In this document: piece after piece, positions 1 to 64,000 of the stretch
How positions within the stretch are numbered: the first letter of the stretch is position 1
How the letters are laid out: each line of letters begins with the position of its first letter
Assembly (NCBI RefSeq): GCF_003597395.2
Contig: NC_133782.1
Coordinates: forward strand, 1,033,143-1,097,142
Source: Chelonoidis abingdonii
Taxonomy: Eukaryota; Chordata; Testudines; Testudinidae
Direction of reading: 5' to 3'
Length of the DNA stretch: 64,000 nt
Notes under the pieces: model-generated
What the model was told of the DNA's origin: nothing
The model's input: the letters and a program-made list of their open reading frames with translations, nothing else
Databases searched by the model: none
Position numbers and translations under genes: made by a program

Positions 1-807
1 CAGAGTCAATGTCCCTGTCTGGACAGTGGAGGCCACAGAAGAGGCCAGGACTGAAAGCAGCTTGGCCTTCGAGGCAGAGGAGTCGTGCAGTGAGAGACAG
101 GCTGCAGAGGAGGCAGGTGGCCCAGGGTGCTGCAGGCAGCATCAGAGCTGGCCCGCACTCTGCTGCACATTGTCATGACCAGCTCCCCATGCAAAGGGGC
201 AGGACTTTGCTTGCCCCAGGAGAAGACTCAGAACAGGGACTCTCAGCCCCAGCAGTCCAGAAAGGCAAGTTTCTTTGAGCACATGGAGTCCAGCGGGGAG
301 AACCAGGAAGAGGTGCTCTAGCTTGGGGTAGGAACAGGTTGGCTGAGGGATCCCCTGCCAGCAGCGCAGTCAGCTCAGTGAGCACATAGGACAGCGGTGG
401 CAAGGTGGGGGAGCACTGCAGGGTGGTGAAGAGGCCCCCAGCCCTGGAGGGAGTCATGGCAGAGGAGACTGTTGGGGGATTAATAAACCCCATTGTTCTC
501 CCACTTGTGTTGGTTCCCTGTAGAGCCTGCAAAATGCCCCTGCCCCAGGGAACCCATTTCCACACCCACAGCAGTGGTGGTGATGGAGGTGCCTGGAAGC
601 CCCATCTGCTGGGGTGACTGGCCCCAGGTGGCAGATCAGCAGCTGAAAGCTGCCTCAAAGCAGGGCCAGGCCCAGGCCCTTTTGGTTCAAAGTGCCCTGA
701 GCTCAGTTCCATGGCAGCCTGGCCAGAGGGGGTCACCGCAGCCCAAGACACCACTCAGCCAAATGCAAGTACTATGATCTGTGCACAACCAAAGTTAAAA
801 ACGAGAG

Positions 808-813
808 TTTATT
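808..813 (-). promoter_or_regulatory. UBE2C: UBE2C polyadenylation signal
   Basis: AATAAA on the minus strand (TTTATT on plus), about 140 bases past the UBE2C stop codon. It is the first such signal downstream of the stop and marks the likely 3' end of the transcript. Confidence 0.7.
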
Positions 814-952
814 TATATAGTAACCATGGGTTCCACCTGCAGAATTAATTTAAAAACAGCATATGATACAGAGTCCTGTACAGAGCAGTCAGAGGACAGT
901 TCCAGAGAGCAGACAGGGATAGACAGACAAAGAGCTGCAGCTTGGACAGGCA

Positions 953-3900
953 TCAGGTCTCCTGGTTCTTCACCTGCTTTGCGTATGTTTCCTGCAGGTA
1001 TTTCTTGAAGGCTGGGGAGGGAGGGGAGAGCTGTTGGAGAGGGGCAGACTCCACAGAAGACCACAGAGGGGTTCACCCTGGGCTCTCCCCACTCAGGCTA
1101 TTGTAGCTCCTGCAGCTGGCGAGAGGAAAGAAGACACCCTCCTCTACTGGGCCAGAGCTCAGCAACAAAGCCAGGCCGAGTGAGTGGCCAAGTCCCAGGC
1201 CTCCCATCAGGTACGGTCCCTGGGGAGGGTGATTGTTACCCAAACAGGTCTGAAGGCAGCTGTCCTCCTCTCTATGCCTATGTGCTGGAGGGCAGCTGTA
1301 AGCCTGTGCTGGGCCTGTAGTCAGCTCAGCCAGGAGTAACCCAGAGCCATGGTGCCTAATGGACCCCGACACGAGACACTCACCTGCTTGGTTCTTCCAG
1401 AGTTCGGCCGCATGTGTGTTCAGAGGGCTCTCAACATTCGGCTCTGAGGATTGCGAGATGCGAGGGGAGGGGTCAGTGTGAGGATAGAGGAGGCTGCCTG
1501 TTTCTTACACAGCAATGCACTCACCCCACTCCATAAGAACGGCCATACTGGGTCAGACCAAGGGTCCATCTACCCCAGTATCCTGTCTGCCGACAGTGCC
1601 CAGTGCCCCAGAGGGAAGGAACAGAACAGGGAATCATCAAGTGATCCATCCCCTGTCACTTATTCCCAGCTCCTGGCAAACAGAGGCTAGGGACACCATT
1701 CCTGCCCATCCTGGCTAACAGCCATTGATGGACCTGTCCTCCATGAACTTATCTAGTTCTTTTTTGAACCCTGTTATAGTTTTGGCCTTCAAAACATCCT
1801 CTGGCAACAAGTTCCACAGGTTGACTGTGCATTGTGTGAAGAAATGTGTCCTTTTGTTTTAAACCTGCTGCCTATTAATTTCATTTGGTGACCCCCAGTT
1901 CTTGTGTTATGAGAAGCAGTAAACAACACTTCTTTATCTACATCAGTCATGATTTTATAGACCTCAATCAGATCTCCCTTTAGCCGTCTCTTTTCCAAGC
2001 TGAAAAGTGCTAGTCTTATTAATCTCTCCTCATATGGAAACCCTTCCATACCCCTAATCATTTCTGTTGCCCTTCTATGAACCTTTTCCAATTCCAATAC
2101 ATCTAGTCTGAGATGGGGCAACAATATCTGCACACAGTATTCAAGATGTGGGCATACCATGGATTTATATAGAGGCAACATGATATTTTCTGTCCTATTA
2201 TCTATCCCTTTCTTAATCATTCCCAGCATTCTGTTTGTGTTTTTGACTGCTGCTGCACATTGAGTGGATGTTTTCGGAGAACTATCCATAATGATGCCAA
2301 GATCTCTGTGAGCAATAGCAGCTAATTAGACCCCATCATTGTATATGTATAGTTAGGATTATGTTTTCCAATGTGCATTACTTTGCATTTATCAACATTA
2401 AACTTCATCTGCCATTTTGCTGCCCAGTTACCCAGTTTTGAGAGATCCTTTTGTAGCTCTTCGCAGTCTGCCTGGAACTTAACTATCTTGAGCAGTTTTG
2501 TATCATATGCAAATTCTGCCACCTCAGTTTACCCCTTTTTCCAGATCATTTATGAATATGTTAAATAGGACTGGATCCAGTACAGACCCCTGGGGGACAC
2601 CACTATTTACCTCTCCATTTTGAAAACTGACCATTTATTCCTACCCTTTGTTTCCTGTCTTTTAACCAGTTACCAGTCCCTGAGAGAACCTTCCCTCTTA
2701 TCCCATGGCAGCTTACTTTGCATAAGAGCCTTTGGTGAGGGATCTTGTCAAAGGCTTTTTGAACATTTAAGTACACTATATCCACTGGATCCCCTTGGTC
2801 CACATGCTTGTTGACCCCCTCAAAGAATTCTAGTAGATTGGTGAGCCATGATTTTCCTTTTCTAAAACCATGTTAACTCTTCCTCAACAAATTATGTTCA
2901 TCTATATGTCTGACAATAAATATTGTTCTTTATTATAGTTTCAACCAGTTTGCCCAGTACTAAAGTCAGGCTTACAGCCCTGTGATTGCCGGTATCACCT
3001 CTGGAACCCTTTTTAAAAATTAGGGTCATATTAGCTCTCTGCTAGTCATCTGGTACAGAAGCTGATTTAAATGATAGGTTACAGACTAGTTAGTAGTTCT
3101 GCAATTTCACATTTGAGTTCCTTCAGAACTCTTGGGTGAAAACCACCTGGTCCTGGTGAAATATTACTATTTAATTTATCAGTTTGTTCCAAAACCTCCT
3201 CTAATGAAACTTCAATCTGGAACAGTTCCTCAGATCTGTCACCTAAAAAGAATGGCTCAGGTTTGGGAATCTCCCTCACATCCTCAGCCATGAAAACTGA
3301 CGCAAAGAATTAATTTAGTTTCTCCGCAAGGTCCTCATCTCCTTGAGTGCTCCTTTGGCATTTCCATCATCCAGTGGTTGTTTAGCACCTGGTCACATGC
3401 TCCCCACATGATGCCCTCTGCCCCAGCTCACACCTCAGCCTGCTCGCTGTCCCCTGTAGCTGTCATTCTATTTGTATCATGGTAGCACCCAGGAAACCCG
3501 GTCTGGACAAACCTGCAAGGGCCTTGTACAAACCTAACAAAAGCGCAGTCCCTGCCCCAGGGAGCTGAGCTGACCTGATGGTCCCAGTATCAGATGAGAC
3601 AAGAGATGGGGGTGCACAAGGAAATGATGAAGCAATCAATACTGGTCAGCATGATGGGCCACTCGGGGACAAGAACATGCTTTTGGCGAACAAGGAGAGC
3701 GAGAGGAGGCTGCCCAGGGACTCAGAGCCACAGGACACCCTGGGGCGATCCCCAGGCAGCCTCACCTCCCAGCAGGCTCTGAATGGACAGCAGGATCGTC
3801 CGGACATCGTAGAGCGCAGACCACTTGTCCTTGAGGATGTCCAGGCAGATATTGCCCTGCGTGTCCACGTTGGGGTGGTAGCAGGGAGTGAGAAACTTGA

Positions 3901-5126
3901 CGGTGGGGGCATTGTAGGGATACCCGTCGGGGAACTCCAGGGAAAGCTTATACCTCAGCTCCTCGTACACCTGGGGCAGGGAGGAAGGAAGTAGCCAGTT
4001 AGCCTGAGGGACCCAGGCCCCTCCGTGCCCTAGGGAGGCCGGGCAGACACACGGGGCCCCACTGCACACCCCAGAGCGGCAGGCTTGCCGGTGCCTCCTT
4101 GGCCCAGCTCGGCCCCTCGCTCACCGTCCCAGCGGCGCCATCGATGGTCCCGATCCACCGGAAGAGATTGTCGGACTCGGGGAAGGCGGAGATCCCTTTG
4201 TCGCCGGCCATCTGCGCAGGGAGGGACACGGGTTAGGAGCCAGCGAGCGCCCCGGCCCCACCCTGCGCCGCACAGCTCAGGGCGGGCCTGGGGCCAACCT
4301 GTCCCGCGGGACCGGCCGAGACCCGCCCCGCCCCGGCCCCAGCCAGGGCCCAGCCTCCGGGGCAGCCCCAGCGCCACCCACTCACCATCAGCGCCATCAG
4401 CTCCTGCTGCAGCCTGTGGGGATAGAGGGGACAGGGTCAGTGGGATGCAGCCCGCCCCTCCCCGCCCCGGCCCCCACCGCCCAGCCCGCCNNNNNNNNNN
4501 NNNNNNNNNNNNNNNNNNNNNNNNNNNNNNNNNNNNNNNNNNNNNNNNNNNNNNNNNNNNNNNNNNNNNNNNNNNNNNNNNNNNNNNNNNNNNNNNNNNN
4601 NNNNNNNNNNNNNNNNNNNNNNNNNNNNNNNNNNNNNNNNNNNNNNNNNNNNNNNNNNNNNNNNNNNNNNNNNNNNNNNNNNNNNNNNNNNNNNNNNNNN
4701 NNNNNNNNNNNNNNNNNNNNNNNNNNNNNNNNNNNNNNNNNNNNNNNNNNNNNNNNNNNNNNNNNNNNNNNNNNNNNNNNNNNNNNNNNNNNNNNNNNNN
4801 NNNNNNNNNNNNNNNNNNNNNNNNNNNNNNNNNNNNNNNNNNNNNNNNNNNNNNNNNNNNNNNNNNNNNNNNNNNNNNNNNNNNNNNNNNNNNNNNNNNN
4901 NNNNNNNNNNNNNNNNNNNNNNNNNNNNNNNNNNNNNNNNNNNNNNNNNNNNNNNNNNNNNNNNNNNNNNNNNNNNNNNNNNNNNNNNNNNNNNNNNNNN
5001 NNNNNNNNNNNNNNNNNNNNNNNNNNNNNNNNNNNNNNNNNNNNNNNNNNNNNNGCTGCTGCCGGGCTCGGCCCCCTTGCGGGCGGCGCCGGGGCGAGCC
5101 GCGGGGTCCGCGTTCTGCGAGGCCAT
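953..5126 (-). CDS. UBE2C: Ubiquitin-conjugating enzyme E2 C (UBCH10)
   Basis: E2 enzyme that works with the anaphase-promoting complex to ubiquitinate mitotic cyclins and securin. Coding exons on the minus strand, all with GT-AG ends: 5126-5055 (runs into a gap), 4413-4386, 4211-4125, 3971-3766, 1443-1384 and 1011-953 (stop TGA 955-953). The start reads [10 protein letters not shown], as in vertebrate UBE2C. The core contains [10 protein letters not shown], then HPN and [12 protein letters not shown] with the catalytic cysteine; the last exon reads [13 protein letters not shown]. Roughly ten residues of the N-terminal extension, with the end of exon 1, fall in the 564-base gap. Intron 4 (1444-3765) is mostly a CR1 element. 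The next gene upstream on the same strand is DNTTIP1, as in mammals. Identification is secure from the conserved sequence. Confidence 0.96.
1530..3390 (-). mobile_element. CR1 LINE, 5'-truncated
   Basis: About 1.85 kb inside UBE2C intron 4. The minus strand encodes broken reverse-transcriptase segments ([20 protein letters not shown] near 2770, [23 protein letters not shown] near 2400). The 3' end carries the typical CR1 terminus on minus (GACCCAGTATGGCCGTTCTTATG at 1532-1560, read in reverse). Several frameshifts and stops; not functional. Confidence 0.9.
4491..5054. other. Assembly gap (564 N)
   Basis: Run of N in the GC-rich exon 1/intron 1 region of UBE2C. It hides the end of coding exon 1. 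Confidence 1.
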
Positions 5127-5174
5127 AACAGCGCTACTTGGCCCCTCCCGCGGCCGCTCGCTCCCGCTCCAGCG

Positions 5175-5331
5175 TTTGAAACGGACGTCCGCCCCCTCAG
5201 CCAATCAGCAGCCCGTTTTGTTTCGATTCAGCCAATCGCGACTCGACAGGGACGGGGGAGCCCACCCAACCGGCCTCCGGCTCCATCGACCTCAGGATTG
5301 GCCCGGTGGAGCGTCAATTACCCGGGATTGG
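5175..5331 (-). promoter_or_regulatory. UBE2C: UBE2C promoter: four CCAAT boxes and a CHR-like site
   Basis: CCAAT occurs on plus at 5201-5205 and 5232-5236 and on minus at 5297-5301 and 5327-5331; each pair is spaced 30-31 bp. TTTGAA at 5175-5180 matches the CHR element and lies about 50 bp upstream of the ATG. NF-Y sites at about 30-bp spacing plus a CHR are the known promoter grammar of G2/M genes controlled by DREAM/MMB, and mammalian UBE2C is such a gene. The sites are seen; the function is inferred. Confidence 0.7.
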
Positions 5332-5435
5332 CTGTGACTCACGACGCAAACGACTGTGGCCGAGAAGGGCGGGGCAGGCCCTTAAAGGGCCAGTAACCGG
5401 CAGTTCCAGCTGGGGGCTCAGCCCCAGCCTAGAGA

Positions 5436-5558
5436 TAGGGTTACCAGACCACAAGTGTGAAAAATGGGGACGGGGCTGGGGGGTAACAGGAGCCTATGTA
5501 AGAAAAAGCCCCAAATGTTGGGACTGTCCCTCTAAAATCAGGCCAGCCGGTCACCCTA
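5436..5558. mobile_element. Short MITE with TAGGGTnACCAGA ends
   Basis: A 123-bp element with terminal inverted repeats (TAGGGTTACCAGA / GGTCACCCTA). A second copy lies at 5874-5976. The interior (GGGACGG...TAAGAAAAAGCCCC) is shared by both copies. Confidence 0.75.
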
Positions 5559-5873
5559 CCTAGGGACCAGGACAGCGGGGCCCGACTGCTGGGAGAGGGT
5601 CAGACCAGCCCAGGGCTCCGCGTTGCAGAGTGGGCCTGCACGGCCTGGCCTAGGCAGCTGCATGGGCCTTTGCACCTACAGCCTCCTCCACCCCCTACAG
5701 CCAGCTCGGCCCCAGGGAACACACACCTGTAACAAAGAGAACACCATGTGCTGTGTGCCAGAGAGCCCAGATGCTGGGGCACAAGCAGCTTGTTTTCCAT
5801 TGCAGCCCTTGAGTTCTCTATTCGGTAGCAAGCTCCACAAGGCAGAGGTCCCCCACGCTGCCAGGGCAGGGAC

Positions 5874-5976
5874 TAGGGTGACCAGACAGCAAATGTGAAA
5901 AATTGGGACGGGGGGAAGGGTAATAGAAGGCTATATAAGAAAAAGACCCCAAAATCAGGACCTATGGTCATCCTAG
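5874..5976. mobile_element. Short MITE, second copy
   Basis: A 103-bp copy with the same ends (TAGGGTGACCAGA / GGTCATCCTA) and the same interior as 5436-5558. Both sit in the short UBE2C-DNTTIP1 intergenic space. Confidence 0.75.
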
Positions 5977-6495
5977 CAGGGACTTGCAGGAGAGCTTCGT
6001 GTAGCTGAAAGCTTGTCTCTCTCCCCTCCAACAAAAGACATAGCTCCACAGAGCCAAGCTGTGTGAAGTTACGAGCAGATTGGGGTGCTGGATACGTCAT
6101 CACTTCTGTCTATAAAATCACAGCTCCGCTGAAGGAAGCCAGCTCAGCACAAACAGGAAGCAGACTCCAGCTTTCAATGACAGCAGCCGACAGATGCCAG
6201 CAGACTGGCTATGGCTAAAGCACTGAGGAATATGGCAGCACAGGAATTCAAACTCTAGACCCTCTGCTATATCAGCAATGGGGGCACTACTAAAGAACCT
6301 TCTCCATGAGGAGGCAGGAGTAGCAACTCGAATGTTCTCTTTCCCAGATCCTGGCCCCAAGAAGTGGGAGAAACTCTCACTCCTTCCCCCATTAGCTCTG
6401 TATAAGGAACAGCTCCATATCCCTCTTTCCCAATACAGCTATTTCCCCCCACGGTAACTGCCTTTGCAAGGGCACAGCAGGTTCTGGCAGCAGCA

Positions 6496-6501
6496 TTTAT
6501 T
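6496..6501 (-). promoter_or_regulatory. DNTTIP1: DNTTIP1 polyadenylation signal
   Basis: AATAAA on minus, about 325 bases past the DNTTIP1 stop codon at 6827-6825. It gives a plausible single 3' UTR. Confidence 0.65.
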
Positions 6502-6824
6502 ACAAATCTGTTTGTACACAGAGGATCTGAAACAGGAAGTTCACACAAATAGAAAAGTGCAGCTCTGAAGAGAAGCAGGAAGCAGCCACTGACTTTGCTT
6601 ACTGCCAGCCACCACTGACTAAGGGGAATGGCCCAAACAGCTCTCAGGAGGTTTCATCACAGCTGCTGCACTGCTTTTCCCTGTGGGCAGCATTCTGGTA
6701 CCTGGGCCAACAAAAGCACAAGCCCCAACATGTCTAGTGGAACACAAAGTAAGGAAAGAGAGGGAAACTCCTGTGAGAGTCCATGCTGTTACAGGGCGCC
6801 GCTTGGCGGGGAGGTTGAGGTTTC

Positions 6825-9800
6825 TTATGTTTCATGGGTTCCCTCTGGAGGCTGTGGGTCCCCTTCATGGCGAAGTGTCTCCATATATTTCTGCATCTTT
6901 TCAGTCATCCATGCTGGTGGGATAAAAGGTTTTAGTTCCTCCAGCTTCAAATCAAGAGAGCCCCTGGTGAACAAACGAGAGACAGGAGTGAGCATGTGGG
7001 GAGGGACACAGACACTGTCTGGTCACAGTTTCAGGAAAGCTCAGCACCCACTATGAAATAAGATTTTCCAGAGAGCAGGGCTCCCATGAGAAGTCTGATT
7101 TTCAGGAGAGTGCAGCAAGGTGGGCAGACACTGGGTGCTGAGAAGTCTCATCCCAGTTGTGGGTGCTCAGCACAAGATCACGGTGAGATCATCTGGTAGT
7201 GCACAATACTAGGCAGGACCTTGCTCGCTCTCTTGTGCCCTGTGGACAGGGCGACTCCTCCATCCCTTCCCCCAGTCATTTCTGTTTTATAAGGGCAGAG
7301 GTTTCAGCACAGCTGAAGTCTTGGTTCCTTGCCTCACCTGTAATCATCACTGGCAGCCAGATCCTGAATATCCTCCTCTATGAGGAGGTAGGCCTGCAGC
7401 AAATCAGGAAACATGAGATGGTTAGAAGCCATTCTGGTTGAACATACACATGCTAACAAGATTTTCCACTTGGCTACTCTGAAACGAGATCTGCTGGCAT
7501 GAAGCAGTAGCGCTAGCTCTGTAAATAGCACCCCTCCCCCAATACCTCAAAGAAACCAGGTCAGGTGTGAGCAGAATTGCTCCTGAGAGTCCAGGGGAAG
7601 TGGTTTTCTGCATCTCACGGTTCCACCTTGCTCACTCTTACAAACCCTCATCATCGTAACAGTCGCATCAAAGCTGATGACTTCCCAGGCTGAAGCAACA
7701 GCTGCCAAATCTCAGCCCCAAGTGATGAGGTGCAGAAAGTGGCCTGCCAGATGGTACTCTGAAAGGGGCTGCTGTATGGACGAGCCCAACAGCAAACCCA
7801 GGCCCCCGGAATCCCTGCTGCTTACTGCACTGGGTTCTGCTTATTTGCACAGTTAAATTCTGAACCAGTTTACTTTACGATTCTCTCCCAGTCCCCATCA
7901 AGACCCCAGGCTATGGCAGGAGCCAGGCCTGGCCACACTCACCATCTTGCCCCCTGTGGCCCTCATGTGCTGCTGTTCTGCCAGCCAGTGCTTGTCTTGA
8001 GGATCAGCTGCATACTGCAACAGAGCAGCAAGGTGAGACCACCACAAGCAACATATCATCACGGGGCAACTTCTGGGTGTGGACACAGAGCCCAGGCCCA
8101 GTCCTTCTCTGTGGAAACCCAGGGGGTAACCCCTGTCTCCCAGTAAGAGATCTTCCTATGAATAAGGACTCAGCGCCATCCTGCTTACTCCTCAAAGCAG
8201 AGCCTCTTGTGCCAGGCAAATTCATCACTCCACAGGAAGCAAGTCTAGTGTATGACATTAGCTTTAATATAATTTTTAAATCTATTATGAGGTAACATCC
8301 ACAATGTACTCGAGTCCCTGCCCCAGGAGACAACAAGCAACGTCAGCAGGGTGTGAGAGGGAATAGAACATACAAGCACAAGTATATATCCCCACCCCCG
8401 TCACAAGCAAGTTCTGAGCAAACCCCCCCAAAGGAAACGTTGTGCTGACGTTTCTGACCTTAAAGAGATGGGGGTGTTTGATGTAGAGTCGCCCTCTAGT
8501 TCCTCCCATTCCGAGAGCCCTGAAACAGGAACATGGTGGGGGAAGGAGGGTTAGGCCTCTGCACAGGGGCAGCTGAAGAGTGATGTATGGAGGCTTCCTT
8601 CTGTTCCCAGAGCCCGTGCCCTTCCCACTCTGCTTCAGAATGCAGAGATATTTAACTAGTCAGAGGAGCACCATGGGCTCCAACTCCAGAGACAGTGCCG
8701 CTGCCCCCTTCTTCCCCTCACCCAGAACCACGGGGCACAGATCCAGCACCCCACAGGGCGATTCCTTACTTGTTTGCTCGAGATCCCAGCACAAAGGTTG
8801 TGGACTCAGTCAGTCGGGCTGGATCCCACTACAGAGCGATTGGGAAAGGGGCAGAGATTAGAAACCCAAAAGATCCAGATCCAGATCCAGCACCCCCACT
8901 TTGAGCCTCAGATTTCTGTGGCAAACTCCTGCAGGGGCCCCACTGGCTCTGATGGGGCTGACAAGCTGCAGGCTCGTGGGCTCCATGGAGGGGAAAATAC
9001 ACCTCATACCTTGACTGATTGAACAGGCAGTGGAGTTTCTCTGCCCTTCCCAGTGGAACGTGCTGCCCTGGGACAGATCATCCATAGCCAGGAGGAGTCT
9101 ACATCCTCCAAGCTGCTGGGCTGCACTGGGGAATGCTCACAGGCTGTGGGTACGGAGGCAGGAGACGAGGGCCTCCACCCAGCCAACTGCTCTCCCCGCT
9201 TTGTCACTGCAGGGAGGTGGCAGAGCTGGGTTAAGCCTGGCCTGGAATCAGCCTCTGTTCCTGTAGGTGGCAGGATGATCCCTGCCGGAGGCAACGGGGA
9301 GAAGGGAGGCTGCATGGAACACTACTGAGCCGAGCCAAGCCAAGCCCAGTGAAAGGACAGCCAGCTGCACCCTGTACCTTTGGTCCTTCCCGGCGCACTG
9401 GCTCACAGGATTTGAGCTTCCACCTGATGGGGAAAGAACACATAATAGGCCTGAATTCCCAGAGGGCTCATGCCAAGAAGCCACAAAAGAACTGAAATCA
9501 ACACTGGATAAAAAGCACTAGGAAAGGGCCTGCCAGGAGCAGACTCTGTGGGGAGGGCTGGTCATCTTGCCAGCCCTAGATTTTACTAATCCAAGCTGCC
9601 TACGCCTAAAATGATTCTGCTCTCCTGATCGGGCTATACATCCCCTCCCCCTCTCCAGACAGACAGAGCACCCCTGAATATCCCTCCGCCCCCACACACC
9701 CATTTCACTGGTGCTAGATCCTCTTCCGCATCAACCCATCTCCTCTCCAGAGTCCCACAAGACTCATGGCCTTCTGCTCTCTTGTATCTCCCCTGGCTCC

Positions 9801-12800
9801 TCTGATCCCTGCCTTGAACCTTACCTGACAATACTCGGCCACACATTTCAGGCCCTTCTGTGACCCTCCCCCCAGCCTCACTGACCAGGCTCATTTAGCT
9901 GAAGAAAAGCTGTGCAGGTCTCACACACAGAAATGCTTCTCTTGGCCAGGAGGAGCCCCCAAGTTGAGCTCCAGACACTCCTCTTCCTTCTTGACTCAGA
10001 CCTTCCATTTCCCTCCAGAGGCCCTACCCTGAATGCCAAGCTTGGCCATGAGTTTTCCCTCTACATCCCCCATTGTTGCAAATCTGTCATTGCCACCTGT
10101 GTGACTCACTGCCCCTGTGTGCAGCTGCCTTGACTGGCCCAAATTCTATGCAGGTCTCCATCTTCTCAGCCGATCTTCGTCAACTCTGTTACTGCAATTT
10201 CCTTCTCTATGGCTTCTGAGTCCCTGCCCTCCTGTCTCCAGCACATGCACTATGCTGCCTTCTCACTGGTAGGGAGTGCGGTCATAGCACTCCCATCTAC
10301 AGGTTCCTCATTCACTTGTTTGAGCTTGCAATTAAACCCCTTTGTGGCCAGGCTCCAGCCGACCACGTGTGTCTTCACTCCCCTCGCCTGAGCCTCCTGT
10401 TTGCCCATATGCACAATCTCACCACAGCCAAGAACCTTGTGCCCTGCAGCTCTCGTGTTTGGAGCTGCCTGCCTGTAGGGTTGGACTCAGAGAGAGGACG
10501 AGTCAACCTCAGCTGAAAGCATCTTGCCCACTTGGCAATCCATTTGTGTGAGACACACCAGGAGAAAGATAGCTGGGCTGCCCTACCCTTCCCCAGTCAG
10601 CCTTGTGTCTCCCCTCTTATCTCCACACTTACGTGGCCACGCTTGAGGCTCCACGATCATTCAGCAGGCTCTGCCCTGGAGGTCGCCCCTTCCTCTGCAA
10701 GAGAGAAATCCCTCATTGTATCACTCACCTGAGAAGCACACATACATTCCCTGCTGTGAAGGCAGCTCTCCCAACCACATGATGAAACTATTAAGCGCAG
10801 CTTTAAGATATGCTGAGACAGGGCAAAATAGCCAGCACTGCTGAGCAGAATGGGGGCCACAGGCTGCCCTAGGGGCTGCCCCCTTCTTAACCCTCTCTCA
10901 GCAATAGGGAGGGAGCAGCCAGTGAAGCGTGCACAAGAAATGAGGGCCTAATAATAATAATAATAATAATATAATAATAGGAGATATGCCAATCTCCTAG
11001 AACTGGAAGGGACCTTGACAGGTCATCAAGTCTAGCTCCCTGCCTTCACTAGCAGGACCAATTTTTGCCCCAGATCCCTAAGTGGCCCCCTCAAGGATTG
11101 AACTCACAATCTGGGTTTAGCAGGCCAATGCTCAAACCACTGAGCTATCTCTCCCCACCCTGCTTCCCCATGAGGCAGTGTGTCGGCGTGGAGTCCTTGC
11201 ATGGCCCTTACCTTTTTGGGAACAGGGCTTCCCCGCCGACTTGATTCCTCTTCCATCTGCCGGGCACGCTGGCAAAGAAATTAGCGATGGGATGAACATA
11301 GCCCTTCTCCCTCCCCAGTCTCTAGCCACCCAGACAACTACTGTCTTCTCCACTGCACCTAGAAATGCATGCCACTCAAGCAGGTGGAGCCACCCCAGCC
11401 TGATCCTTAGAGATGGGCACATGGGGTTCTACCTGCCCAAGGCAGAGACCAGGCCTGGGCCCCTCACTGCTCTGTCCAAGTCCTCTCCTCTCCCAGCCTT
11501 CACTCTCCCCAATTCCATTTCCTCATCAGTAGGACTGACAGAGAGGCAAGAAATCCACTTACAGAGGTCTCCTCTGCAGCCAAGTGGCTTTACAAAGGAC
11601 AGACTGGCTAGGAGATCCCTGCTCCACCCCCATTAGAGGTTCTGGTTCCATTTCTTGATCATCACTATCACAGCAGGTAAGAATCGAATACTGCTATGGG
11701 CCTCTCCTAGCTTCTGCCAAGCCACTGCTAGAGAAAAAGCAATTAGAAGCCCAAGCCCAGACTCCCAGCCCAGGTCCCTGAAGTTCAGCCCTCTGTGATA
11801 GCAGCTCTACCTTTGGCACTGGCTGCTCGTGGGTCAGTCTGGGTATCACCTTCTTGCCATCAGAGAACAGCAGCTTGGCCTGTGGGGAGAGAGGGAAGGG
11901 TTATCTGCCTCCAGGAAGCTGCTATACTTCAGGGGCCCCAAGAGGACCAGGAAGAAGGCTAGATGTGGGACAGGTTCTTTCCCCGAGAGGAATTCACAGA
12001 TGGATTTGATTCCTTTAACAGCTTTTACACGTGGCGTATCTGGCTCAAATCACTGGACTAACATGAACGCAGAGTCACAAAGGCCAGAAAGGACCCAGCT
12101 GATCCTCTAGTTTGACACTGCCCCGACCACTCGAATAACACAGGTCAGAGAACTTCCATGAATTACTTCTTGTTTGAACTGGAGCAGATCTTCCAGAAAA
12201 ACATACACGTAGGATTTAAAAATCTCCAGTGATGGAGAATCCACCATCACCCTTGGTATATTGTTACAATAGTTAATTACTCTCGCTGTTCATAATTTGC
12301 ACCCTATTTCCAGTCTGAATTTGTCTTGCTTCAACTTCCAGCTGTTAGAGTGTATTAGACTTTCATCTGCTAGAGCAGAGGTGGGCAAACTATGGCCTGC
12401 AGGACCCTCCTGCCCAGCTCCTAAGCTCCTGGCCCCTCCCCCGCAGCCTCAATGTGCCGCATCGCTGGTGCAATCCTCTGGGCAGCGGGGTTGCAAGTTC
12501 CTGGGGCAGCACAGCTGCGGAGCTGTGGCCTGCCCTGGTGCTCTGTGCTGCATGGTGGAGTGGCTGGTTCCAGCCGGGTGGCATAGCTGTAGCACCGCCA
12601 GCCACTGGTGCTCCAGGCAGCATGGTAAGGGGGCAGGGAGCAGGTGGCATTGGATAGAGGGCAGGGGAGTTCGGGGTGGTGGTAAGGCGGCAGGGGTGTG
12701 CATAGGGGTCGGGACAGTCAAAGGGTGGGGAACAGGGGGGTTTGAATGGGTGCAGGGGTCCTGGGGGGTAGTCAGGAAGGAGGAGGGTTGGATGGGGTAG

Positions 12801-15800
12801 CAAGGAGTAGTCAGAGGCAGGGGTTCTGGGGGCAGTCAGGGAGAAGGGGTGGTTGGATGGGGCAGGGGCAGTCAGGAATGAGAGGAGGGGTTGGATGGGG
12901 TGGCGGGGGGCAGTCAGGGGTCAGGGGCAGGGGGTTCCGGGGGTGGTCAGGGGACAGGGGTGTGTGGATGGGGCAGGGGTCCTGGGGGGCATTCAGGGAA
13001 CAGGGTGGTTGGATGGGGCAGGAGTCCCGGCGGGAGGGCACGTTAGGTGGTGAGAAGCAAGGGGGTGGATAGGGGCTGGGGGCCGGGCCACACCTGGCTG
13101 TTTGGGGGAGCACAGCCTCCCCTAACCGACCCTCCATACAATTTCCAAAACCCGATGCGGCCCTCAGGCCAAGAAGTTTGCCTGTGTCTGTGCTAGACTG
13201 AAGAGCCACCCTTATACACTGGGATCAAGTAAGCCTTTAACCTTCTCTTTAAGCTAAATAAATTGAGCTCCTTAAAGGCAGGTTTTCCAATCCCTTAATC
13301 ATTCCCATAGTTCATCTCGGATCCCCAGTCTCCAACATCCTTCCAGACGTGTGGACATCAGAACTGGCCACAGTAGTGGCTGAACCAGTGCCAAATACAG
13401 AGTTAATGTAACCGCTTTACTTGATTTCCCCCTCTTTATTCATCCAAGGATTACACTTATCCTCCTGGCCACAGCATCACACTGGGAGCTTGTGTTCAAC
13501 TCATTATCCACACAGGCCTCCAAGTCTTTTTCAGAGTCACTGCTTCCCAGCCTAGAGTCCCCCACTCTGTAAGCATGGCCCACATTCTTTATTCCTAGAT
13601 TTATACGTTTACACTGAACCATATGGTTTGCTTGCACCCAGCTTAACAAGTGATCCAGATTGCTCTATCAGTGACTTGTCCTTTTCATTAGTTACCACTC
13701 CCCTATTTTTGTGTCATCTGCAACTATCAATGATGATTTTAGGTTCTTTCAGGTCATTGATAAAAATGTTAAACAGTGTGGGGCCCAAGAACTAATCCCT
13801 GCGAGACCCCACTAAAAGCACACCTGCTTGATGATGAGTGCCTGTTTACATTAGAGAGCAGCCAGGTACCCCTTGGGAATTCAGTTCATGTGTACCATGT
13901 TCATTTTGTAGCATTCTAAATGTCCAGTACAAAGTCAAATGCCCTACAGCCACAGTAGTATATATAAGGCACGTTAGTCTCTAAGGTGCCACAAGGACTC
14001 CTTGGATTTTTTACTATTCCCTTTATCAACCACACTCGTAACCTCATAAAAAAAATTCAAAGTTAGTGTCACAAGATCTATTTTCCATAAGTCCACACTG
14101 TTTGGCATGATTTAAAGGAGGGTACAATAATTATTTATAAATCTAGCCCTCACTTCAGAGCCCTCAGAAGATTAAGATATGCTTCAGTGCAGAGAGTGGC
14201 TTCTGTTGCCCCGCATAGCATGCTCGCTCTGATGTAACATGTTAGTAAGTGCTCTCCAACTCTCTAGGGTGCAAACTCTGGCTGAGGAAAGGCAAAGCTG
14301 ATCATTCACTGGGAGTCTGTAGCTCCTCTCTATTAATGTGCAGAAAATTGTGAAATCCAATTAAGATTTATTTACTTCAAATTTAATATCAGAGACATGC
14401 CTCTCCCGGAATGTAGGTGCCCCAACAGATAATTAGTATTATAACCAAACCCCAGCAGCATTAGAATAATTTTGCAGATAGGAACTCAGCCAGTTAGTCA
14501 CCTACACAATGGGTTCCTCCCCGCCACTTCCTCATTCTGAGCCGCAAAACCTCAGCCCCTCCAAACCTGCATCAAACAGAGGACTGGGCACTGTCCCTCC
14601 AAGGTCACCACATTTGGGTATTTCAGGCCAGGGAGAGCACATTCCAGAGTCCTGGGGCCCTCACAGGCAGTGCCCTGCCAGCTGCCTTCTCTGTTCTATA
14701 CCTAAGAGATCCAATTTGAGTGCCTCTCCAACACAGGCGGTGGAGGCCTGGCCCAGGGAGAGAGGTGTTGATCCCTGAGGTAAGGCCAGTCCCAGGTGAT
14801 TTAGGGCTGCAGAGACCAATGGGTAGCCAGTGCCAATTCCTGCACATGGGGTCATGTGCTCCCAGAGAAGTGCCCCGCTCAGTACGTGAGTGCCGTGTTC
14901 TGCACCAGTCCCAGACTCTGGCTGGCTGTAAGGGGCAGCCCCATGCAGAGCACACGGCAATAGTCTGACCTTCAGGTGCCCCAGGCCTGGAGAACAGTGT
15001 CACGGTTGGGACGTGAAAGGGAAGGTCCCAATCCCCTGGCCAGCCACGGCTGCTGTAAGGCTGACTGGGTTACAGCGGTGATGGGATCATCCCAGCGCTG
15101 CTGGGGGCCTAGACTCACCCCTGAAATTCCTTGTTGGCTGGCTTTGCATCAACCAGACTTGGACAGAACTAGGGAACGGAGTGAGAGAGGAGCTGGCTCC
15201 ATACCCCTGGCTCCTCATCCGGGTCATGCTTATGAGGCAAACATCACCACAGTGTGCATGAGCTGGAGAAGAGCATGCAGTTCCTTCCAGCAGAGCCCTC
15301 TGCTGGCTGATCCATACAACCAGCTCTCCCTCAGACCTCAGTGGTTCGGGAGCCAAATTAGTGATCAACGTTACCCCAAAGAGCCACAGGAACGTGAATT
15401 CATTGTTTCATTTACTGTATAATTCTCAGAGCAAAATGACTGGCCATGTATTATTATTTTATAAACTACAACTACTTAATAACATAGTAAAAGCACCCTG
15501 ATTGGTTAATAATTAAATCACACATGTCATGTAATGCAAAGAGCTGCAGGAGACGCATTAAGGAGCCACTGGTGGCTGGTGAGCCGCAGTCTGAGTATCA
15601 CTGACCTAGATACAAAGGCATGTTAGCAAGGACATTTTGTACTGTGAGGTTTTGGGCACCCAGCCTGTGATGCTCTGTATCCTCAGGAGATTGTGGGGCA
15701 GATATTTCCATCCCTGGGTTCTTTCTTACAAGGCTACTCCCAGAGGGCGGTGACCCCAGCTGCTTGTGGCAATAGCACATCCCTACCTGTTCTAGGCAGC

Positions 15801-18421
15801 TCCGACATGTTTCCTGGATGAGCTGCTCTGGGTCCACCTCCTCCCCGACGTTCTCTCTCACGTTAACTGCTGCCTTCTGGAAAAACTGGGAAGGGGCCCA
15901 AGAGATGGTTAGAATGACGCTGGCTGCTCTAACCTCTTTTCACAGGGAGCTGCCTCCTTGGGTCTAGGCTCTCATCTGCGTGGACAAAGTCAGGGGCTGG
16001 TGACTCCAGGAGCCACCTCTGCTCATGCTACAACTGTCATGGAGTGTGAGGGAGTCCGGGCCCTGCAACCCCCACTTCCTGCAATTCACCGTGACTCTCA
16101 GCCAGCCAGTAAAACAGAAGGTTTATTAGACAACAGGAACACAGTCCCAAGCAGGGCTTGTAGCTACAACCAGGACCCTTTAGTCAGGTCCCTCTAGGGG
16201 GCAAGGATCTTAGACCCCAGACTTGGGGTTTCCTGCCTTTTCCCAGCCAGCCCAAAACTGAAACTAAAAACCTCTCCCGCAGGCTCTCCTCCTTTGTCCA
16301 GCTTCCCGGACAAAGGTGTTGACTCCCCCCAACCCTCCTTCCTGGCTCAGGTTACAGGCTCAGGTCCTGTCCCTCACCTAAAGTCATCCCCTGCTCTCCA
16401 ATCCCCCACGCAGAGAGTCCCTACTGTGTCACAACAACCAAATACCGCATGGTCATTAGGGTCAGCACTGAGCACACGGGATGCAATCCCATTAGGAAGT
16501 TCCGTGCCCCTTGGGAGCAGACTCCATCCTCTCTGGTCACTTGCTGTTGTCCAGCAGAACTCATTTTTAAAGTTTCATCTTAACTGTGTGCATTTCGACT
16601 CCTCCAGAAGGGACTGGGAACCCTCTGAGTGTGACCCTTTCAGGGTTAGACTGAGCAGCCCTCACCTGCCCTTTTTATCCAGTTTTATCCAGAGGGCGAC
16701 AGGGCTGGGGTTTCACAGGGTCAGTGCCTAACAGCACAGGCTGGAGATAGAAGGCTGATGTCCACCCAAGAGATTTCCCTTTCCTAGTGAGCTTTTACCT
16801 TCATGTATTTATTGAAGACAATCTGGATCTCCTCATTGATACTAGGCTGCAAAACAGCTCGCAGCAAATCCATGGAGACGGCAGGATCTGTAAAGCTGAA
16901 CACGAGATAAATTACTCCACCTGCCCTTACTGCCACACAGTGCTCAGAAAATCCCCATGGCCCAGAATCCCACTCTACAATGCTGTCCCAAATGTTCTCC
17001 CCCATGTGGATGTCCACCAGAGTTTACAGACCTCTGCAAAGGACACACTCTAATAACACAGGCTGCAAGCTTATTTCCAGTCCAAACCTAGCAGCAGAAT
17101 TACCCGCTGACTCCAAACCGAGGTCTCCGAACAGAAAAGAGGTGCTGGATCCAACACCCCTCTGAATTCATCACTGCTGGAAGCGTCAGCTAGAGAGGAG
17201 TGTGGTTTGCAAGTGATGTAAAAGTATAACTGGGTTCAAAGAAGAACTAGATAAGATCCTGAAGAACAGGTCTATCAGTGACTATTAGCCAAGATGGTCA
17301 GGGACCCAAATTCACGCTCTGGATGCCCTTAAACCTTGGACTGCCAGAAGCTGGGATTGGATGACAGGGATGGATCACTTGATAATTTCTCTGTTTGTTC
17401 CCTTTGGGGTACCTGGCATCGGCCACTGTTGGAAGCCAGGATACTGGGCTAGATGGACCATTGGTTTGACCCAGTATGACCATTCTTATGTTCTTTTGAA
17501 TCTCCAGTTCACCATGATTGAACAGGCTGCTGAGCCAGTGACCTGTGCTACCACTAGACTTTGGGAGATCTCACAGTGACCACCACCACTTAGCAATTGT
17601 AGAGCATTTTGGTCTTCAAAGAACTTTACACACATTACTTCCCTGGGTAAAGAGGCCCATTTTAGACAGAGAAACCAAGACTGAGATCAGCAAAATGCCT
17701 TGCTCAGCACTGCAGAGGGAGTTAATGGCAGAGCCAGGATTAGAATGTCTGAGTTCCTACACACAGTGCCTTTGCTCAGTCCCCTAGCCAATGCTGCGTC
17801 TTGCTGGTATGAAACCCCATTTGCTTGGGTTTAATCCTATTGTTTAGCGGGTCTGGTGGGTGTCAGAGGAGGTTGTTTTTAGCTGCCTGAGAGAAGATAA
17901 TCCCTGAGTGCCCGCACAGCTTCAGGGGGCCCAAGGCGTCTCCAGCAGCAGCCAGCCTCCCAGCAGTGCCCGGGGTCTGGATGAGCAAGGCTGGGCACCG
18001 GCTGCCGAGCGCGGCTGCTCCTGCCGATCCCAGCACGGCGAGCTCCGGGGCCGGCTCGTACCTTGTTGTCATCTGCGAGCGCCGACCCCGCCGCTGCACC
18101 TGCCGGTGCTTGATCATGATGTTCCAGGGGCTCTGCGGGGGGAGGAGCAGAGCGGGGTTGTAGCGAGTGGGGGCGGGGGGGCGGCTCTGGGCTGTCAGGC
18201 GAACCCCACAAGCCGCCCCGAGAGCGGGGGCCGCCCGGCGCCTCCCCTCCTGTCACCGCCCGGCCATCCCGCCCGCCCGCGCGCGCTCTCACCGTGCTCT
18301 CCAGCTGCCCCTCCCCCCCNCCGGACCCCCTCCCCCCGGCGGCCCTGGCTGCTGCTCGGGATCCCGGGCGGCCCCCATCCCGACCCGCCGCACCGGAAGC
18401 AGCGGGACCGCCCGACGTCAT
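6825..18421 (-). CDS. DNTTIP1: Deoxynucleotidyltransferase terminal-interacting protein 1 (TdIF1)
   Basis: DNA-binding subunit of the HDAC1/2 MiDAC complex; also binds terminal transferase. Thirteen coding exons on minus, all GT-AG and phase-consistent: 18421-18293, 18132-18062, 16895-16799, 15885-15787, 11879-11811, 11268-11212, 10694-10633, 9423-9378, 8828-8770, 8519-8459, 8014-7943, 7393-7338, 6963-6825 (stop 6827-6825). They sum to 1017 nt, 338 aa, against about 329 in human. Conserved blocks include PWNIMIKHRQVQRRGRRSQM, DPAVSMDLLRAVLQPSINEE (dimerisation region), the basic RKGRPPG AT-hook-like motif, and MGGTRGRLYIKHPHLFKYAA to the C terminus. Exon 1 (start MTSGGPAAS) is the least certain: it is alanine/glycine-rich and contains one unresolved base (18320) in a C run. 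The long intron 4 (11880-15786) is filled with repeats; 14140-15780 holds nothing I can name. Confidence 0.95.
10949..11156 (-). mobile_element. tRNA-derived SINE with (TAA)n tail
   Basis: Read on minus, the 5' end carries an A-box-like TAGCTCAGTGGTTTGAGC (11148-11131) and a B-box-like GTGAGTTCAATCC (11107-11095). The body ends in a (TTA)n stretch at 10979-10949. This is the layout of the turtle tRNA-derived SINEs (Cry family), which supports a turtle origin. Confidence 0.8.
12075..14140 (-). mobile_element. Old CR1-type LINE, interrupted
   Basis: Diverged CR1 sequence on minus at 12075-12375 and 13199-14140, split by a hAT element (12376-13190) and a PLE fragment near 13971-14012. Recognised from remnants such as the minus-strand read of 13700-13800 (reverse-transcriptase/3' region common to turtle CR1). 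No intact frame. Confidence 0.6.
12376..13190. mobile_element. Non-autonomous hAT element with internal minisatellite
   Basis: An 815-bp element with ends CAGAGGTGGGCAAAC and GTTTGCCTGTGTCTG. It is flanked by near-identical 8-bp target duplications, TGCTAGAG (12368-12375) and TGCTAGAC (13191-13198). The centre (about 12620-13070) is a degenerate G-rich tandem repeat around GGATGGGGCAGGGGTC. Confidence 0.85.
16035..16717. mobile_element. Probable solo LTR (Gypsy-type), ends uncertain
   Basis: Starts TGTCATGGAGTG. It shares the block ACTCTCAGCCAGCCAGTAA with the better-defined LTRs at 26001 and 38786. The right end is placed at a TTTCACA by analogy; no target duplication is visible, so the boundary is approximate. 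Confidence 0.5.
17225..17497 (+). mobile_element. CR1 3'-end fragment
   Basis: Plus-strand CR1 3' UTR ending GACCCAGTATGACCATTCTTATGTTC. It lies in DNTTIP1 intron 2. Confidence 0.85.
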
Positions 18422-19334
18422 CAGCTCTGCGACGCGCTCACCAACAGGAAGCGCGGCGGGCTGCTATGGCAACCGGGCCGCCTCTGGGGGCTGCTGAGGG
18501 GCTCTGGGCAGCCCCCAGCCCGGCCCGTCGGAGAGGCCAAGCCCCGCCAGGCGCAGGGGCTGCGCGCCTGCAGGTAGCCCCGGGTAGCACAGACCGTCCG
18601 GCTGACAGGCCCGGGCCGCCACCCTGTCCTGGGCTTGGCCTCCGCAGCGCCCCCCGTGACTGCGCTGCGTGAAGACGCAGGCGGGAACAACGCTCCTCAG
18701 AGGGCGTAGCGGCGGCGGAGGGGCTGTGGCACCTGCCAGGCGAACGGACGCTGTGGAGCGTGAGCTGTGGCGGGTGAAGCCCCACTTCGGCAGAGGCTGT
18801 TCGTCTCTGCTGCGGCTGCCGAGCCAGACTAACACGGCTCCCTCTGATACTTGGCTTTGTGGCGCTGCCGTAGCCACGCTGAAAAGTCCCTCTCCTCCTA
18901 CAGCGGCTGTTCCAGACCCCTCATCATCTGTGTTCCCCTCTCTGAACCTTTTCAAATTCCAGTAGCTCTCTTTGGAGATGGGGTGACCACATCTGCAGGC
19001 AGCATTCCAGATGTCATTCCACCATGGATCTATACAGAGGCAACATGATATTTTCTGGCTTATTATCGATCCCCTTCTTAATGACCGAATCACATCAGCC
19101 ACGCCATCGGCTCGTTCAGCTACACATCTGCTAATATGGCAGATGCCATCACGTGCCAGCAATGCCCCTCTGCCAGGTGCGTTGGCCAAACCGGACAGTC
19201 TCTATGCAAAAGAATAAACCGATGCAAATCTGACATCAGGAATCGTAACACTCAAAAACCAGTAGGAGAACACGTCAGCCTCTCTGACCACTCAGTAACA
19301 GACCTGAAGGTGGCAATTTTGAAACAGAAAGACG

Positions 19335-19335
<1 letters not shown>

Positions 19336-19389
<54 letters not shown>

Positions 19390-19406
19390 CTCTCTCTCTC
19401 TCTCTC
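19336..19406. repeat. (AC)n(TC)n microsatellite
   Basis: About 25 AC units (19336-19386) followed by ten TC units (19387-19406). Confidence 0.98.
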
Positions 19407-19409
19407 ACA

Positions 19410-19604
19410 TACACCGCTACCTCGATACAATGCCACCCGATATAATACAAATTTGGATATAACGCGGTAAAGCAGTGCTCCGGGGGCGGAACGGGGCTGC
19501 GCACTCTGGTGGATCAAAGCAAGTTCAATATAACATGGTTTCGCCTATAAAGCGTTAAGATTTTTTGGCTCCCAAGGACTGCATTATATCGAGGTAGAGG
19601 TGTA
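19410..19604. mobile_element. TcMar/Tigger-type MITE
   Basis: A 195-bp element with TA at both ends. The terminal inverted repeats begin TACACC(G/T)CTACCTCGATA and match at 22 of 24 positions. It is nested inside the PLE. Confidence 0.85.
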
Positions 19605-19998
19605 TGTTCCATTCTATGCATCCGATAAAGTGGGCTGTAGCCCACGAAAGCTTATGCTCAAAACCATTTGTTAGTCTGTAAGATGTCACAAGTACTCCTA
19701 TTCTTTTTAATGATTCCAGCATTCTGTTTGCTTTTTTGGTTGCCACTGCACATTGAGTGGATGTTTTCAGAGAACTATTCACAAAGCCTCTAAGATCTCT
19801 TTCTTGAGTGGTAATAGCTAATTTAAACCCCATCGTTTTATACATATAGTTGGGATTATTTTTCCAATGTGCATTACTTTGCATTTATCAACACTAAATT
19901 TCACCTACCATTTTGTTGCCCGGTCACCCAGTTTTCTGAGATCCCTTTGTAACTCTTCACAGTCTGCTTGGGACTTAACTATCTTGAGTAGTTTTGTA

Positions 19999-20187
19999 AA
20001 AGCAGCAAAGAGTCCTGTGGCACCTTATAGACTAACAGAAGTTTTGGAGCATGAGCTTTTGTGGGTGAATACCCACTTCGTCGGATCCACGAAAGCTCAT
20101 GCTCCAAAACTTCTGTTAGTCTATAAGGTGCCACAAGACTCTTTGCTGCTTTTGCAGATCCAGACTAACACGGCTACCCCTCTGATA
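19999..20187. mobile_element. Inverted dimer of PLE 3' repeats
   Basis: Two PLE 3' repeats head to head: a minus-oriented arm (19999-20088) meets a plus-oriented arm (20089-20187). The unit is flanked by a perfect 16-bp duplication, CTTGAGTAGTTTTGTA (19983-19998 and 20188-20203), so it inserted as one piece. Confidence 0.85.
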
Positions 20188-20395
20188 CTTGAGTAGTTTT
20201 GTATCATCTGCAAATTTTGCCACCTGTTTACCCCCTTTTCCAGATCATTTATGAATATGTTGAATAGGACTGGATCCAGTACAGACCCCTGGGGAACACC
20301 ACTATTTATTTCTCTTCATTCTGAAAACTCACCATTGATTCCTACCCTTTGTTTCCTATCTTTTAACCAGTTACCAATCCATATGTTATGCTGGG

Positions 20396-21010
20396 ATTTA
20401 GAATAATAGAATATTAGAGACCTCAGGAGGTCATCTAGTTCAATCCCCTGCTCAAAGCAGGACCAATCTCCAACTAAATCATCCCAGCCAGGGCTTTGTC
20501 AAGCTGGGCCTTAAAAACCTCTAAGGAAGGAGATTCCACCACCTCCCTAGGTAACCCATTCCAGTGCTTCACCACCCTCCTAGTGAAACAGTGTTTCCTA
20601 ATATCCAATCTGGACTTCCCCTACTGCAACTTGAGACCATTGCTTCTTGTTCTGTCATCTGCCACCACTGAGAACAGCTGAGCCCCATCCTCTTTGGAAC
20701 CCTCCTTCAGGTAGTTGAAGGCTGCTATCAAATCCTCGCTCACTCTTCTCTTCTGCAGACTAAAAGTTCCCTCAGCCTCTTCCTGTAAGTCATGTGCCCC
20801 AGCCCCCTAATCATTTTCATTGCCCTCCGCTGGCCTCTCTCCAATTTGTCCACATCCCTTCTGTAGTCAGGGGACCAAAACTGGATGCAGTACTCCAGGT
20901 GTGGCCTCACCAGTGCCGAATAGAGGTGAATAATCACTTCCCTCGATCTGCTGGCAATGCTCCTACTAACTAACTTCTTGTTAACATCTGGAAATGCTAG
21001 CAGCCAGGGT
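20396..21010 (-). mobile_element. CR1-type LINE fragment, second subfamily
   Basis: The minus strand encodes a reverse-transcriptase C-terminal tail ([20 protein letters not shown], about 20940-20880) followed by CR1 3' sequence. It is distinct from the neighbouring CR1 copy. Confidence 0.8.
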
Positions 21011-22120
21011 GCAGTCTGTGTTACTGTGCCACGGCCTGTGCCCAGCATGCTGGGCAGCTAATAAGCAGCTGGCTCCACCTCAACCCCTCCGAATGCCCTT
21101 TAAACAACACAGATCTTGATTTTCAAATGTATGTGCTGCACTGCCTGTTTTGCATGCATGTGTGCATGAAAATCCAGGATTTTGCATCAGAATTTGCAGG
21201 CAGATGTTGTAGATCTATCCTGGGACACAAGAAGGATTTTGGACACAGCATAAGCTGCTGCACTTGGAATCCAGTGCCATTGAAAGATCATCCTTACAGG
21301 CTCCCCACAGACCAGTCTGGGGGAAATTTGGCACTTGAAATTTACATAAGATGATTTTTAAATCAAGGAAATTAGCAGGGTCTTCTTTCTGTCAACCCAA
21401 AAGGGGCTTATCATAAAGAAGACAACATGAACTGGAGAATATGTGCTGTGGTTATTTGTCATCTCTCCCACTTCCTGTCTGGTGCTGGTTCCATAAAGCA
21501 GCTAGGTGTTAAACTGCCTATAGATTTGCTCAGAGAAGCTTGAGAGCGTAACCCATACTCAGAGCAGCTGCAGAGACCTTTACAATCATTTACAGTCCTT
21601 GAAATATGTATTTGCTAAAGCAGAAAAATACAAATAAATAAAGCAAGAGGAGAGTGGATTGAAACTGCAGTTTAGTGTGCAGATGAAACACAAATATGTC
21701 ATGGGGAGTTAATGAAGAGGAAGTCCAGCCCTTAGAACTTTGCTGACTATTTAAATATTTTAAATCTTATACTACATGAAGAAACAGTCTTTCTCCACAA
21801 GGTCATTTGTACTAAACCTTTAAAAACGTATGTATATACAAAGAAAAAAAACGTAGTTGTCCAAAATTGCACACAGCTATAACTGCTGAATTTACAAGAC
21901 CAATGGGATGTTTTGTCTAGTAAAGTATCCCCCATTAAGATAGCTTTAAACTTGAAAAATACAAGAAAAATTGTACTATTAATTCCAAATCAGGAATAGA
22001 GGGATCTTGTAAAGATTCGATTTGGTATCTAACTCAGTTCACCCTATGGAAGTCAGAGGGACCACAGTTGTAGACATTAACCCATTTGCTTCATCATATC
22101 ATTAGTAAATATTTCCCTCA
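21011..22120. other. No recognised feature
   Basis: AT-rich intergenic sequence. No convincing exon, RNA gene or named repeat seen. Confidence 0.5.
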
Positions 22121-22127
22121 TTCCATC

Positions 22128-22549
22128 TAAAATAAGCTGGAATTTAACTGGGAAAAACGTTGTTGCAGCTCCAATCCTCCATTGGGAGCTTGAGCTCGTT
22201 GTCTCTTCTGCACCTCCCTCACCAAGCCAGGAAACATTAGGATTGGATGAACATGAAAGATGTCTCTCTTCTGTTTTGTAATCTGATTTAAAACTTCATC
22301 TTGATCAGTTACAAAGCAGAGCACAGTCAGAAGGGTTCAACATATGCATTTATGAACTAAACTTTTTTGCTTCAATAAAGGTTTGGATATAGGCAAACAA
22401 AAGCCCTTTCTATTGATTTGAGTGGGTGAAACTTTAGCATTTCTTCTAGTAAAGTGAGCCAAGTGATGGGAGGGTTATCTCTTTCAGACTCTTCACTCAG
22501 GCCTAGTTCACAGGTGCTGGAGACACTGGACTTCTCCAAAGCCTCCAGC
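22128..22549 (-). pseudogene. Decayed coding remnant, unrecognised
   Basis: On minus, a possible acceptor (TATATTGTAG, ending at 22550) leads into 58 open codons containing TWLTLLEEMLKFHPLKSIER. The frame is then lost near 22395. A second stretch, open from about 22324 to a stop near 22128, reads QDEVLNQITKQKRDIFHVHP and continues with LMFPGLVREVQKRQRAQAP. The two stretches differ in frame and one in-frame TGA lies between them. Residue composition looks protein-like rather than random, so I call it a decayed gene or retrocopy. I do not recognise the family. Confidence 0.35.
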
Positions 22550-22559
22550 CTACAATATA

Positions 22560-23660
22560 AAGAAACACTACTGTGTATTATATTGTATTATATTGTTTGA
22601 CAAAGATTTACTAATTTATGGGCAGATTTTATCTGCCTGTGCTTATATTTTATCTATCAGCATGCATTAAAATAGCACCCAAAGACATCAGTCATAACTG
22701 GCACCCCCATGTACTGTGGTGCTTTTCATACATACAGGAAAAAACTCTCTTTGTCCCTGAAGAGTTTACAGGCCAAGACAAGACACCGGAAGTGAGTGTG
22801 ATGAACGAGAGAAGTGGGAAGGAAGGCCAAGGCTAGTAATAAGCTCGTACCGGTACATCGGTTCACTGAAGGTTTGAGCCTTTAGCTACTGAAGTCAATG
22901 AGAGTGTTGTCCTTGACTTAATTGGGTCAGGATTAGGCATTTTGTGGGTAACGTGATTGTCTGAAATAATTAGAAAGCTTTTTCCCCACAATCAATAATA
23001 TCAGCTCTTCCTAAGCACCCTTCAGCATGGTCATCGTTGACTGGCTGATTTCTGGACGATATCCCAGCAGAAGTGTGGATGAGGAGTCTGAAAGAAGAGA
23101 ATGTGTTGGCCTTACGGATCAGTTCTATATGTAGTGAGCAACATGGAGGGAGCATGAAACGCTTTGTGGGAGGTGCAGAGCAATGGCTGCCCAAGTATGA
23201 AAGGAAGAAATAATGGCGCTAGGAATGTGAGTGGGGAGATGCTCGGTTACAATTTAATAAATTCCTTATCACAATCTGATGAACTCGTGACCCATTCCTT
23301 TGCCCCCATGCTCAGGCTGTGTGGCATTTAGGGTTCCAGCTAGTACGTCATATTGTGTAGCAGGGTTTGATGAAGAGCCAGCTTTCATTTTCTGCAAAGC
23401 CAAGCCCACTTGTTTCCATTTACTAGAACAGGAAGCTTAGAGGGCACAAGTACTCCTGTGACTGTAAGCTGCCCAGACCATGGAGATCCTGCACTTGGGT
23501 GAGTCCTCATTAGGCGTTTATTCATCACCTTCGCATTTCTTTCTCTTGTTGGCTGTGCTCCGTGCCAGGAGGGTGGGGAGTGTACCCTGCAACAGGCTGT
23601 GTGTTCCAGCAAGGTGAGGACCTGACAGTGAAGCAGATCAGGCCAATGTTAAGTAGAATT
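22560..23660. other. No recognised feature
   Basis: Intergenic sequence with no supportable gene or named repeat. Confidence 0.45.
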
Positions 23661-23668
23661 CCCTAGGG

Positions 23669-24066
23669 CAGGGTTTCTCAAACTTCATTGTACCATGACT
23701 CCATTCTGACAACAAAAATGACTACATGACTCCAGGAGGGGGGACTGAGCTCACGCAAACCCTGCTGCCCGGGGGTGGAAAGTGTGTGGTGGTGGCAAAG
23801 CCCGAGCCCCACCACCTCAGGCAGAGGCGGGGGGAGGAGAGGCAAAGCCGAAACCCAAGGGCTGAAACCCCGGGTGGTGGGGGGACCTGTAACCTGAGCC
23901 CCACTGCCCAGGGCTGAAGCCATTGGGCTTCAGCTTTGGCCCCAGGCAGTTGGGCTTGGGCTTTGGCCCCAGGTCCCAGCAAGTCTAAGCCAGCCCTGGT
24001 GACCCCATTAAAACAGGATCGCCGCAACCCACTTTGGGGTCCCAACCCACAGTTTGAGAACCACTG
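23669..24066. mobile_element. hAT (Charlie-like) MITE
   Basis: A 398-bp element with ends CAGGGTTTCTCAAACT and AGTTTGAGAACCACTG. The target duplications CCCTAGGG (23661-23668) and CCCTATGG (24067-24074) differ at one base. Confidence 0.85.
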
Positions 24067-24602
24067 CCCTATGGGATTGTGTGTTGTATGATTTATTTGT
24101 ACATTCCAGGGGGAATGTTATTACTTGTCTGAATGGCTGTAACTTGGGAACGGAGTTTATTCTTAAAACCAAATTCAATCAGGGCCTCTCCTCTAATAGC
24201 CTCCTCTCTTATTGTTTGATTTGCATCCTGGCAGTGCCAATAATATGCCAGATATGTGGGGGGAGACATCCTCTGCCTCAGATGTCGCCTAAAGAAGGAT
24301 GCAAGATGATTTTGTGGTTAAGAAGGTTTAGGTTCTGTTCCTGGCTCTACAACAGACTTGCTCTGAGACCTTAGGCAAGTTGCTTAATCTCGCTAAGCCT
24401 AAATATTCCCACCTGGAAAATGAGGATAATACTTTCCTACTTCCAGTGGGGTTGAGACTAAATACATTAATGTTCGTGATGTGTTCAAGGCTCTATGGTA
24501 ACAAAAACCCTACCCTACAGAGCTCTTAGCGCGTGATAGCAGGGTCTATGTGGCCAGTTAGTGCATGGCAAGCTAGTGTGCTGTAGATTTGCGCCCTGAC
24601 CT

Positions 24603-24930
24603 GCCATTCACTCTGGGTACATCTACATTTTGAGCTGGAGGGATGATTCTCAGCCCAAGGAGACATACTCATGCTAGTTCTGATCAAGCTCTCGTGCTAA
24701 AAATAGAGCATAGCTGCAGCCGCATGAGCAGCAGGAAGGGCTAGCTGCTCTGAATGTGATCCTCCTGAGACACTAGGTGCATACTCTGAGTAGCTAACCC
24801 CACTCCCTGCTTGTTCCGCTGTGGCTACGCTCTATTTTTCATATGCTAGCTCACTCTGAGCTAGTGTAGACCTGACTCCTTGAGCTGGGAATTTACACCT
24901 CTGGCTCAAAGTGTAGACATACTCTAAGTC
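24603..24930. mobile_element. MITE with GTnTACACT-type inverted ends
   Basis: Inverted ends around ACATCTACATTTTGAGCT and AGCTCAAAGTGTAGACAT. A fragment of the same interior recurs at 44883-44960. Confidence 0.6.
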
Positions 24931-26000
24931 TCTTTGTAGACAAGACCCAAGACACAATTCCTTGCTCTGCTACAGACTTCCTGTGTGACCTTGGGCATGT
25001 CATATAGTCTCTGTGAAATGAGAATAATGGTACTTGCATATCTCATAGGGATGTTGTGAAGATAAATGACTTAACAGTTAAGACATGCTCAGAGACTACG
25101 GCAATGGGGGCCATGGAAAATACTCGCTTCTGTGAAGAGTGTCCACGTGCTGTCAGAGAAGTGATTGCTTTCTCGTTCATTCTCCCCGGCGTCTGAGACT
25201 CCTGTGTTATGATCCTTTAGTGTGACTCAAACAGATTCATTGAAGCAGAGCATCTGAAGGACTGTATAGAATTCCATACCTCTGGCTTGAGAGGATGCAA
25301 TGGCTCTCTTTCCTACTAGTTTGGAACCTTTTGTTAATTTTTTTTACTAAGGGCTTGTCTACACTAGACAGTGTTTGTAATATAGCTATACCAGTTTAGC
25401 TATATCAGCAAACCCTCCTAGTGGACATATAGCTTATACTGGCAAAGCTATAAGCCAGTATATTGTCAGTATAGTTTGTATTTAGTCCCTGAACAAAATA
25501 AGCTATATCAGCAAAATAACTTTTTTGCTGGTATAACTGTGTCTGGAGCTCTTGCTAGCATAACAATGTCAGTTAGAGGTGTGATTTTTTTCATCTAGCC
25601 CAGTATCCTGTCTACTAACAATGGCCAGTTCCAGGTGCCCCAGAGGGAATGAACAGAACAGGGAATCACCAAGTGATCCATCCCCTGTCGCTTATTCCCA
25701 GCTTCTGGCAAACAGAGGCTAGGGACATCCCTGCCCATCCTGGCTAATAGCCATTGACGGACCTGTCCTCCATGAATTTATCTAGTTTTTTTTGAACCTG
25801 TCCATAGTCTTGGCCTCACAACATCTCGGCAACAATTTCCACAGGTTGTGCATTGTGTGAAGAAATATGTCCTTTTGTTTGTTTTAAACCTACTGCCTAT
25901 TAATTTCATTTGGTGACCCCTAGTTCTTGTGTTAGGAGGAGGAGTAAATAACACTTCCTTATTTACTTTCTCCACACCAGTCATGATTTTATAGACCTCT

Positions 26001-26645
26001 TGTCACGGAGTTTGTGGGAGACAAGGCCCTGCACCCCCAGCTTCCTGTGATTCACCATCACTCTCAGCCAGCCAGTAACACAGAAGGTTTATTTAGATGA
26101 CAGGAACACAGTCCCAAGCAGGGCTTGTAGGTACAGACAACAGGACCCTCCTCAGGTCCATCTTGGAGGGCCAGGGAGGCCAGAGCCCTGTCTGGGCTCC
26201 CCTCCATGTTCCCAGCCAGCTCCAAACTGCAAACTCTCCAGCCCCTCCTCTCCCTTTGTCTCTTTCCCAGGCCAAGAGGTCACCTGATCTCTTTGCTCTC
26301 CAACACCTTCAGTTGGCACCTTTGCAGAGGAGAGGCCCAGGCCATCAGTTGCCAGGAGATAGGGTGTCGGCCATTCTCTGTGCAGACAGCATCACACTGG
26401 CCCCCTAGGGCTCTGCAACAATCACACACCCCTAGACACTTGAGAAATGCATAGGGGAAACTGACAAAGTGGGTATTCACCCACGAAAGCTCATGCTCCA
26501 AAACGTCTGTTAGTTTATAAGGTGCCACAGGATTCTTTGCTGCTTTTACAGTTCCAGATTAACACAGCTACCCCTCTGATAGGGGAAACTGAGGCACCCA
26601 CACAGCACTCAGAGAAAACATTAAGAACATTCCCACTTCATCACA
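26001..26645. mobile_element. Solo LTR (Gypsy-type) with a nested PLE
   Basis: Begins TGTCACGGAG and ends CATCACA. Flanking 5-mers CCTCT (25996-26000) and GCTCT (26646-26650) match at 4 of 5. It contains a PLE insertion at 26465-26578. Confidence 0.8.
26465..26578 (+). mobile_element. PLE 3' repeat with hammerhead-like core
   Basis: A 114-bp insertion in the LTR, flanked by a 14-bp duplication ATAGGGGAAACTGA (26451-26464 and 26579-26592). It starts with the stem GTGGGTATTCACCCAC followed by GAAAGC, then the block shared with 20089-20187. Confidence 0.85.
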
Positions 26646-27714
26646 GCTCTATCATATCACCACTTAGTCATTTCTTGGCCAAGATAAAAAGTCCCAATCT
26701 TATTAATCTCGCCTATACGGAAGCCGTTCCATACCCCTAATTCCAATTCTAATGCCTTTCTTGAGATGGGGCGACCACGTCTGCACAGAGTATTCACGGT
26801 GTGGGTGTACCAGGGATTTATATAGAGGCAACATGATATTTTCTGTCCTATTATCTTTCCCTTTCCTCATGATTCCCAACATTCTGTTAGCCAGAAAATC
26901 TTTTAAGTGTAGACCAGCCCTAAGTACATGTCAGCTATTCCTGGAAGAAGACTAGGCTGGGACGAGACCCAAACTCTTAGCCCACCTAGAAGTGAATAAG
27001 TGTCCATGGGACACTGGCCATGCTAGGAGCATTTTAATAAGTATTTTGATACAGGTAAGAAAAGGAAGAAAACAAAACAAAAATCAAGTTAGGGGCTTAG
27101 ATAAAATTGGCCTGATTTTCAGAGGCACTGATCACCCACAACTTGTTTTGAAGCCAGTGGGAATGGCAGATGCTCAGTTCCTCTGAGAATTAATTGGCTA
27201 ATTTTGGGTGTAGGGGCCTACCTTTAGGCAGCCAGGTTTGAACATGTAGATCAATATATAAAACAAAGGCAAACTGATTTTTATAATAGTTGTAAAATTT
27301 AAAAACACATTTTGAAGGCGACTGAGTGACCTCATTCTCATTCTGCTGTTACCAAGGTGCTTTAAATGCCATAAGTCTCTTTCAAATCAATTCATAGCAA
27401 CTCAGAGAAATAACAGTCACCTTTCTGTAACTCCTCGGACAGCTCAGCCAAAGGACTCGGGGATAGGCGTGTGTCACGCAAAGATGGAGAAGGTATGCTG
27501 GAACCTGCAAGTGCCAGTAGGTGCAAGAGGCATGTGAGTGGGCGGGCACAGAACTGACGAGGAATCCTCCCAAAGTGACCTGGGTTCCAGCCCTGGTGGA
27601 AGCAGCTCCTGTTGCTATAAGGAATTCTGAAGCGGATTTATTGGTGGCCTTTCCTGTATATAAGTCTGGGGAAGCAGGCTGCTAATAACCCTGATTCTTC
27701 CCTCTCATTTCTAG

Positions 27715-30700
27715 CTCTTTGTTGCCTATGGCTTCTGCAAAGAACAGCTGTGGCAGCTGGGTCCATAAGAGTCCAATGTGGGGAAACAGCAATCCTACCG
27801 TGTCCCACTGCTGCTGGAAGGATGCACAACTACTGGGCCATTGGCTGGTACAAGGTAACCATATTATTAACCGTCCTGGAAAGTCACAGGCATTCCGAGC
27901 CACAGTAAATTTCATTATATGCTTCTCATGGCCACCAAACCAAGCGCATGTCTCCCTGGGATCCTGTCCTCCCTACATTATTTCACAAGCCGTGAATTGT
28001 TGGGCAGATAGGAGAATAGACCCAGCAAGGGACTGTAGCAGTGCTTCTTTCTGTCTCACTCCTCCTGACCCTTGGAGGAGGTGGTAGCTCCTCCATGCAC
28101 GTTGTCTCAGTTGGGCTGCACCTGTTTCATATGAAAGAAACATTCATTTGCACATGCAGGTCTGCTAGCTGGGTGACCCACTACCTAATTTATATAAGCA
28201 GATGGGGTGTCACCCACTTTTATGGTCACAGTCAGCTGTGCATGCAAATGTTTGCACAGAAATGGAAGTCAGCATGTTTGGATCTAAGATCTCTGGCAAC
28301 ATAGTCCATTGCTCATCCCCATTCAACATCTGACATGCTAATGGCGCTTCTTTTGGGGCACTGCAGGTAGCCAATAAGAGTCATGAAATGGGGCTGATTC
28401 GGAGACATGAGAACAGCACACATGTGTACTCAGGGACCCAGAGGGAATTCCTGATGGATGTGCAGCAATCCCTGGTCATTCCTGAGGTCCAGCCGGAGGA
28501 CTCTGGTGCGTACCGCTGTTCCCTGTGGGCCAGAGTTGGGCATTTCAATCAGCAGGCAGACATTGTCCTGCAGGTATCAGGTGAGTTGGCAGCACAATAT
28601 TAATAGGGCTGGAATCACAGCCAAACATCACAGGGATACAAAAGCTTTGAAAAAAGATGTGGCACAGAGCTTTTGGCCTCCTCCAGCAAAAGGCAATGGG
28701 CTAAAGAAACTAGTGAGATTTAGAGTGATAACCCAGATACAGGGGCATAAAGTAGGTTGTTCAGTTCATTGTAGTTCCCAAGAGCTAGACTGAGCCTTTA
28801 ACCTCAGCCCTGAGTAGGGGGCAGTATAGACTGTGCCTGCCCAGGAAGGACCTGTGATTTGGAGAGTCACCATTCCTCTCCTGCTCCCCCTCTTGCACCT
28901 GGGGGGTGGGGGAAGTGAGCTGTGACACCTTTTCAGCCTTCAGTTTAGTTCCCACCTCATGCCTGGCCAGGCCAGCCAGAACTCTGCCCACTTGCTCCCG
29001 GGGGGCAGGTGCTGCCTCTGCTCTGCACCTGGACCCAAAAAAGTCACCCATAGGGTGTGAGGCCTTGCTCTCCTGCATAACCACACAGGACCAGGGTACA
29101 ATCTTTCCCTATGTTTGTGAAATTGAAGTGCTGCTAGATTCACCTCTGTGTGCATTTCAATAAAGAAATGTTTGTTAAAATTATGGAGTGTCACGGACTC
29201 ACAGATCGTGCCCACACTTGGCCCTGTGCGGTCCATGGGGGGTGCCCCTTTCAGTGAGACAGCCCTTCTCGGGGGTCCACTCTCTCTCGGGGTCAGGCCC
29301 CTCCACCTCCTGGAGCCGCACCTCTCTGAGCCTTAGCACGTCTGTCTCTGCCGTGGGCCCCCTCCGGGAGTCCACGCACTCTGGACCCCCTGGGCCTCTT
29401 CACCCCCAAAGGGGCTGATGCAACCCTGTTCTCTAGACCAGAGTGACTCTCAGCCAGCATAAAACAGGAGGGTTTATTGAGAGTTGAACACAGCACAGGA
29501 AACTCTCAGGGCCTCAGGCCTGGCCTCTCACAATAACAGCACATCCCAGTCTCCCTGCATCCAGGTGGGCTCTGCCTGCTTCCCCTCGCCAGCCCGAGCC
29601 CCCCTGCTTCCCAGCTGGGTCTCTGATATCCCCGGCCTCAAGCCCCGCCTCAGTCCATTGTCTTCTCTCCAGGTAAACAGGGTCGTAAACAGGAAGGCCT
29701 GAGTCCCCTTTCCTCGCAGCTCTCCTCTGGCTGGAACCGGCTGGTCAGGTCACCGGGGTCCTCTCTCTGCAGCCCATTGTCCTCCCACTGGCCAGAACCG
29801 GTTGTGTCTCCTGGGCTGGGGTCCCGAGTCCCTCTCCGGTCCTCTGTAACAACAAACTCCCTCTCCCCTCACCTCGTTAAACCAGTAACACCCAGGTACA
29901 TTGAGTCCCACCCCCTGTGCATGCAAACCCTGGAAAAGACAAAAAACCCCAAGAAAACCCGCACTTCGTCACATGGAGTTATTGACACTAAGAAAAGCAT
30001 TTTACAATTTTTCTACAAAATAATTATTAACATGTACAAAAGTGGAAAAAAGATGCAGGCTAGAGATGGCGAGTTGTTGCCAAACACAAGAAGCCTGTGA
30101 CTGTCTCCTAGTGCTGCAGGACTGTGCCCTCCCAGAGAAGGGCCTTTGGATTCCTTTTTGGGACTGTCCACCAAGCGGCCAAATGCAGCCCTGCCTGGTG
30201 TAAGTGTGCGCCACGTCATTGAAATCAGTGAGTCACATCTGCTCAGGGCTGAATTTGCCCCAGTGTCTTTGTTTGCCGCGTTGCTAACTTGTGAAAGTGC
30301 CCTGGAACAGGGAAGAGAAATTGGGTTCCAGGTTATGGAAATGATTGCCTAATTATTACCATCGGTCCCTGAATTCCTCTACCATTTGTCATACAACGTA
30401 CCTGACGGACAGTTTAGGCCTGTAGAGGAACTTAGACAGATGTCACTTCCCCCAGGAGCTTTATGCAGCCATGTCTGGGTTAGAAATCTGTACAACTGTC
30501 TAGTCACCAGTGACACTGCACAACAAATATTTGATTCATCTGAAAATCCAGGCAGAGATTTAGGGAGCCAGACTGTGATTTCCTGCATTGGAATCTGGCC
30601 AAGAAACCAAGGCAAACACTCCTGCTCTTGAGAAAAGGGTCCAGGGACCTCTAGGGATGGAGCATGGGTTCTGAACTTTCTCAGAAGCTAGAGGATCACC

Positions 30701-33427
30701 CAGTGCCACTGCCTGCAGCACCTTGGTTTCTCTAAGCATTGACCTGGCCTGGTCATGCTTAGCTCTGAGATCTAACCCCATGCCTCAGTAGTGTGGCTTC
30801 GGGCTGTGCAGTCTCAGCATGTTGAAACCTGATCACTGTGTGCTATTGCTGGGGTAGTTTGATATTTCAGATCAATAGCTGGGTGTGTCCAGATTGAGTT
30901 GTTATTTGCTGCAGTTTTCACCTCCTAGGGCACCAGCCACCTAGATGGAGCAATTAACTCAGTGGTGTTTTCAGTCTAACAAGGATTAATAACAACAATG
31001 CAGGATAAACAACTGACTGTTTGGTATGAAAGCCATAAAGCTGCAAGGTGTGGAATACTGGAAATGCAATAGAAGAAGGTGGATCACTCAGTGCTGGCAT
31101 CAGAATTGAGCCACAGCCGGGAAGAGTGGAGCAAACCTGTACTTAAAACCTGCTTCTTGCAAGGAGCCTTCCCACACAGATTTCCTCAGCAGCCTCCCAC
31201 CCCGAATTGCTGCCTCTCTCACTGAGCTTGACTGGAAGCACTCTGAGGCAGGGATCTTGTCTTTCTAAGTTTCATGTGAAGAGCCACATACTGGTTCAGA
31301 GGTATAGAAATAATATCCAGTTCCAACCAGTTCCCCCGGCATACCTTGCTCCTCGGGGTTCGGGGGAATAAGAACTATTGCCCGGCCAAGCTGCAGCTTT
31401 CAAACTTCAGCCATTTCTGGGCTTGGTATGTCATCTGCTGCTCGTGCCTGGTGCATTTGTGTCCTGTGCAGGCTGATCGTGAGGACCTTCTGACGTGCTT
31501 CACGCTCCCCCCACCATTCTCTCACTCACCCTCCTGCTGCCCAGTTAATTGAGTAGGGAGGTTTTCTCTACTTGTCTGCTCTCAAATGCTCTGGGCCAGA
31601 GTCTGACCTGAGTCACACTTGTGTAAATCCAGAGTAACTCTATTTAAATCAGTTACTGTCCCAGTAATGGAAGCCATGGTCTGACCCACTAACTGGTACA
31701 GCTTGGAGACAGTTAGTCAGCCTGAAATCACACCCAAGAAAAAGGAGGGTAAATTTGGTGACAATATATTTAATTTTTAATTTACTCATGAACAACAACC
31801 CACCAGAGCCCCTCGCGGTAGTCAGAGGTGGGGCTGCAGATACCAGTTGTGGCAGTTTGTAACCTGAGTGTGGAAGCCCCATATAGATCCCAGTTTTTTG
31901 AAGCCCTTTCTCCCCCAGCATGAAGTCTAGCTGTCAGTAGTAGGGACTGGGAGAGGTCACTTTCTTTTGGTCTGACCTCAGCCCTGGGGTAGAGCTAGCC
32001 CTGCCTGTACCTGGCCTTTTGTCTTCTCAGAGTGCTCAACTCTCCAGTCGGCCACATTACCCAGGGAGACTCTGCTGCTGGGTTCAGAGCAAGGGAGCAG
32101 CGTGAACCCTAATTCCACCTGCTGCTGCGGGAAACCGGTTCCTGTCCTTGCTATGGTCCTGGGGCTGTTGGCTCTCAACGTGGGGAAAGGGCTGCTCAGC
32201 CTTGCCTTTGCTCTGGTGAGTCTCTGTGGAGCCAGGAGGGTTTTACAGGGTCAACTGGCCTGGGAGTGAAGATGGGAGGTCAAGGCTGAAATTTGTGAGG
32301 GAGAGCTCTCAACTCATCCCCTCTGAGGGGGAGTCCCAGCCAAATGACATGAGGCCCTGCCAGGAATGAGTCTCTAGTTGGTTGAGGCAAGAGGAGGATG
32401 CAAGGAAAGCTGCTTGCTGAGGAGATTTGAGAAAATAATAAACAGGCTGCCCTTGGAATCGACTTGCAGACCAAGAGAACCTGCTCAGCCAGCCCCTGTC
32501 CCTCACTGCGTCTCTCCAGAGATGGTGTTTCCTGGGGCTGGGCAGGAGGAAGTGCATTCTGCAGAGGGGTGGGAGAATGGCTGTCCTGAATACAGTCTGC
32601 TTTCCTCTGTGTGAGAATGTGTCTGTCCCCTCTGTGTTACACTACAGCCAAAGGGGGGTCAGACAGAGGAGAGAGAACAAGTGGGGAGGGAGTCCAGGGT
32701 GCTTTGGAATAATCTTCACTCCCACTCAGCAGTTAAACTTTTGCCCTCATTAATCTAGACTCCAAAACCCAGTGGGTTCCAACAGCACACTAAAGCAAAG
32801 CCTCACCCAGCCAGGAGTACTCTGGGTAAGGATGGGCTGAGGCGAGTCTCAGATGGAGGGTCCTGTTTTCCTTTAAAATATTGTAAATGCAAAACTATGT
32901 GAATAGCTGCTTGAATATGGAACAACAACATAAATGCAAAGGGGAGTTGCATTTGCAAATTGGAGAATTAGGCTTCAACCTCCAGATCTGCCTGTGCAAA
33001 TAATCTGAGGGTAAGTGGAGGCCAGCTGAAAATGTGGCCTTTAAGGCTGAACAGGGGTGGCTCCAGGCACCAGCACGCCAAGCTCGTGCCTGGGGCGGCA
33101 AGCCACAGGGGGCACTCTGCCGGTCGCTGCGAGGGTGGCAGACAGGCTGCATTTGGCGGCGTGCCTGCAGAGGGTCCGCTGGTCCCACGGCTTCAGCGGA
33201 CCTCCCGCAGGGTGCCACCGAATTCACGGGACTGGGGACCTCCCGCAGGCAAGCTGCCGAAGGCAGCCTGCCTGCCATACTTGGGGTGGCAAAATACCTA
33301 CAGCCACCCCTGACGCTGAAGCTGTAATTTCAGGAGCTAATATCCTCCCTGCTTTAATGATTCTTTCTAGGTGATTGTCATCATTCTGAAAGGAAAGAGA
33401 AGGAAAAAAGTAGGAGAAAGCCTTTAA
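27715..33427 (+). CDS. Single V-set Ig receptor, probably activating (first exon not found)
   Basis: Four coding exons, all GT-AG and phase-consistent: 27715-27854, 28367-28580, 32031-32215, 33371-33427 (stop TAA). Exon A ends the signal peptide ([10 protein letters not shown]...AAG) and opens a V domain ([18 protein letters not shown]). Exon B finishes it ([18 protein letters not shown], ending DIVLQVS). Exon C gives a short stalk with CCC and the start of the membrane span ([20 protein letters not shown]); exon D ends the span (VIVIIL) and adds a 12-residue basic tail. A lysine sits mid-membrane, as in TREM1 and NKp44, which pair with DAP12. N-glycosylation sites: NKS, NST, NST. The V domain split over two exons recalls CD83. 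The exon with the start codon must end in phase 1; I could not place it. Exact orthology is unclear. Confidence 0.75.
29189..29973 (+). mobile_element. Solo LTR (Gypsy-type) with perfect target duplication
   Basis: A 785-bp LTR beginning TGTCACGGACTC and ending CTTCGTCACA, with TGGAG on both sides (29184-29188 and 29974-29978). Its last 240 bases recur in reverse at 63796-64000, next to an RNase H remnant. It lies in an intron of the Ig receptor gene. Confidence 0.9.
29979..32020. other. Intron of the Ig receptor gene, no other feature
   Basis: No exon or named repeat recognised between the solo LTR and exon C. Confidence 0.5.
33052..33312. mobile_element. hAT MITE
   Basis: A 261-bp element with ends CAGGGGTGGCTCCAG and CTACAGCCACCCCTG. 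Target duplications AGGCTGAA (33044-33051) and ACGCTGAA (33313-33320) match at 7 of 8. It lies in the last intron of the Ig receptor gene. Confidence 0.85.
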
Positions 33428-35035
33428 GGAAGAAACGAGAAGACGATGGAAAGAGAGAGATTTGCTTCTTTGGCAGAGGACTTGGAACTTGCTTGCAGGA
33501 ACTAGGAGCAGCTGCATTTGCAGCTTGAACCTTTAGCGCTGTAAGTAGGATCAGAGTTTAAATGACTCAAGTAGCTTTGAATGACTTGAAGTCAGCTAAC
33601 TTTGCCCATAGCTGCAAGTCTGCTTTTAGCATTTCCTTCTGAAAAACGCTGTGTCTGCCTTGAATGTCCCAACTCCAAGCTCAGGTCTCGACGGATGTGT
33701 GGAATGTTTATATCCAGACACAAGACTCTCACTCCACTCTCTGCAGCCACTTTGAGGCAGGAAGTGAACATGATCAACAGAGAAGAAGCTGGTGAGATTG
33801 GAGAAAGAGAGGTGCCATCTGCTCTCTGTGGGACATGGACTCCTGATGTTTTTCTCAGAGTTCTGTATATTGTTTTAAAATACAACCGCATACCATAACT
33901 GGTGAGACAAGGTGTGTGCATGTCTAAGTGCTGATTAGTGCGTTGTCCCACTGCAGTGGGACAGCAGCTGAGGAGGGACTCTGCTTTGGGGATTACTCTA
34001 ACCTGGCTTGCCTCTGATTCTCTCAGTACTTTTCTTTCCTAGTATTTTAATGCCACTTTCTTTGTGCTGTTAGGTCAAATTTGTGGATGCTCTGAATGTG
34101 TCACCTCTCCCCTCTGCCCCCAAATGGTCTCAGGAAGTAGAAGAAACACACCTAAAACTCGGAGACCTGTGTGGCTGTCTGGGTACACCATGGAATGCTA
34201 GGCAGAGTCGTTATGAATGGCCCTGTCTGTCTAGGTTTGACGGTGCACTCATTGCCATCCAAGTGTCTTCACACCCCTCTGATAGATGCGTTTGTAGTAA
34301 GAAGCCTGGTCCTGGTAGAGTGTACAGTGTACAAGACGTAAACATGTGAGCAGGGCTCATATTGCCTCACAATTTACAAAAAGGAAAGAATATAAATTAG
34401 GAAACTACAAGTCTGTGAATCTAAATTCAGTTGTCAGTAAAACTCTGGAGACCATAAGCAAGGGCGGGTGGAGGGAAGAGGTTGCAGAGACAGAAATTGC
34501 TAGCAGAAACCAATTTGGTACATGCCAGAGTGATCTAATCTCCTGTTGACGAGGGCAAAGATGCGAATGTGGATAATGCTGGTTATTGAATGTCCTTCCA
34601 TATTGTCTTGACTCTTTCTTTAACCATTGACTTCAGATGGAGCTTTGCTTCAGGGCTTCAAGGTCTGGCCCTTATAAAATCGACCTAATTTTGTAGTGTA
34701 GACAACATAACCTGCACAAGTCAGTCTGGGAGCAGAAGCCAGGCATGTGAGCTGGGTATAGCAGAAGCATAGTCAAATGAATGTAATTGAAAGGAAAAGG
34801 CCCTGTAAATGGCACCAGCTCGTAGAGCAGATTGGTCACAGACGCTATCCAGAAGATTTAAACTTGTCACAGGAGAGGCTAGGCAAGAGTTGGTGGGCAT
34901 AGCAGGAATAAATAGGAAATCATCCACTTGGACCAAAGGGTGACTTTGTGAACAATGAAAGGGACTCATGGGGTTATGTTGGCATTGCCATGGAGTGGTT
35001 GCTGTTTGTTCAGCTGCAGCCCGGAAGACCAAGAG
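33428..35035. other. 3' flank of the Ig receptor gene; nothing else recognised
   Basis: Presumably contains the 3' UTR of the receptor gene at its left edge. I see no clear polyadenylation signal close by and no other gene. Confidence 0.45.
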
Positions 35036-35039
35036 GATT

Positions 35040-35246
35040 GTATTCTGCACTAGGAGTATTGTAAAGCAGGCCCCTCCTGGACTCCTGCATCCAGTTCTGG
35101 GCACATCACCACCCTAGGGAATCACAACTTCAGGAGAAGGGGCAGAGAAGAGCTGCTGAACTGATCACAGCTATGGAGAACCTTAGTTCTGATCACAGGC
35201 TAGAGAGCCTACGTCTGTACAGTCTGGAGAATAGAAGGCTCCAAGG
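35040..35246 (+). mobile_element. CR1/L3-like LINE fragment
   Basis: Plus-strand remnant containing CATCCAGTTCTGGGC and GGAGAATAGAAGGCTCC, typical of CR1 3' coding text. A hAT element interrupts it at 35247. Confidence 0.65.
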
Positions 35247-36201
35247 CAGTGGTGGGCAAACTTTTTAGCCCATGGGCCACATCTGGGTGGGGAAATTATA
35301 TGCAAGGCCATGAATGTAGGGTAGGGGTTGGGATGCCAGATGTGGGAGAGGGTGCAATGTGCAGGAAGGGGCTCAGGGCAAGGGGTTGGGGTGCAGGAGA
35401 GGTGCAGGGTCCAGGAGGGGGCTCAGGGCAGGGGTGCAGGAGGGGGTGTGGAGTGCAGCAGGGCGCTCAAGGCAGGGGGTTGGGGTGCAGGAGGGGTGCG
35501 GAGTGCAGGAGGGGGTTCAGGGCAGGGGGTTGGGGTGCAGCAGGGTGCTCAAGGCAGGGGGTTGGGGTGCAGGAGAGGTGTGGGGTGCAGGACAGGGCTC
35601 AGGGCAGGGAGTTGGGGTGCAGGAGGGGTGCAGCAGGGCGCTCAAGGCAGGGGGTTGGGGTGCAGGAGGGAGTGAGGAGTGCAGGAGGGGGCTCAGGGCA
35701 GGAGGTTGGGGTGAGGAGTGCAGGAGGAGTTCGGGGTGTGGGCTCCAGCCTGGCACTGCTTATCTCGAGCAGCTCCGTGGTGGCAACAGCGCTCAACGGG
35801 GCTAAGGCAGGCTCCCTGCCTGCCCTGGCCCCATGCTGTTCCCAGAAGTGGCCAGCATGTCCAACAGTGGCTCCTGGGGGTGGGGCGGGCAGGTGGCTCG
35901 CCACGTGCTGCTTTTGCCTGCGGGTACCACTGCTGAAGCTCCCTTTGGCCTCGGTTCCCCATTCCTGGCCAATGGGAGCTGTGGGGGGCGGTGCCTGCAG
36001 GTGAGGACAGTGCACGGAGCCCTCTGCCCCTCCCCTCCCCCAGGGGCTGCAGGGACATGGTGCCGGCTGCTTGCAGGAGTGACGCGGGGCCAGGGCAGGC
36101 AGGGAGTCTGCCTGAGCCCCACTGTGCCACAGGCCTGGCAATCCTGTGGGCCGGATTGAGCCCTGATGGGCCAGATCCGGCCCTCAGGCTGTAGTTTGCC
36201 C
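35247..36201. mobile_element. hAT element with internal minisatellite, same family as 12376-13190
   Basis: Starts CAGTGGTGGGCAAACTTTTT and ends near GTAGTTTGCCC. 35330-35740 is a tandem array around GGGGTGCAGGAGGGG with AGGGCAGGGGGTTGGGGTG. No matching 8-bp target duplication is visible, so the right end may be truncated. Confidence 0.7.
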
Positions 36202-36857
36202 GGAGAAGCTTTTATAGCATTTCAACACCTCCGAGGGACTTAGGTGAGGAAGGGGAATTCATGGAGACTCCTGTCATTGGGGATAAAAAACGAAATGATA
36301 TTTGCCTTAAAAATGCACAGAGGGCTTTTGTTGTTTCCAATCCTCAGCCCAGTGAGGCACTGATAGAAGCTAACTGATTGGGCCTCCAGGGGAATGGGGT
36401 CGTACTTGTGCCCATGGCTTGTCAGTAAGCAAATGGGATCAGTCTCCTAATCTGTGCATAGCCCCGTGCAAATCAGCCTGATTCTTGGGGCTCCAGAATA
36501 AGTCCCCCACAGGTGGCCTTGGTAAAGAACTTGGGAAGCTACTGCCTTCCTCTGAAGCCTGGAGCAAGGACTCTCTGCTGGGCTCAGAGGGTATATCCTA
36601 TGTGACCTGTTCTCTGCAGTCACCAATGGCCCTGGGCATTGGTGGATCTCAGTCCCTCCGTTTTCCTCCTTGTGTTTCTTTGCTTTGTCTTCCAAGACAA
36701 TTTCTAAACATGACAAGGTCCTGTTCATATCCTTATTCTGTGTGGGCAGGGACAGATACCTGGAGCTGGCTCCTTAGAACATGGAATTAGGCTAAACTAT
36801 GGGAGGTCCTTATAGCTGCTTCCTCCCACACTTGAACCAGCTCCACCTGGGTGTGAC

Positions 36858-36863
36858 TTTAAA
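36858..36863 (+). promoter_or_regulatory. TTTAAA core-promoter box of the acidic-repeat gene
   Basis: TTTAAA 55 bp upstream of the ATG. The same box occurs 55-56 bp upstream of the ATG in all five copies of the module (36858, 53833, 56108, 57270, 59340). It is probably a TATA-type element. Confidence 0.7.
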
Positions 36864-36912
36864 TTGCAGCTGGCTCAGCTCTGGGCACTCAGACCCAGCT
36901 CTTGGCAGCACC

Positions 36913-39900
36913 ATGAAGTCAGGGGGCCTCTTTCTTCTCCTGGGGCTCTTTACCTTCTGGACAGCACTACATGGTGCACCAACAAAAAGTGAGTACAGGC
37001 AGAGATGGGATAAGGGCATGGAGGGGAGACCTGGCATGGAGGGGCAGGGGCAGTGGGTGCTTGGAAATACTTGACACCTTAGTTGGTTTGTCTCACCAGT
37101 GGCCTGACGCAGGGACCAGTAGAAACATCTCCGTTGTCAGAGCCACTGGCAGAGGGATGGGACTGACCACAGCAAAGACAGGGTGAGGGGATGAGATTCC
37201 CTCGGAGCAGCAGACAGGATTACAGACCAGCTGGACTGGCTGCACACTGCGAGTTCCCGAGATGCCGAGTGACAGGCACTGAGGGCCAGGCATCCGAGGG
37301 CTCAGGCTGGCAGGCTCTGGACTGTTGTAGCTGGAGGCTTTTATTATCAATATAAGGATATGTAGGTGCTCAAACTCTGCACCACAGCATCAGCAAGGGG
37401 GAACAGGGTTGTCTGAGGTTGAGGAACCCAGGTGCAGATGGGGAGAGAAGAAGGGAGGCTCTACCCATGGTACTTCATGTGGGTCCCCAAGGCTGTTTCT
37501 GCTCTGAACTCTGTTTCTCATCTCAAACGTGAAACTCAGCAGGGAAGCCCATCAGGAACGGCCTTTTATGGGCTGCTGGGTGCTCCTGATTGCTCAAAAC
37601 GCACAGACCTGCTTTCAACGTGCTCTCTTCTTGGCGGGGTTTGTTAACGCGGAGCAAACCTTAGGGTCCTGCTGGCATTTCAGCAGCCAAACACTAACTT
37701 TGCAGGTTTGGAAAGCATCCCCATATGACAGCGCAGCCCTTAGTGACACTACTGAGCCACCCCTGCAAAGCCTCTGGTCATTTGCTCAGCTCTCTGAGAA
37801 GGGGTCTGTTTGGTTTGGAGCATTGTGTGCCGAGTGTAGCCCAAAGGGGCATGTGGAAAAAAAGCCAAAAAAATCTATGCTGCTGTTTTCCCAGTGGGGC
37901 GCTTTATGCAAAACACTTGATTCTTTCTTGACTAATCAGCTGTGCCCATATTGCTAGGCCCTCAGTTAGCCCCGAAGGGCAGAAGCTTAAACGTCTCCCT
38001 TGGCCCGGAGCATGTACTCAGGGAAGGAAGATCACTTTCCTGTGGCTGAAGAAAATCAAATGTGGGGATTGCAAAGTCCTGAGTGGTGGAAATGTCCATG
38101 CTGTCCATGTGCTGAGGAGAAATGCCCTGCATTACAGCTCCCACTGGAGTCAGCTGGATCAGGTCCTTCATTCTTCAGCCATGTTTTGCCATGTTCCATG
38201 TTGACCATCCTGTAGAGTCCTTTTATCTAATTCAGCCCAAAGGCTCGAATGTGAGTCCTGGAGATCAGGCTCCTTCAGCCGTGTTTAGGCCTCTAAATAG
38301 ATTTCCATGGAAGCTGTAGGTGCTCAGCACCTCTGATAATGAGACCACTTATTTAGGTTCCTAAGTGTGAGCTTAGAGGCCTGGGTTTGGAAACGTGTGA
38401 CTTTCATTTTTCAAGCAGCTCGCTAAAAATCCATTCCAAGGAGTTTCTAAGGCTCCACGTTATCTGCGTTATCATACAGCGTATAGCTATTTGCTGATGC
38501 CACAAACCCATTGGATGAGTTGGAGTTGTGTGTCTGTTTGTCTAACTGCCCTGGAAGAAGGTGGTAACAGTAAGAAATCTTTAAATAAATCAGAAGCAGG
38601 AAGCCTGCCAAACAGGCAGTGGGAGAATTAGATTACAAAGTCGTTAAAGGAGCACTTGGGGAAGACAAGGCCATTGCAGAGAAGCTAAATGAATTCTTTG
38701 CATCCATCTTCACTGCAGAGGATATGGGGGAGATTCCCACATCAGAGCTATTTTTTTGGGGGAGTAATAAATCTGAAGTACTGTCTGTCACGGAGTCACC
38801 GGGCGATGCTCTGGAACTGCTCCCCACCAAGCCAGTCAGGACTTTGGGGAGCCTCCTCTCCTTTGGAGCAGGCTTGTTCAGGGCAAGAAGCTCACATGTC
38901 TTCACCTCCTGGGTCTCACCTTGGAGCATTCAGCATCCTCTGTCCTTCCATGCTCTTCCCACAGCGAACCCGCCCCAGCGGGGTCCTGGGGACGCCACAG
39001 GGTCCTGCACCCCCATTTTGCAGTCAGATGTGACTCTCAGCCAGCCAGTAACACAGAGGTTTATTCGATGACAGGAACAGGATCTAAAACAGAGCTTGTA
39101 GATACAGTGAACCGGACCCCTTGGGACCCAGGCCATCAGTTGCTAGAAGACAGAGTGTCAGGCATTTATGTTCACTGTCCCTTTGCTCTGTAGCAATCAC
39201 ACACCCTTATCCCACCACCTAGATACTTAAGAACTGCATAGGGGACACTGAGGCACCAACACAGTATTCAGAGCAAACATTAAGAACATTCCCAATTCGT
39301 CACACTGTCCCACACAGATGTGTCAATAGAAGAGGTCTTAGAACAAATTGACCATTTAAACAGTAATAAGTCACCAGGATCAGAGGGTATTCACCCAAGA
39401 GTTCTGAACGAACTCAAATGTGAAATTGCAGAACTACTAACTGTGGTATGTAACCTATTGCTGAAATCAGCCTTTGCACCAGATGACTGGAAGTTAGCTA
39501 ATATAATACCGATTTTAAAAAGGACTCCAGAGGCGATCCTGACAATTACTGACCAGTGACCCTAACTTCAGTACCTGGCAAACTGGTAGAAGCTACATTA
39601 AAGAATAGACTGACCAGACATCTAGATAAACATGATTTGTTGGGGAAGAATCAACACGGCTTTTGTAAAGGGAAGTCACATCAATCCATTGGAATTCTTT
39701 GAGGGTGTCAACAAGCATGTGGAGAAGGGTGATCCAGTGGATATAGTGTACTTGGATTTTCAGAAAGCCTTCGACAAAGTTCCTCAACAAAGACTCTTAA
39801 GGAAACTGAGCAGTCATGAGATAAGAGGAAAGGTCTTCTTGTGGATCAGTAACTGGTTAAAAGATAGGAAACAAAAGGTAGGAATAAATGGTCAGTTTTC

Positions 39901-42900
39901 AGAATGGAGAGAGGTAAACAGTGGGGTCCCCCAAGGATCTGTCCTGGGTCCTGTACTGTTCAACGTGTTTGTTAATGACCTGGAAAAGAGAGTTGAAGAG
40001 GCAAAATTTGCAGATGATACAAAATTATTCAAGATTGTTAAATCCTAAGATGACTGCAGAGTTGCAGGGGGATCTCGCAAAGGTGTGTGACTGGGCAACA
40101 AAATGGCAGATGAAGTTCAACACTGATAACTGCAAACTAATGCACATTGGAAAAAAATAATCTCCACTATACATATCCAATGATGGCTTCTAAATTAGCT
40201 GTTACCACTCAAGAAAGAGATCTTGGAGTCACTGGATAGTTCTCTGAAAACTTCAGTTCAATGTGCAGCCACGGTAAAAAAAGCTAATGGAATGTTAGGA
40301 ACTATTAGGAAAAGGATAGAAAATCAGACAGAAAATATTGCCACGATATGGATCCATGGTATGCCCACACCTTGACTACTTTGTGTAGTTCTTGTCACCC
40401 TATCTCAAAAAGTATACAGTGGAAATAGAAAAAGTTCAGAGAAGGTCAGTAAAGATGCCTAAGGGTCTGGATCTGCTTCCATTGGATTAGGGCTGTTCAT
40501 CTTAAAAAAGAAAAGATAAAGGGGGAATCAGGAACCCACAAGGGGAGAGGCAATTCTCGATTTAGTCCTGAGTGGAGTGCAGGAGCTGGTCCAACTGGTA
40601 ACTATAACAGGACCGCTTGGAAATAGTGACCATAATATAATAACCTTTAACATCCATGTGGTGGGAAAAACACCTCAACAGCCCAACACTGTGGCATTTA
40701 ATTTCAGAAAGGGGAACTATGCAAAAATGAGGTTAGTTAAACAGAAATTAAAAGGTACATTGACTAGAGTGAAATCCCTGCAAACTGCATGGACACTTTT
40801 CAAAGACACCATAATAGAGGCCCAAATTAAATGTATACCCCAAATTAAAAAACACAGTAAAAGAACTAAAAAAGAGCCACCGTGGCTTAACAACCATGTA
40901 AAAGAAGCAGTGAGAGACAAAAAGGCATCTTCTAAAAAGTGGAAGTCAAATCCTAGTGAGGTAAAAGGGAGCATAAACACTGCCAAATTAAGTGTACAAA
41001 TGTAATAAGAAAAGCCAAAAAGGAGTTTCAAGAACAGCTAGCCAAAAAACTCCAAAGGTAATAACAAAATGTTTTTTAAGTACATCAGAAGCAGGAACCC
41101 TGCTAAACAACCAGTGGGCCCCTGGACGATCAAGATACAGAAGGAGCGCTTAAAGACGATGAAGTCATTGCGGAGAAACTAAATGAATTCTTTGCTTCAG
41201 TCTTCATGGCTAAGGATGTTAGGGAGATTCCCAAACCTGAGCCATCCTTTGTAGGTGACAAATCTGAGGAATTGTCAGATTGAAGGTTTCAGAGTAGCAG
41301 CCATGTTAGTCTATATCCACAAAAAGAACAGGAGTACTCCTGTTCTTTTCACAGATTGAAGTGTCACTAGAGGAGGTTTTGGATTTAATTGATAAACTCA
41401 ACAGTAACAAGTCACCGGGACCAGATGGCATTCACTCAAGAGTTCTGAAAGAACTCAAATGTGAAATTGCGGAACTATGAACTATGGTTTGTAACCTGTC
41501 CTTTAAATCAGCTTCTGTACCCAATGACTGGAGGATAGCTAATGTAAAGCCAATATTTAAAAAGGGTTCTAGAGGTGATCCCAGCAATTACAGACCGGTA
41601 AGTCTAACNNNNNNNNNNNNNNNNNNNNNNNNNNNNNNNNNNNNNNNNNNNNNNNNNNNNNNNNNNNNNNNNNNNNNNNNNNNNNNNNNNNNNNNNNNNN
41701 NNNNNNNNNNNNNNNNNNNNNNNNNNNNNNNNNNNNNNNNNNNNNNNNNNNNNNNNNNNNNNNNNNNNNNNNNNNNNNNNNNNNNNNNNNNNNNNNNNNN
41801 NNNNNNNNNNNNNNNNNNNNNNNNNNNNNNNNNNNNNNNNNNNNNNNNNNNNNNNNNNNNNNNNNNNNNNNNNNNNNNNNNNNNNNNNNNNNNNNNNNNN
41901 NNNNNNNNNNNNNNNNNNNNNNNNNNNNNNNNNNNNNNNNNNNNNNNNNNNNNNNNNNNNNNNNNNNNNNNNNNNNNNNNNNNNNNNNNNNNNNNNNNNN
42001 NNNNNNNNNNNNNNNNNNNNNNNNNNNNNNNNNNNNNNNNNNNNNNNNTCCATCAAATGTATGTATATTGGGGTTATTTTCCAATGTGCATTACTTTTAC
42101 ATTTATACACATTAACATTTCATTCCATTTTGTTTGCCCAATCACTGTAGTTTTGTGAGAATCTTGTTTTGGAAGACTTCACAGTCATGCTTTGGTCTTA
42201 ACTATCTTGAGCAGTTTAAGTATTCATCTGCAAACTTGCCACCCACTGTTTACCCCTTCTCAGATCATTTATGATTAAATTTGAATAGGATTGGTCCTGG
42301 ACTGACCCTGGGGAACACACTAGTTACCCTCTCCATTCTGAAATTTTACATTTATTCCTAAACATTTGTTCCTTTGTCTTTTATAGCAAGTTCTCAAATC
42401 CATAAAAGGACCTTCCTCTTATCCCATGACAGCCTTAATTTATTAAGAGCCTTTGGTGAGGAACCTTGTTCAGAGGCTTCTGGAAATCAAGTACACGATT
42501 GTCCACTGGATCCCCCTTTGTCCACGTTTGTGACCCTCAAAGACTCTAATAGATTAGTAAGAATGTGATTTCCCTTTAGCAGAAACCAGTGCATTTTTTT
42601 TTTTTTTTTTTTTTTTTGTTTTTTTTTTTTTTTTTTTTTTTTGGGGTTTTTGGGTTGGCCCAGGTATTTTTTCTATGGGTCTGACAATTTATTCTTTACT
42701 TGTTTCAACATAATTGCCCGGTACTGAACATAGGCAGCAGGTTTAAAACAAATAAAAGGAAGTTCTTCACGCAGCGCACAGTCAGCTTGTGGAACTCCTT
42801 GCCTGAGGAGGTCGTGAAGGCTAGGACTATACAGCGTTTAAAAGAGAACAGGATAAATTCATGGAGGTTAAGTCCATGAATGGCTACAAGCCAGGATGGG

Positions 42901-45900
42901 TAAGGAATGGAGTCCCTAGACTCTGTGAGAGGATGGAGATGGATGGCAGGAGACAGATCACTTGATCATTACCTATTAGGTTCACTCCATCTGGGGCACC
43001 TGGCACTGGCCACTGTCAGTAGGCAGGATACTGGGCTGGATGGACCTTTGGTCTGACCCAGTATGGCCATTCTTATGTTCTTATATGATAGAGGTCTATA
43101 AAATCATGACTGGTGTGGAAAAAATGAATAGGGAAGGCTTATTTACCCTTTCCACAATACAAAAACCAGGGGTCACCCAGTGAAATTAATAGGCAGCAGG
43201 TTTAATACAAGCAAGATGAAGTACTTTTGCACACAACACAGAATTAACCTGTGGAACTCATTGCCATGGGATGTTGTGAAGGCCAAAAGTATAACTGGGT
43301 TAATAAAAGGACTAGATAAGTTCATGGAGAATAGGTCCATCAATGGCTATTAGCCCAGATGGTCAGAGACGCAACCACATGCTCAGGGCGACCCTAAACC
43401 TCTGAATGCCAGAAGCCAGCAGTGGAAGACAGTGGTGGATCATTCCAGAATTGATCTGTTCTATACACTGTTCCTGAGCATGGCCACTGTTGGAGACAGG
43501 CTACTGGTCTAGATGGACAATTGGTCTGACCCAGTAGGGAAGCTCTGACATTCTTCAATTCTCTTTGAAGAAGCCACTGTTTAAGGGAGTCCCATTTTCT
43601 GGGAGGGAGTCAGTCCCTGGAAGGGGTGTACTCTCCCAGCCCTGCCTCTGCTTCAGTGTCAGATTGTTTTTCGTTCTCTCTGCAACATACGTTTCTCACC
43701 CTGGATTTCTCCCAACGTGACCAGGATTTACTAGCAGATGTTTGCTCAAGTGTGGAGATGACCAGGACTGTCCTGCAGGGCATAAGTGCATCAGTACCAA
43801 GGGAAGGCTTGTCTGCAAACCTGTGACTGCTGGAGGTAGGGTCCCCTTTGAACATCAGACTTGCTCTCCACGGCAAGCTGCCTGCTCTCCTGCATGAAAC
43901 AGCATCTTTTTTGGATGGTCTCTGGGCTCTGTCGAGTCTTGAAGGCACAGGCCCCTATTGTCTGTTGCCTCCCAGAGCTTCTGGGGAGGGCATCCCCTGT
44001 GCCAGCCCTGAAGGGTAGCAGCATATTCCCCTTTCCTTGGCTGGAGAATTCTACTGGCTGGTGCAGCGGGGAGTAGGGCCATGTCCTTCCTCCTCTGGAC
44101 CCCTCCCCAGTAGCCGTAGCCCCATGCAGTGACTGCAAGCATGCAAGAAGCCCTTGCATCTCCCATCTTGCCCTCCCACTCAGGACCTGGGAACAGCCTG
44201 GCCCTCTCCCTGCTGATCCTCTGCAAATGATCAATAGCATGTTTTAAAACAGTGACACAAACAATACAGAGAATATTGACTCTGGAAATTAAATGCCAGC
44301 CAGCCCCTCCCCCAGGGACTCACACCCTCCGCAGTCTGCTTGCTGGGCAGTATTGACTTGCTATTCTGTACGGCACATGGCACTTTGAGGAGAAAAACAA
44401 TATGACAGGCCCCTGTCTTGAGGAGCTTCCAGTTTAAGTGGGAAATACTCCAGTAAGGACAACACTAAAGAGAACGAGGGGGCAAAGGAGGACAAGAGTC
44501 ACAACATGGACAAATCATTAGATAGGCCTGGTGTTCTGTGCCCATCTTGTTTGTTAGGCCAGGTGGAAGTCCAGCCCGTAATCTCCCCACCCCACCAGGT
44601 TTGATGACTCTTAATATGTTGCCTTGTAATGATGGATCCATAGCGCCATCCTCTGCTTCTCTGAATAACCTTTCCCAACAATATCTTCCCAGGCTGCTCA
44701 GAACTCAGACATGTCACTGAGGCTGGCTGCCAGGCTGATATACTGGCTGCCTGAGGGACGAGCTGGTTTTTCAGGAGGAAGGCTGACCTGTCTCGGGTTA
44801 TTGAGTGGGGGTTGTTGTGTTTGTGGGCTGAGCTGAAGTTAATGCCACTGGTCAGTGGAGCTGGAGGGGTAATTTCCATCTCGGGTAGATGTACCCACGC
44901 TAGCTCTGACTGAGCTCAGGTGCTGAAAATAGCAGTGTAGCTAAGCTGTATGGGCAGCAGGCCAGCTGCAGCCCCCTACAGGAAGGGATGTAGAAATTCC
45001 CATCCAAGAGAGACACTCTAGTGGCAGTGCCTTTTGGAATCCATCCTTTCCAAGAGACCATAACCCATCTTCCTCACAGCCCTTTCCCTGTCACCTTAAT
45101 CTGGAGTGTCCATGGTTCCTGACTCACTGAATGCTAGCTTTTAAAGTCCCTTCAGGACAAGAGGAAATAAACTCCATGGCCCAGTGACAACTGAGACTTC
45201 TGTCCACGTCCCGCTATGGCAATGGATTCCCATTGGAGACCCACACAGAGTTATCCTGCTCTATGTTTCCTTGGGAATACCTCCTATGCTTGGAGTACGT
45301 GATACCTCAGGGAGGGTAATGACTTTCTCCTGTCTGAGCAGTGTGGCATCTTGGAGCAGAGGCTGATAGTGAAGAAAAGGTCCTGGGATGGAGAGGGACT
45401 CAGATGTGCATGATGCCATGTGCACTGGAGCTCTGTATGTATGGCACAATTATGATGTGGAGGCAATGAGCATGGCATAGGTGCAGTGTGGAGCCTATAA
45501 ACTGAGCCTGAATTCTGCAGAAAACGAGAAACTCTGTAACTGATTCAGGTGAATTCTGAAATGGAAGTTTTCACAGGATAGTACAGTCAGTGCAGCATTG
45601 CTTGTGTTCTTTATTTTGATATGAAATTCAGTTTATTTTACTGTGCTTTTCCATTTTCAGTGTCCCACGGATTTTTGCATTGTCAGCCAGTAAGTGCTTT
45701 ACAGAATTTGTTGCAGGAAGGTAGAGGTTTTGGCAGTTGCAAAGGGGACATTGGGGTTATGGCAACAGAGATGGCATCTTTGATCACCCAAACTGCAGTT
45801 GACACTGGAGGCCTGGGGGAAGAGCATCTCCTCTCTCCACCCCTCTTTCAGGCAGGTTTGGAGGGGAGTAGAGAGGCTTCACTTCCTCATTCCCCACCAC

Positions 45901-48900
45901 ACCCAGCAGCCCTCGACAAGCTATCCCACTGCACTGCACAACGGTGCCTGCCACTATATCAAATAATGCCAGCTAAGTGCATTAACCTGATGTTTCTGCT
46001 TAAATGATCACCAATGAAGTTGATATTTGGTGAAGATATTTAGTGTAATGAAGCTGGAATTTAGTGTATTGTCACTGGGACTAGGGGGAACCTACCTCAA
46101 GATTAATGGGGACAGTTCACATCTCTCAGCAGTATTGTTTCAAGCTCCCGGCAGACATGAGATTGAAGCTTTTGACATTTTTCTGTGTGCCTGTAGGAGG
46201 AGTGGGATGGTGGTAGTGGAACAGGTTTTGGTGCCAGCTGGGAATGGGGGTAGGTGAACTACAAACGGGTCAGATGCTTGGGCCTCTTTTTGTTTCCTTT
46301 GAAGCAGTTCAGCCACCTGCTAGGAAAGGTCTTCCTACCTCACACAGAAGGCAGGAGGAGAAAAGATCCCTGACATCCAGGAAGTCTTGTTGGGCTGCAG
46401 GGTTCTGATCCCCTTGTGCCAGCCAAGAAACAACCTGCCTCCGTGAGCTCAGCTCATTGATGCCACGAGCACTGCACATCCTGAAAGAGACTCAAGCAAA
46501 GACCTGGGAGTTTGATGCTTGTTCTTCCTGACTAATAAAAAAGGGCCACAAGTAACTGGTGCCTCTCCTGACTGAAACAGCTTTACTGAAGAAATCTCCC
46601 CTCCCTCCTTCAAACTCCCAAGAGTCCAGCCAACAATGAAGAAATCCATCATGTCAGACTGAGAGACAGACAGAGCTTGAGCAATGGGCTCAATCGCATC
46701 ACTGACTGCACTTCTGGAAGTTGCTCAGATACCACAGGGATGGGTGCAGTATAAGAACCTGCATAGAATAGAATCAGGTACCAGATGTACAGCTGCATAG
46801 AGACTATCCAAGGTAAGGGGCACTGCCCATAACCTATAGACAGGTTGCTGCAGTGTGAAGGAAGTGCGAAGGGCGGGCTGGGAGCAGCCATATGTGACTG
46901 AGGCATATTTGGGTCTCTGACTCTCCTGTTTTCTCTCCCATTTTCAGGGATCCATGGCACAGCTTCTCCTCTCTCTGGCGACGACCCAGGGAAGCACATA
47001 TTAGAAGAAGATGAGCCGAAGGAAAAACTTGTGTTGGGGGTAACAAAACTGGTGTCTGGAGCAGAACCTGGATCTGATGAAAAATCTGTGTCTGGTGGAA
47101 AAGATGATGATGATGACTGTGATGGGAGGGATGAAGACTCCAACATGAGGGATTACAGCTCGGATGGGGCTGATAACTTTAATGGGGGAGATGGGTCTGA
47201 TGTGAGGAATGCTGACGTGGCTGGGGCTAATGACTTTTCCAGGCTAGATGAGTCTAACGTGAGCAATAATGACTTTGCCAGGGCTAATGATTTTGCTGGG
47301 GCTGAAGATGATGCTGACCTGAGCGAGGATGACTTTGCCGGAGGAGACGATGACGCTGACCTGAGCGAGGATGACTTTGCCGGGGGAGATGATGAAACTG
47401 ACCCGAGCGAGGATGACTTTGCCGGGGGAGACGATGAAACTGACCTGAGCGAGGATGATTTTGCTGGGGCTGAAGATGACACAGACCTGAGCGAGGATGA
47501 CTTTGCCGGAGGAGATGATGACAGAGACCTGAGCGAGGATGACTTTGCCGGGGGAGACGATGACGCTGAGCTGAGCGAGGATGACTTTGCCGGGGGAGAC
47601 GATGACGCTGACCTGAGCGAGGATGACTTTGCCGGGGCTGAAGATGACACAGACCTGAGCGAGGATGACTTTGCCGAAGGAGACGATGACACAGACCTGA
47701 GTGAGGATGACTTTGCCGGGGGAGACGATGACTCTGACTTGAATGAGGATGACTTTGCTGGGGGAGACGATGATGTTGACTTGAGCGAGGATGATTTTGC
47801 CGGAGGAGACAATGATGCTGACCTGAGCGAGGATGACTTTGCCGGGGGAGATGAGGACGCTGACCTGAGCGAGGATGATTTTGCCGGAGGAGACGATGAT
47901 GCTGACCTGAGCGAGGATGATTTTGCCGGGGCTGAAGATGACGTTGACTTGAGCGAGGGTGATTTTGCCGGAGGAGACGATGACGCTGACCTGAGCGAGG
48001 ATGACTTTGCCGGGGGAGACGATGATGCTGACCTGAGCGAGGATGACTTTGCTGGGGCTGAAGATGACACAGACCTGAGCGAGGATGACTTTGCCGAAGG
48101 AGATGATGACACAGACCTGAGCAAGGATGACTTTGCCGGGGGAGACGATGACTCTGACCTGAATGAGGATGACTTTGCTGGGGGAGATGATGACTCTGAC
48201 CTGAATGAGGATGACTTTGCCGGGGGAGACGATGATGTTGACTTGAGCGAGGATGATTTTGCCGGAGGAGACGATGACGCTGACCTGAGCGAGGATGACT
48301 TTGCCGGGGGAGACGAGGACGCTGACTTGAGCGAGGATGATTTTGCCGGAGGAGACGATGACACTGACCTGAGCGAGGATGACTTTGCCGGGGGAGAAGA
48401 GGATGCTGACCTGAGCGAGGATGACTTTGCCGGGGGAGATGAGGATGCTGACTTGAGCGAGGATGACTTTGCCGGAGGAGATGATGATGCTGACCTGAGT
48501 GAGGATGACTTTGCCGGGGCTGAAGATGACGCTGACCTGAGCGAGGATGACTTTGCCGGGGGAGATGATGACGCTGACCTGAGCGAGGATGACTTTGCCG
48601 GGGGAGATGATGACGCTGACCTGAGCGAGGATGACTTTGCCGGGGGAGATGAGGACGCTGACCTGAGCGAGGATGACTTTGCCGGGGGAGATGAGGACGC
48701 TGACCTGAGCGAGGATGACTTTGCCGGGGGAGATGAGGACGCTGACCTGAGCGAGGATGACTTTGCCGGGGGAGATGAGGACGCTGACCTGAGCGAGGAT
48801 GACTTTGCCGGGGGAGATGATGGCACTGACCTGAGCGAGGATGACTTTGCCGGGGGAGATGATGGCGCTGACCTGAGCGAGGATGATTTTGCTGGGGGAG

Positions 48901-49463
48901 ATGATGGCGCTGACCTGAGTGAGGATGATTTTGCTGGGGGAGATGAGGATGCTGACCTGAGTGAGGATGACTTTGCTGGGGGAGATGATGGCGCTGACCT
49001 GAGTGAGGATGACTTTGCCGGGGGAGATGATGACGCTGACCTGAGCGAGGATGATTTTGCCGGGGGAGATGATGACGCTGACCTGAGCGAGGATGACTTT
49101 GCCGGAGCTGATGATGACGCTGACCTGAGTGAGGATGACTTTGCCGGAGCTGATGATGGCGCTGACCTGAGCGAGGATGATTTTGCTGGGGGAGATGATG
49201 GCGCTGACCTGAACGAGGATGACTTTGCCGGGGGAGATGATGACGCTGACCTGAGTGAGGATGATTTTGCTGGGGGAGATGATGACGCTGACCTGAGCGA
49301 GGATGACTTTGCCGGCGCTGATCATGATGCTGACCTGAGCGAGGATGACTTTGCCGGGGGAGATGAGGATGCTGACCTGAAGGACAGTGACTTTACCGAG
49401 GGAGATGATGATTCTTCCCTGCGGGATGGAGGCTCTGAAGGGGCTGAAGACTGTGATAAGTGA
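36913..49463 (+). CDS. Secreted acidic 14-residue-repeat protein (novel)
   Basis: Predicted 863 aa from two exons: 36913-36988 (signal peptide [20 protein letters not shown], phase 1) and 46948-49463 (stop TGA), joined as K-R-IHG. The acceptor (ttctctcccattttcag) and phase fit exactly. Mature part: a linker ([20 protein letters not shown]), an acidic region with degenerate repeats, then 49 uninterrupted 14-residue units (47304-49361), consensus [14 protein letters not shown], a degenerate fiftieth, and a tail ending EDCDK. Each consensus unit has seven acidic and no basic residues. The only cysteines lie just before and after the array. SEDD is a CK2-type phosphorylation site in nearly every unit. 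Exon 1, its promoter and the first 300 bases of intron match the WAP gene at 59.4 kb. No family recognised. Layout resembles semenogelin-type genes derived from WAP genes. Function unknown; metal or mineral binding is a guess. Confidence 0.75.
36990..37290 (+). repeat. Duplicated intron 1 start (matches 59469-59776)
   Basis: About 300 bases nearly identical to the intron 1 start of the WAP gene, including GGCATGGAGGGGCAGGGGC and GGTTTGTCTCACCAGTGGCC. With the promoter and exon 1 the match spans roughly 36850-37290 against 59335-59776. Confidence 0.9.
38560..40500 (+). mobile_element. CR1 LINE with an LTR insertion
   Basis: Plus-strand reverse transcriptase. 39320-39560 encodes [20 protein letters not shown], and 39720-40030 encodes [20 protein letters not shown] and [20 protein letters not shown] with the catalytic FADD. 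Frame breaks throughout. Interrupted by the LTR at 38786-39304. Confidence 0.92.
38786..39304. mobile_element. Solo LTR (Gypsy-type) with perfect target duplication
   Basis: A 519-bp LTR, TGTCACGGAG to ATTCGTCACA, flanked by CTGTC on both sides (38781-38785 and 39305-39309), within the CR1. Confidence 0.9.
40510..41608 (+). mobile_element. CR1 LINE, endonuclease end to RT, cut by gap
   Basis: 40577-41005 encodes the C-terminal part of the CR1 endonuclease region ([13 protein letters not shown]) and the linker before the reverse transcriptase; 41390-41600 resumes RT ([20 protein letters not shown]). The gap at 41609 truncates it. A 66-bp PLE insertion sits at 41286-41351. Confidence 0.9.
41286..41351. 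mobile_element. Short inverted-dimer PLE insertion with perfect palindrome
   Basis: A 66-bp insertion flanked by a perfect 10-bp duplication CAGATTGAAG (41276-41285 and 41352-41361). It reads the PLE terminus GTTTCAGAGTAGCAGCC and ends in a perfect 28-bp palindrome whose left half is AAAAGAACAGGAGT. Confidence 0.85.
41609..42048. other. Assembly gap (440 N)
   Basis: Run of N inside a CR1. The CR1 orientation flips across it (plus on the left, minus on the right). Confidence 1.
42049..42720 (-). mobile_element. CR1 fragment with indel-rich sequence
   Basis: Minus-strand CR1 resembling 2340-2880, but with many single-base indels and a poly-T run at 42595-42642. The error pattern suggests low-quality gap-edge sequence rather than biology. 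Confidence 0.7.
42722..43553 (+). mobile_element. Two CR1 3'-end fragments
   Basis: The first (42722-43083) ends GGTCTGACCCAGTATGGCC and TTCTTATGTTCTTAT, the CR1 terminus. A second, more diverged 3' piece follows to about 43553 (GGTCTGACCCAGTAGGG). Confidence 0.85.
43560..46940. other. Rest of the acidic-gene intron
   Basis: No exon that keeps the phase-1 junction is convincing. A MITE fragment related to 24603-24930 lies at 44883-44960. Nothing else recognised. Confidence 0.5.
47304..49361 (+). repeat. 42-bp coding tandem array, 49 units
   Basis: 2058 bp, exactly 49 x 42. The unit reads around GACCTGAGCGAGGATGACTT, then TGCCGGGGGAGATGATGACG and CT. No unit has an indel. Units 8-14 and 18-25 share the same order of variant units, indicating a block duplication. 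Confidence 0.97.
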
Positions 49464-50950
49464 GGTGATAATTCTGACCTCTGTCATGGTGACTCTAAAC
49501 AGCTGATGGTTTGGAAACCTTTTGAAATCAGATCAGCCTCCAAATACATTCCTGGCAACCAGAGCCTCTCTTTTCTGTCTGACTTTTTCCAGCTCTCCCT
49601 TCTCTTTCACTAGTGATTGCCTGGGATCATGCTGCCTCATTGAATGAGAAGGTTACTGCTAAGGGATCATTCTCTCTGGGTGAAGGAAATCAACATTCAG
49701 GGATCTTTGCTCCCTGGCCTGAATATGGTGCAAGGGGATATTGGGGTTCTCTTTCTAGGCTCATCACCCTAGTGTCTGAGCACTTTGATTCAGCTTTCAG
49801 GTCGTTTTTTCTTGAGATAGATTTTCTTTCTTATTAAATCTTTCCTGATGGGTTAGACAGTCCCTGGCATTGATGTTCTCCACTCCTAGCAGTGTCCAGG
49901 TTCAGGCCAGTTCTTCTCGGGTATCTGTCCCATCACATGGTGCGCCAAGAGCCATTCCCTCTGGACACTTTCAGGCTGGGCCTGGGGCCAGTATTTTCAT
50001 CTGGGAGCTGGAATTCCAAGCTGAAGGAAAACTCATTTACTCACAAATTCTCCTCCTGATGTGGATCCCCCTGCCCTGAGGTCAGCCAGATCTTCTGGCT
50101 AAAAGTAATCATAGCCGTGGTTTGGGCTGCTTGGACGGGTCTCTGCCACTCCATTCTCCTGGGGACAGTGCAGACTTGAGGTAACGTGTTGGAAACCATA
50201 CGTATGACTCAGTTACCCAGCTGTGCACATCAAAACTGAGCTCCCCATTCCTGGAAGGCTCCTGAGAAAGGATTGTGGAGTGAGCAAACAGGCAGTTCAC
50301 ACCTGGCACCTGAATCCAGGGTTAACAGTGTGTGAATAAGTCATGTCTTTACTAAACATGCAGAAAGAGAGCCAGGATGGCCTCATGGATGAAACCCAGG
50401 ATTAGGTCTGGGTATATTCCCTCTGTGCTCTGCCATGTTTGGAACCTCAGCTCTGCCATGTGTAACTGTTTGGCTTGGGGAAGACATTGTATATCTGTGT
50501 GTAGCTTTCCCCAGGTGTGGAATGGAATGGGGGGACCTACCTCATGGGGACTGTGAGGACTCACCGGTTCAGGCCAGCAAAGCGCTTAGTAAATGTGTAA
50601 CAGTAACTATTAGAATGTAGGGGAAGAAACTGTGTGTAGGGCTGTAGGGGCTGATTCTCCACGTCACCAGCCCAGTGCTGGGCGCAGTTGTAGGCTGCCT
50701 GATTTCCATGAACAAGTGTTGAGGACACACCTTCAAGCTATGTATTTGGCCAACTGGGTGTTCAAACGGCCACCCATGCAGGCTGATCCGCACATTGCAT
50801 GGTGCCTGCAGATTAGAGACACAATTATGCTTTGTAAAAACCCTTCTTGTTTTCACTGTTCTCTTCCTTGGAGTAAAAAGTCCCCTTCTCGTAACACTGT
50901 TGTTAACGGAGCTGTTTGTTTCTCTCTGCTGCTTTGCCCCCCATTCTGCG
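49464..50950 (+). other. 3' side of the acidic exon or last intron; no other feature
   Basis: No gene or named repeat recognised. It lies between the stop codon and the candidate 3'-terminal exon. Confidence 0.45.
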
Positions 50951-50955
50951 TGTAG

Positions 50956-51090
50956 ATGGTGCCTGAGCCACCTTCCTGTCTGGTTGAGGCAGCGTGTTCC
51001 CTGCCAAGTGATGTGCGCTGGGAGTTGGCTTGGTCTCTTTCTTTTAGGAATGAAAGCCTCTCTTCAATAAATGTGGATATTAAAAACAAC
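50956..51090 (+). other. Candidate 3'-terminal exon of the acidic gene
   Basis: A good acceptor (pyrimidine tract, then CTGCGTGTAG ending at 50955) is followed 110 bases later by AATAAA at 51066-51071. If exon 2 is spliced at GATAA|GTGAGG (donor at 49459), this exon would replace the last lysine with about 39 more residues; otherwise it is 3' UTR only. Confidence 0.4.
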
Positions 51091-52035
51091 CTCTGCCGGG
51101 ATATCGCAGTGAACTTCTGTCTGTGGTTTCATAAGTCTCTGTGTCCCTGGCCTGTGCCTGGCCTGTGCTCTCCCTTTCCCCTGCCAAACAAGACAGGAAC
51201 TTCTCTTCTCTATTGGGCCTAATTTCATGAGACGCCCTTTCTGCTAGTCCCTCAGTTAGTGGCCAGGAACACAGACAGTGCTGATTCTGCACACGCTCAG
51301 CTGCTTAACTTCAATGGGACAACTCACGGCCCAAAAGCCAAATACAGAGGTATTTGCAGGAGTGCGCCCAAAATTAGTCCCTGCAGTACAATTTCTAGTG
51401 GCAAATTTGATCTGCAGTAATATGATCCCTCACAGCAGTATGTTCTATCCCCAGAGCCCAGTCAGGGCACCCCCTTGATGCACGAAAGCCCAAAGGCCAG
51501 AGCAAAATGCCAGAGGAGGATGGGAAGATGGTGGTGTCAGAGTGTGAGTGTAGCTGGGAGCCACAGAACCTTCACTCTCTGCCACTGGTTTAGTGGGGCC
51601 TGTCGCATCAGTCAGGAATTCCAATTGTTCTTTAGCGGTTTAAGTGTCCAAAACATGCTGAGCGTTCTGAGACCAGAAGTCATTGTGAGTGGCCGATACC
51701 CAGGGAGCCTGCCTGCAGGACACATCCTTCCTGCAAGGGTTTCATTAAAACGGGCACACAAAGGCAACCAAATAAAGACGGGAATGTTGGGAAATCAAAG
51801 GCTTCCCCAGATGCAGCTACTTCACAAAGAGCCTCAGACAGAGCAGGCAGTGGGACACATTCCCAATGCTGCTTGTACACAAATACGCAAGTGCACTTGG
51901 GAGCCCAGTTCACGTGACTGTATATGCAAATGTGTGACTTGTACTAGACAGCCAGGTGTGCAGCTGCACAGGCCAAATTAGGCACAAAAACTGGGTGTAA
52001 CCCATCTGAGTTAGCAGCAACAAGGGCCGGGTTCA
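51091..52035. other. No recognised feature
   Basis: Intergenic sequence with no supportable gene or named repeat. Confidence 0.45.
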
Positions 52036-52039
52036 GTAT

Positions 52040-53270
52040 CTAGGGGTTCCGTTTCAATAACAAAATACAAAACCGGCTCGAGCCCCCACCCAGTGACCTG
52101 GGACAATTACATACCATCCCCCCGGGGGCCTCTGAGAGGCAATACTTCCCCTCTCGCAAGCACGGAGTCTGTGTGTAGCAAAATCCTTTTAATAAAGGAG
52201 GGAAAGAATGCGGCATTATGTTGGGGAAACACCACAAACAGGATTCATAACACAAACCATGAGCAAAAGACCCACCCCCAAATAAGTTTGGCAGTGTCCT
52301 TTTCCCCTCAGGGTCTTAAGTCCAGCAACCCAAAAAAATCACCCAAAGTCCCAAAAGTCAAACACCCCAAAAGTCTCCAGTCCAGCAACCCAAAAATCAT
52401 GCAAAGGTCCAACAACCCAAAAATCTCTGTCCCTGGTCAGTGCAGCCCCAGAGTTCAAAAGTTTATCTGCAGTTTTACCTCCCAGCCTTGGGTGGGGGAG
52501 GGATGTTAAGGGGCAACTTACTTGCTCTGAGACCAACTGCCCTGCCTCTCTGTGGGGTTCTGCTGCAGCCTTCACCGCGAGCCACTCTGCCAGCCGCTCC
52601 GCTCCACCAGCATCCCATGAGTCGCTCTAGCTGTCCTGCAATTGCTCCGCTCTGCCAGCTGCTCCACTCCAGCCATCCTGTGAACAGCTCCACTCCACCA
52701 GCTGCTCAGCAACATATCTTCAGCCCCCTCCCAGCACTCAGTGATTTCAGCTTGTAGTAGGGAAGACTCAGTGTTAGCACCACCATTGACCCAAAGTGAA
52801 TTCAGCTCAGCAGTCTGCAACTAAACTCCTAATGGAATCAAAATTAGATCTGATAGTCTAGAGTAGAAAAAGATGCACTTAGTGTTTTAGGCCTTCAAAA
52901 GGGACACATAACATCAAATACAAATACCTAACCCCAGCCTGTCTCAATTCACTGGGTTTTGGAACCCATGTCCCTTGTCTAGCGAGTGCTACTTAGTTTA
53001 TGGTGAGTCCCTCTGTCATAAAACAGTTCCACTGTCCTTGATTCACATAATCAGGGCAACAACACTTTATTCTTCCTGCCCCAATAACAGAGAAGCTGGG
53101 GATCCCACAGCAACCAAAGTGACCATTTGGGCTGCTGTGGGCTCATGCAAGGCGGGGTGGGTGTGCCTATGCAAACAAGATCAGACCTGAAGTTCTTTTC
53201 CACAACTTGCCACAATTCACCACCAGATGTCAGGGTAGAGCTCATCCTGACTCTGCTTACATGTGTAATT
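52040..53270. mobile_element. Probable LTR/retroelement-derived block, unclassified
   Basis: Contains AATAAA at about 52191 and a short tandem motif (CCAGCAACCCAAAAA repeated at 52320-52430), with CCGCTCCGCTCCACC-type repeats near 52590. The look is of a degenerate LTR or retroelement end, but ends and family are not defined. Confidence 0.3.
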
Positions 53271-53551
53271 GTGAAAACATGGGCATTAGTGTAAAGATTG
53301 GTCTGCTCCATGTCACTGCTCCCAGAGCTCCCTATGCATATCCCAGAGCTTATCTGTGATTACTGGGAAAGTTTCCCACCAGGCAACTCAATGTGTCTCT
53401 GTCTCTGGATTGTAGCCCTGAACCGAAGCATCTGCCTTGGATCTGGGCTGACAGGCCCAGGAGGGGCGGGGTGGTGGGGGCTGCACAGGTTGGGAAAGGC
53501 CTGACCTGGAGAATGGAAGCAGATGCCAAGATACAGGGGTGTCAGGAAATG

Positions 53552-53557
53552 TTTATT
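53552..53557 (-). promoter_or_regulatory. Possible polyadenylation signal for the Kunitz unit
   Basis: AATAAA on minus in the context CTTCCTCAATAAACATTTCC. It lies about 2 kb downstream of the second Kunitz exon and could end that transcript. Confidence 0.35.
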
Positions 53558-53832
53558 GAGGAAGAGAAGGAATCCCAGGAAAGCACGACCTGTTCTCCCA
53601 GTAACAGCACCGGGGATGGGGAGAGTCCCTGGGAGTCGGGTCTTTGTCTTCCGTCTAATCCAATCTTGGCAATTGGTCAGTGTGGCTGAGGCAGCTCATC
53701 CCCTCTGGAGTCTGGGTTCGGGCAGACAGGAGTTAGGGAGACCCTGGGAAATAGGACGAAGCCGTCAGAGCTCTTGTACCATGGCACTGAGGCACCTCCC
53801 CCACTCCTTAACCAGTCCTGCCTTGAAGATGG

Positions 53833-53925
53833 TTTAAATTCCAGCCTGGCTCAGTGCTGGGTACTCAGAGCTGACCCTCAGCAGCACCATGTCATCAGGG
53901 TGCATTGACCCCCCACTGCCGGGGG
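53833..53925 (+). pseudogene. Relic promoter/exon 1 module (fourth copy)
   Basis: TTTAAA at 53833, the shared leader (CCTGGCTCAGTGCTGGGTAC, then TCAGAG), and an ATG at 53889 reading MSSG instead of MKSG. The hydrophobic signal sequence is lost right after. No payload exon found on plus before the next genes. Confidence 0.7.
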
Positions 53926-54139
53926 CACCTTACACACCTAGCGGGTATATTTCCATTTCCTTGGTGAGGCACTTTCACTGCTAGAGCTGCAGGCAGAGAG
54001 GAACTGAGACTCTTCCAGCTTGGGAGGGTGGGCAGAGGGGGAGGACAGCCAGTGCTGCAGGAGTGGGATGAGCTCCCTTCAGTCTGCAGCTATGCGACTG
54101 TGAGAGATGGGCCACGTACACAGTGTGTGATGCTGTAGG

Positions 54140-54960
54140 GAACAGGGGTGACCATTTATAATGTTATTGATACCAGTATTACAAAATTACAATGAGTCTT
54201 ACAAGATATGTCATGTACGGTATCAGTGGAAAAGTTATGATTGGCTAAATATGATAATCATGTTTCTATGTATGTATCTTATTTGTACTGTGAGTTATAA
54301 ATATGTGTGGTATGTTTGTATTTCAAACTTGTGCTGTGTTTCTGGGTGACACCCCCCAGACAGATTGGCATCAGCACTATCCAACAGCTATGCAATGAAC
54401 CCATGGAGAGAAAGCAGGGGTTACACCTATGAGTCAGCAGGACATGTAGGGACATGTCTGTGGACAGGGGTCCGCAATTGCTTTTCCAGGCCCATGTGCT
54501 TGTAGGTTTGTGTTTGGGACACAGGATGTACAAGCCACATGACAAAGAATACAAAATGGCAGCTGCATCTTCTCCATTTTTGTCTTCAATCCTGCTTTTC
54601 ACCTCTGGAGTAACTTCTCTACACACTGAAGCTCTGAAAAAGGACTGAATAACCCATCTAGGCTGTGAAAGTGTTCCAGAGGGACTCTACAAGTCAACAA
54701 ACTCACCAATGCTGCTAAGAACCTGATATATGGACTTTGAAATTATAAGTATGGATCTGATTGCTTTGACCATTTAATAGCTCTCTTGTTCTTTTCTTTT
54801 CTAATAAACCTTTAGTTTTAGACACTAAAGAACTGGCCGGCAGTGTGTTATTTGGGGTACGATCCAACCTAATACAGACCTGGCAATGTGATTGGCCCTT
54901 TGAGGTTCAGAAGAACATTTTGCAGACTGAGCTGAGTTTTGAAAGAATTGCTCACCTTAC
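54140..54960 (+). mobile_element. Probable solo LTR, unclassified
   Basis: Dispersed-repeat character with a T-rich tract and AATAAA near 54803 (TTTTCTAATAAACCTTTAG). This text resembles a common turtle LTR from memory only; boundaries are not defined. Confidence 0.35.
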
Positions 54961-55282
54961 TGCACCCAGGTGCTGATTGGGAGCCAGAGAACAGGAATGC
55001 AGTAAAAGGGGCTGGGTGATTTCTTTCTTTTTTTAGCATCCTGATAACCAGTGTGGGGGAGCAGGAGCACAGTTTGTGACTGGTTGATGAATCTGACTTC
55101 AGTGTTAACCTCCAGCTTTGGGAGGATCTGTCTCCTTTTTTCAGCCTGTCCTGACCTTGGCATTTTCAGTGAGGGCTGCCCTTTTCACACACATTCACCG
55201 TCTCCACACCTCAGATATGCACGTGCTGTCCGTGTACCCTGCATGCTCCACGTCCAGATATCCATGTCTAGATAATACTTAG

Positions 55283-55352
55283 TCCTGCCATGAGTGCAGG
55301 GGGCTGGACTAGACGACCTCTCAAAGTCCCTTCCAGTCCTAGGATTCTATGC
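55283..55352 (+). mobile_element. CR1/SINE 3'-tail fragment
   Basis: GGGGCTGGACTAGACGACCT followed by TCCCTTCCAGTCCTAGGATT, the common 3' tail of CR1-type elements. Confidence 0.7.
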
Positions 55353-55530
55353 TCCATACCAACTGCAGCAGCCCTGAAACACACCTAGACTACACCCAGG
55401 CACCGTAGGAATAGGTAGGGGACGTACATGAGGGGCACCATTTACTGGAGAGCAGCCTGGGGGCCCTGGTGTGTTCCCAGCATTTCCCTGTATAAGTAGC
55501 AGCACCTGCTCAGGTTGTCATAGGTCTGAC

Positions 55531-56057
55531 CCTGGCCTGCACAGGCCTGGAGACAATCGACTTTAGTCTCAGAGTTGTTCTTGTTCCCATTGCAGCCACT
55601 GTAAGAGAATTCTTCACACTTGTAGACCCATCGAGGAATGGCAGCAGTACAGAGGCCCACTTCAGTGGGGAGGCTGTGGATATCTGTGGGCACAGGACAG
55701 AGAAACAAGGGATTCAGAAGCAGACTTCTGCCAAGGATCTGTCTCCCTACGCCCAGATGAAGTGGGTGGGGATGAGGGCACAGGAGCAGAGGCTTGTCCT
55801 ATGGGCATCTCTGTGAGATGTCATGTAGCCTTTACCACCCAAAGTGAGAAATCATCAGGGAAAAATATCCGTGTCCAGCTTCAGCAGAGACTTAGCACCC
55901 TGGGGCAAGGGCGTTCCAGAGGATGGAAGATTCCCTCCTTCCCCCACAGAGCTGGCAGTGCCCCTCTGAGCGCTAGAGGAATGGCACAAAGGATTGCACG
56001 TGGACACAGAAATGGACGTCTGGAATCCCTGGAAAGGAAGATGGCCCCTGACTTCAT
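55531..56057 (-). pseudogene. Degenerate Kunitz unit (second copy)
   Basis: An exon at 55683-55531 (153 nt, phase 1-1) encodes a Kunitz-like domain: SLPTEVGLCTAAIPRWVY, then KCEEFSYSGCNGNKNNSE and DCLQAC. Cys1 is replaced by histidine and five residues between Cys2 and Cys3 are deleted relative to the neighbour, although the frame is kept. Upstream, a TTTAAA box (56108-56113) and an ATG at 56057 begin MKSGAIFL as in the intact genes, then the signal sequence is lost. It could be a dead gene, or its exon could be used as a second domain by the Kunitz gene at 57220, since exon phases allow that. Confidence 0.6.
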
Positions 56058-56861
56058 GGTGTTGGTGGGAGCCAGGTCTGAGTGCCCAGCGCTGAGCCAG
56101 GCTGGGATTTAAACAAAAACCCAGGTGGGGCCAGGTCAGGTGTGGGGAGAGGTGGCTCATGTGACCTCTTGGCTCTGCCATGCACCAGTGCCCAGCACAC
56201 GCTGTCTGACAATAATCTATCCCCCGGAAGGAACGAGGAAACAACCCAGATCCTGGGGTCTGAGGACCTCCCTGCACTCAGCAGCTCTGTGACTGCAGAG
56301 TTCGGTGTAAACGGGGTGACTCCACTGCAGTCCCTAGGGACATGAGTGTGAAACCCAAGAGAGATCAGGATTAGCACGGAAGAGCCTCACCCCTTCGTTG
56401 TGGAAACATTGCAGCACAGAAATGACCAACACCCTCTTCTTGCTTCAGCAAAGACCCCAAGTCTCTGAGGGCATTGGATCATTCAGACCATGGTCAGTCA
56501 GTGACTGATTTCTCCTCCCATCTCTCCGTGAGTGAGGGGGGTGCCCTGGCCCACAGGCAGCCCTGTGTCACAGCCTGGAGCAGGGCTCGGGGTAGGTTTA
56601 GTTATAAACGACGGGATCTTACCCTGCACAGGTTTGTGCCGAGTGCTCGTGTTCAGACACCCAAGCCCAGCAGGGCTCTTCCCATCTGCGGCCTGGCCAA
56701 AGCAGGGCTGGAATTGAGTTGGCAGGTCTAGGGGCCTTCACAGCACGAGAGAGCTCAGGGACCTCCAATCAGGGAGTGGAGATCAGCCCCAGTGGCCCAG
56801 CCATCTTCCCAAACTGTGGCGCAGGACTAGGGCCAGCCCAGCACCCAGCCCTGAGCCTCAC

Positions 56862-57220
56862 CGTGCCCATCGCACTTCCTGAGACATTCTGTTTGAGTCT
56901 CAGAGTTGTTCTTCTTCCCATCACAACCTCCATAGGTGAATTTCTCACACTTCTTGGCCTGCCAGTCATGGAACCAGTGAGGAATCATGGCATAACAGGA
57001 CCCGGGGTCAGCAGGGAGTCTACAAAGGTCTGAGGGGCAGAGCAGAGAGAGAAGTGTCTGAAAGGCAGAGCAAAGCCAGTTGGAGCTGGGAAGCAGAAAA
57101 TGAGGGTTTCTCCTCCGTCCCCCTCCACTGCCTGCTGCCCGCACTTACCCCAGCCGCAGGCAGCAGCTGGGCCCAGAGGGCCAGGAGCCCCCGAAGGAAG
57201 AAGGTGGCCCCTGACTTCAT
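56862..57220 (-). CDS. Secreted Kunitz-type protease inhibitor (exon phase conflict)
   Basis: Exon 1 (57220-57149) encodes signal peptide MKSGATFFLRGLLALWAQL; TTTAAA lies at 57270-57275. Exon 2 (57029-56862, 168 nt, phase 1-1) encodes one Kunitz domain with all six cysteines: CRLPADPGSC, then YAMIPHWFHDWQAKKCEKF, YGGC and ECLRKC. The P1 position after Cys2 is tyrosine, which predicts chymotrypsin-like rather than trypsin-like targets. Exon 1 ends GGG|GTAAGT in phase 0, one base short of the family's G|GTGAGT, so direct splicing to exon 2 shifts frame. A sequencing error, a weak donor four bases on (A|GTGCGG), or a recent pseudogene would explain it. A symmetric 63-nt exon may follow at 56685-56623. 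SPINT genes hold this place in mammals. Confidence 0.7.
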
Positions 57221-57275
57221 GGTGCTGCCGGGAGCTGGGTCCAGTGCCCAGTGCTGAGCCGGGCTGGGATTTAAA

Positions 57276-59334
57276 CCCTGTGGGGCCAGGTTGGAAGGGT
57301 GGGAGGAAGCCGCAGTGACCTATCGGCTCCTGCCACGCTCCAGCTCCCAGCACGCACTGTCTGACAATAAATCAGTTCCCCCAGATGAAACGAGGAAACA
57401 AGCCGGATCCCGGGGTCTGGGAATACCCCTCGAAGGAACCTGGAGAAACAGGGAGGTCCAGGCTCAAAAGTCCCGTTGGCTGCAGTCTCAGCGACTGATG
57501 GGGGCACATGCCCACCCCTTCCTAGGGGACAGACCCTGCTCAGTGTCCCAAGGGAAGGGAAATCCCTGGCCCCTGCCAGTGACTCTGGGGGTGAGCATGT
57601 GTAATTCCTTCCTGGCCCCAGGAGTCCAGACAACTTGGCCGGCAGGGGAGTGTGTGTCACCTTTTAACCCCAGACACAGGATGGGAGCCAGGTCATGGCC
57701 CTTTCCCTGCTGCATCCCCAGTAGCTGGTTCCGCCAGCCCCCGTGGGGCCCAAGAGACGGGACCAACCCTGGAAAAAGTCCCTGCAGGGGATTCAATTCC
57801 CAGCAGTGCCCATTGGACCCTAGCTACTGCTCAGCTGCCCCTTCCCTGCAGCCTGGCTGCATCTGTCTGGCCAGAGGGACCATGGGGCCATGGCCCATCC
57901 CCCAGCCCCTCCATTTCCCAATGTGGGGGACCTGCCCAGGGGAATGAGGAAATGGCCGTGGCCCAGAGCAAGGGGGGAATCAGCTATGGACACACTGGGC
58001 TTGTGTTGCTGCCCTTGTGAACTGCCAGAGCCTGACATGGGCTCAAAGCTCCCAGAGCCGTCCTCCCTGAGAAACCAGCCAGGCAGGTCCAGCGCAGCCC
58101 TGCAGAGCTGGAGGCCTGGTCATCTGTGGGGACCGGCCTGACCTGCCCACCCTGGCCATGACGATGCAGAGCGCAGGGAGGAGCCTGGTTTGGGAAACCC
58201 CCTTGAAGGAACCTGGGGAAAGAGGAAGGTCCAGAGCACCCCGTAGGGAGACAGCCTGGTGCAAAGTGAGGCTGATGGGGAGGTGAGCTGGGAGCCCAGC
58301 GTTCATGTGAACAGGACGTGGAGACGGGGCATGTTGTGCAGTGGGGCTGAGAAGGCCAAGAGGATTCTGGGTAGCAGGTGACACAGTGTACCGAAGGTGT
58401 GGTGACATGGAACAGGCTGTCTGCCCTGCTGGTACCAGGGCATCACATGCCCTGCGCTGCTCAGCCATGCTGGAGTCTCCACAGTGCACTGCTGCAGCCT
58501 GTGCCAAATCAAACATCCTCCACACCTGGCATGTTGTATGCCACACCAGGCATGGTACTGAAACCCTGCCCAAGGCCAGGGACAGGCTCCTCCTGGATGC
58601 CTGCATGCAGCTCCGGGCTTGTCAGCTCCCCAGGGATGCACTAATTCTGGAGAAGGTGCAAAGAAGAGCAGTTGCCGAGGGTCTCAGCTAGAGATCTGAA
58701 CCCTGGGCAGCGTGGGGACCAGCAGCTAGGGAGAGGTGATGGCCTCGATGAGGATCTGTCAGGCTGAAGCAGTAGCCAGGGGTCACATGGGCACTGCTGG
58801 GAATGGAATCCACTTCAGGCCTTTGCTTAGAGCCAATCCCATCTGGGGAATCAGCGGGGAATGGGCTGTGACCTGGCTCCCACCCCGTGTCTGGAGTAAA
58901 GGGTGACTCGCGCTCCTCCATGGGCCAGGCTGTCTCCAGACCTAGGATCGGAAAGGAACTACGAGTACTCATACATGCCAGTGCGTACAAATAGACACTC
59001 CCCCCCACCAATGTGCACACAGACACACACACGCGTGCGCCAGAGTTTCTCCTTGTCTTGGGCACTGAGCAGAGACTGTCCCCTGGGATGGGATGGGCAT
59101 GTTCTCCCATCAGTCCCTGGATCTGATGGGACTTTGGAGCCTGGGCCTCCCCATTTCTCCAGGTTCCTTTGGGGGCATTTCTCAAACCACAAGATCTGGA
59201 TTGTTTCCTTGTTCCATGCAGGGGGACTTACAGGTGGGACTGGTTTATTGTGAAATGAAGTGAGTTGGGTGCTGGGCCAGAGAAGGAGCCAAAAGGTCAC
59301 CATGAACCACCTCCCCTCTCAGCTGCAGCAGGGA
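57276..59334. other. Intergenic, no gene recognised
   Basis: Divergent space between the Kunitz (minus) and WAP (plus) promoters. A CR1-like fragment lies at about 58565-58690. Nothing else recognised. Confidence 0.5.
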
Positions 59335-59339
59335 CAGGG

Positions 59340-59345
59340 TTTAAA
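59340..59345 (+). promoter_or_regulatory. TTTAAA core-promoter box of the WAP gene
   Basis: TTTAAA 56 bp upstream of the ATG, followed by the shared leader GGCTCAGCACTGGGCACTCA and CCCAGC. Confidence 0.7.
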
Positions 59346-59395
59346 TCTCAGCCCGGCTCAGCACTGGGCACTCAGACCCAGCTCCCCGCAGCACC

Positions 59396-62278
59396 ATGAA
59401 GTCAGGGGCCATCTTCCTCCTCCTGGGGCTCCTGGCCCTCTGGGCTGAGCTGCCACCTGCATCTGGAGGTGAGTGCGGGCAGCAGGCAGAGAAGGGAGCA
59501 GAGCATGGAGGGGAAACCTGGCATGGAGGGGCAGGGGCTGTGGGTGCTTGGAAATACCTGACATTTTAGTTGGTTTGTCTCACCAGTGGCCTGATGCAGG
59601 GACCAGTAGAAACATCTCCGTTGTCAGAGCCACTGGCAGAGGGATGGGACTGACCACAGCAAAGACAGGGTGAGGGGATGAGATTCCCTCGGAGCAGCAG
59701 ACAGGATTACAGACCAGCTGGACTGGCCGCACACTGCGAGTTCCCGAGATGCTGAGTGACAGGCACTGAGCAGGGGCGGCTGCCCCAAACTCAGGCCGGG
59801 GGGGTCAGAGTGGTCCTAGCTATCAGCTCAGTGTAGGAGGCTCAACTGCTGCAGGGATGAGCACAGAGAAAACAGCTACAGAGAGAGATGGTGACACTGA
59901 TGTTAGATTAGAAGACACCCATGATGAATGCTCTTGATAAATTGGAGAGAATTTATGAAATTCAGTAAAGAAAGGTGCAAAGTTCTGCACTGGGGAAACA
60001 CACACATACCACGGGGGGAATAACTGGCTAGGCAACAGTAGGCAGAAAAGGATCGGGGGCCACAGTCAATCACAAATTGAATATGAGTTAACAAGGTGAT
60101 ACTACTGAAAAAATGGTACTAGTCATTCTGGGTTGTATTAACAGGCGTGTCGTATGTAAGACACGGGAGGTCATTGTCCCACTCTGCTCAGCACTTGGGA
60201 GGGCTCAGCTGGATACTGTGTCCTCTTCTGGGTGCTGCACTTTAGGAAAGACGTGGAGAAACTGGAGAGAGTCCAGAGGAGAGCAATGAAAATAAGAGGT
60301 TTAGAAAACCTGACCTATGAACAGTGGCAGATTATCCACTGAGCCAGTGGGGCCTGTTCCCAGGGGTCCTGGGCAATTGGGGGGCCCTGGAGAAATGGGA
60401 GGACCCACCCCCCAACCCGCTCCACCTGCCCGGTGCTTCTGCCGGGGAATGGGGTCGGGGCATGGGCCTCCATACCCCAACCCCATTTCCCTGGCAGGTG
60501 AATAGGGATGGGGGGCAAGGAGGACTACAGGCAGAAGGGATGGGGAGGGGTCCTCACTTGCTCTGGTCCAGGTCCTCACAAAACCCTAATCTGCCTCTGA
60601 GGAAAGGTTGAAAGAACTGGGCATCTTTCATCTAGACATGAGACGACAGAGAGTGGTAACAGAAGCCCTCAGATCTGTAAAAGGTTGTTGTAGAGAGCGG
60701 GATCAGCTGTTCACCGAGGGGAGGAGAAGAAGGAACCAGCTTAGCTATTAGGACAAGATTTCTAACTCTCAGGCTAGTTAGGCTCTGGAACAGGTGACCG
60801 AGGGGGATTGTGAAACCTGCATCACGGCAGGTTTAAGAGCAGATTGGACAAACACCTGTCAGGGCTGGGGTGGGTGTATTGGGTCCTGCCTCACCACAGG
60901 GGATGGACTGGATGACCTTCCAGGCCTACGAGACTCTATGATCCTGCTCTGTCCCCAAGCTCCCAGGCCCTACGGTGGCTCATCTTCGGGAAGTGCCTGG
61001 CTCAGATGCAGGGGACTGGGTAGTCCAACCCATTTCTGGCCAACACAGCCACCCACAAGCTCTGGACTCGGTTGTTGAGGACTGCACTGGTGGAAGAGCC
61101 CAATGGCCCTGGCCCTGGCTGGGGTGCACCCTGGGCTCCAGATGTCGCAGGAGAGGGACCTCTGTTGACAGCTCTGATCTGCAGGGATCATTAGGGTGAA
61201 CCGGTCCTGTAACTGGCTGCTCCCTCAGGCCCCGCACCCCGGCTGAGAGGCAGCTCTGTGTCCCTGTGCTGTCAGCAGCGGCCCTTTAGCTCAGGCTGAG
61301 ACGGGCCATCCCGTTGGGAACACAAAGTCTCTTCCAGCCAGGGCCCCCTCTTGGGCGCTGGTGTTCCACCCCCTGGCTGGCAGCGCAGTCTTGGAAAGCA
61401 GGGCCATTCAGACGTTTGCCCCATTGGACTCTTGGGAGGAATTTGTTTTCCTGCTTTTAAAAAGCAGTGAGTTTTTTGGGTCCCCCGTCACTACAAGTGG
61501 CTGAAGCGACGCTTCCTGGCGCGGGGAGGCAGTGGGAGAAGTGCTGGCATTGCCACAGCGATGGTCACTCACAGGTGCCAACAAGCAGCCAGGGGGTTAA
61601 GCTGCCCTCCCTCACCTGGCCAGGCTCCTATCCCCCCCAGCAGCTCTGAGTGGGAGCAGAGGGATGAGCGGTGCCCAGGGCTCCCTAGCTGGGGTCTTTC
61701 TTCAGTCCTGCTCTGGCCTGTTTCCCTCAGCTCCCCCCTCATTCCCACAGCGAGCCAGGAGCCTTTAGCTGGGTCAGCTGAGTGTCAGGGTGGGTGTCTC
61801 ATGGCCACATGATCCTTCTGTGTCCCAGGGAGCCGTGAGGGCTGCCCAGAGCCGCTCGGCAGTGGGCACTGCGCGGAGTTATGCGGCATTGATGGTTCCT
61901 GTCCCGAAGGAGAAAAGTGCTGCAGTAACGGGTGTGGTCACCAGTGCATGAGAGTGTCTGGAGGTGAGTTTAATGCCTGGCTCTGCAGTGAGCCTTGGCT
62001 GCCAGGGCCGGGGATGGGTGGGGGGGATGTGTCCATATCTGAGCAGGTGGGAGGAATTGGGGGCACACAGTTAAGGGCCAGGACCCCAGCCCCATTAGCC
62101 AGCCCCTACCCCTGGGGCTTGGAGTTCCACACTCATGTGCCTCCACTGGAGGCACTCCAGTTTACGTTTATCCCCAGTCATGGCGCTGGCCTGGGCGTGT
62201 GGGGAGCAGTGATATGGGAGCAGTGCTCTGACAGCTTCATGTTACTTCCCAGGGTCTCCTAAACGCCCGTCTGCCTGA
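59396..62278 (+). CDS. Secreted single-WAP-domain protein (elafin/SLPI-like)
   Basis: Predicted 77 aa from three phase-1 exons: 59396-59468, 61829-61963, 62253-62278 (stop TGA). Exon 1 encodes signal peptide [20 protein letters not shown]. Exon 2 encodes one complete four-disulfide WAP core with eight cysteines in canonical order: [17 protein letters not shown], then [18 protein letters not shown]. Exon 3 adds [14 protein letters not shown] at 62546-62551, followed by GT-rich sequence, probably directs polyadenylation. Proteins of this kind are secreted protease inhibitors or antimicrobial peptides (trappin, SLPI, waprin); which applies cannot be told from sequence. Location beside DNTTIP1 matches the mammalian WFDC cluster. 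The exon 1 region was recently duplicated to 36.9 kb. Confidence 0.9.
60120..60945 (+). mobile_element. CR1 3' region split by a hAT MITE
   Basis: Plus-strand CR1 (GGAGAGAGTCCAGAGGAGAG at about 60264; tail GGATGACCTTCCAGGCC near 60915) in WAP intron 1, interrupted at 60322-60599. Confidence 0.85.
60322..60599. mobile_element. hAT-like MITE
   Basis: A 278-bp element with ends CAGTGGCAGATTAT and CTAATCTGCCTCTG, inverted repeats of each other at 12 of 14 positions, inserted in the CR1. No clear target duplication. Confidence 0.75.
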
Positions 62279-62551
62279 ACCCAGGCGCCACAGGGGACAT
62301 GCTGCCCCTGTCCCCGTGACCTACACGAGACAATTGCCGAGAAAGGATCAGCCTGCAAAGGTCCCACTTCCAGGGACCTCCCTCTGCTCCCCTCCCTCTG
62401 CCCAGCCCCTTTGGCTACTCCAGCTGCCCTTGGACTCCATCTGCCACATGACGTCACTAGTGCCTCCTGCACAGAGGCTGGGTAGGTGTAGTGGGGGAGC
62501 GAGCGTGTGCCCAGCTGCTGTCCAGCAGCACCCCGCGAAGGGCTTAGTAAA

Positions 62552-63370
62552 GCCTGTCCCTGCATAACAAACTGTGTGTGCGAGTGCTTCGACTGTGTGG
62601 CTGCCAGGACAGGCTGGCTGGGGTGACCAGGGACTAACCACTGCAGCAGCCCAGCCCCTGGATTCAGTCACTGCAAGCTCTCAAATTGCTCCAGGCCCAA
62701 ATCCCCCATAGCCAAGACCCCACAGAGCATCTGGGCAGGGCCACTGACGGGCTCTCCAAGGAGCTGCAGGGATCAGGCCCCCCCATCGCTTGCTGCTCTG
62801 CTGCCAGGACCTTCACTCCTCTGCTCACCCTATTTATGTCTTCTGGCTCTGCCCTGAGGCCGATTGGCCTCGCACCGCGTGCCCCAAGCTGGGGGGCAGA
62901 CACTAGCAGAGCTGGCCATGTCCCTGGCAGCACTGGGCATAGTGGCCTGACTCCCCCCCTGCACACACATACACTGTGCAGATCCTGGCACTGGGTCCGG
63001 CTGGGGAACAGGCAAAGGTTTGGGGTGAGCCAGGGGGATTTTCCCAGCCTGCCCCTCCCCAGTCACTCTGCTGTGAGACGGTGTCTGACAGGCTGTGAGC
63101 TGGGGGCTCTCTCCCCCGTGGGGTCTTTCTCCTCCCAAGTGGGGCCCAGGGGATCAGGCCTTTGGGGACAGGCACTTGCTCCATGTGTCTGGATCTGGAT
63201 TGAATCCCTGGTGGTGAGTGCCTCTCTGGGGAGGATGGTGGTGGGGGCCTGCTGATTGTGCAGGGTGGGTGACCCTCTTGCCCTCTCTGGCGGGTGCTGC
63301 TGACTACTCAGGAATGATTCGGGGGTAGCTGACAGCATGTTGCATCAGCCCCAGTCCATGCTGCTGTCAG
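62552..63370. other. No recognised feature
   Basis: Intergenic sequence downstream of the WAP gene. No supportable exon or named repeat. Confidence 0.45.
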
Positions 63371-63569
63371 AGCTCAGAGCCAGAGCCAGAGCCAGACCTT
63401 TCCCAGACAGCTGAGAGGGCCCAAATGTGGGTGCAATGTTGTAACGTGCACTGACTGTAGCACTGTGTGCTGATGGGCCGCTCCAGCCAGTTCCCCGTCT
63501 GCTTGCACAGTCTGGACACACCCCAAACACGCCGTCTGCCCCTCTGTCCAAGGGACCACACCAGAGACG

Positions 63570-63795
63570 TCGATGTGTCTGGTGAAGTACACGGTGAAGT
63601 GTTGCCCAAAGAGATATGGCTCTAGCTTCTTAAGGGCCCACACCATGGCCAGGCATTCCTTCTCGATGGCCGCGTGGTTCTGCTCCCGGGGTAGCAACTT
63701 CTTGCTCAGGTACACGATGGGGTGTCTCTCCCCCTTTTTATCCTCCTGCATTAACACCGCCCCCAGTCCTGTGTCTGAGGCGTCAGTGAACACTG
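63570..63795 (-). mobile_element. Gypsy (Ty3) RNase H remnant
   Basis: Minus strand encodes FTDASDTGLGAVLMQ, HPIVYLSKKLLPREQNHAAI and KECLAMVWALKKLEPYLFGQ, the RNase H segment of Ty3/Gypsy pol. The frame loses the motif after about 63590. It abuts the LTR at 63796 directly, so the rest of the internal region is missing. Confidence 0.9.
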
Positions 63796-64000
63796 TGACG
63801 AAGTGGGGGTTTTCTTGGGGTTTTCTGTCTTTTCCAGGGTTTGCATGCACAGGGGGTAGGACTCAATGTACCTGGGTGTTACTGGTTTAACGAGGTGAGG
63901 GGAGAGGGAGTTTGTTGTTACAGAGGACCGGAGAGGGACCCCAGCCCAGGAGACACAACCGGTTCTGGCCAGTGGGAGGACAATGGGCTGCAGAGAGAGG
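63796..64000 (-). mobile_element. Gypsy LTR, partial at window edge
   Basis: Reverse complement of the 3' part of the solo LTR at 29189-29973 (ends CTTCGTCACA on minus). It continues past the window edge. Confidence 0.9.

Follow-up and report, generated by a model that had tools for sequence, protein, structure and literature searches.

A candidate REST-type gene with 49 acidic repeats at the tortoise WFDC/Kunitz locus

Introduction

A long run of acidic tandem repeats beside WAP and Kunitz genes in the tortoise Chelonoidis abingdonii raises two questions: whether the repeats encode a protein, and from what kind of gene such a protein would have come. A first-pass annotation of the window (the whole stretch of DNA analysed here, 64,000 nucleotides long) had read them as an undescribed, secreted polyanion. 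That interpretation is partly supported. What changes is the setting: the sequence suggests a gene of the WFDC locus whose layout is the three-part one of mammalian REST/semenogelin genes, possibly with a degenerate WAP middle exon. Our preferred reading, to which we give roughly an even chance, is a reptilian REST-type protein-coding gene at the tortoise WFDC/Kunitz locus, encoding a secreted calcium-binding polyanion.

In mammals, genes of the REST family consist of a signal-peptide exon, a phase-1 repeat exon that ends at the stop codon and a 3' non-coding exon, according to passages of two papers (PMC3209443, PMC7556508).

The acidic repeat array and its predicted product

The acidic repeat array is real. 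Tandem Repeats Finder reports a 42-bp period at 47287-49411 with 0% indels and 89% matches, and the canonical 14-residue units, 49 in succession, occupy 47316-49373 of the plus strand (consensus [14 protein letters not shown]; rows 5-53 among 54 F-anchored rows), with degenerate units before them and one divergent unit after. The 49 units in exact 42-bp phase that had been described are thus found again, as is their restriction of change to a few positions: the distinct forms, 42 as DNA and 24 as peptides, differ mainly at position 14 (A/T/S/V/R), at position 10 (G/A) and within positions 11-13.

The array lies in a candidate coding exon, exon 2 (46948..49464, +), which is open from its acceptor to a TGA; use of the donor at 49465 would leave a single base of 3' UTR in it. 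Read from 46950, the frame has 837 sense codons before the TGA at 49461-49463. The N-terminal part (46948..47315, +) passes from non-repeat to degenerate-repeat sequence and contains Cys83 and an N-glycosylation sequon at residue 129; the divergent last unit and C-terminus (49374..49463, +, ending in GAEDCDK and the stop) contain Cys861. The predicted protein has 863 residues, with no Gln and 11 Lys; the array itself contains one Lys and one Arg. Its mature chain would be 35.5% Asp and 9.6% Glu (45% Asp+Glu), with a computed net charge of -362, in keeping with the polyanion first proposed.

The acidic exon matches no Pfam family at E values up to 1 and no NCBIfam family. Membership of a known family was rejected, the sole PDB chain (E 0.13) being taken as chance. 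The description of the protein as undescribed also holds, in that no annotated relative was found in two protein searches, each of which scored the 8000 database candidates that share most words with the query. As positive controls, the same database returned eight turtle Kunitz proteins, and a copy of the repeat protein randomised at 30% of sites would score E 4e-295. One protein match, P0001 (E 5.7e-4), was rejected: it contains Pfam domains of pentapeptide type and lacks the acidic unit. A well-expressed gene of this kind might have been annotated already.

Gene structure and genomic setting

To place the locus, seven human probe proteins were compared with the window. UBE2C and DNTTIP1 give strong matches; WFDC2 (E 1e-4) and SLPI (E 0.011) match the local WAP exon only; the SDC4 tail, YWHAB and TNNC2 have no convincing match in the window. 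The neighbouring Kunitz gene (53540..57313, -) has a signal-peptide exon and two Kunitz exons (Pfam Kunitz in two stretches, E 1e-29), and it agrees letter for letter with C. abingdonii protein P0006 in pieces of 38 and 80 residues, which supports the turtle origin implied in the first-pass annotation. A 3' exon-like stretch at about 53760-53540, assigned to this gene by strand and position only, aligns with the 3' stretch of the WAP gene with a score of 103. The WAP gene itself (59396..62382, +, its far end provisional; Pfam WAP E 1.1e-10) serves as a yardstick, with a signal-peptide exon, a WAP exon and a 3' exon. The nearby UBE2C, DNTTIP1, WAP and Kunitz sequences place the repeat gene at the WFDC/Kunitz locus, where REST genes are located.

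Exon 1 (36913..36988, +) encodes the signal peptide, [25 protein letters not shown] plus one base, and ends after 76 coding bases in phase 1 at the donor AAA|GTGAGT. Upstream are a TATA-like TTTAAAT box, a putative promoter element, and the 5' untranslated leader (36858..36912, +). When the leader stretch 36846-36912 is aligned with 59329-59395 of the WAP gene, 53 of 66 bases agree; the corresponding counts are 51 of 73 for exon 1 and 281 of 294 for the start of the intron. With the further matches at 57313-57173(-), 56146-56027(-) and 53833-53903(+), exon 1, its leader and the 5' intron resemble first-exon copies at four other places in the window. The earlier assignment of exon 1 to the local WAP/Kunitz exon family is therefore supported by paralogy, and the gene has, like REST genes, a signal-peptide exon homologous to WFDC-locus first exons.

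Splice sites were ranked with weight matrices. Among the 562 GT sites in 36.9-50.0 kb the exon 1 donor at 36989 comes 5th; among 1022 AG sites the acceptor at 46948 comes 2nd. Both are in phase 1, giving the in-frame junction that the first-pass annotation had drawn. If this acceptor is used, the second exon would start in phase 1, which is one of the features by which REST genes are recognised (PMC3209443, from the part of the paper available). At the other end of exon 2, the candidate donors are GAG|GTGATA at 49465 and the alternative TAA|GTGAGG at 49460; both are middling, the one at 49465 ranking 38th of 562 and the other 24th. The TGA precedes the donor at 49465 by one base, so its use would leave the few untranslated bases that the major coding exon of REST genes has after its stop.

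The putative 3' non-coding end (49798..49848, +) contains the poly-A signal ATTAAA at 49833-49838. It resembles minus-strand 53592-53542, a 3' exon-like stretch with AATAAA (blastn 74.5% over 51 bp, E 0.012), and the two poly-A signals align. The Smith-Waterman score of 37, for a chosen stretch, is reached in none of 2000 dinucleotide shuffles (maximum 33). Among 236 other 500-base segment-and-strand combinations of the window only one reaches it, the segment that holds the WAP gene's own 3' exon. Compared directly with that exon, the 3' end of the repeat gene gives no significant match (score 25, p 0.08, also for a chosen stretch).

In the preferred reading, exon 1 would supply the signal peptide, as its homology suggests. 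A phase-1 exon 2, grown by tandem duplication into 49 acidic units, would end at its stop with the donor there in use, and the non-coding 3' end with its poly-A signal would derive from the same gene family, as the short match suggests. The origin would be a duplicated protease-inhibitor gene that lost the use of its WAP domain while a short acidic stretch expanded. The product, a polyanion of ~87 kDa with a computed net charge of about -360, would be secreted and largely disordered, and could bind Ca2+ with low affinity at many D/E clusters. Regularly spaced Leu and Phe may provide weak sticky points, and chains may be linked through a Cys that lies near each end. The result might be a gel or coating, hydrated and rich in calcium, in a secretion of the reproductive tract, for example that of oviduct and eggshell or epididymal fluid. 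Semenogelins clot when transglutaminase cross-links their glutamines; the predicted protein has no Gln and could not do so.

Coding sequence or minisatellite

The length of the open exon had been offered as evidence that it is coding. The plus-strand frame is indeed open throughout, but this is weak evidence alone: three antisense frames over the array are also open, for 722, 762 and 702 codons. Frames across the array stay open because the unit is stop-free and a multiple of three bases long, and the open frame was rejected as proof of coding. These frames agree with a different account, which we consider unlikely: the array would be a minisatellite within a gene copy that is decaying or was never expressed. 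Exon 1 and the 3' end would then be what is left of a WFDC gene duplicate, and the frame would stay open simply because the 42-bp unit, homogenised by unequal exchange, contains no stop. The first-exon copy at 53833 is a relic, so copies do decay at this locus, and the lack of an annotated turtle protein among the 8000 database candidates would also be expected. Against this account, the 49 units have no indels, compared with 2-11% in 15 of the 19 other repeat rows in the window (some of which overlap), and the frame remains open over a further 368 bp outside the canonical units, as far as the strong, in-phase acceptor at 46948.

Substitutions among the units bear on both readings. The ratio pN/pS is 0.191 in frame. 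Of the five other frames, four have values of 1.57-2.48; in the remaining one, an antisense frame, it is 0.246, almost equal to the in-frame value. As CpG is frequent at third positions of the unit, pN/pS was rejected as coding evidence on its own and a comparison of CpG pairs was added. The ratio of TG (silent) to CA (replacing) products of CpG decay is 10:1, 9:0 and 26:1 at three sites of the unit, or 45:2 in sum, which argues against a minisatellite; at the CpG site of the variable 14th residue it is 11:8. These counts treat units as separate, and since units exchange sequence they are not independent; at the 26:1 site the commonest state is TG rather than CG. When each distinct variant is counted once, 10 of 27 are silent where 8.4 are expected (p 0.24), so there is no silent excess, a result that favours the minisatellite.

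A degenerate WAP-like exon in the proposed intron 1

The proposed intron 1 (36989..46947, +) contains reverse-transcriptase pieces of a CR1-like LINE and an assembly gap of 440 bases (41609-42048) that could hide an exon. It also contains a degenerate WAP-like exon of 111 bp (43725..43835, +) between exons 1 and 2 and in the same phase, a candidate middle exon or a relic of an ancestral WFDC gene that was absent from the first-pass annotation. If this exon is used, the product would be a chain of ~900 residues in frame, comprising signal peptide, degenerate WAP head and polyacidic tail. We think this improbable, and give equally little credence to the mechanism that goes with it, a targeted polyanion whose head holds a partner and whose tail holds calcium.

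In favour of its use, the exon scores 22.1 bits against Pfam WAP (cut-off 20.8), lies on the same strand between the two exons and has a donor of 8.0 bits; as its length is 111 bp and both its ends are in phase 1, the frame is preserved whether it is included or skipped. Its score against the local WAP domain, for a chosen stretch, is above 2000 of 2000 protein shuffles and 999 of 1000 DNA shuffles. On the other side, its acceptor is weak (5.09 bits), and its cysteines number five where a WAP domain usually has eight, an odd number that fits a decaying relic. Lustrin_cystein (19.1 bits, cut-off 27) and other Cys-rich families score weakly too, and exon relics of sibling genes occur in intron 1 of guinea pig and rabbit REST genes, according to part of one paper (PMC7556508). 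The eight-Cys four-disulfide core that marks a WFDC protein is found neither in the acidic exon nor, although it exceeds the Pfam cut-off, in the WAP-like exon, so the predicted product does not appear to be a WFDC protein in this sense. As an alternative partner for exon 1, the WAP-like exon counts against a gene that joins exon 1 to the acidic exon. Its best PDB listing is an arthropod toxin chain (E 0.023).

It is very improbable that the array belongs to a different transcript, whether one read antisense to give a Ser/Pro/Lys repeat protein (49321-47153, 722 codons) or one in which some other first exon precedes the acidic sequence: the antisense frame is open, with the low pN/pS given above, but the 5' and 3' family matches are both on the plus strand, and a signal-peptide scan of the window gave three candidates, none of them in 37-46.9 kb (a weak point, as its threshold also misses exon 1).

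Relation to known systems

The preferred REST-type gene can be compared with SEMG1/2, rodent Svs2-6, guinea pig Svp1/2/5 and rabbit SVP200. It shares with them the WFDC/Kunitz locus, the signal-peptide exon, a major coding exon enlarged by tandem repeats (in phase 1 if the acceptor at 46948 is used) and possibly a 3' end common to inhibitor genes; some REST genes also have exon relics of sibling genes in intron 1. Unlike them, the tortoise gene would encode a polyanion, and its predicted chain, with no Gln and few Lys, lacks the composition of a Gln/Lys-rich transglutaminase substrate. It also lies beside DNTTIP1/UBE2C and outside the SEMG/PI3/SLPI sublocus, given the human order of these genes.

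Trappin/elafin (PI3) and other WFDC inhibitors have the same type of exon 1, phase and locus, and in trappins, too, a repeat segment is joined to a WAP domain; the tortoise repeats, however, are acidic rather than transglutaminase-substrate hexapeptides, and the WAP domain is degenerate or unused. SIBLING/SCPP proteins (osteopontin, MEPE/OC-116, DSPP) are also secreted and acidic, some of them in eggshell. Their genes are in the SPP1 cluster and have phase-0 introns, whereas the tortoise gene appears to have phase-1 junctions at the WFDC locus. S-x-E, a kinase motif, occurs once in the predicted tortoise protein as against 43 occurrences of S-E-D. The WAP/Kunitz proteins perlwapin, lustrin A and ovocalyxin-25, and the Asp-rich shell proteins, resemble it in having inhibitor domains or acidic stretches, which occur in calcium carbonate matrices (PMC2989941, PMC4550075, in the parts available), but no sequence relation of the acidic exon to them was found in Pfam, NCBIfam or PDB.

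Within the accessible text of the open-licence literature, we found no link between turtles and WFDC or semenogelin genes and no such protein from the eggshell, oviduct or epididymis of turtles, and the phrase 'turtle eggshell proteome' was absent among the matches listed. It is possible, and we suggest it only tentatively, that a REST-type gene arose from the WFDC/Kunitz cluster in reptiles independently of mammals, by the route that produced semenogelins, in which outer exons are shared and a repeat exon explodes in size. Its product would be a giant secreted polyaspartate, perhaps WAP-headed, that organises eggshell or semen calcium by charge and not by transglutaminase cross-links. Passages of two papers date semenogelins to the eutherian radiation (PMC13354781) and describe typical trappins as eutherian-specific (PMC2831891). 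If the suggestion is true, the WFDC cluster repeatedly converts inhibitor genes into large repeat-built secretions, and the chemistry of the new exon can differ widely. MEPE/OC-116 is reported absent from seven turtle species in the available part of a review (PMC8144736); if the tortoise protein were located in eggshell, it would become a candidate for an acidic matrix role in turtles.

The repeat array and its reading frame

The proposed repeat gene joins a signal-peptide exon to a second exon that carries an array of acidic repeats. The first-pass annotation had described 49 units in exact 42-bp phase within a long open exon, and both points hold: 49 canonical units run from 47316 to 49373 (+) with zero indels, and the frame is open for 837 codons from the acceptor at 46948 to a TGA at 49461-49463. 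The units, with the consensus peptide [14 protein letters not shown], comprise 42 distinct sequences at the DNA level and 24 at the peptide level. The array is bordered on its 5' side by degenerate units and on its 3' side by a single divergent one, and the sequence 3' of the stop still resembles a decayed unit (GDNSDLCHGDS). From the 97% similarity between units 34-39 and units 36-41, we infer that the array grew through local duplication, and its copy number is probably variable.

For such an array, the length of the open frame does not discriminate between coding and non-coding sequence. The pN/pS ratio is 0.191 in the proposed frame and 1.574, 1.652, 2.476, 1.608 and 0.246 in the other five; the frame with 0.246 is antisense and has its third positions in common with the proposed one. 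When the 27 array variants are each counted once, 10 are silent versus 8.4 expected (p 0.24); when they are weighted by frequency, the silent excess gives p 0.011. Since CpG decay could mimic such an excess, its products were compared per site: the ratios of TG (silent) to CA (replacing) at four sites are 10:1, 9:0, 26:1 and 11:8, counts on which binomial p values overstate the case because the units are not independent. TG is the commonest state at the third site, and the fourth adjoins the variable residue 14.

Gene structure and predicted product

Exon 1 (36913-36988, +), together with its leader, has four matching first exons elsewhere in the window, in agreement with the suggested membership of a local family. 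Relative to the WAP gene, a neighbor starting at 59396 (+), identity is 53/66 in the leader, 51/73 (70%) in the signal-peptide exon and 281/294 in the 5' intron (36989-37284 and 59469-59769, respectively); exon 1 has thus diverged more than the adjoining intron. PMC2831891 describes a similar pattern for exon 2 of armadillo trappins. The pattern may reflect fast exon evolution or a constrained element, and recent gene conversion of the intron would also explain it.

A splice-site weight matrix places the donor at 36989 fifth among 562 sites and ranks the acceptor at 46948 second among 1022; both are phase 1, so that the junction is in phase as first proposed. Between them lies a WAP-like exon missing from that gene model (43725-43835, +, phase 1-1; Pfam WAP 22.1 bits, cut-off 20.8), with five cysteines and a weak acceptor (5.09 bits). 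Its alignment with the local WAP domain beats 2000 of 2000 shuffles, and it may either contribute a middle exon to the repeat protein or represent a relic of the inhibitor gene ancestral to the repeat gene. Also in the proposed intron, 45661-46004 (+) has 114 stop-free codons in phase 1 behind a fair acceptor (10.12 bits), together with the top-scoring acceptor of the region (45852), and encodes no recognizable product.

A candidate 3' end of 51 bp, in which ATTAAA occupies 49833-49838 (+), aligns with the AATAAA-bearing end of a minus-strand 3' exon-like stretch assigned by position to the neighboring Kunitz gene (E 0.012; none of 2000 dinucleotide shuffles scores as high). One of 236 other segment-and-strand combinations scores as high, namely the one in which the WAP gene has its own 3' exon; the candidate itself has no significant match to that exon (score 25, p 0.08). 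The stop lies one base 5' of a GAG/GTGATA donor (rank 38 of 562). It also overlaps a second donor, TAA/GTGAGG (rank 24 of 562), use of which would remove the stop and alter the C-terminus. Without a splice near the stop, exon 2 would continue to the poly-A site.

Assuming cleavage after residue 20, the predicted mature chain has 843 residues (86.9 kDa, pI 4.05, net charge -362; Asp 35.5%, Glu 9.6%). The predicted protein has no Gln, one N-glycosylation sequon and two cysteines, 83 and 861, on either side of the array. This composition suggests calcium binding, disorder and gel formation.

Comparison with known genes

In a database of 5.8 billion proteins, no relative of the same kind was found among the 8000 candidates sharing most words with each query; one query gave a single unrelated hit and the other none at E up to 10, and the proteins covered were about 475-1510 residues long in one search and 164-521 in the other. 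A control query with the Kunitz gene found eight of eight candidates, all turtle by name, so turtle proteins are represented, and in a local control full-query copies randomized at up to 30% of sites score E 4e-295 or better. With such controls scoring, the negative searches suggest that the turtles of the database either lack an annotation for the repeat protein or carry a strongly altered form.

The mammalian semenogelin-type (REST) genes, as outlined in PMC3209443 and PMC7556508, have a signal-peptide exon, a phase-1 major coding exon with few 3' untranslated bases, a non-translated 3' exon, a WFDC locus and repeat expansion. The repeat gene resembles them in locus, exon 1, phase and repeats, and its 3' exon resemblance is suggestive only. 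Since this build matches but the transglutaminase chemistry does not, we regard it on sequence grounds as a variant rather than a member, probably of independent origin. In chicken and zebra finch, the trappin-related genes reported by PMC2831891 all lack the repeat segment, and PMC13354781, a secretome study of 2026, places the origin of semenogelins in the eutherian radiation. Among the open-licence papers that our searches listed, none describes such a gene in reptiles.

Locus and neighboring genes

Human probe proteins match UBE2C at 5126-959 (-) and DNTTIP1 at 18132-6840 (-), genes that in human flank the telomeric WFDC sublocus; five further probes gave no anchor in the window except the local WAP exon. 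The Kunitz gene (- strand, two Kunitz domains, Kunitz exons at 57024-55445) is identical to a Chelonoidis abingdonii protein across two segments, 38 and 80 residues long, which makes Chelonoidis the very likely source of the window. Its second domain (55445-55684, -) has lost the first cysteine and about five residues relative to Mauremys protein P0002. At 53833-53903 (+) there is a relic first exon, leader plus ATG, pointing away from the adjoining 3' exon-like stretch, a sign of gene-copy turnover at the locus. A fragment at 63374-63862 (-) resembles the RNase H part of a Ty3/Gypsy-type element.
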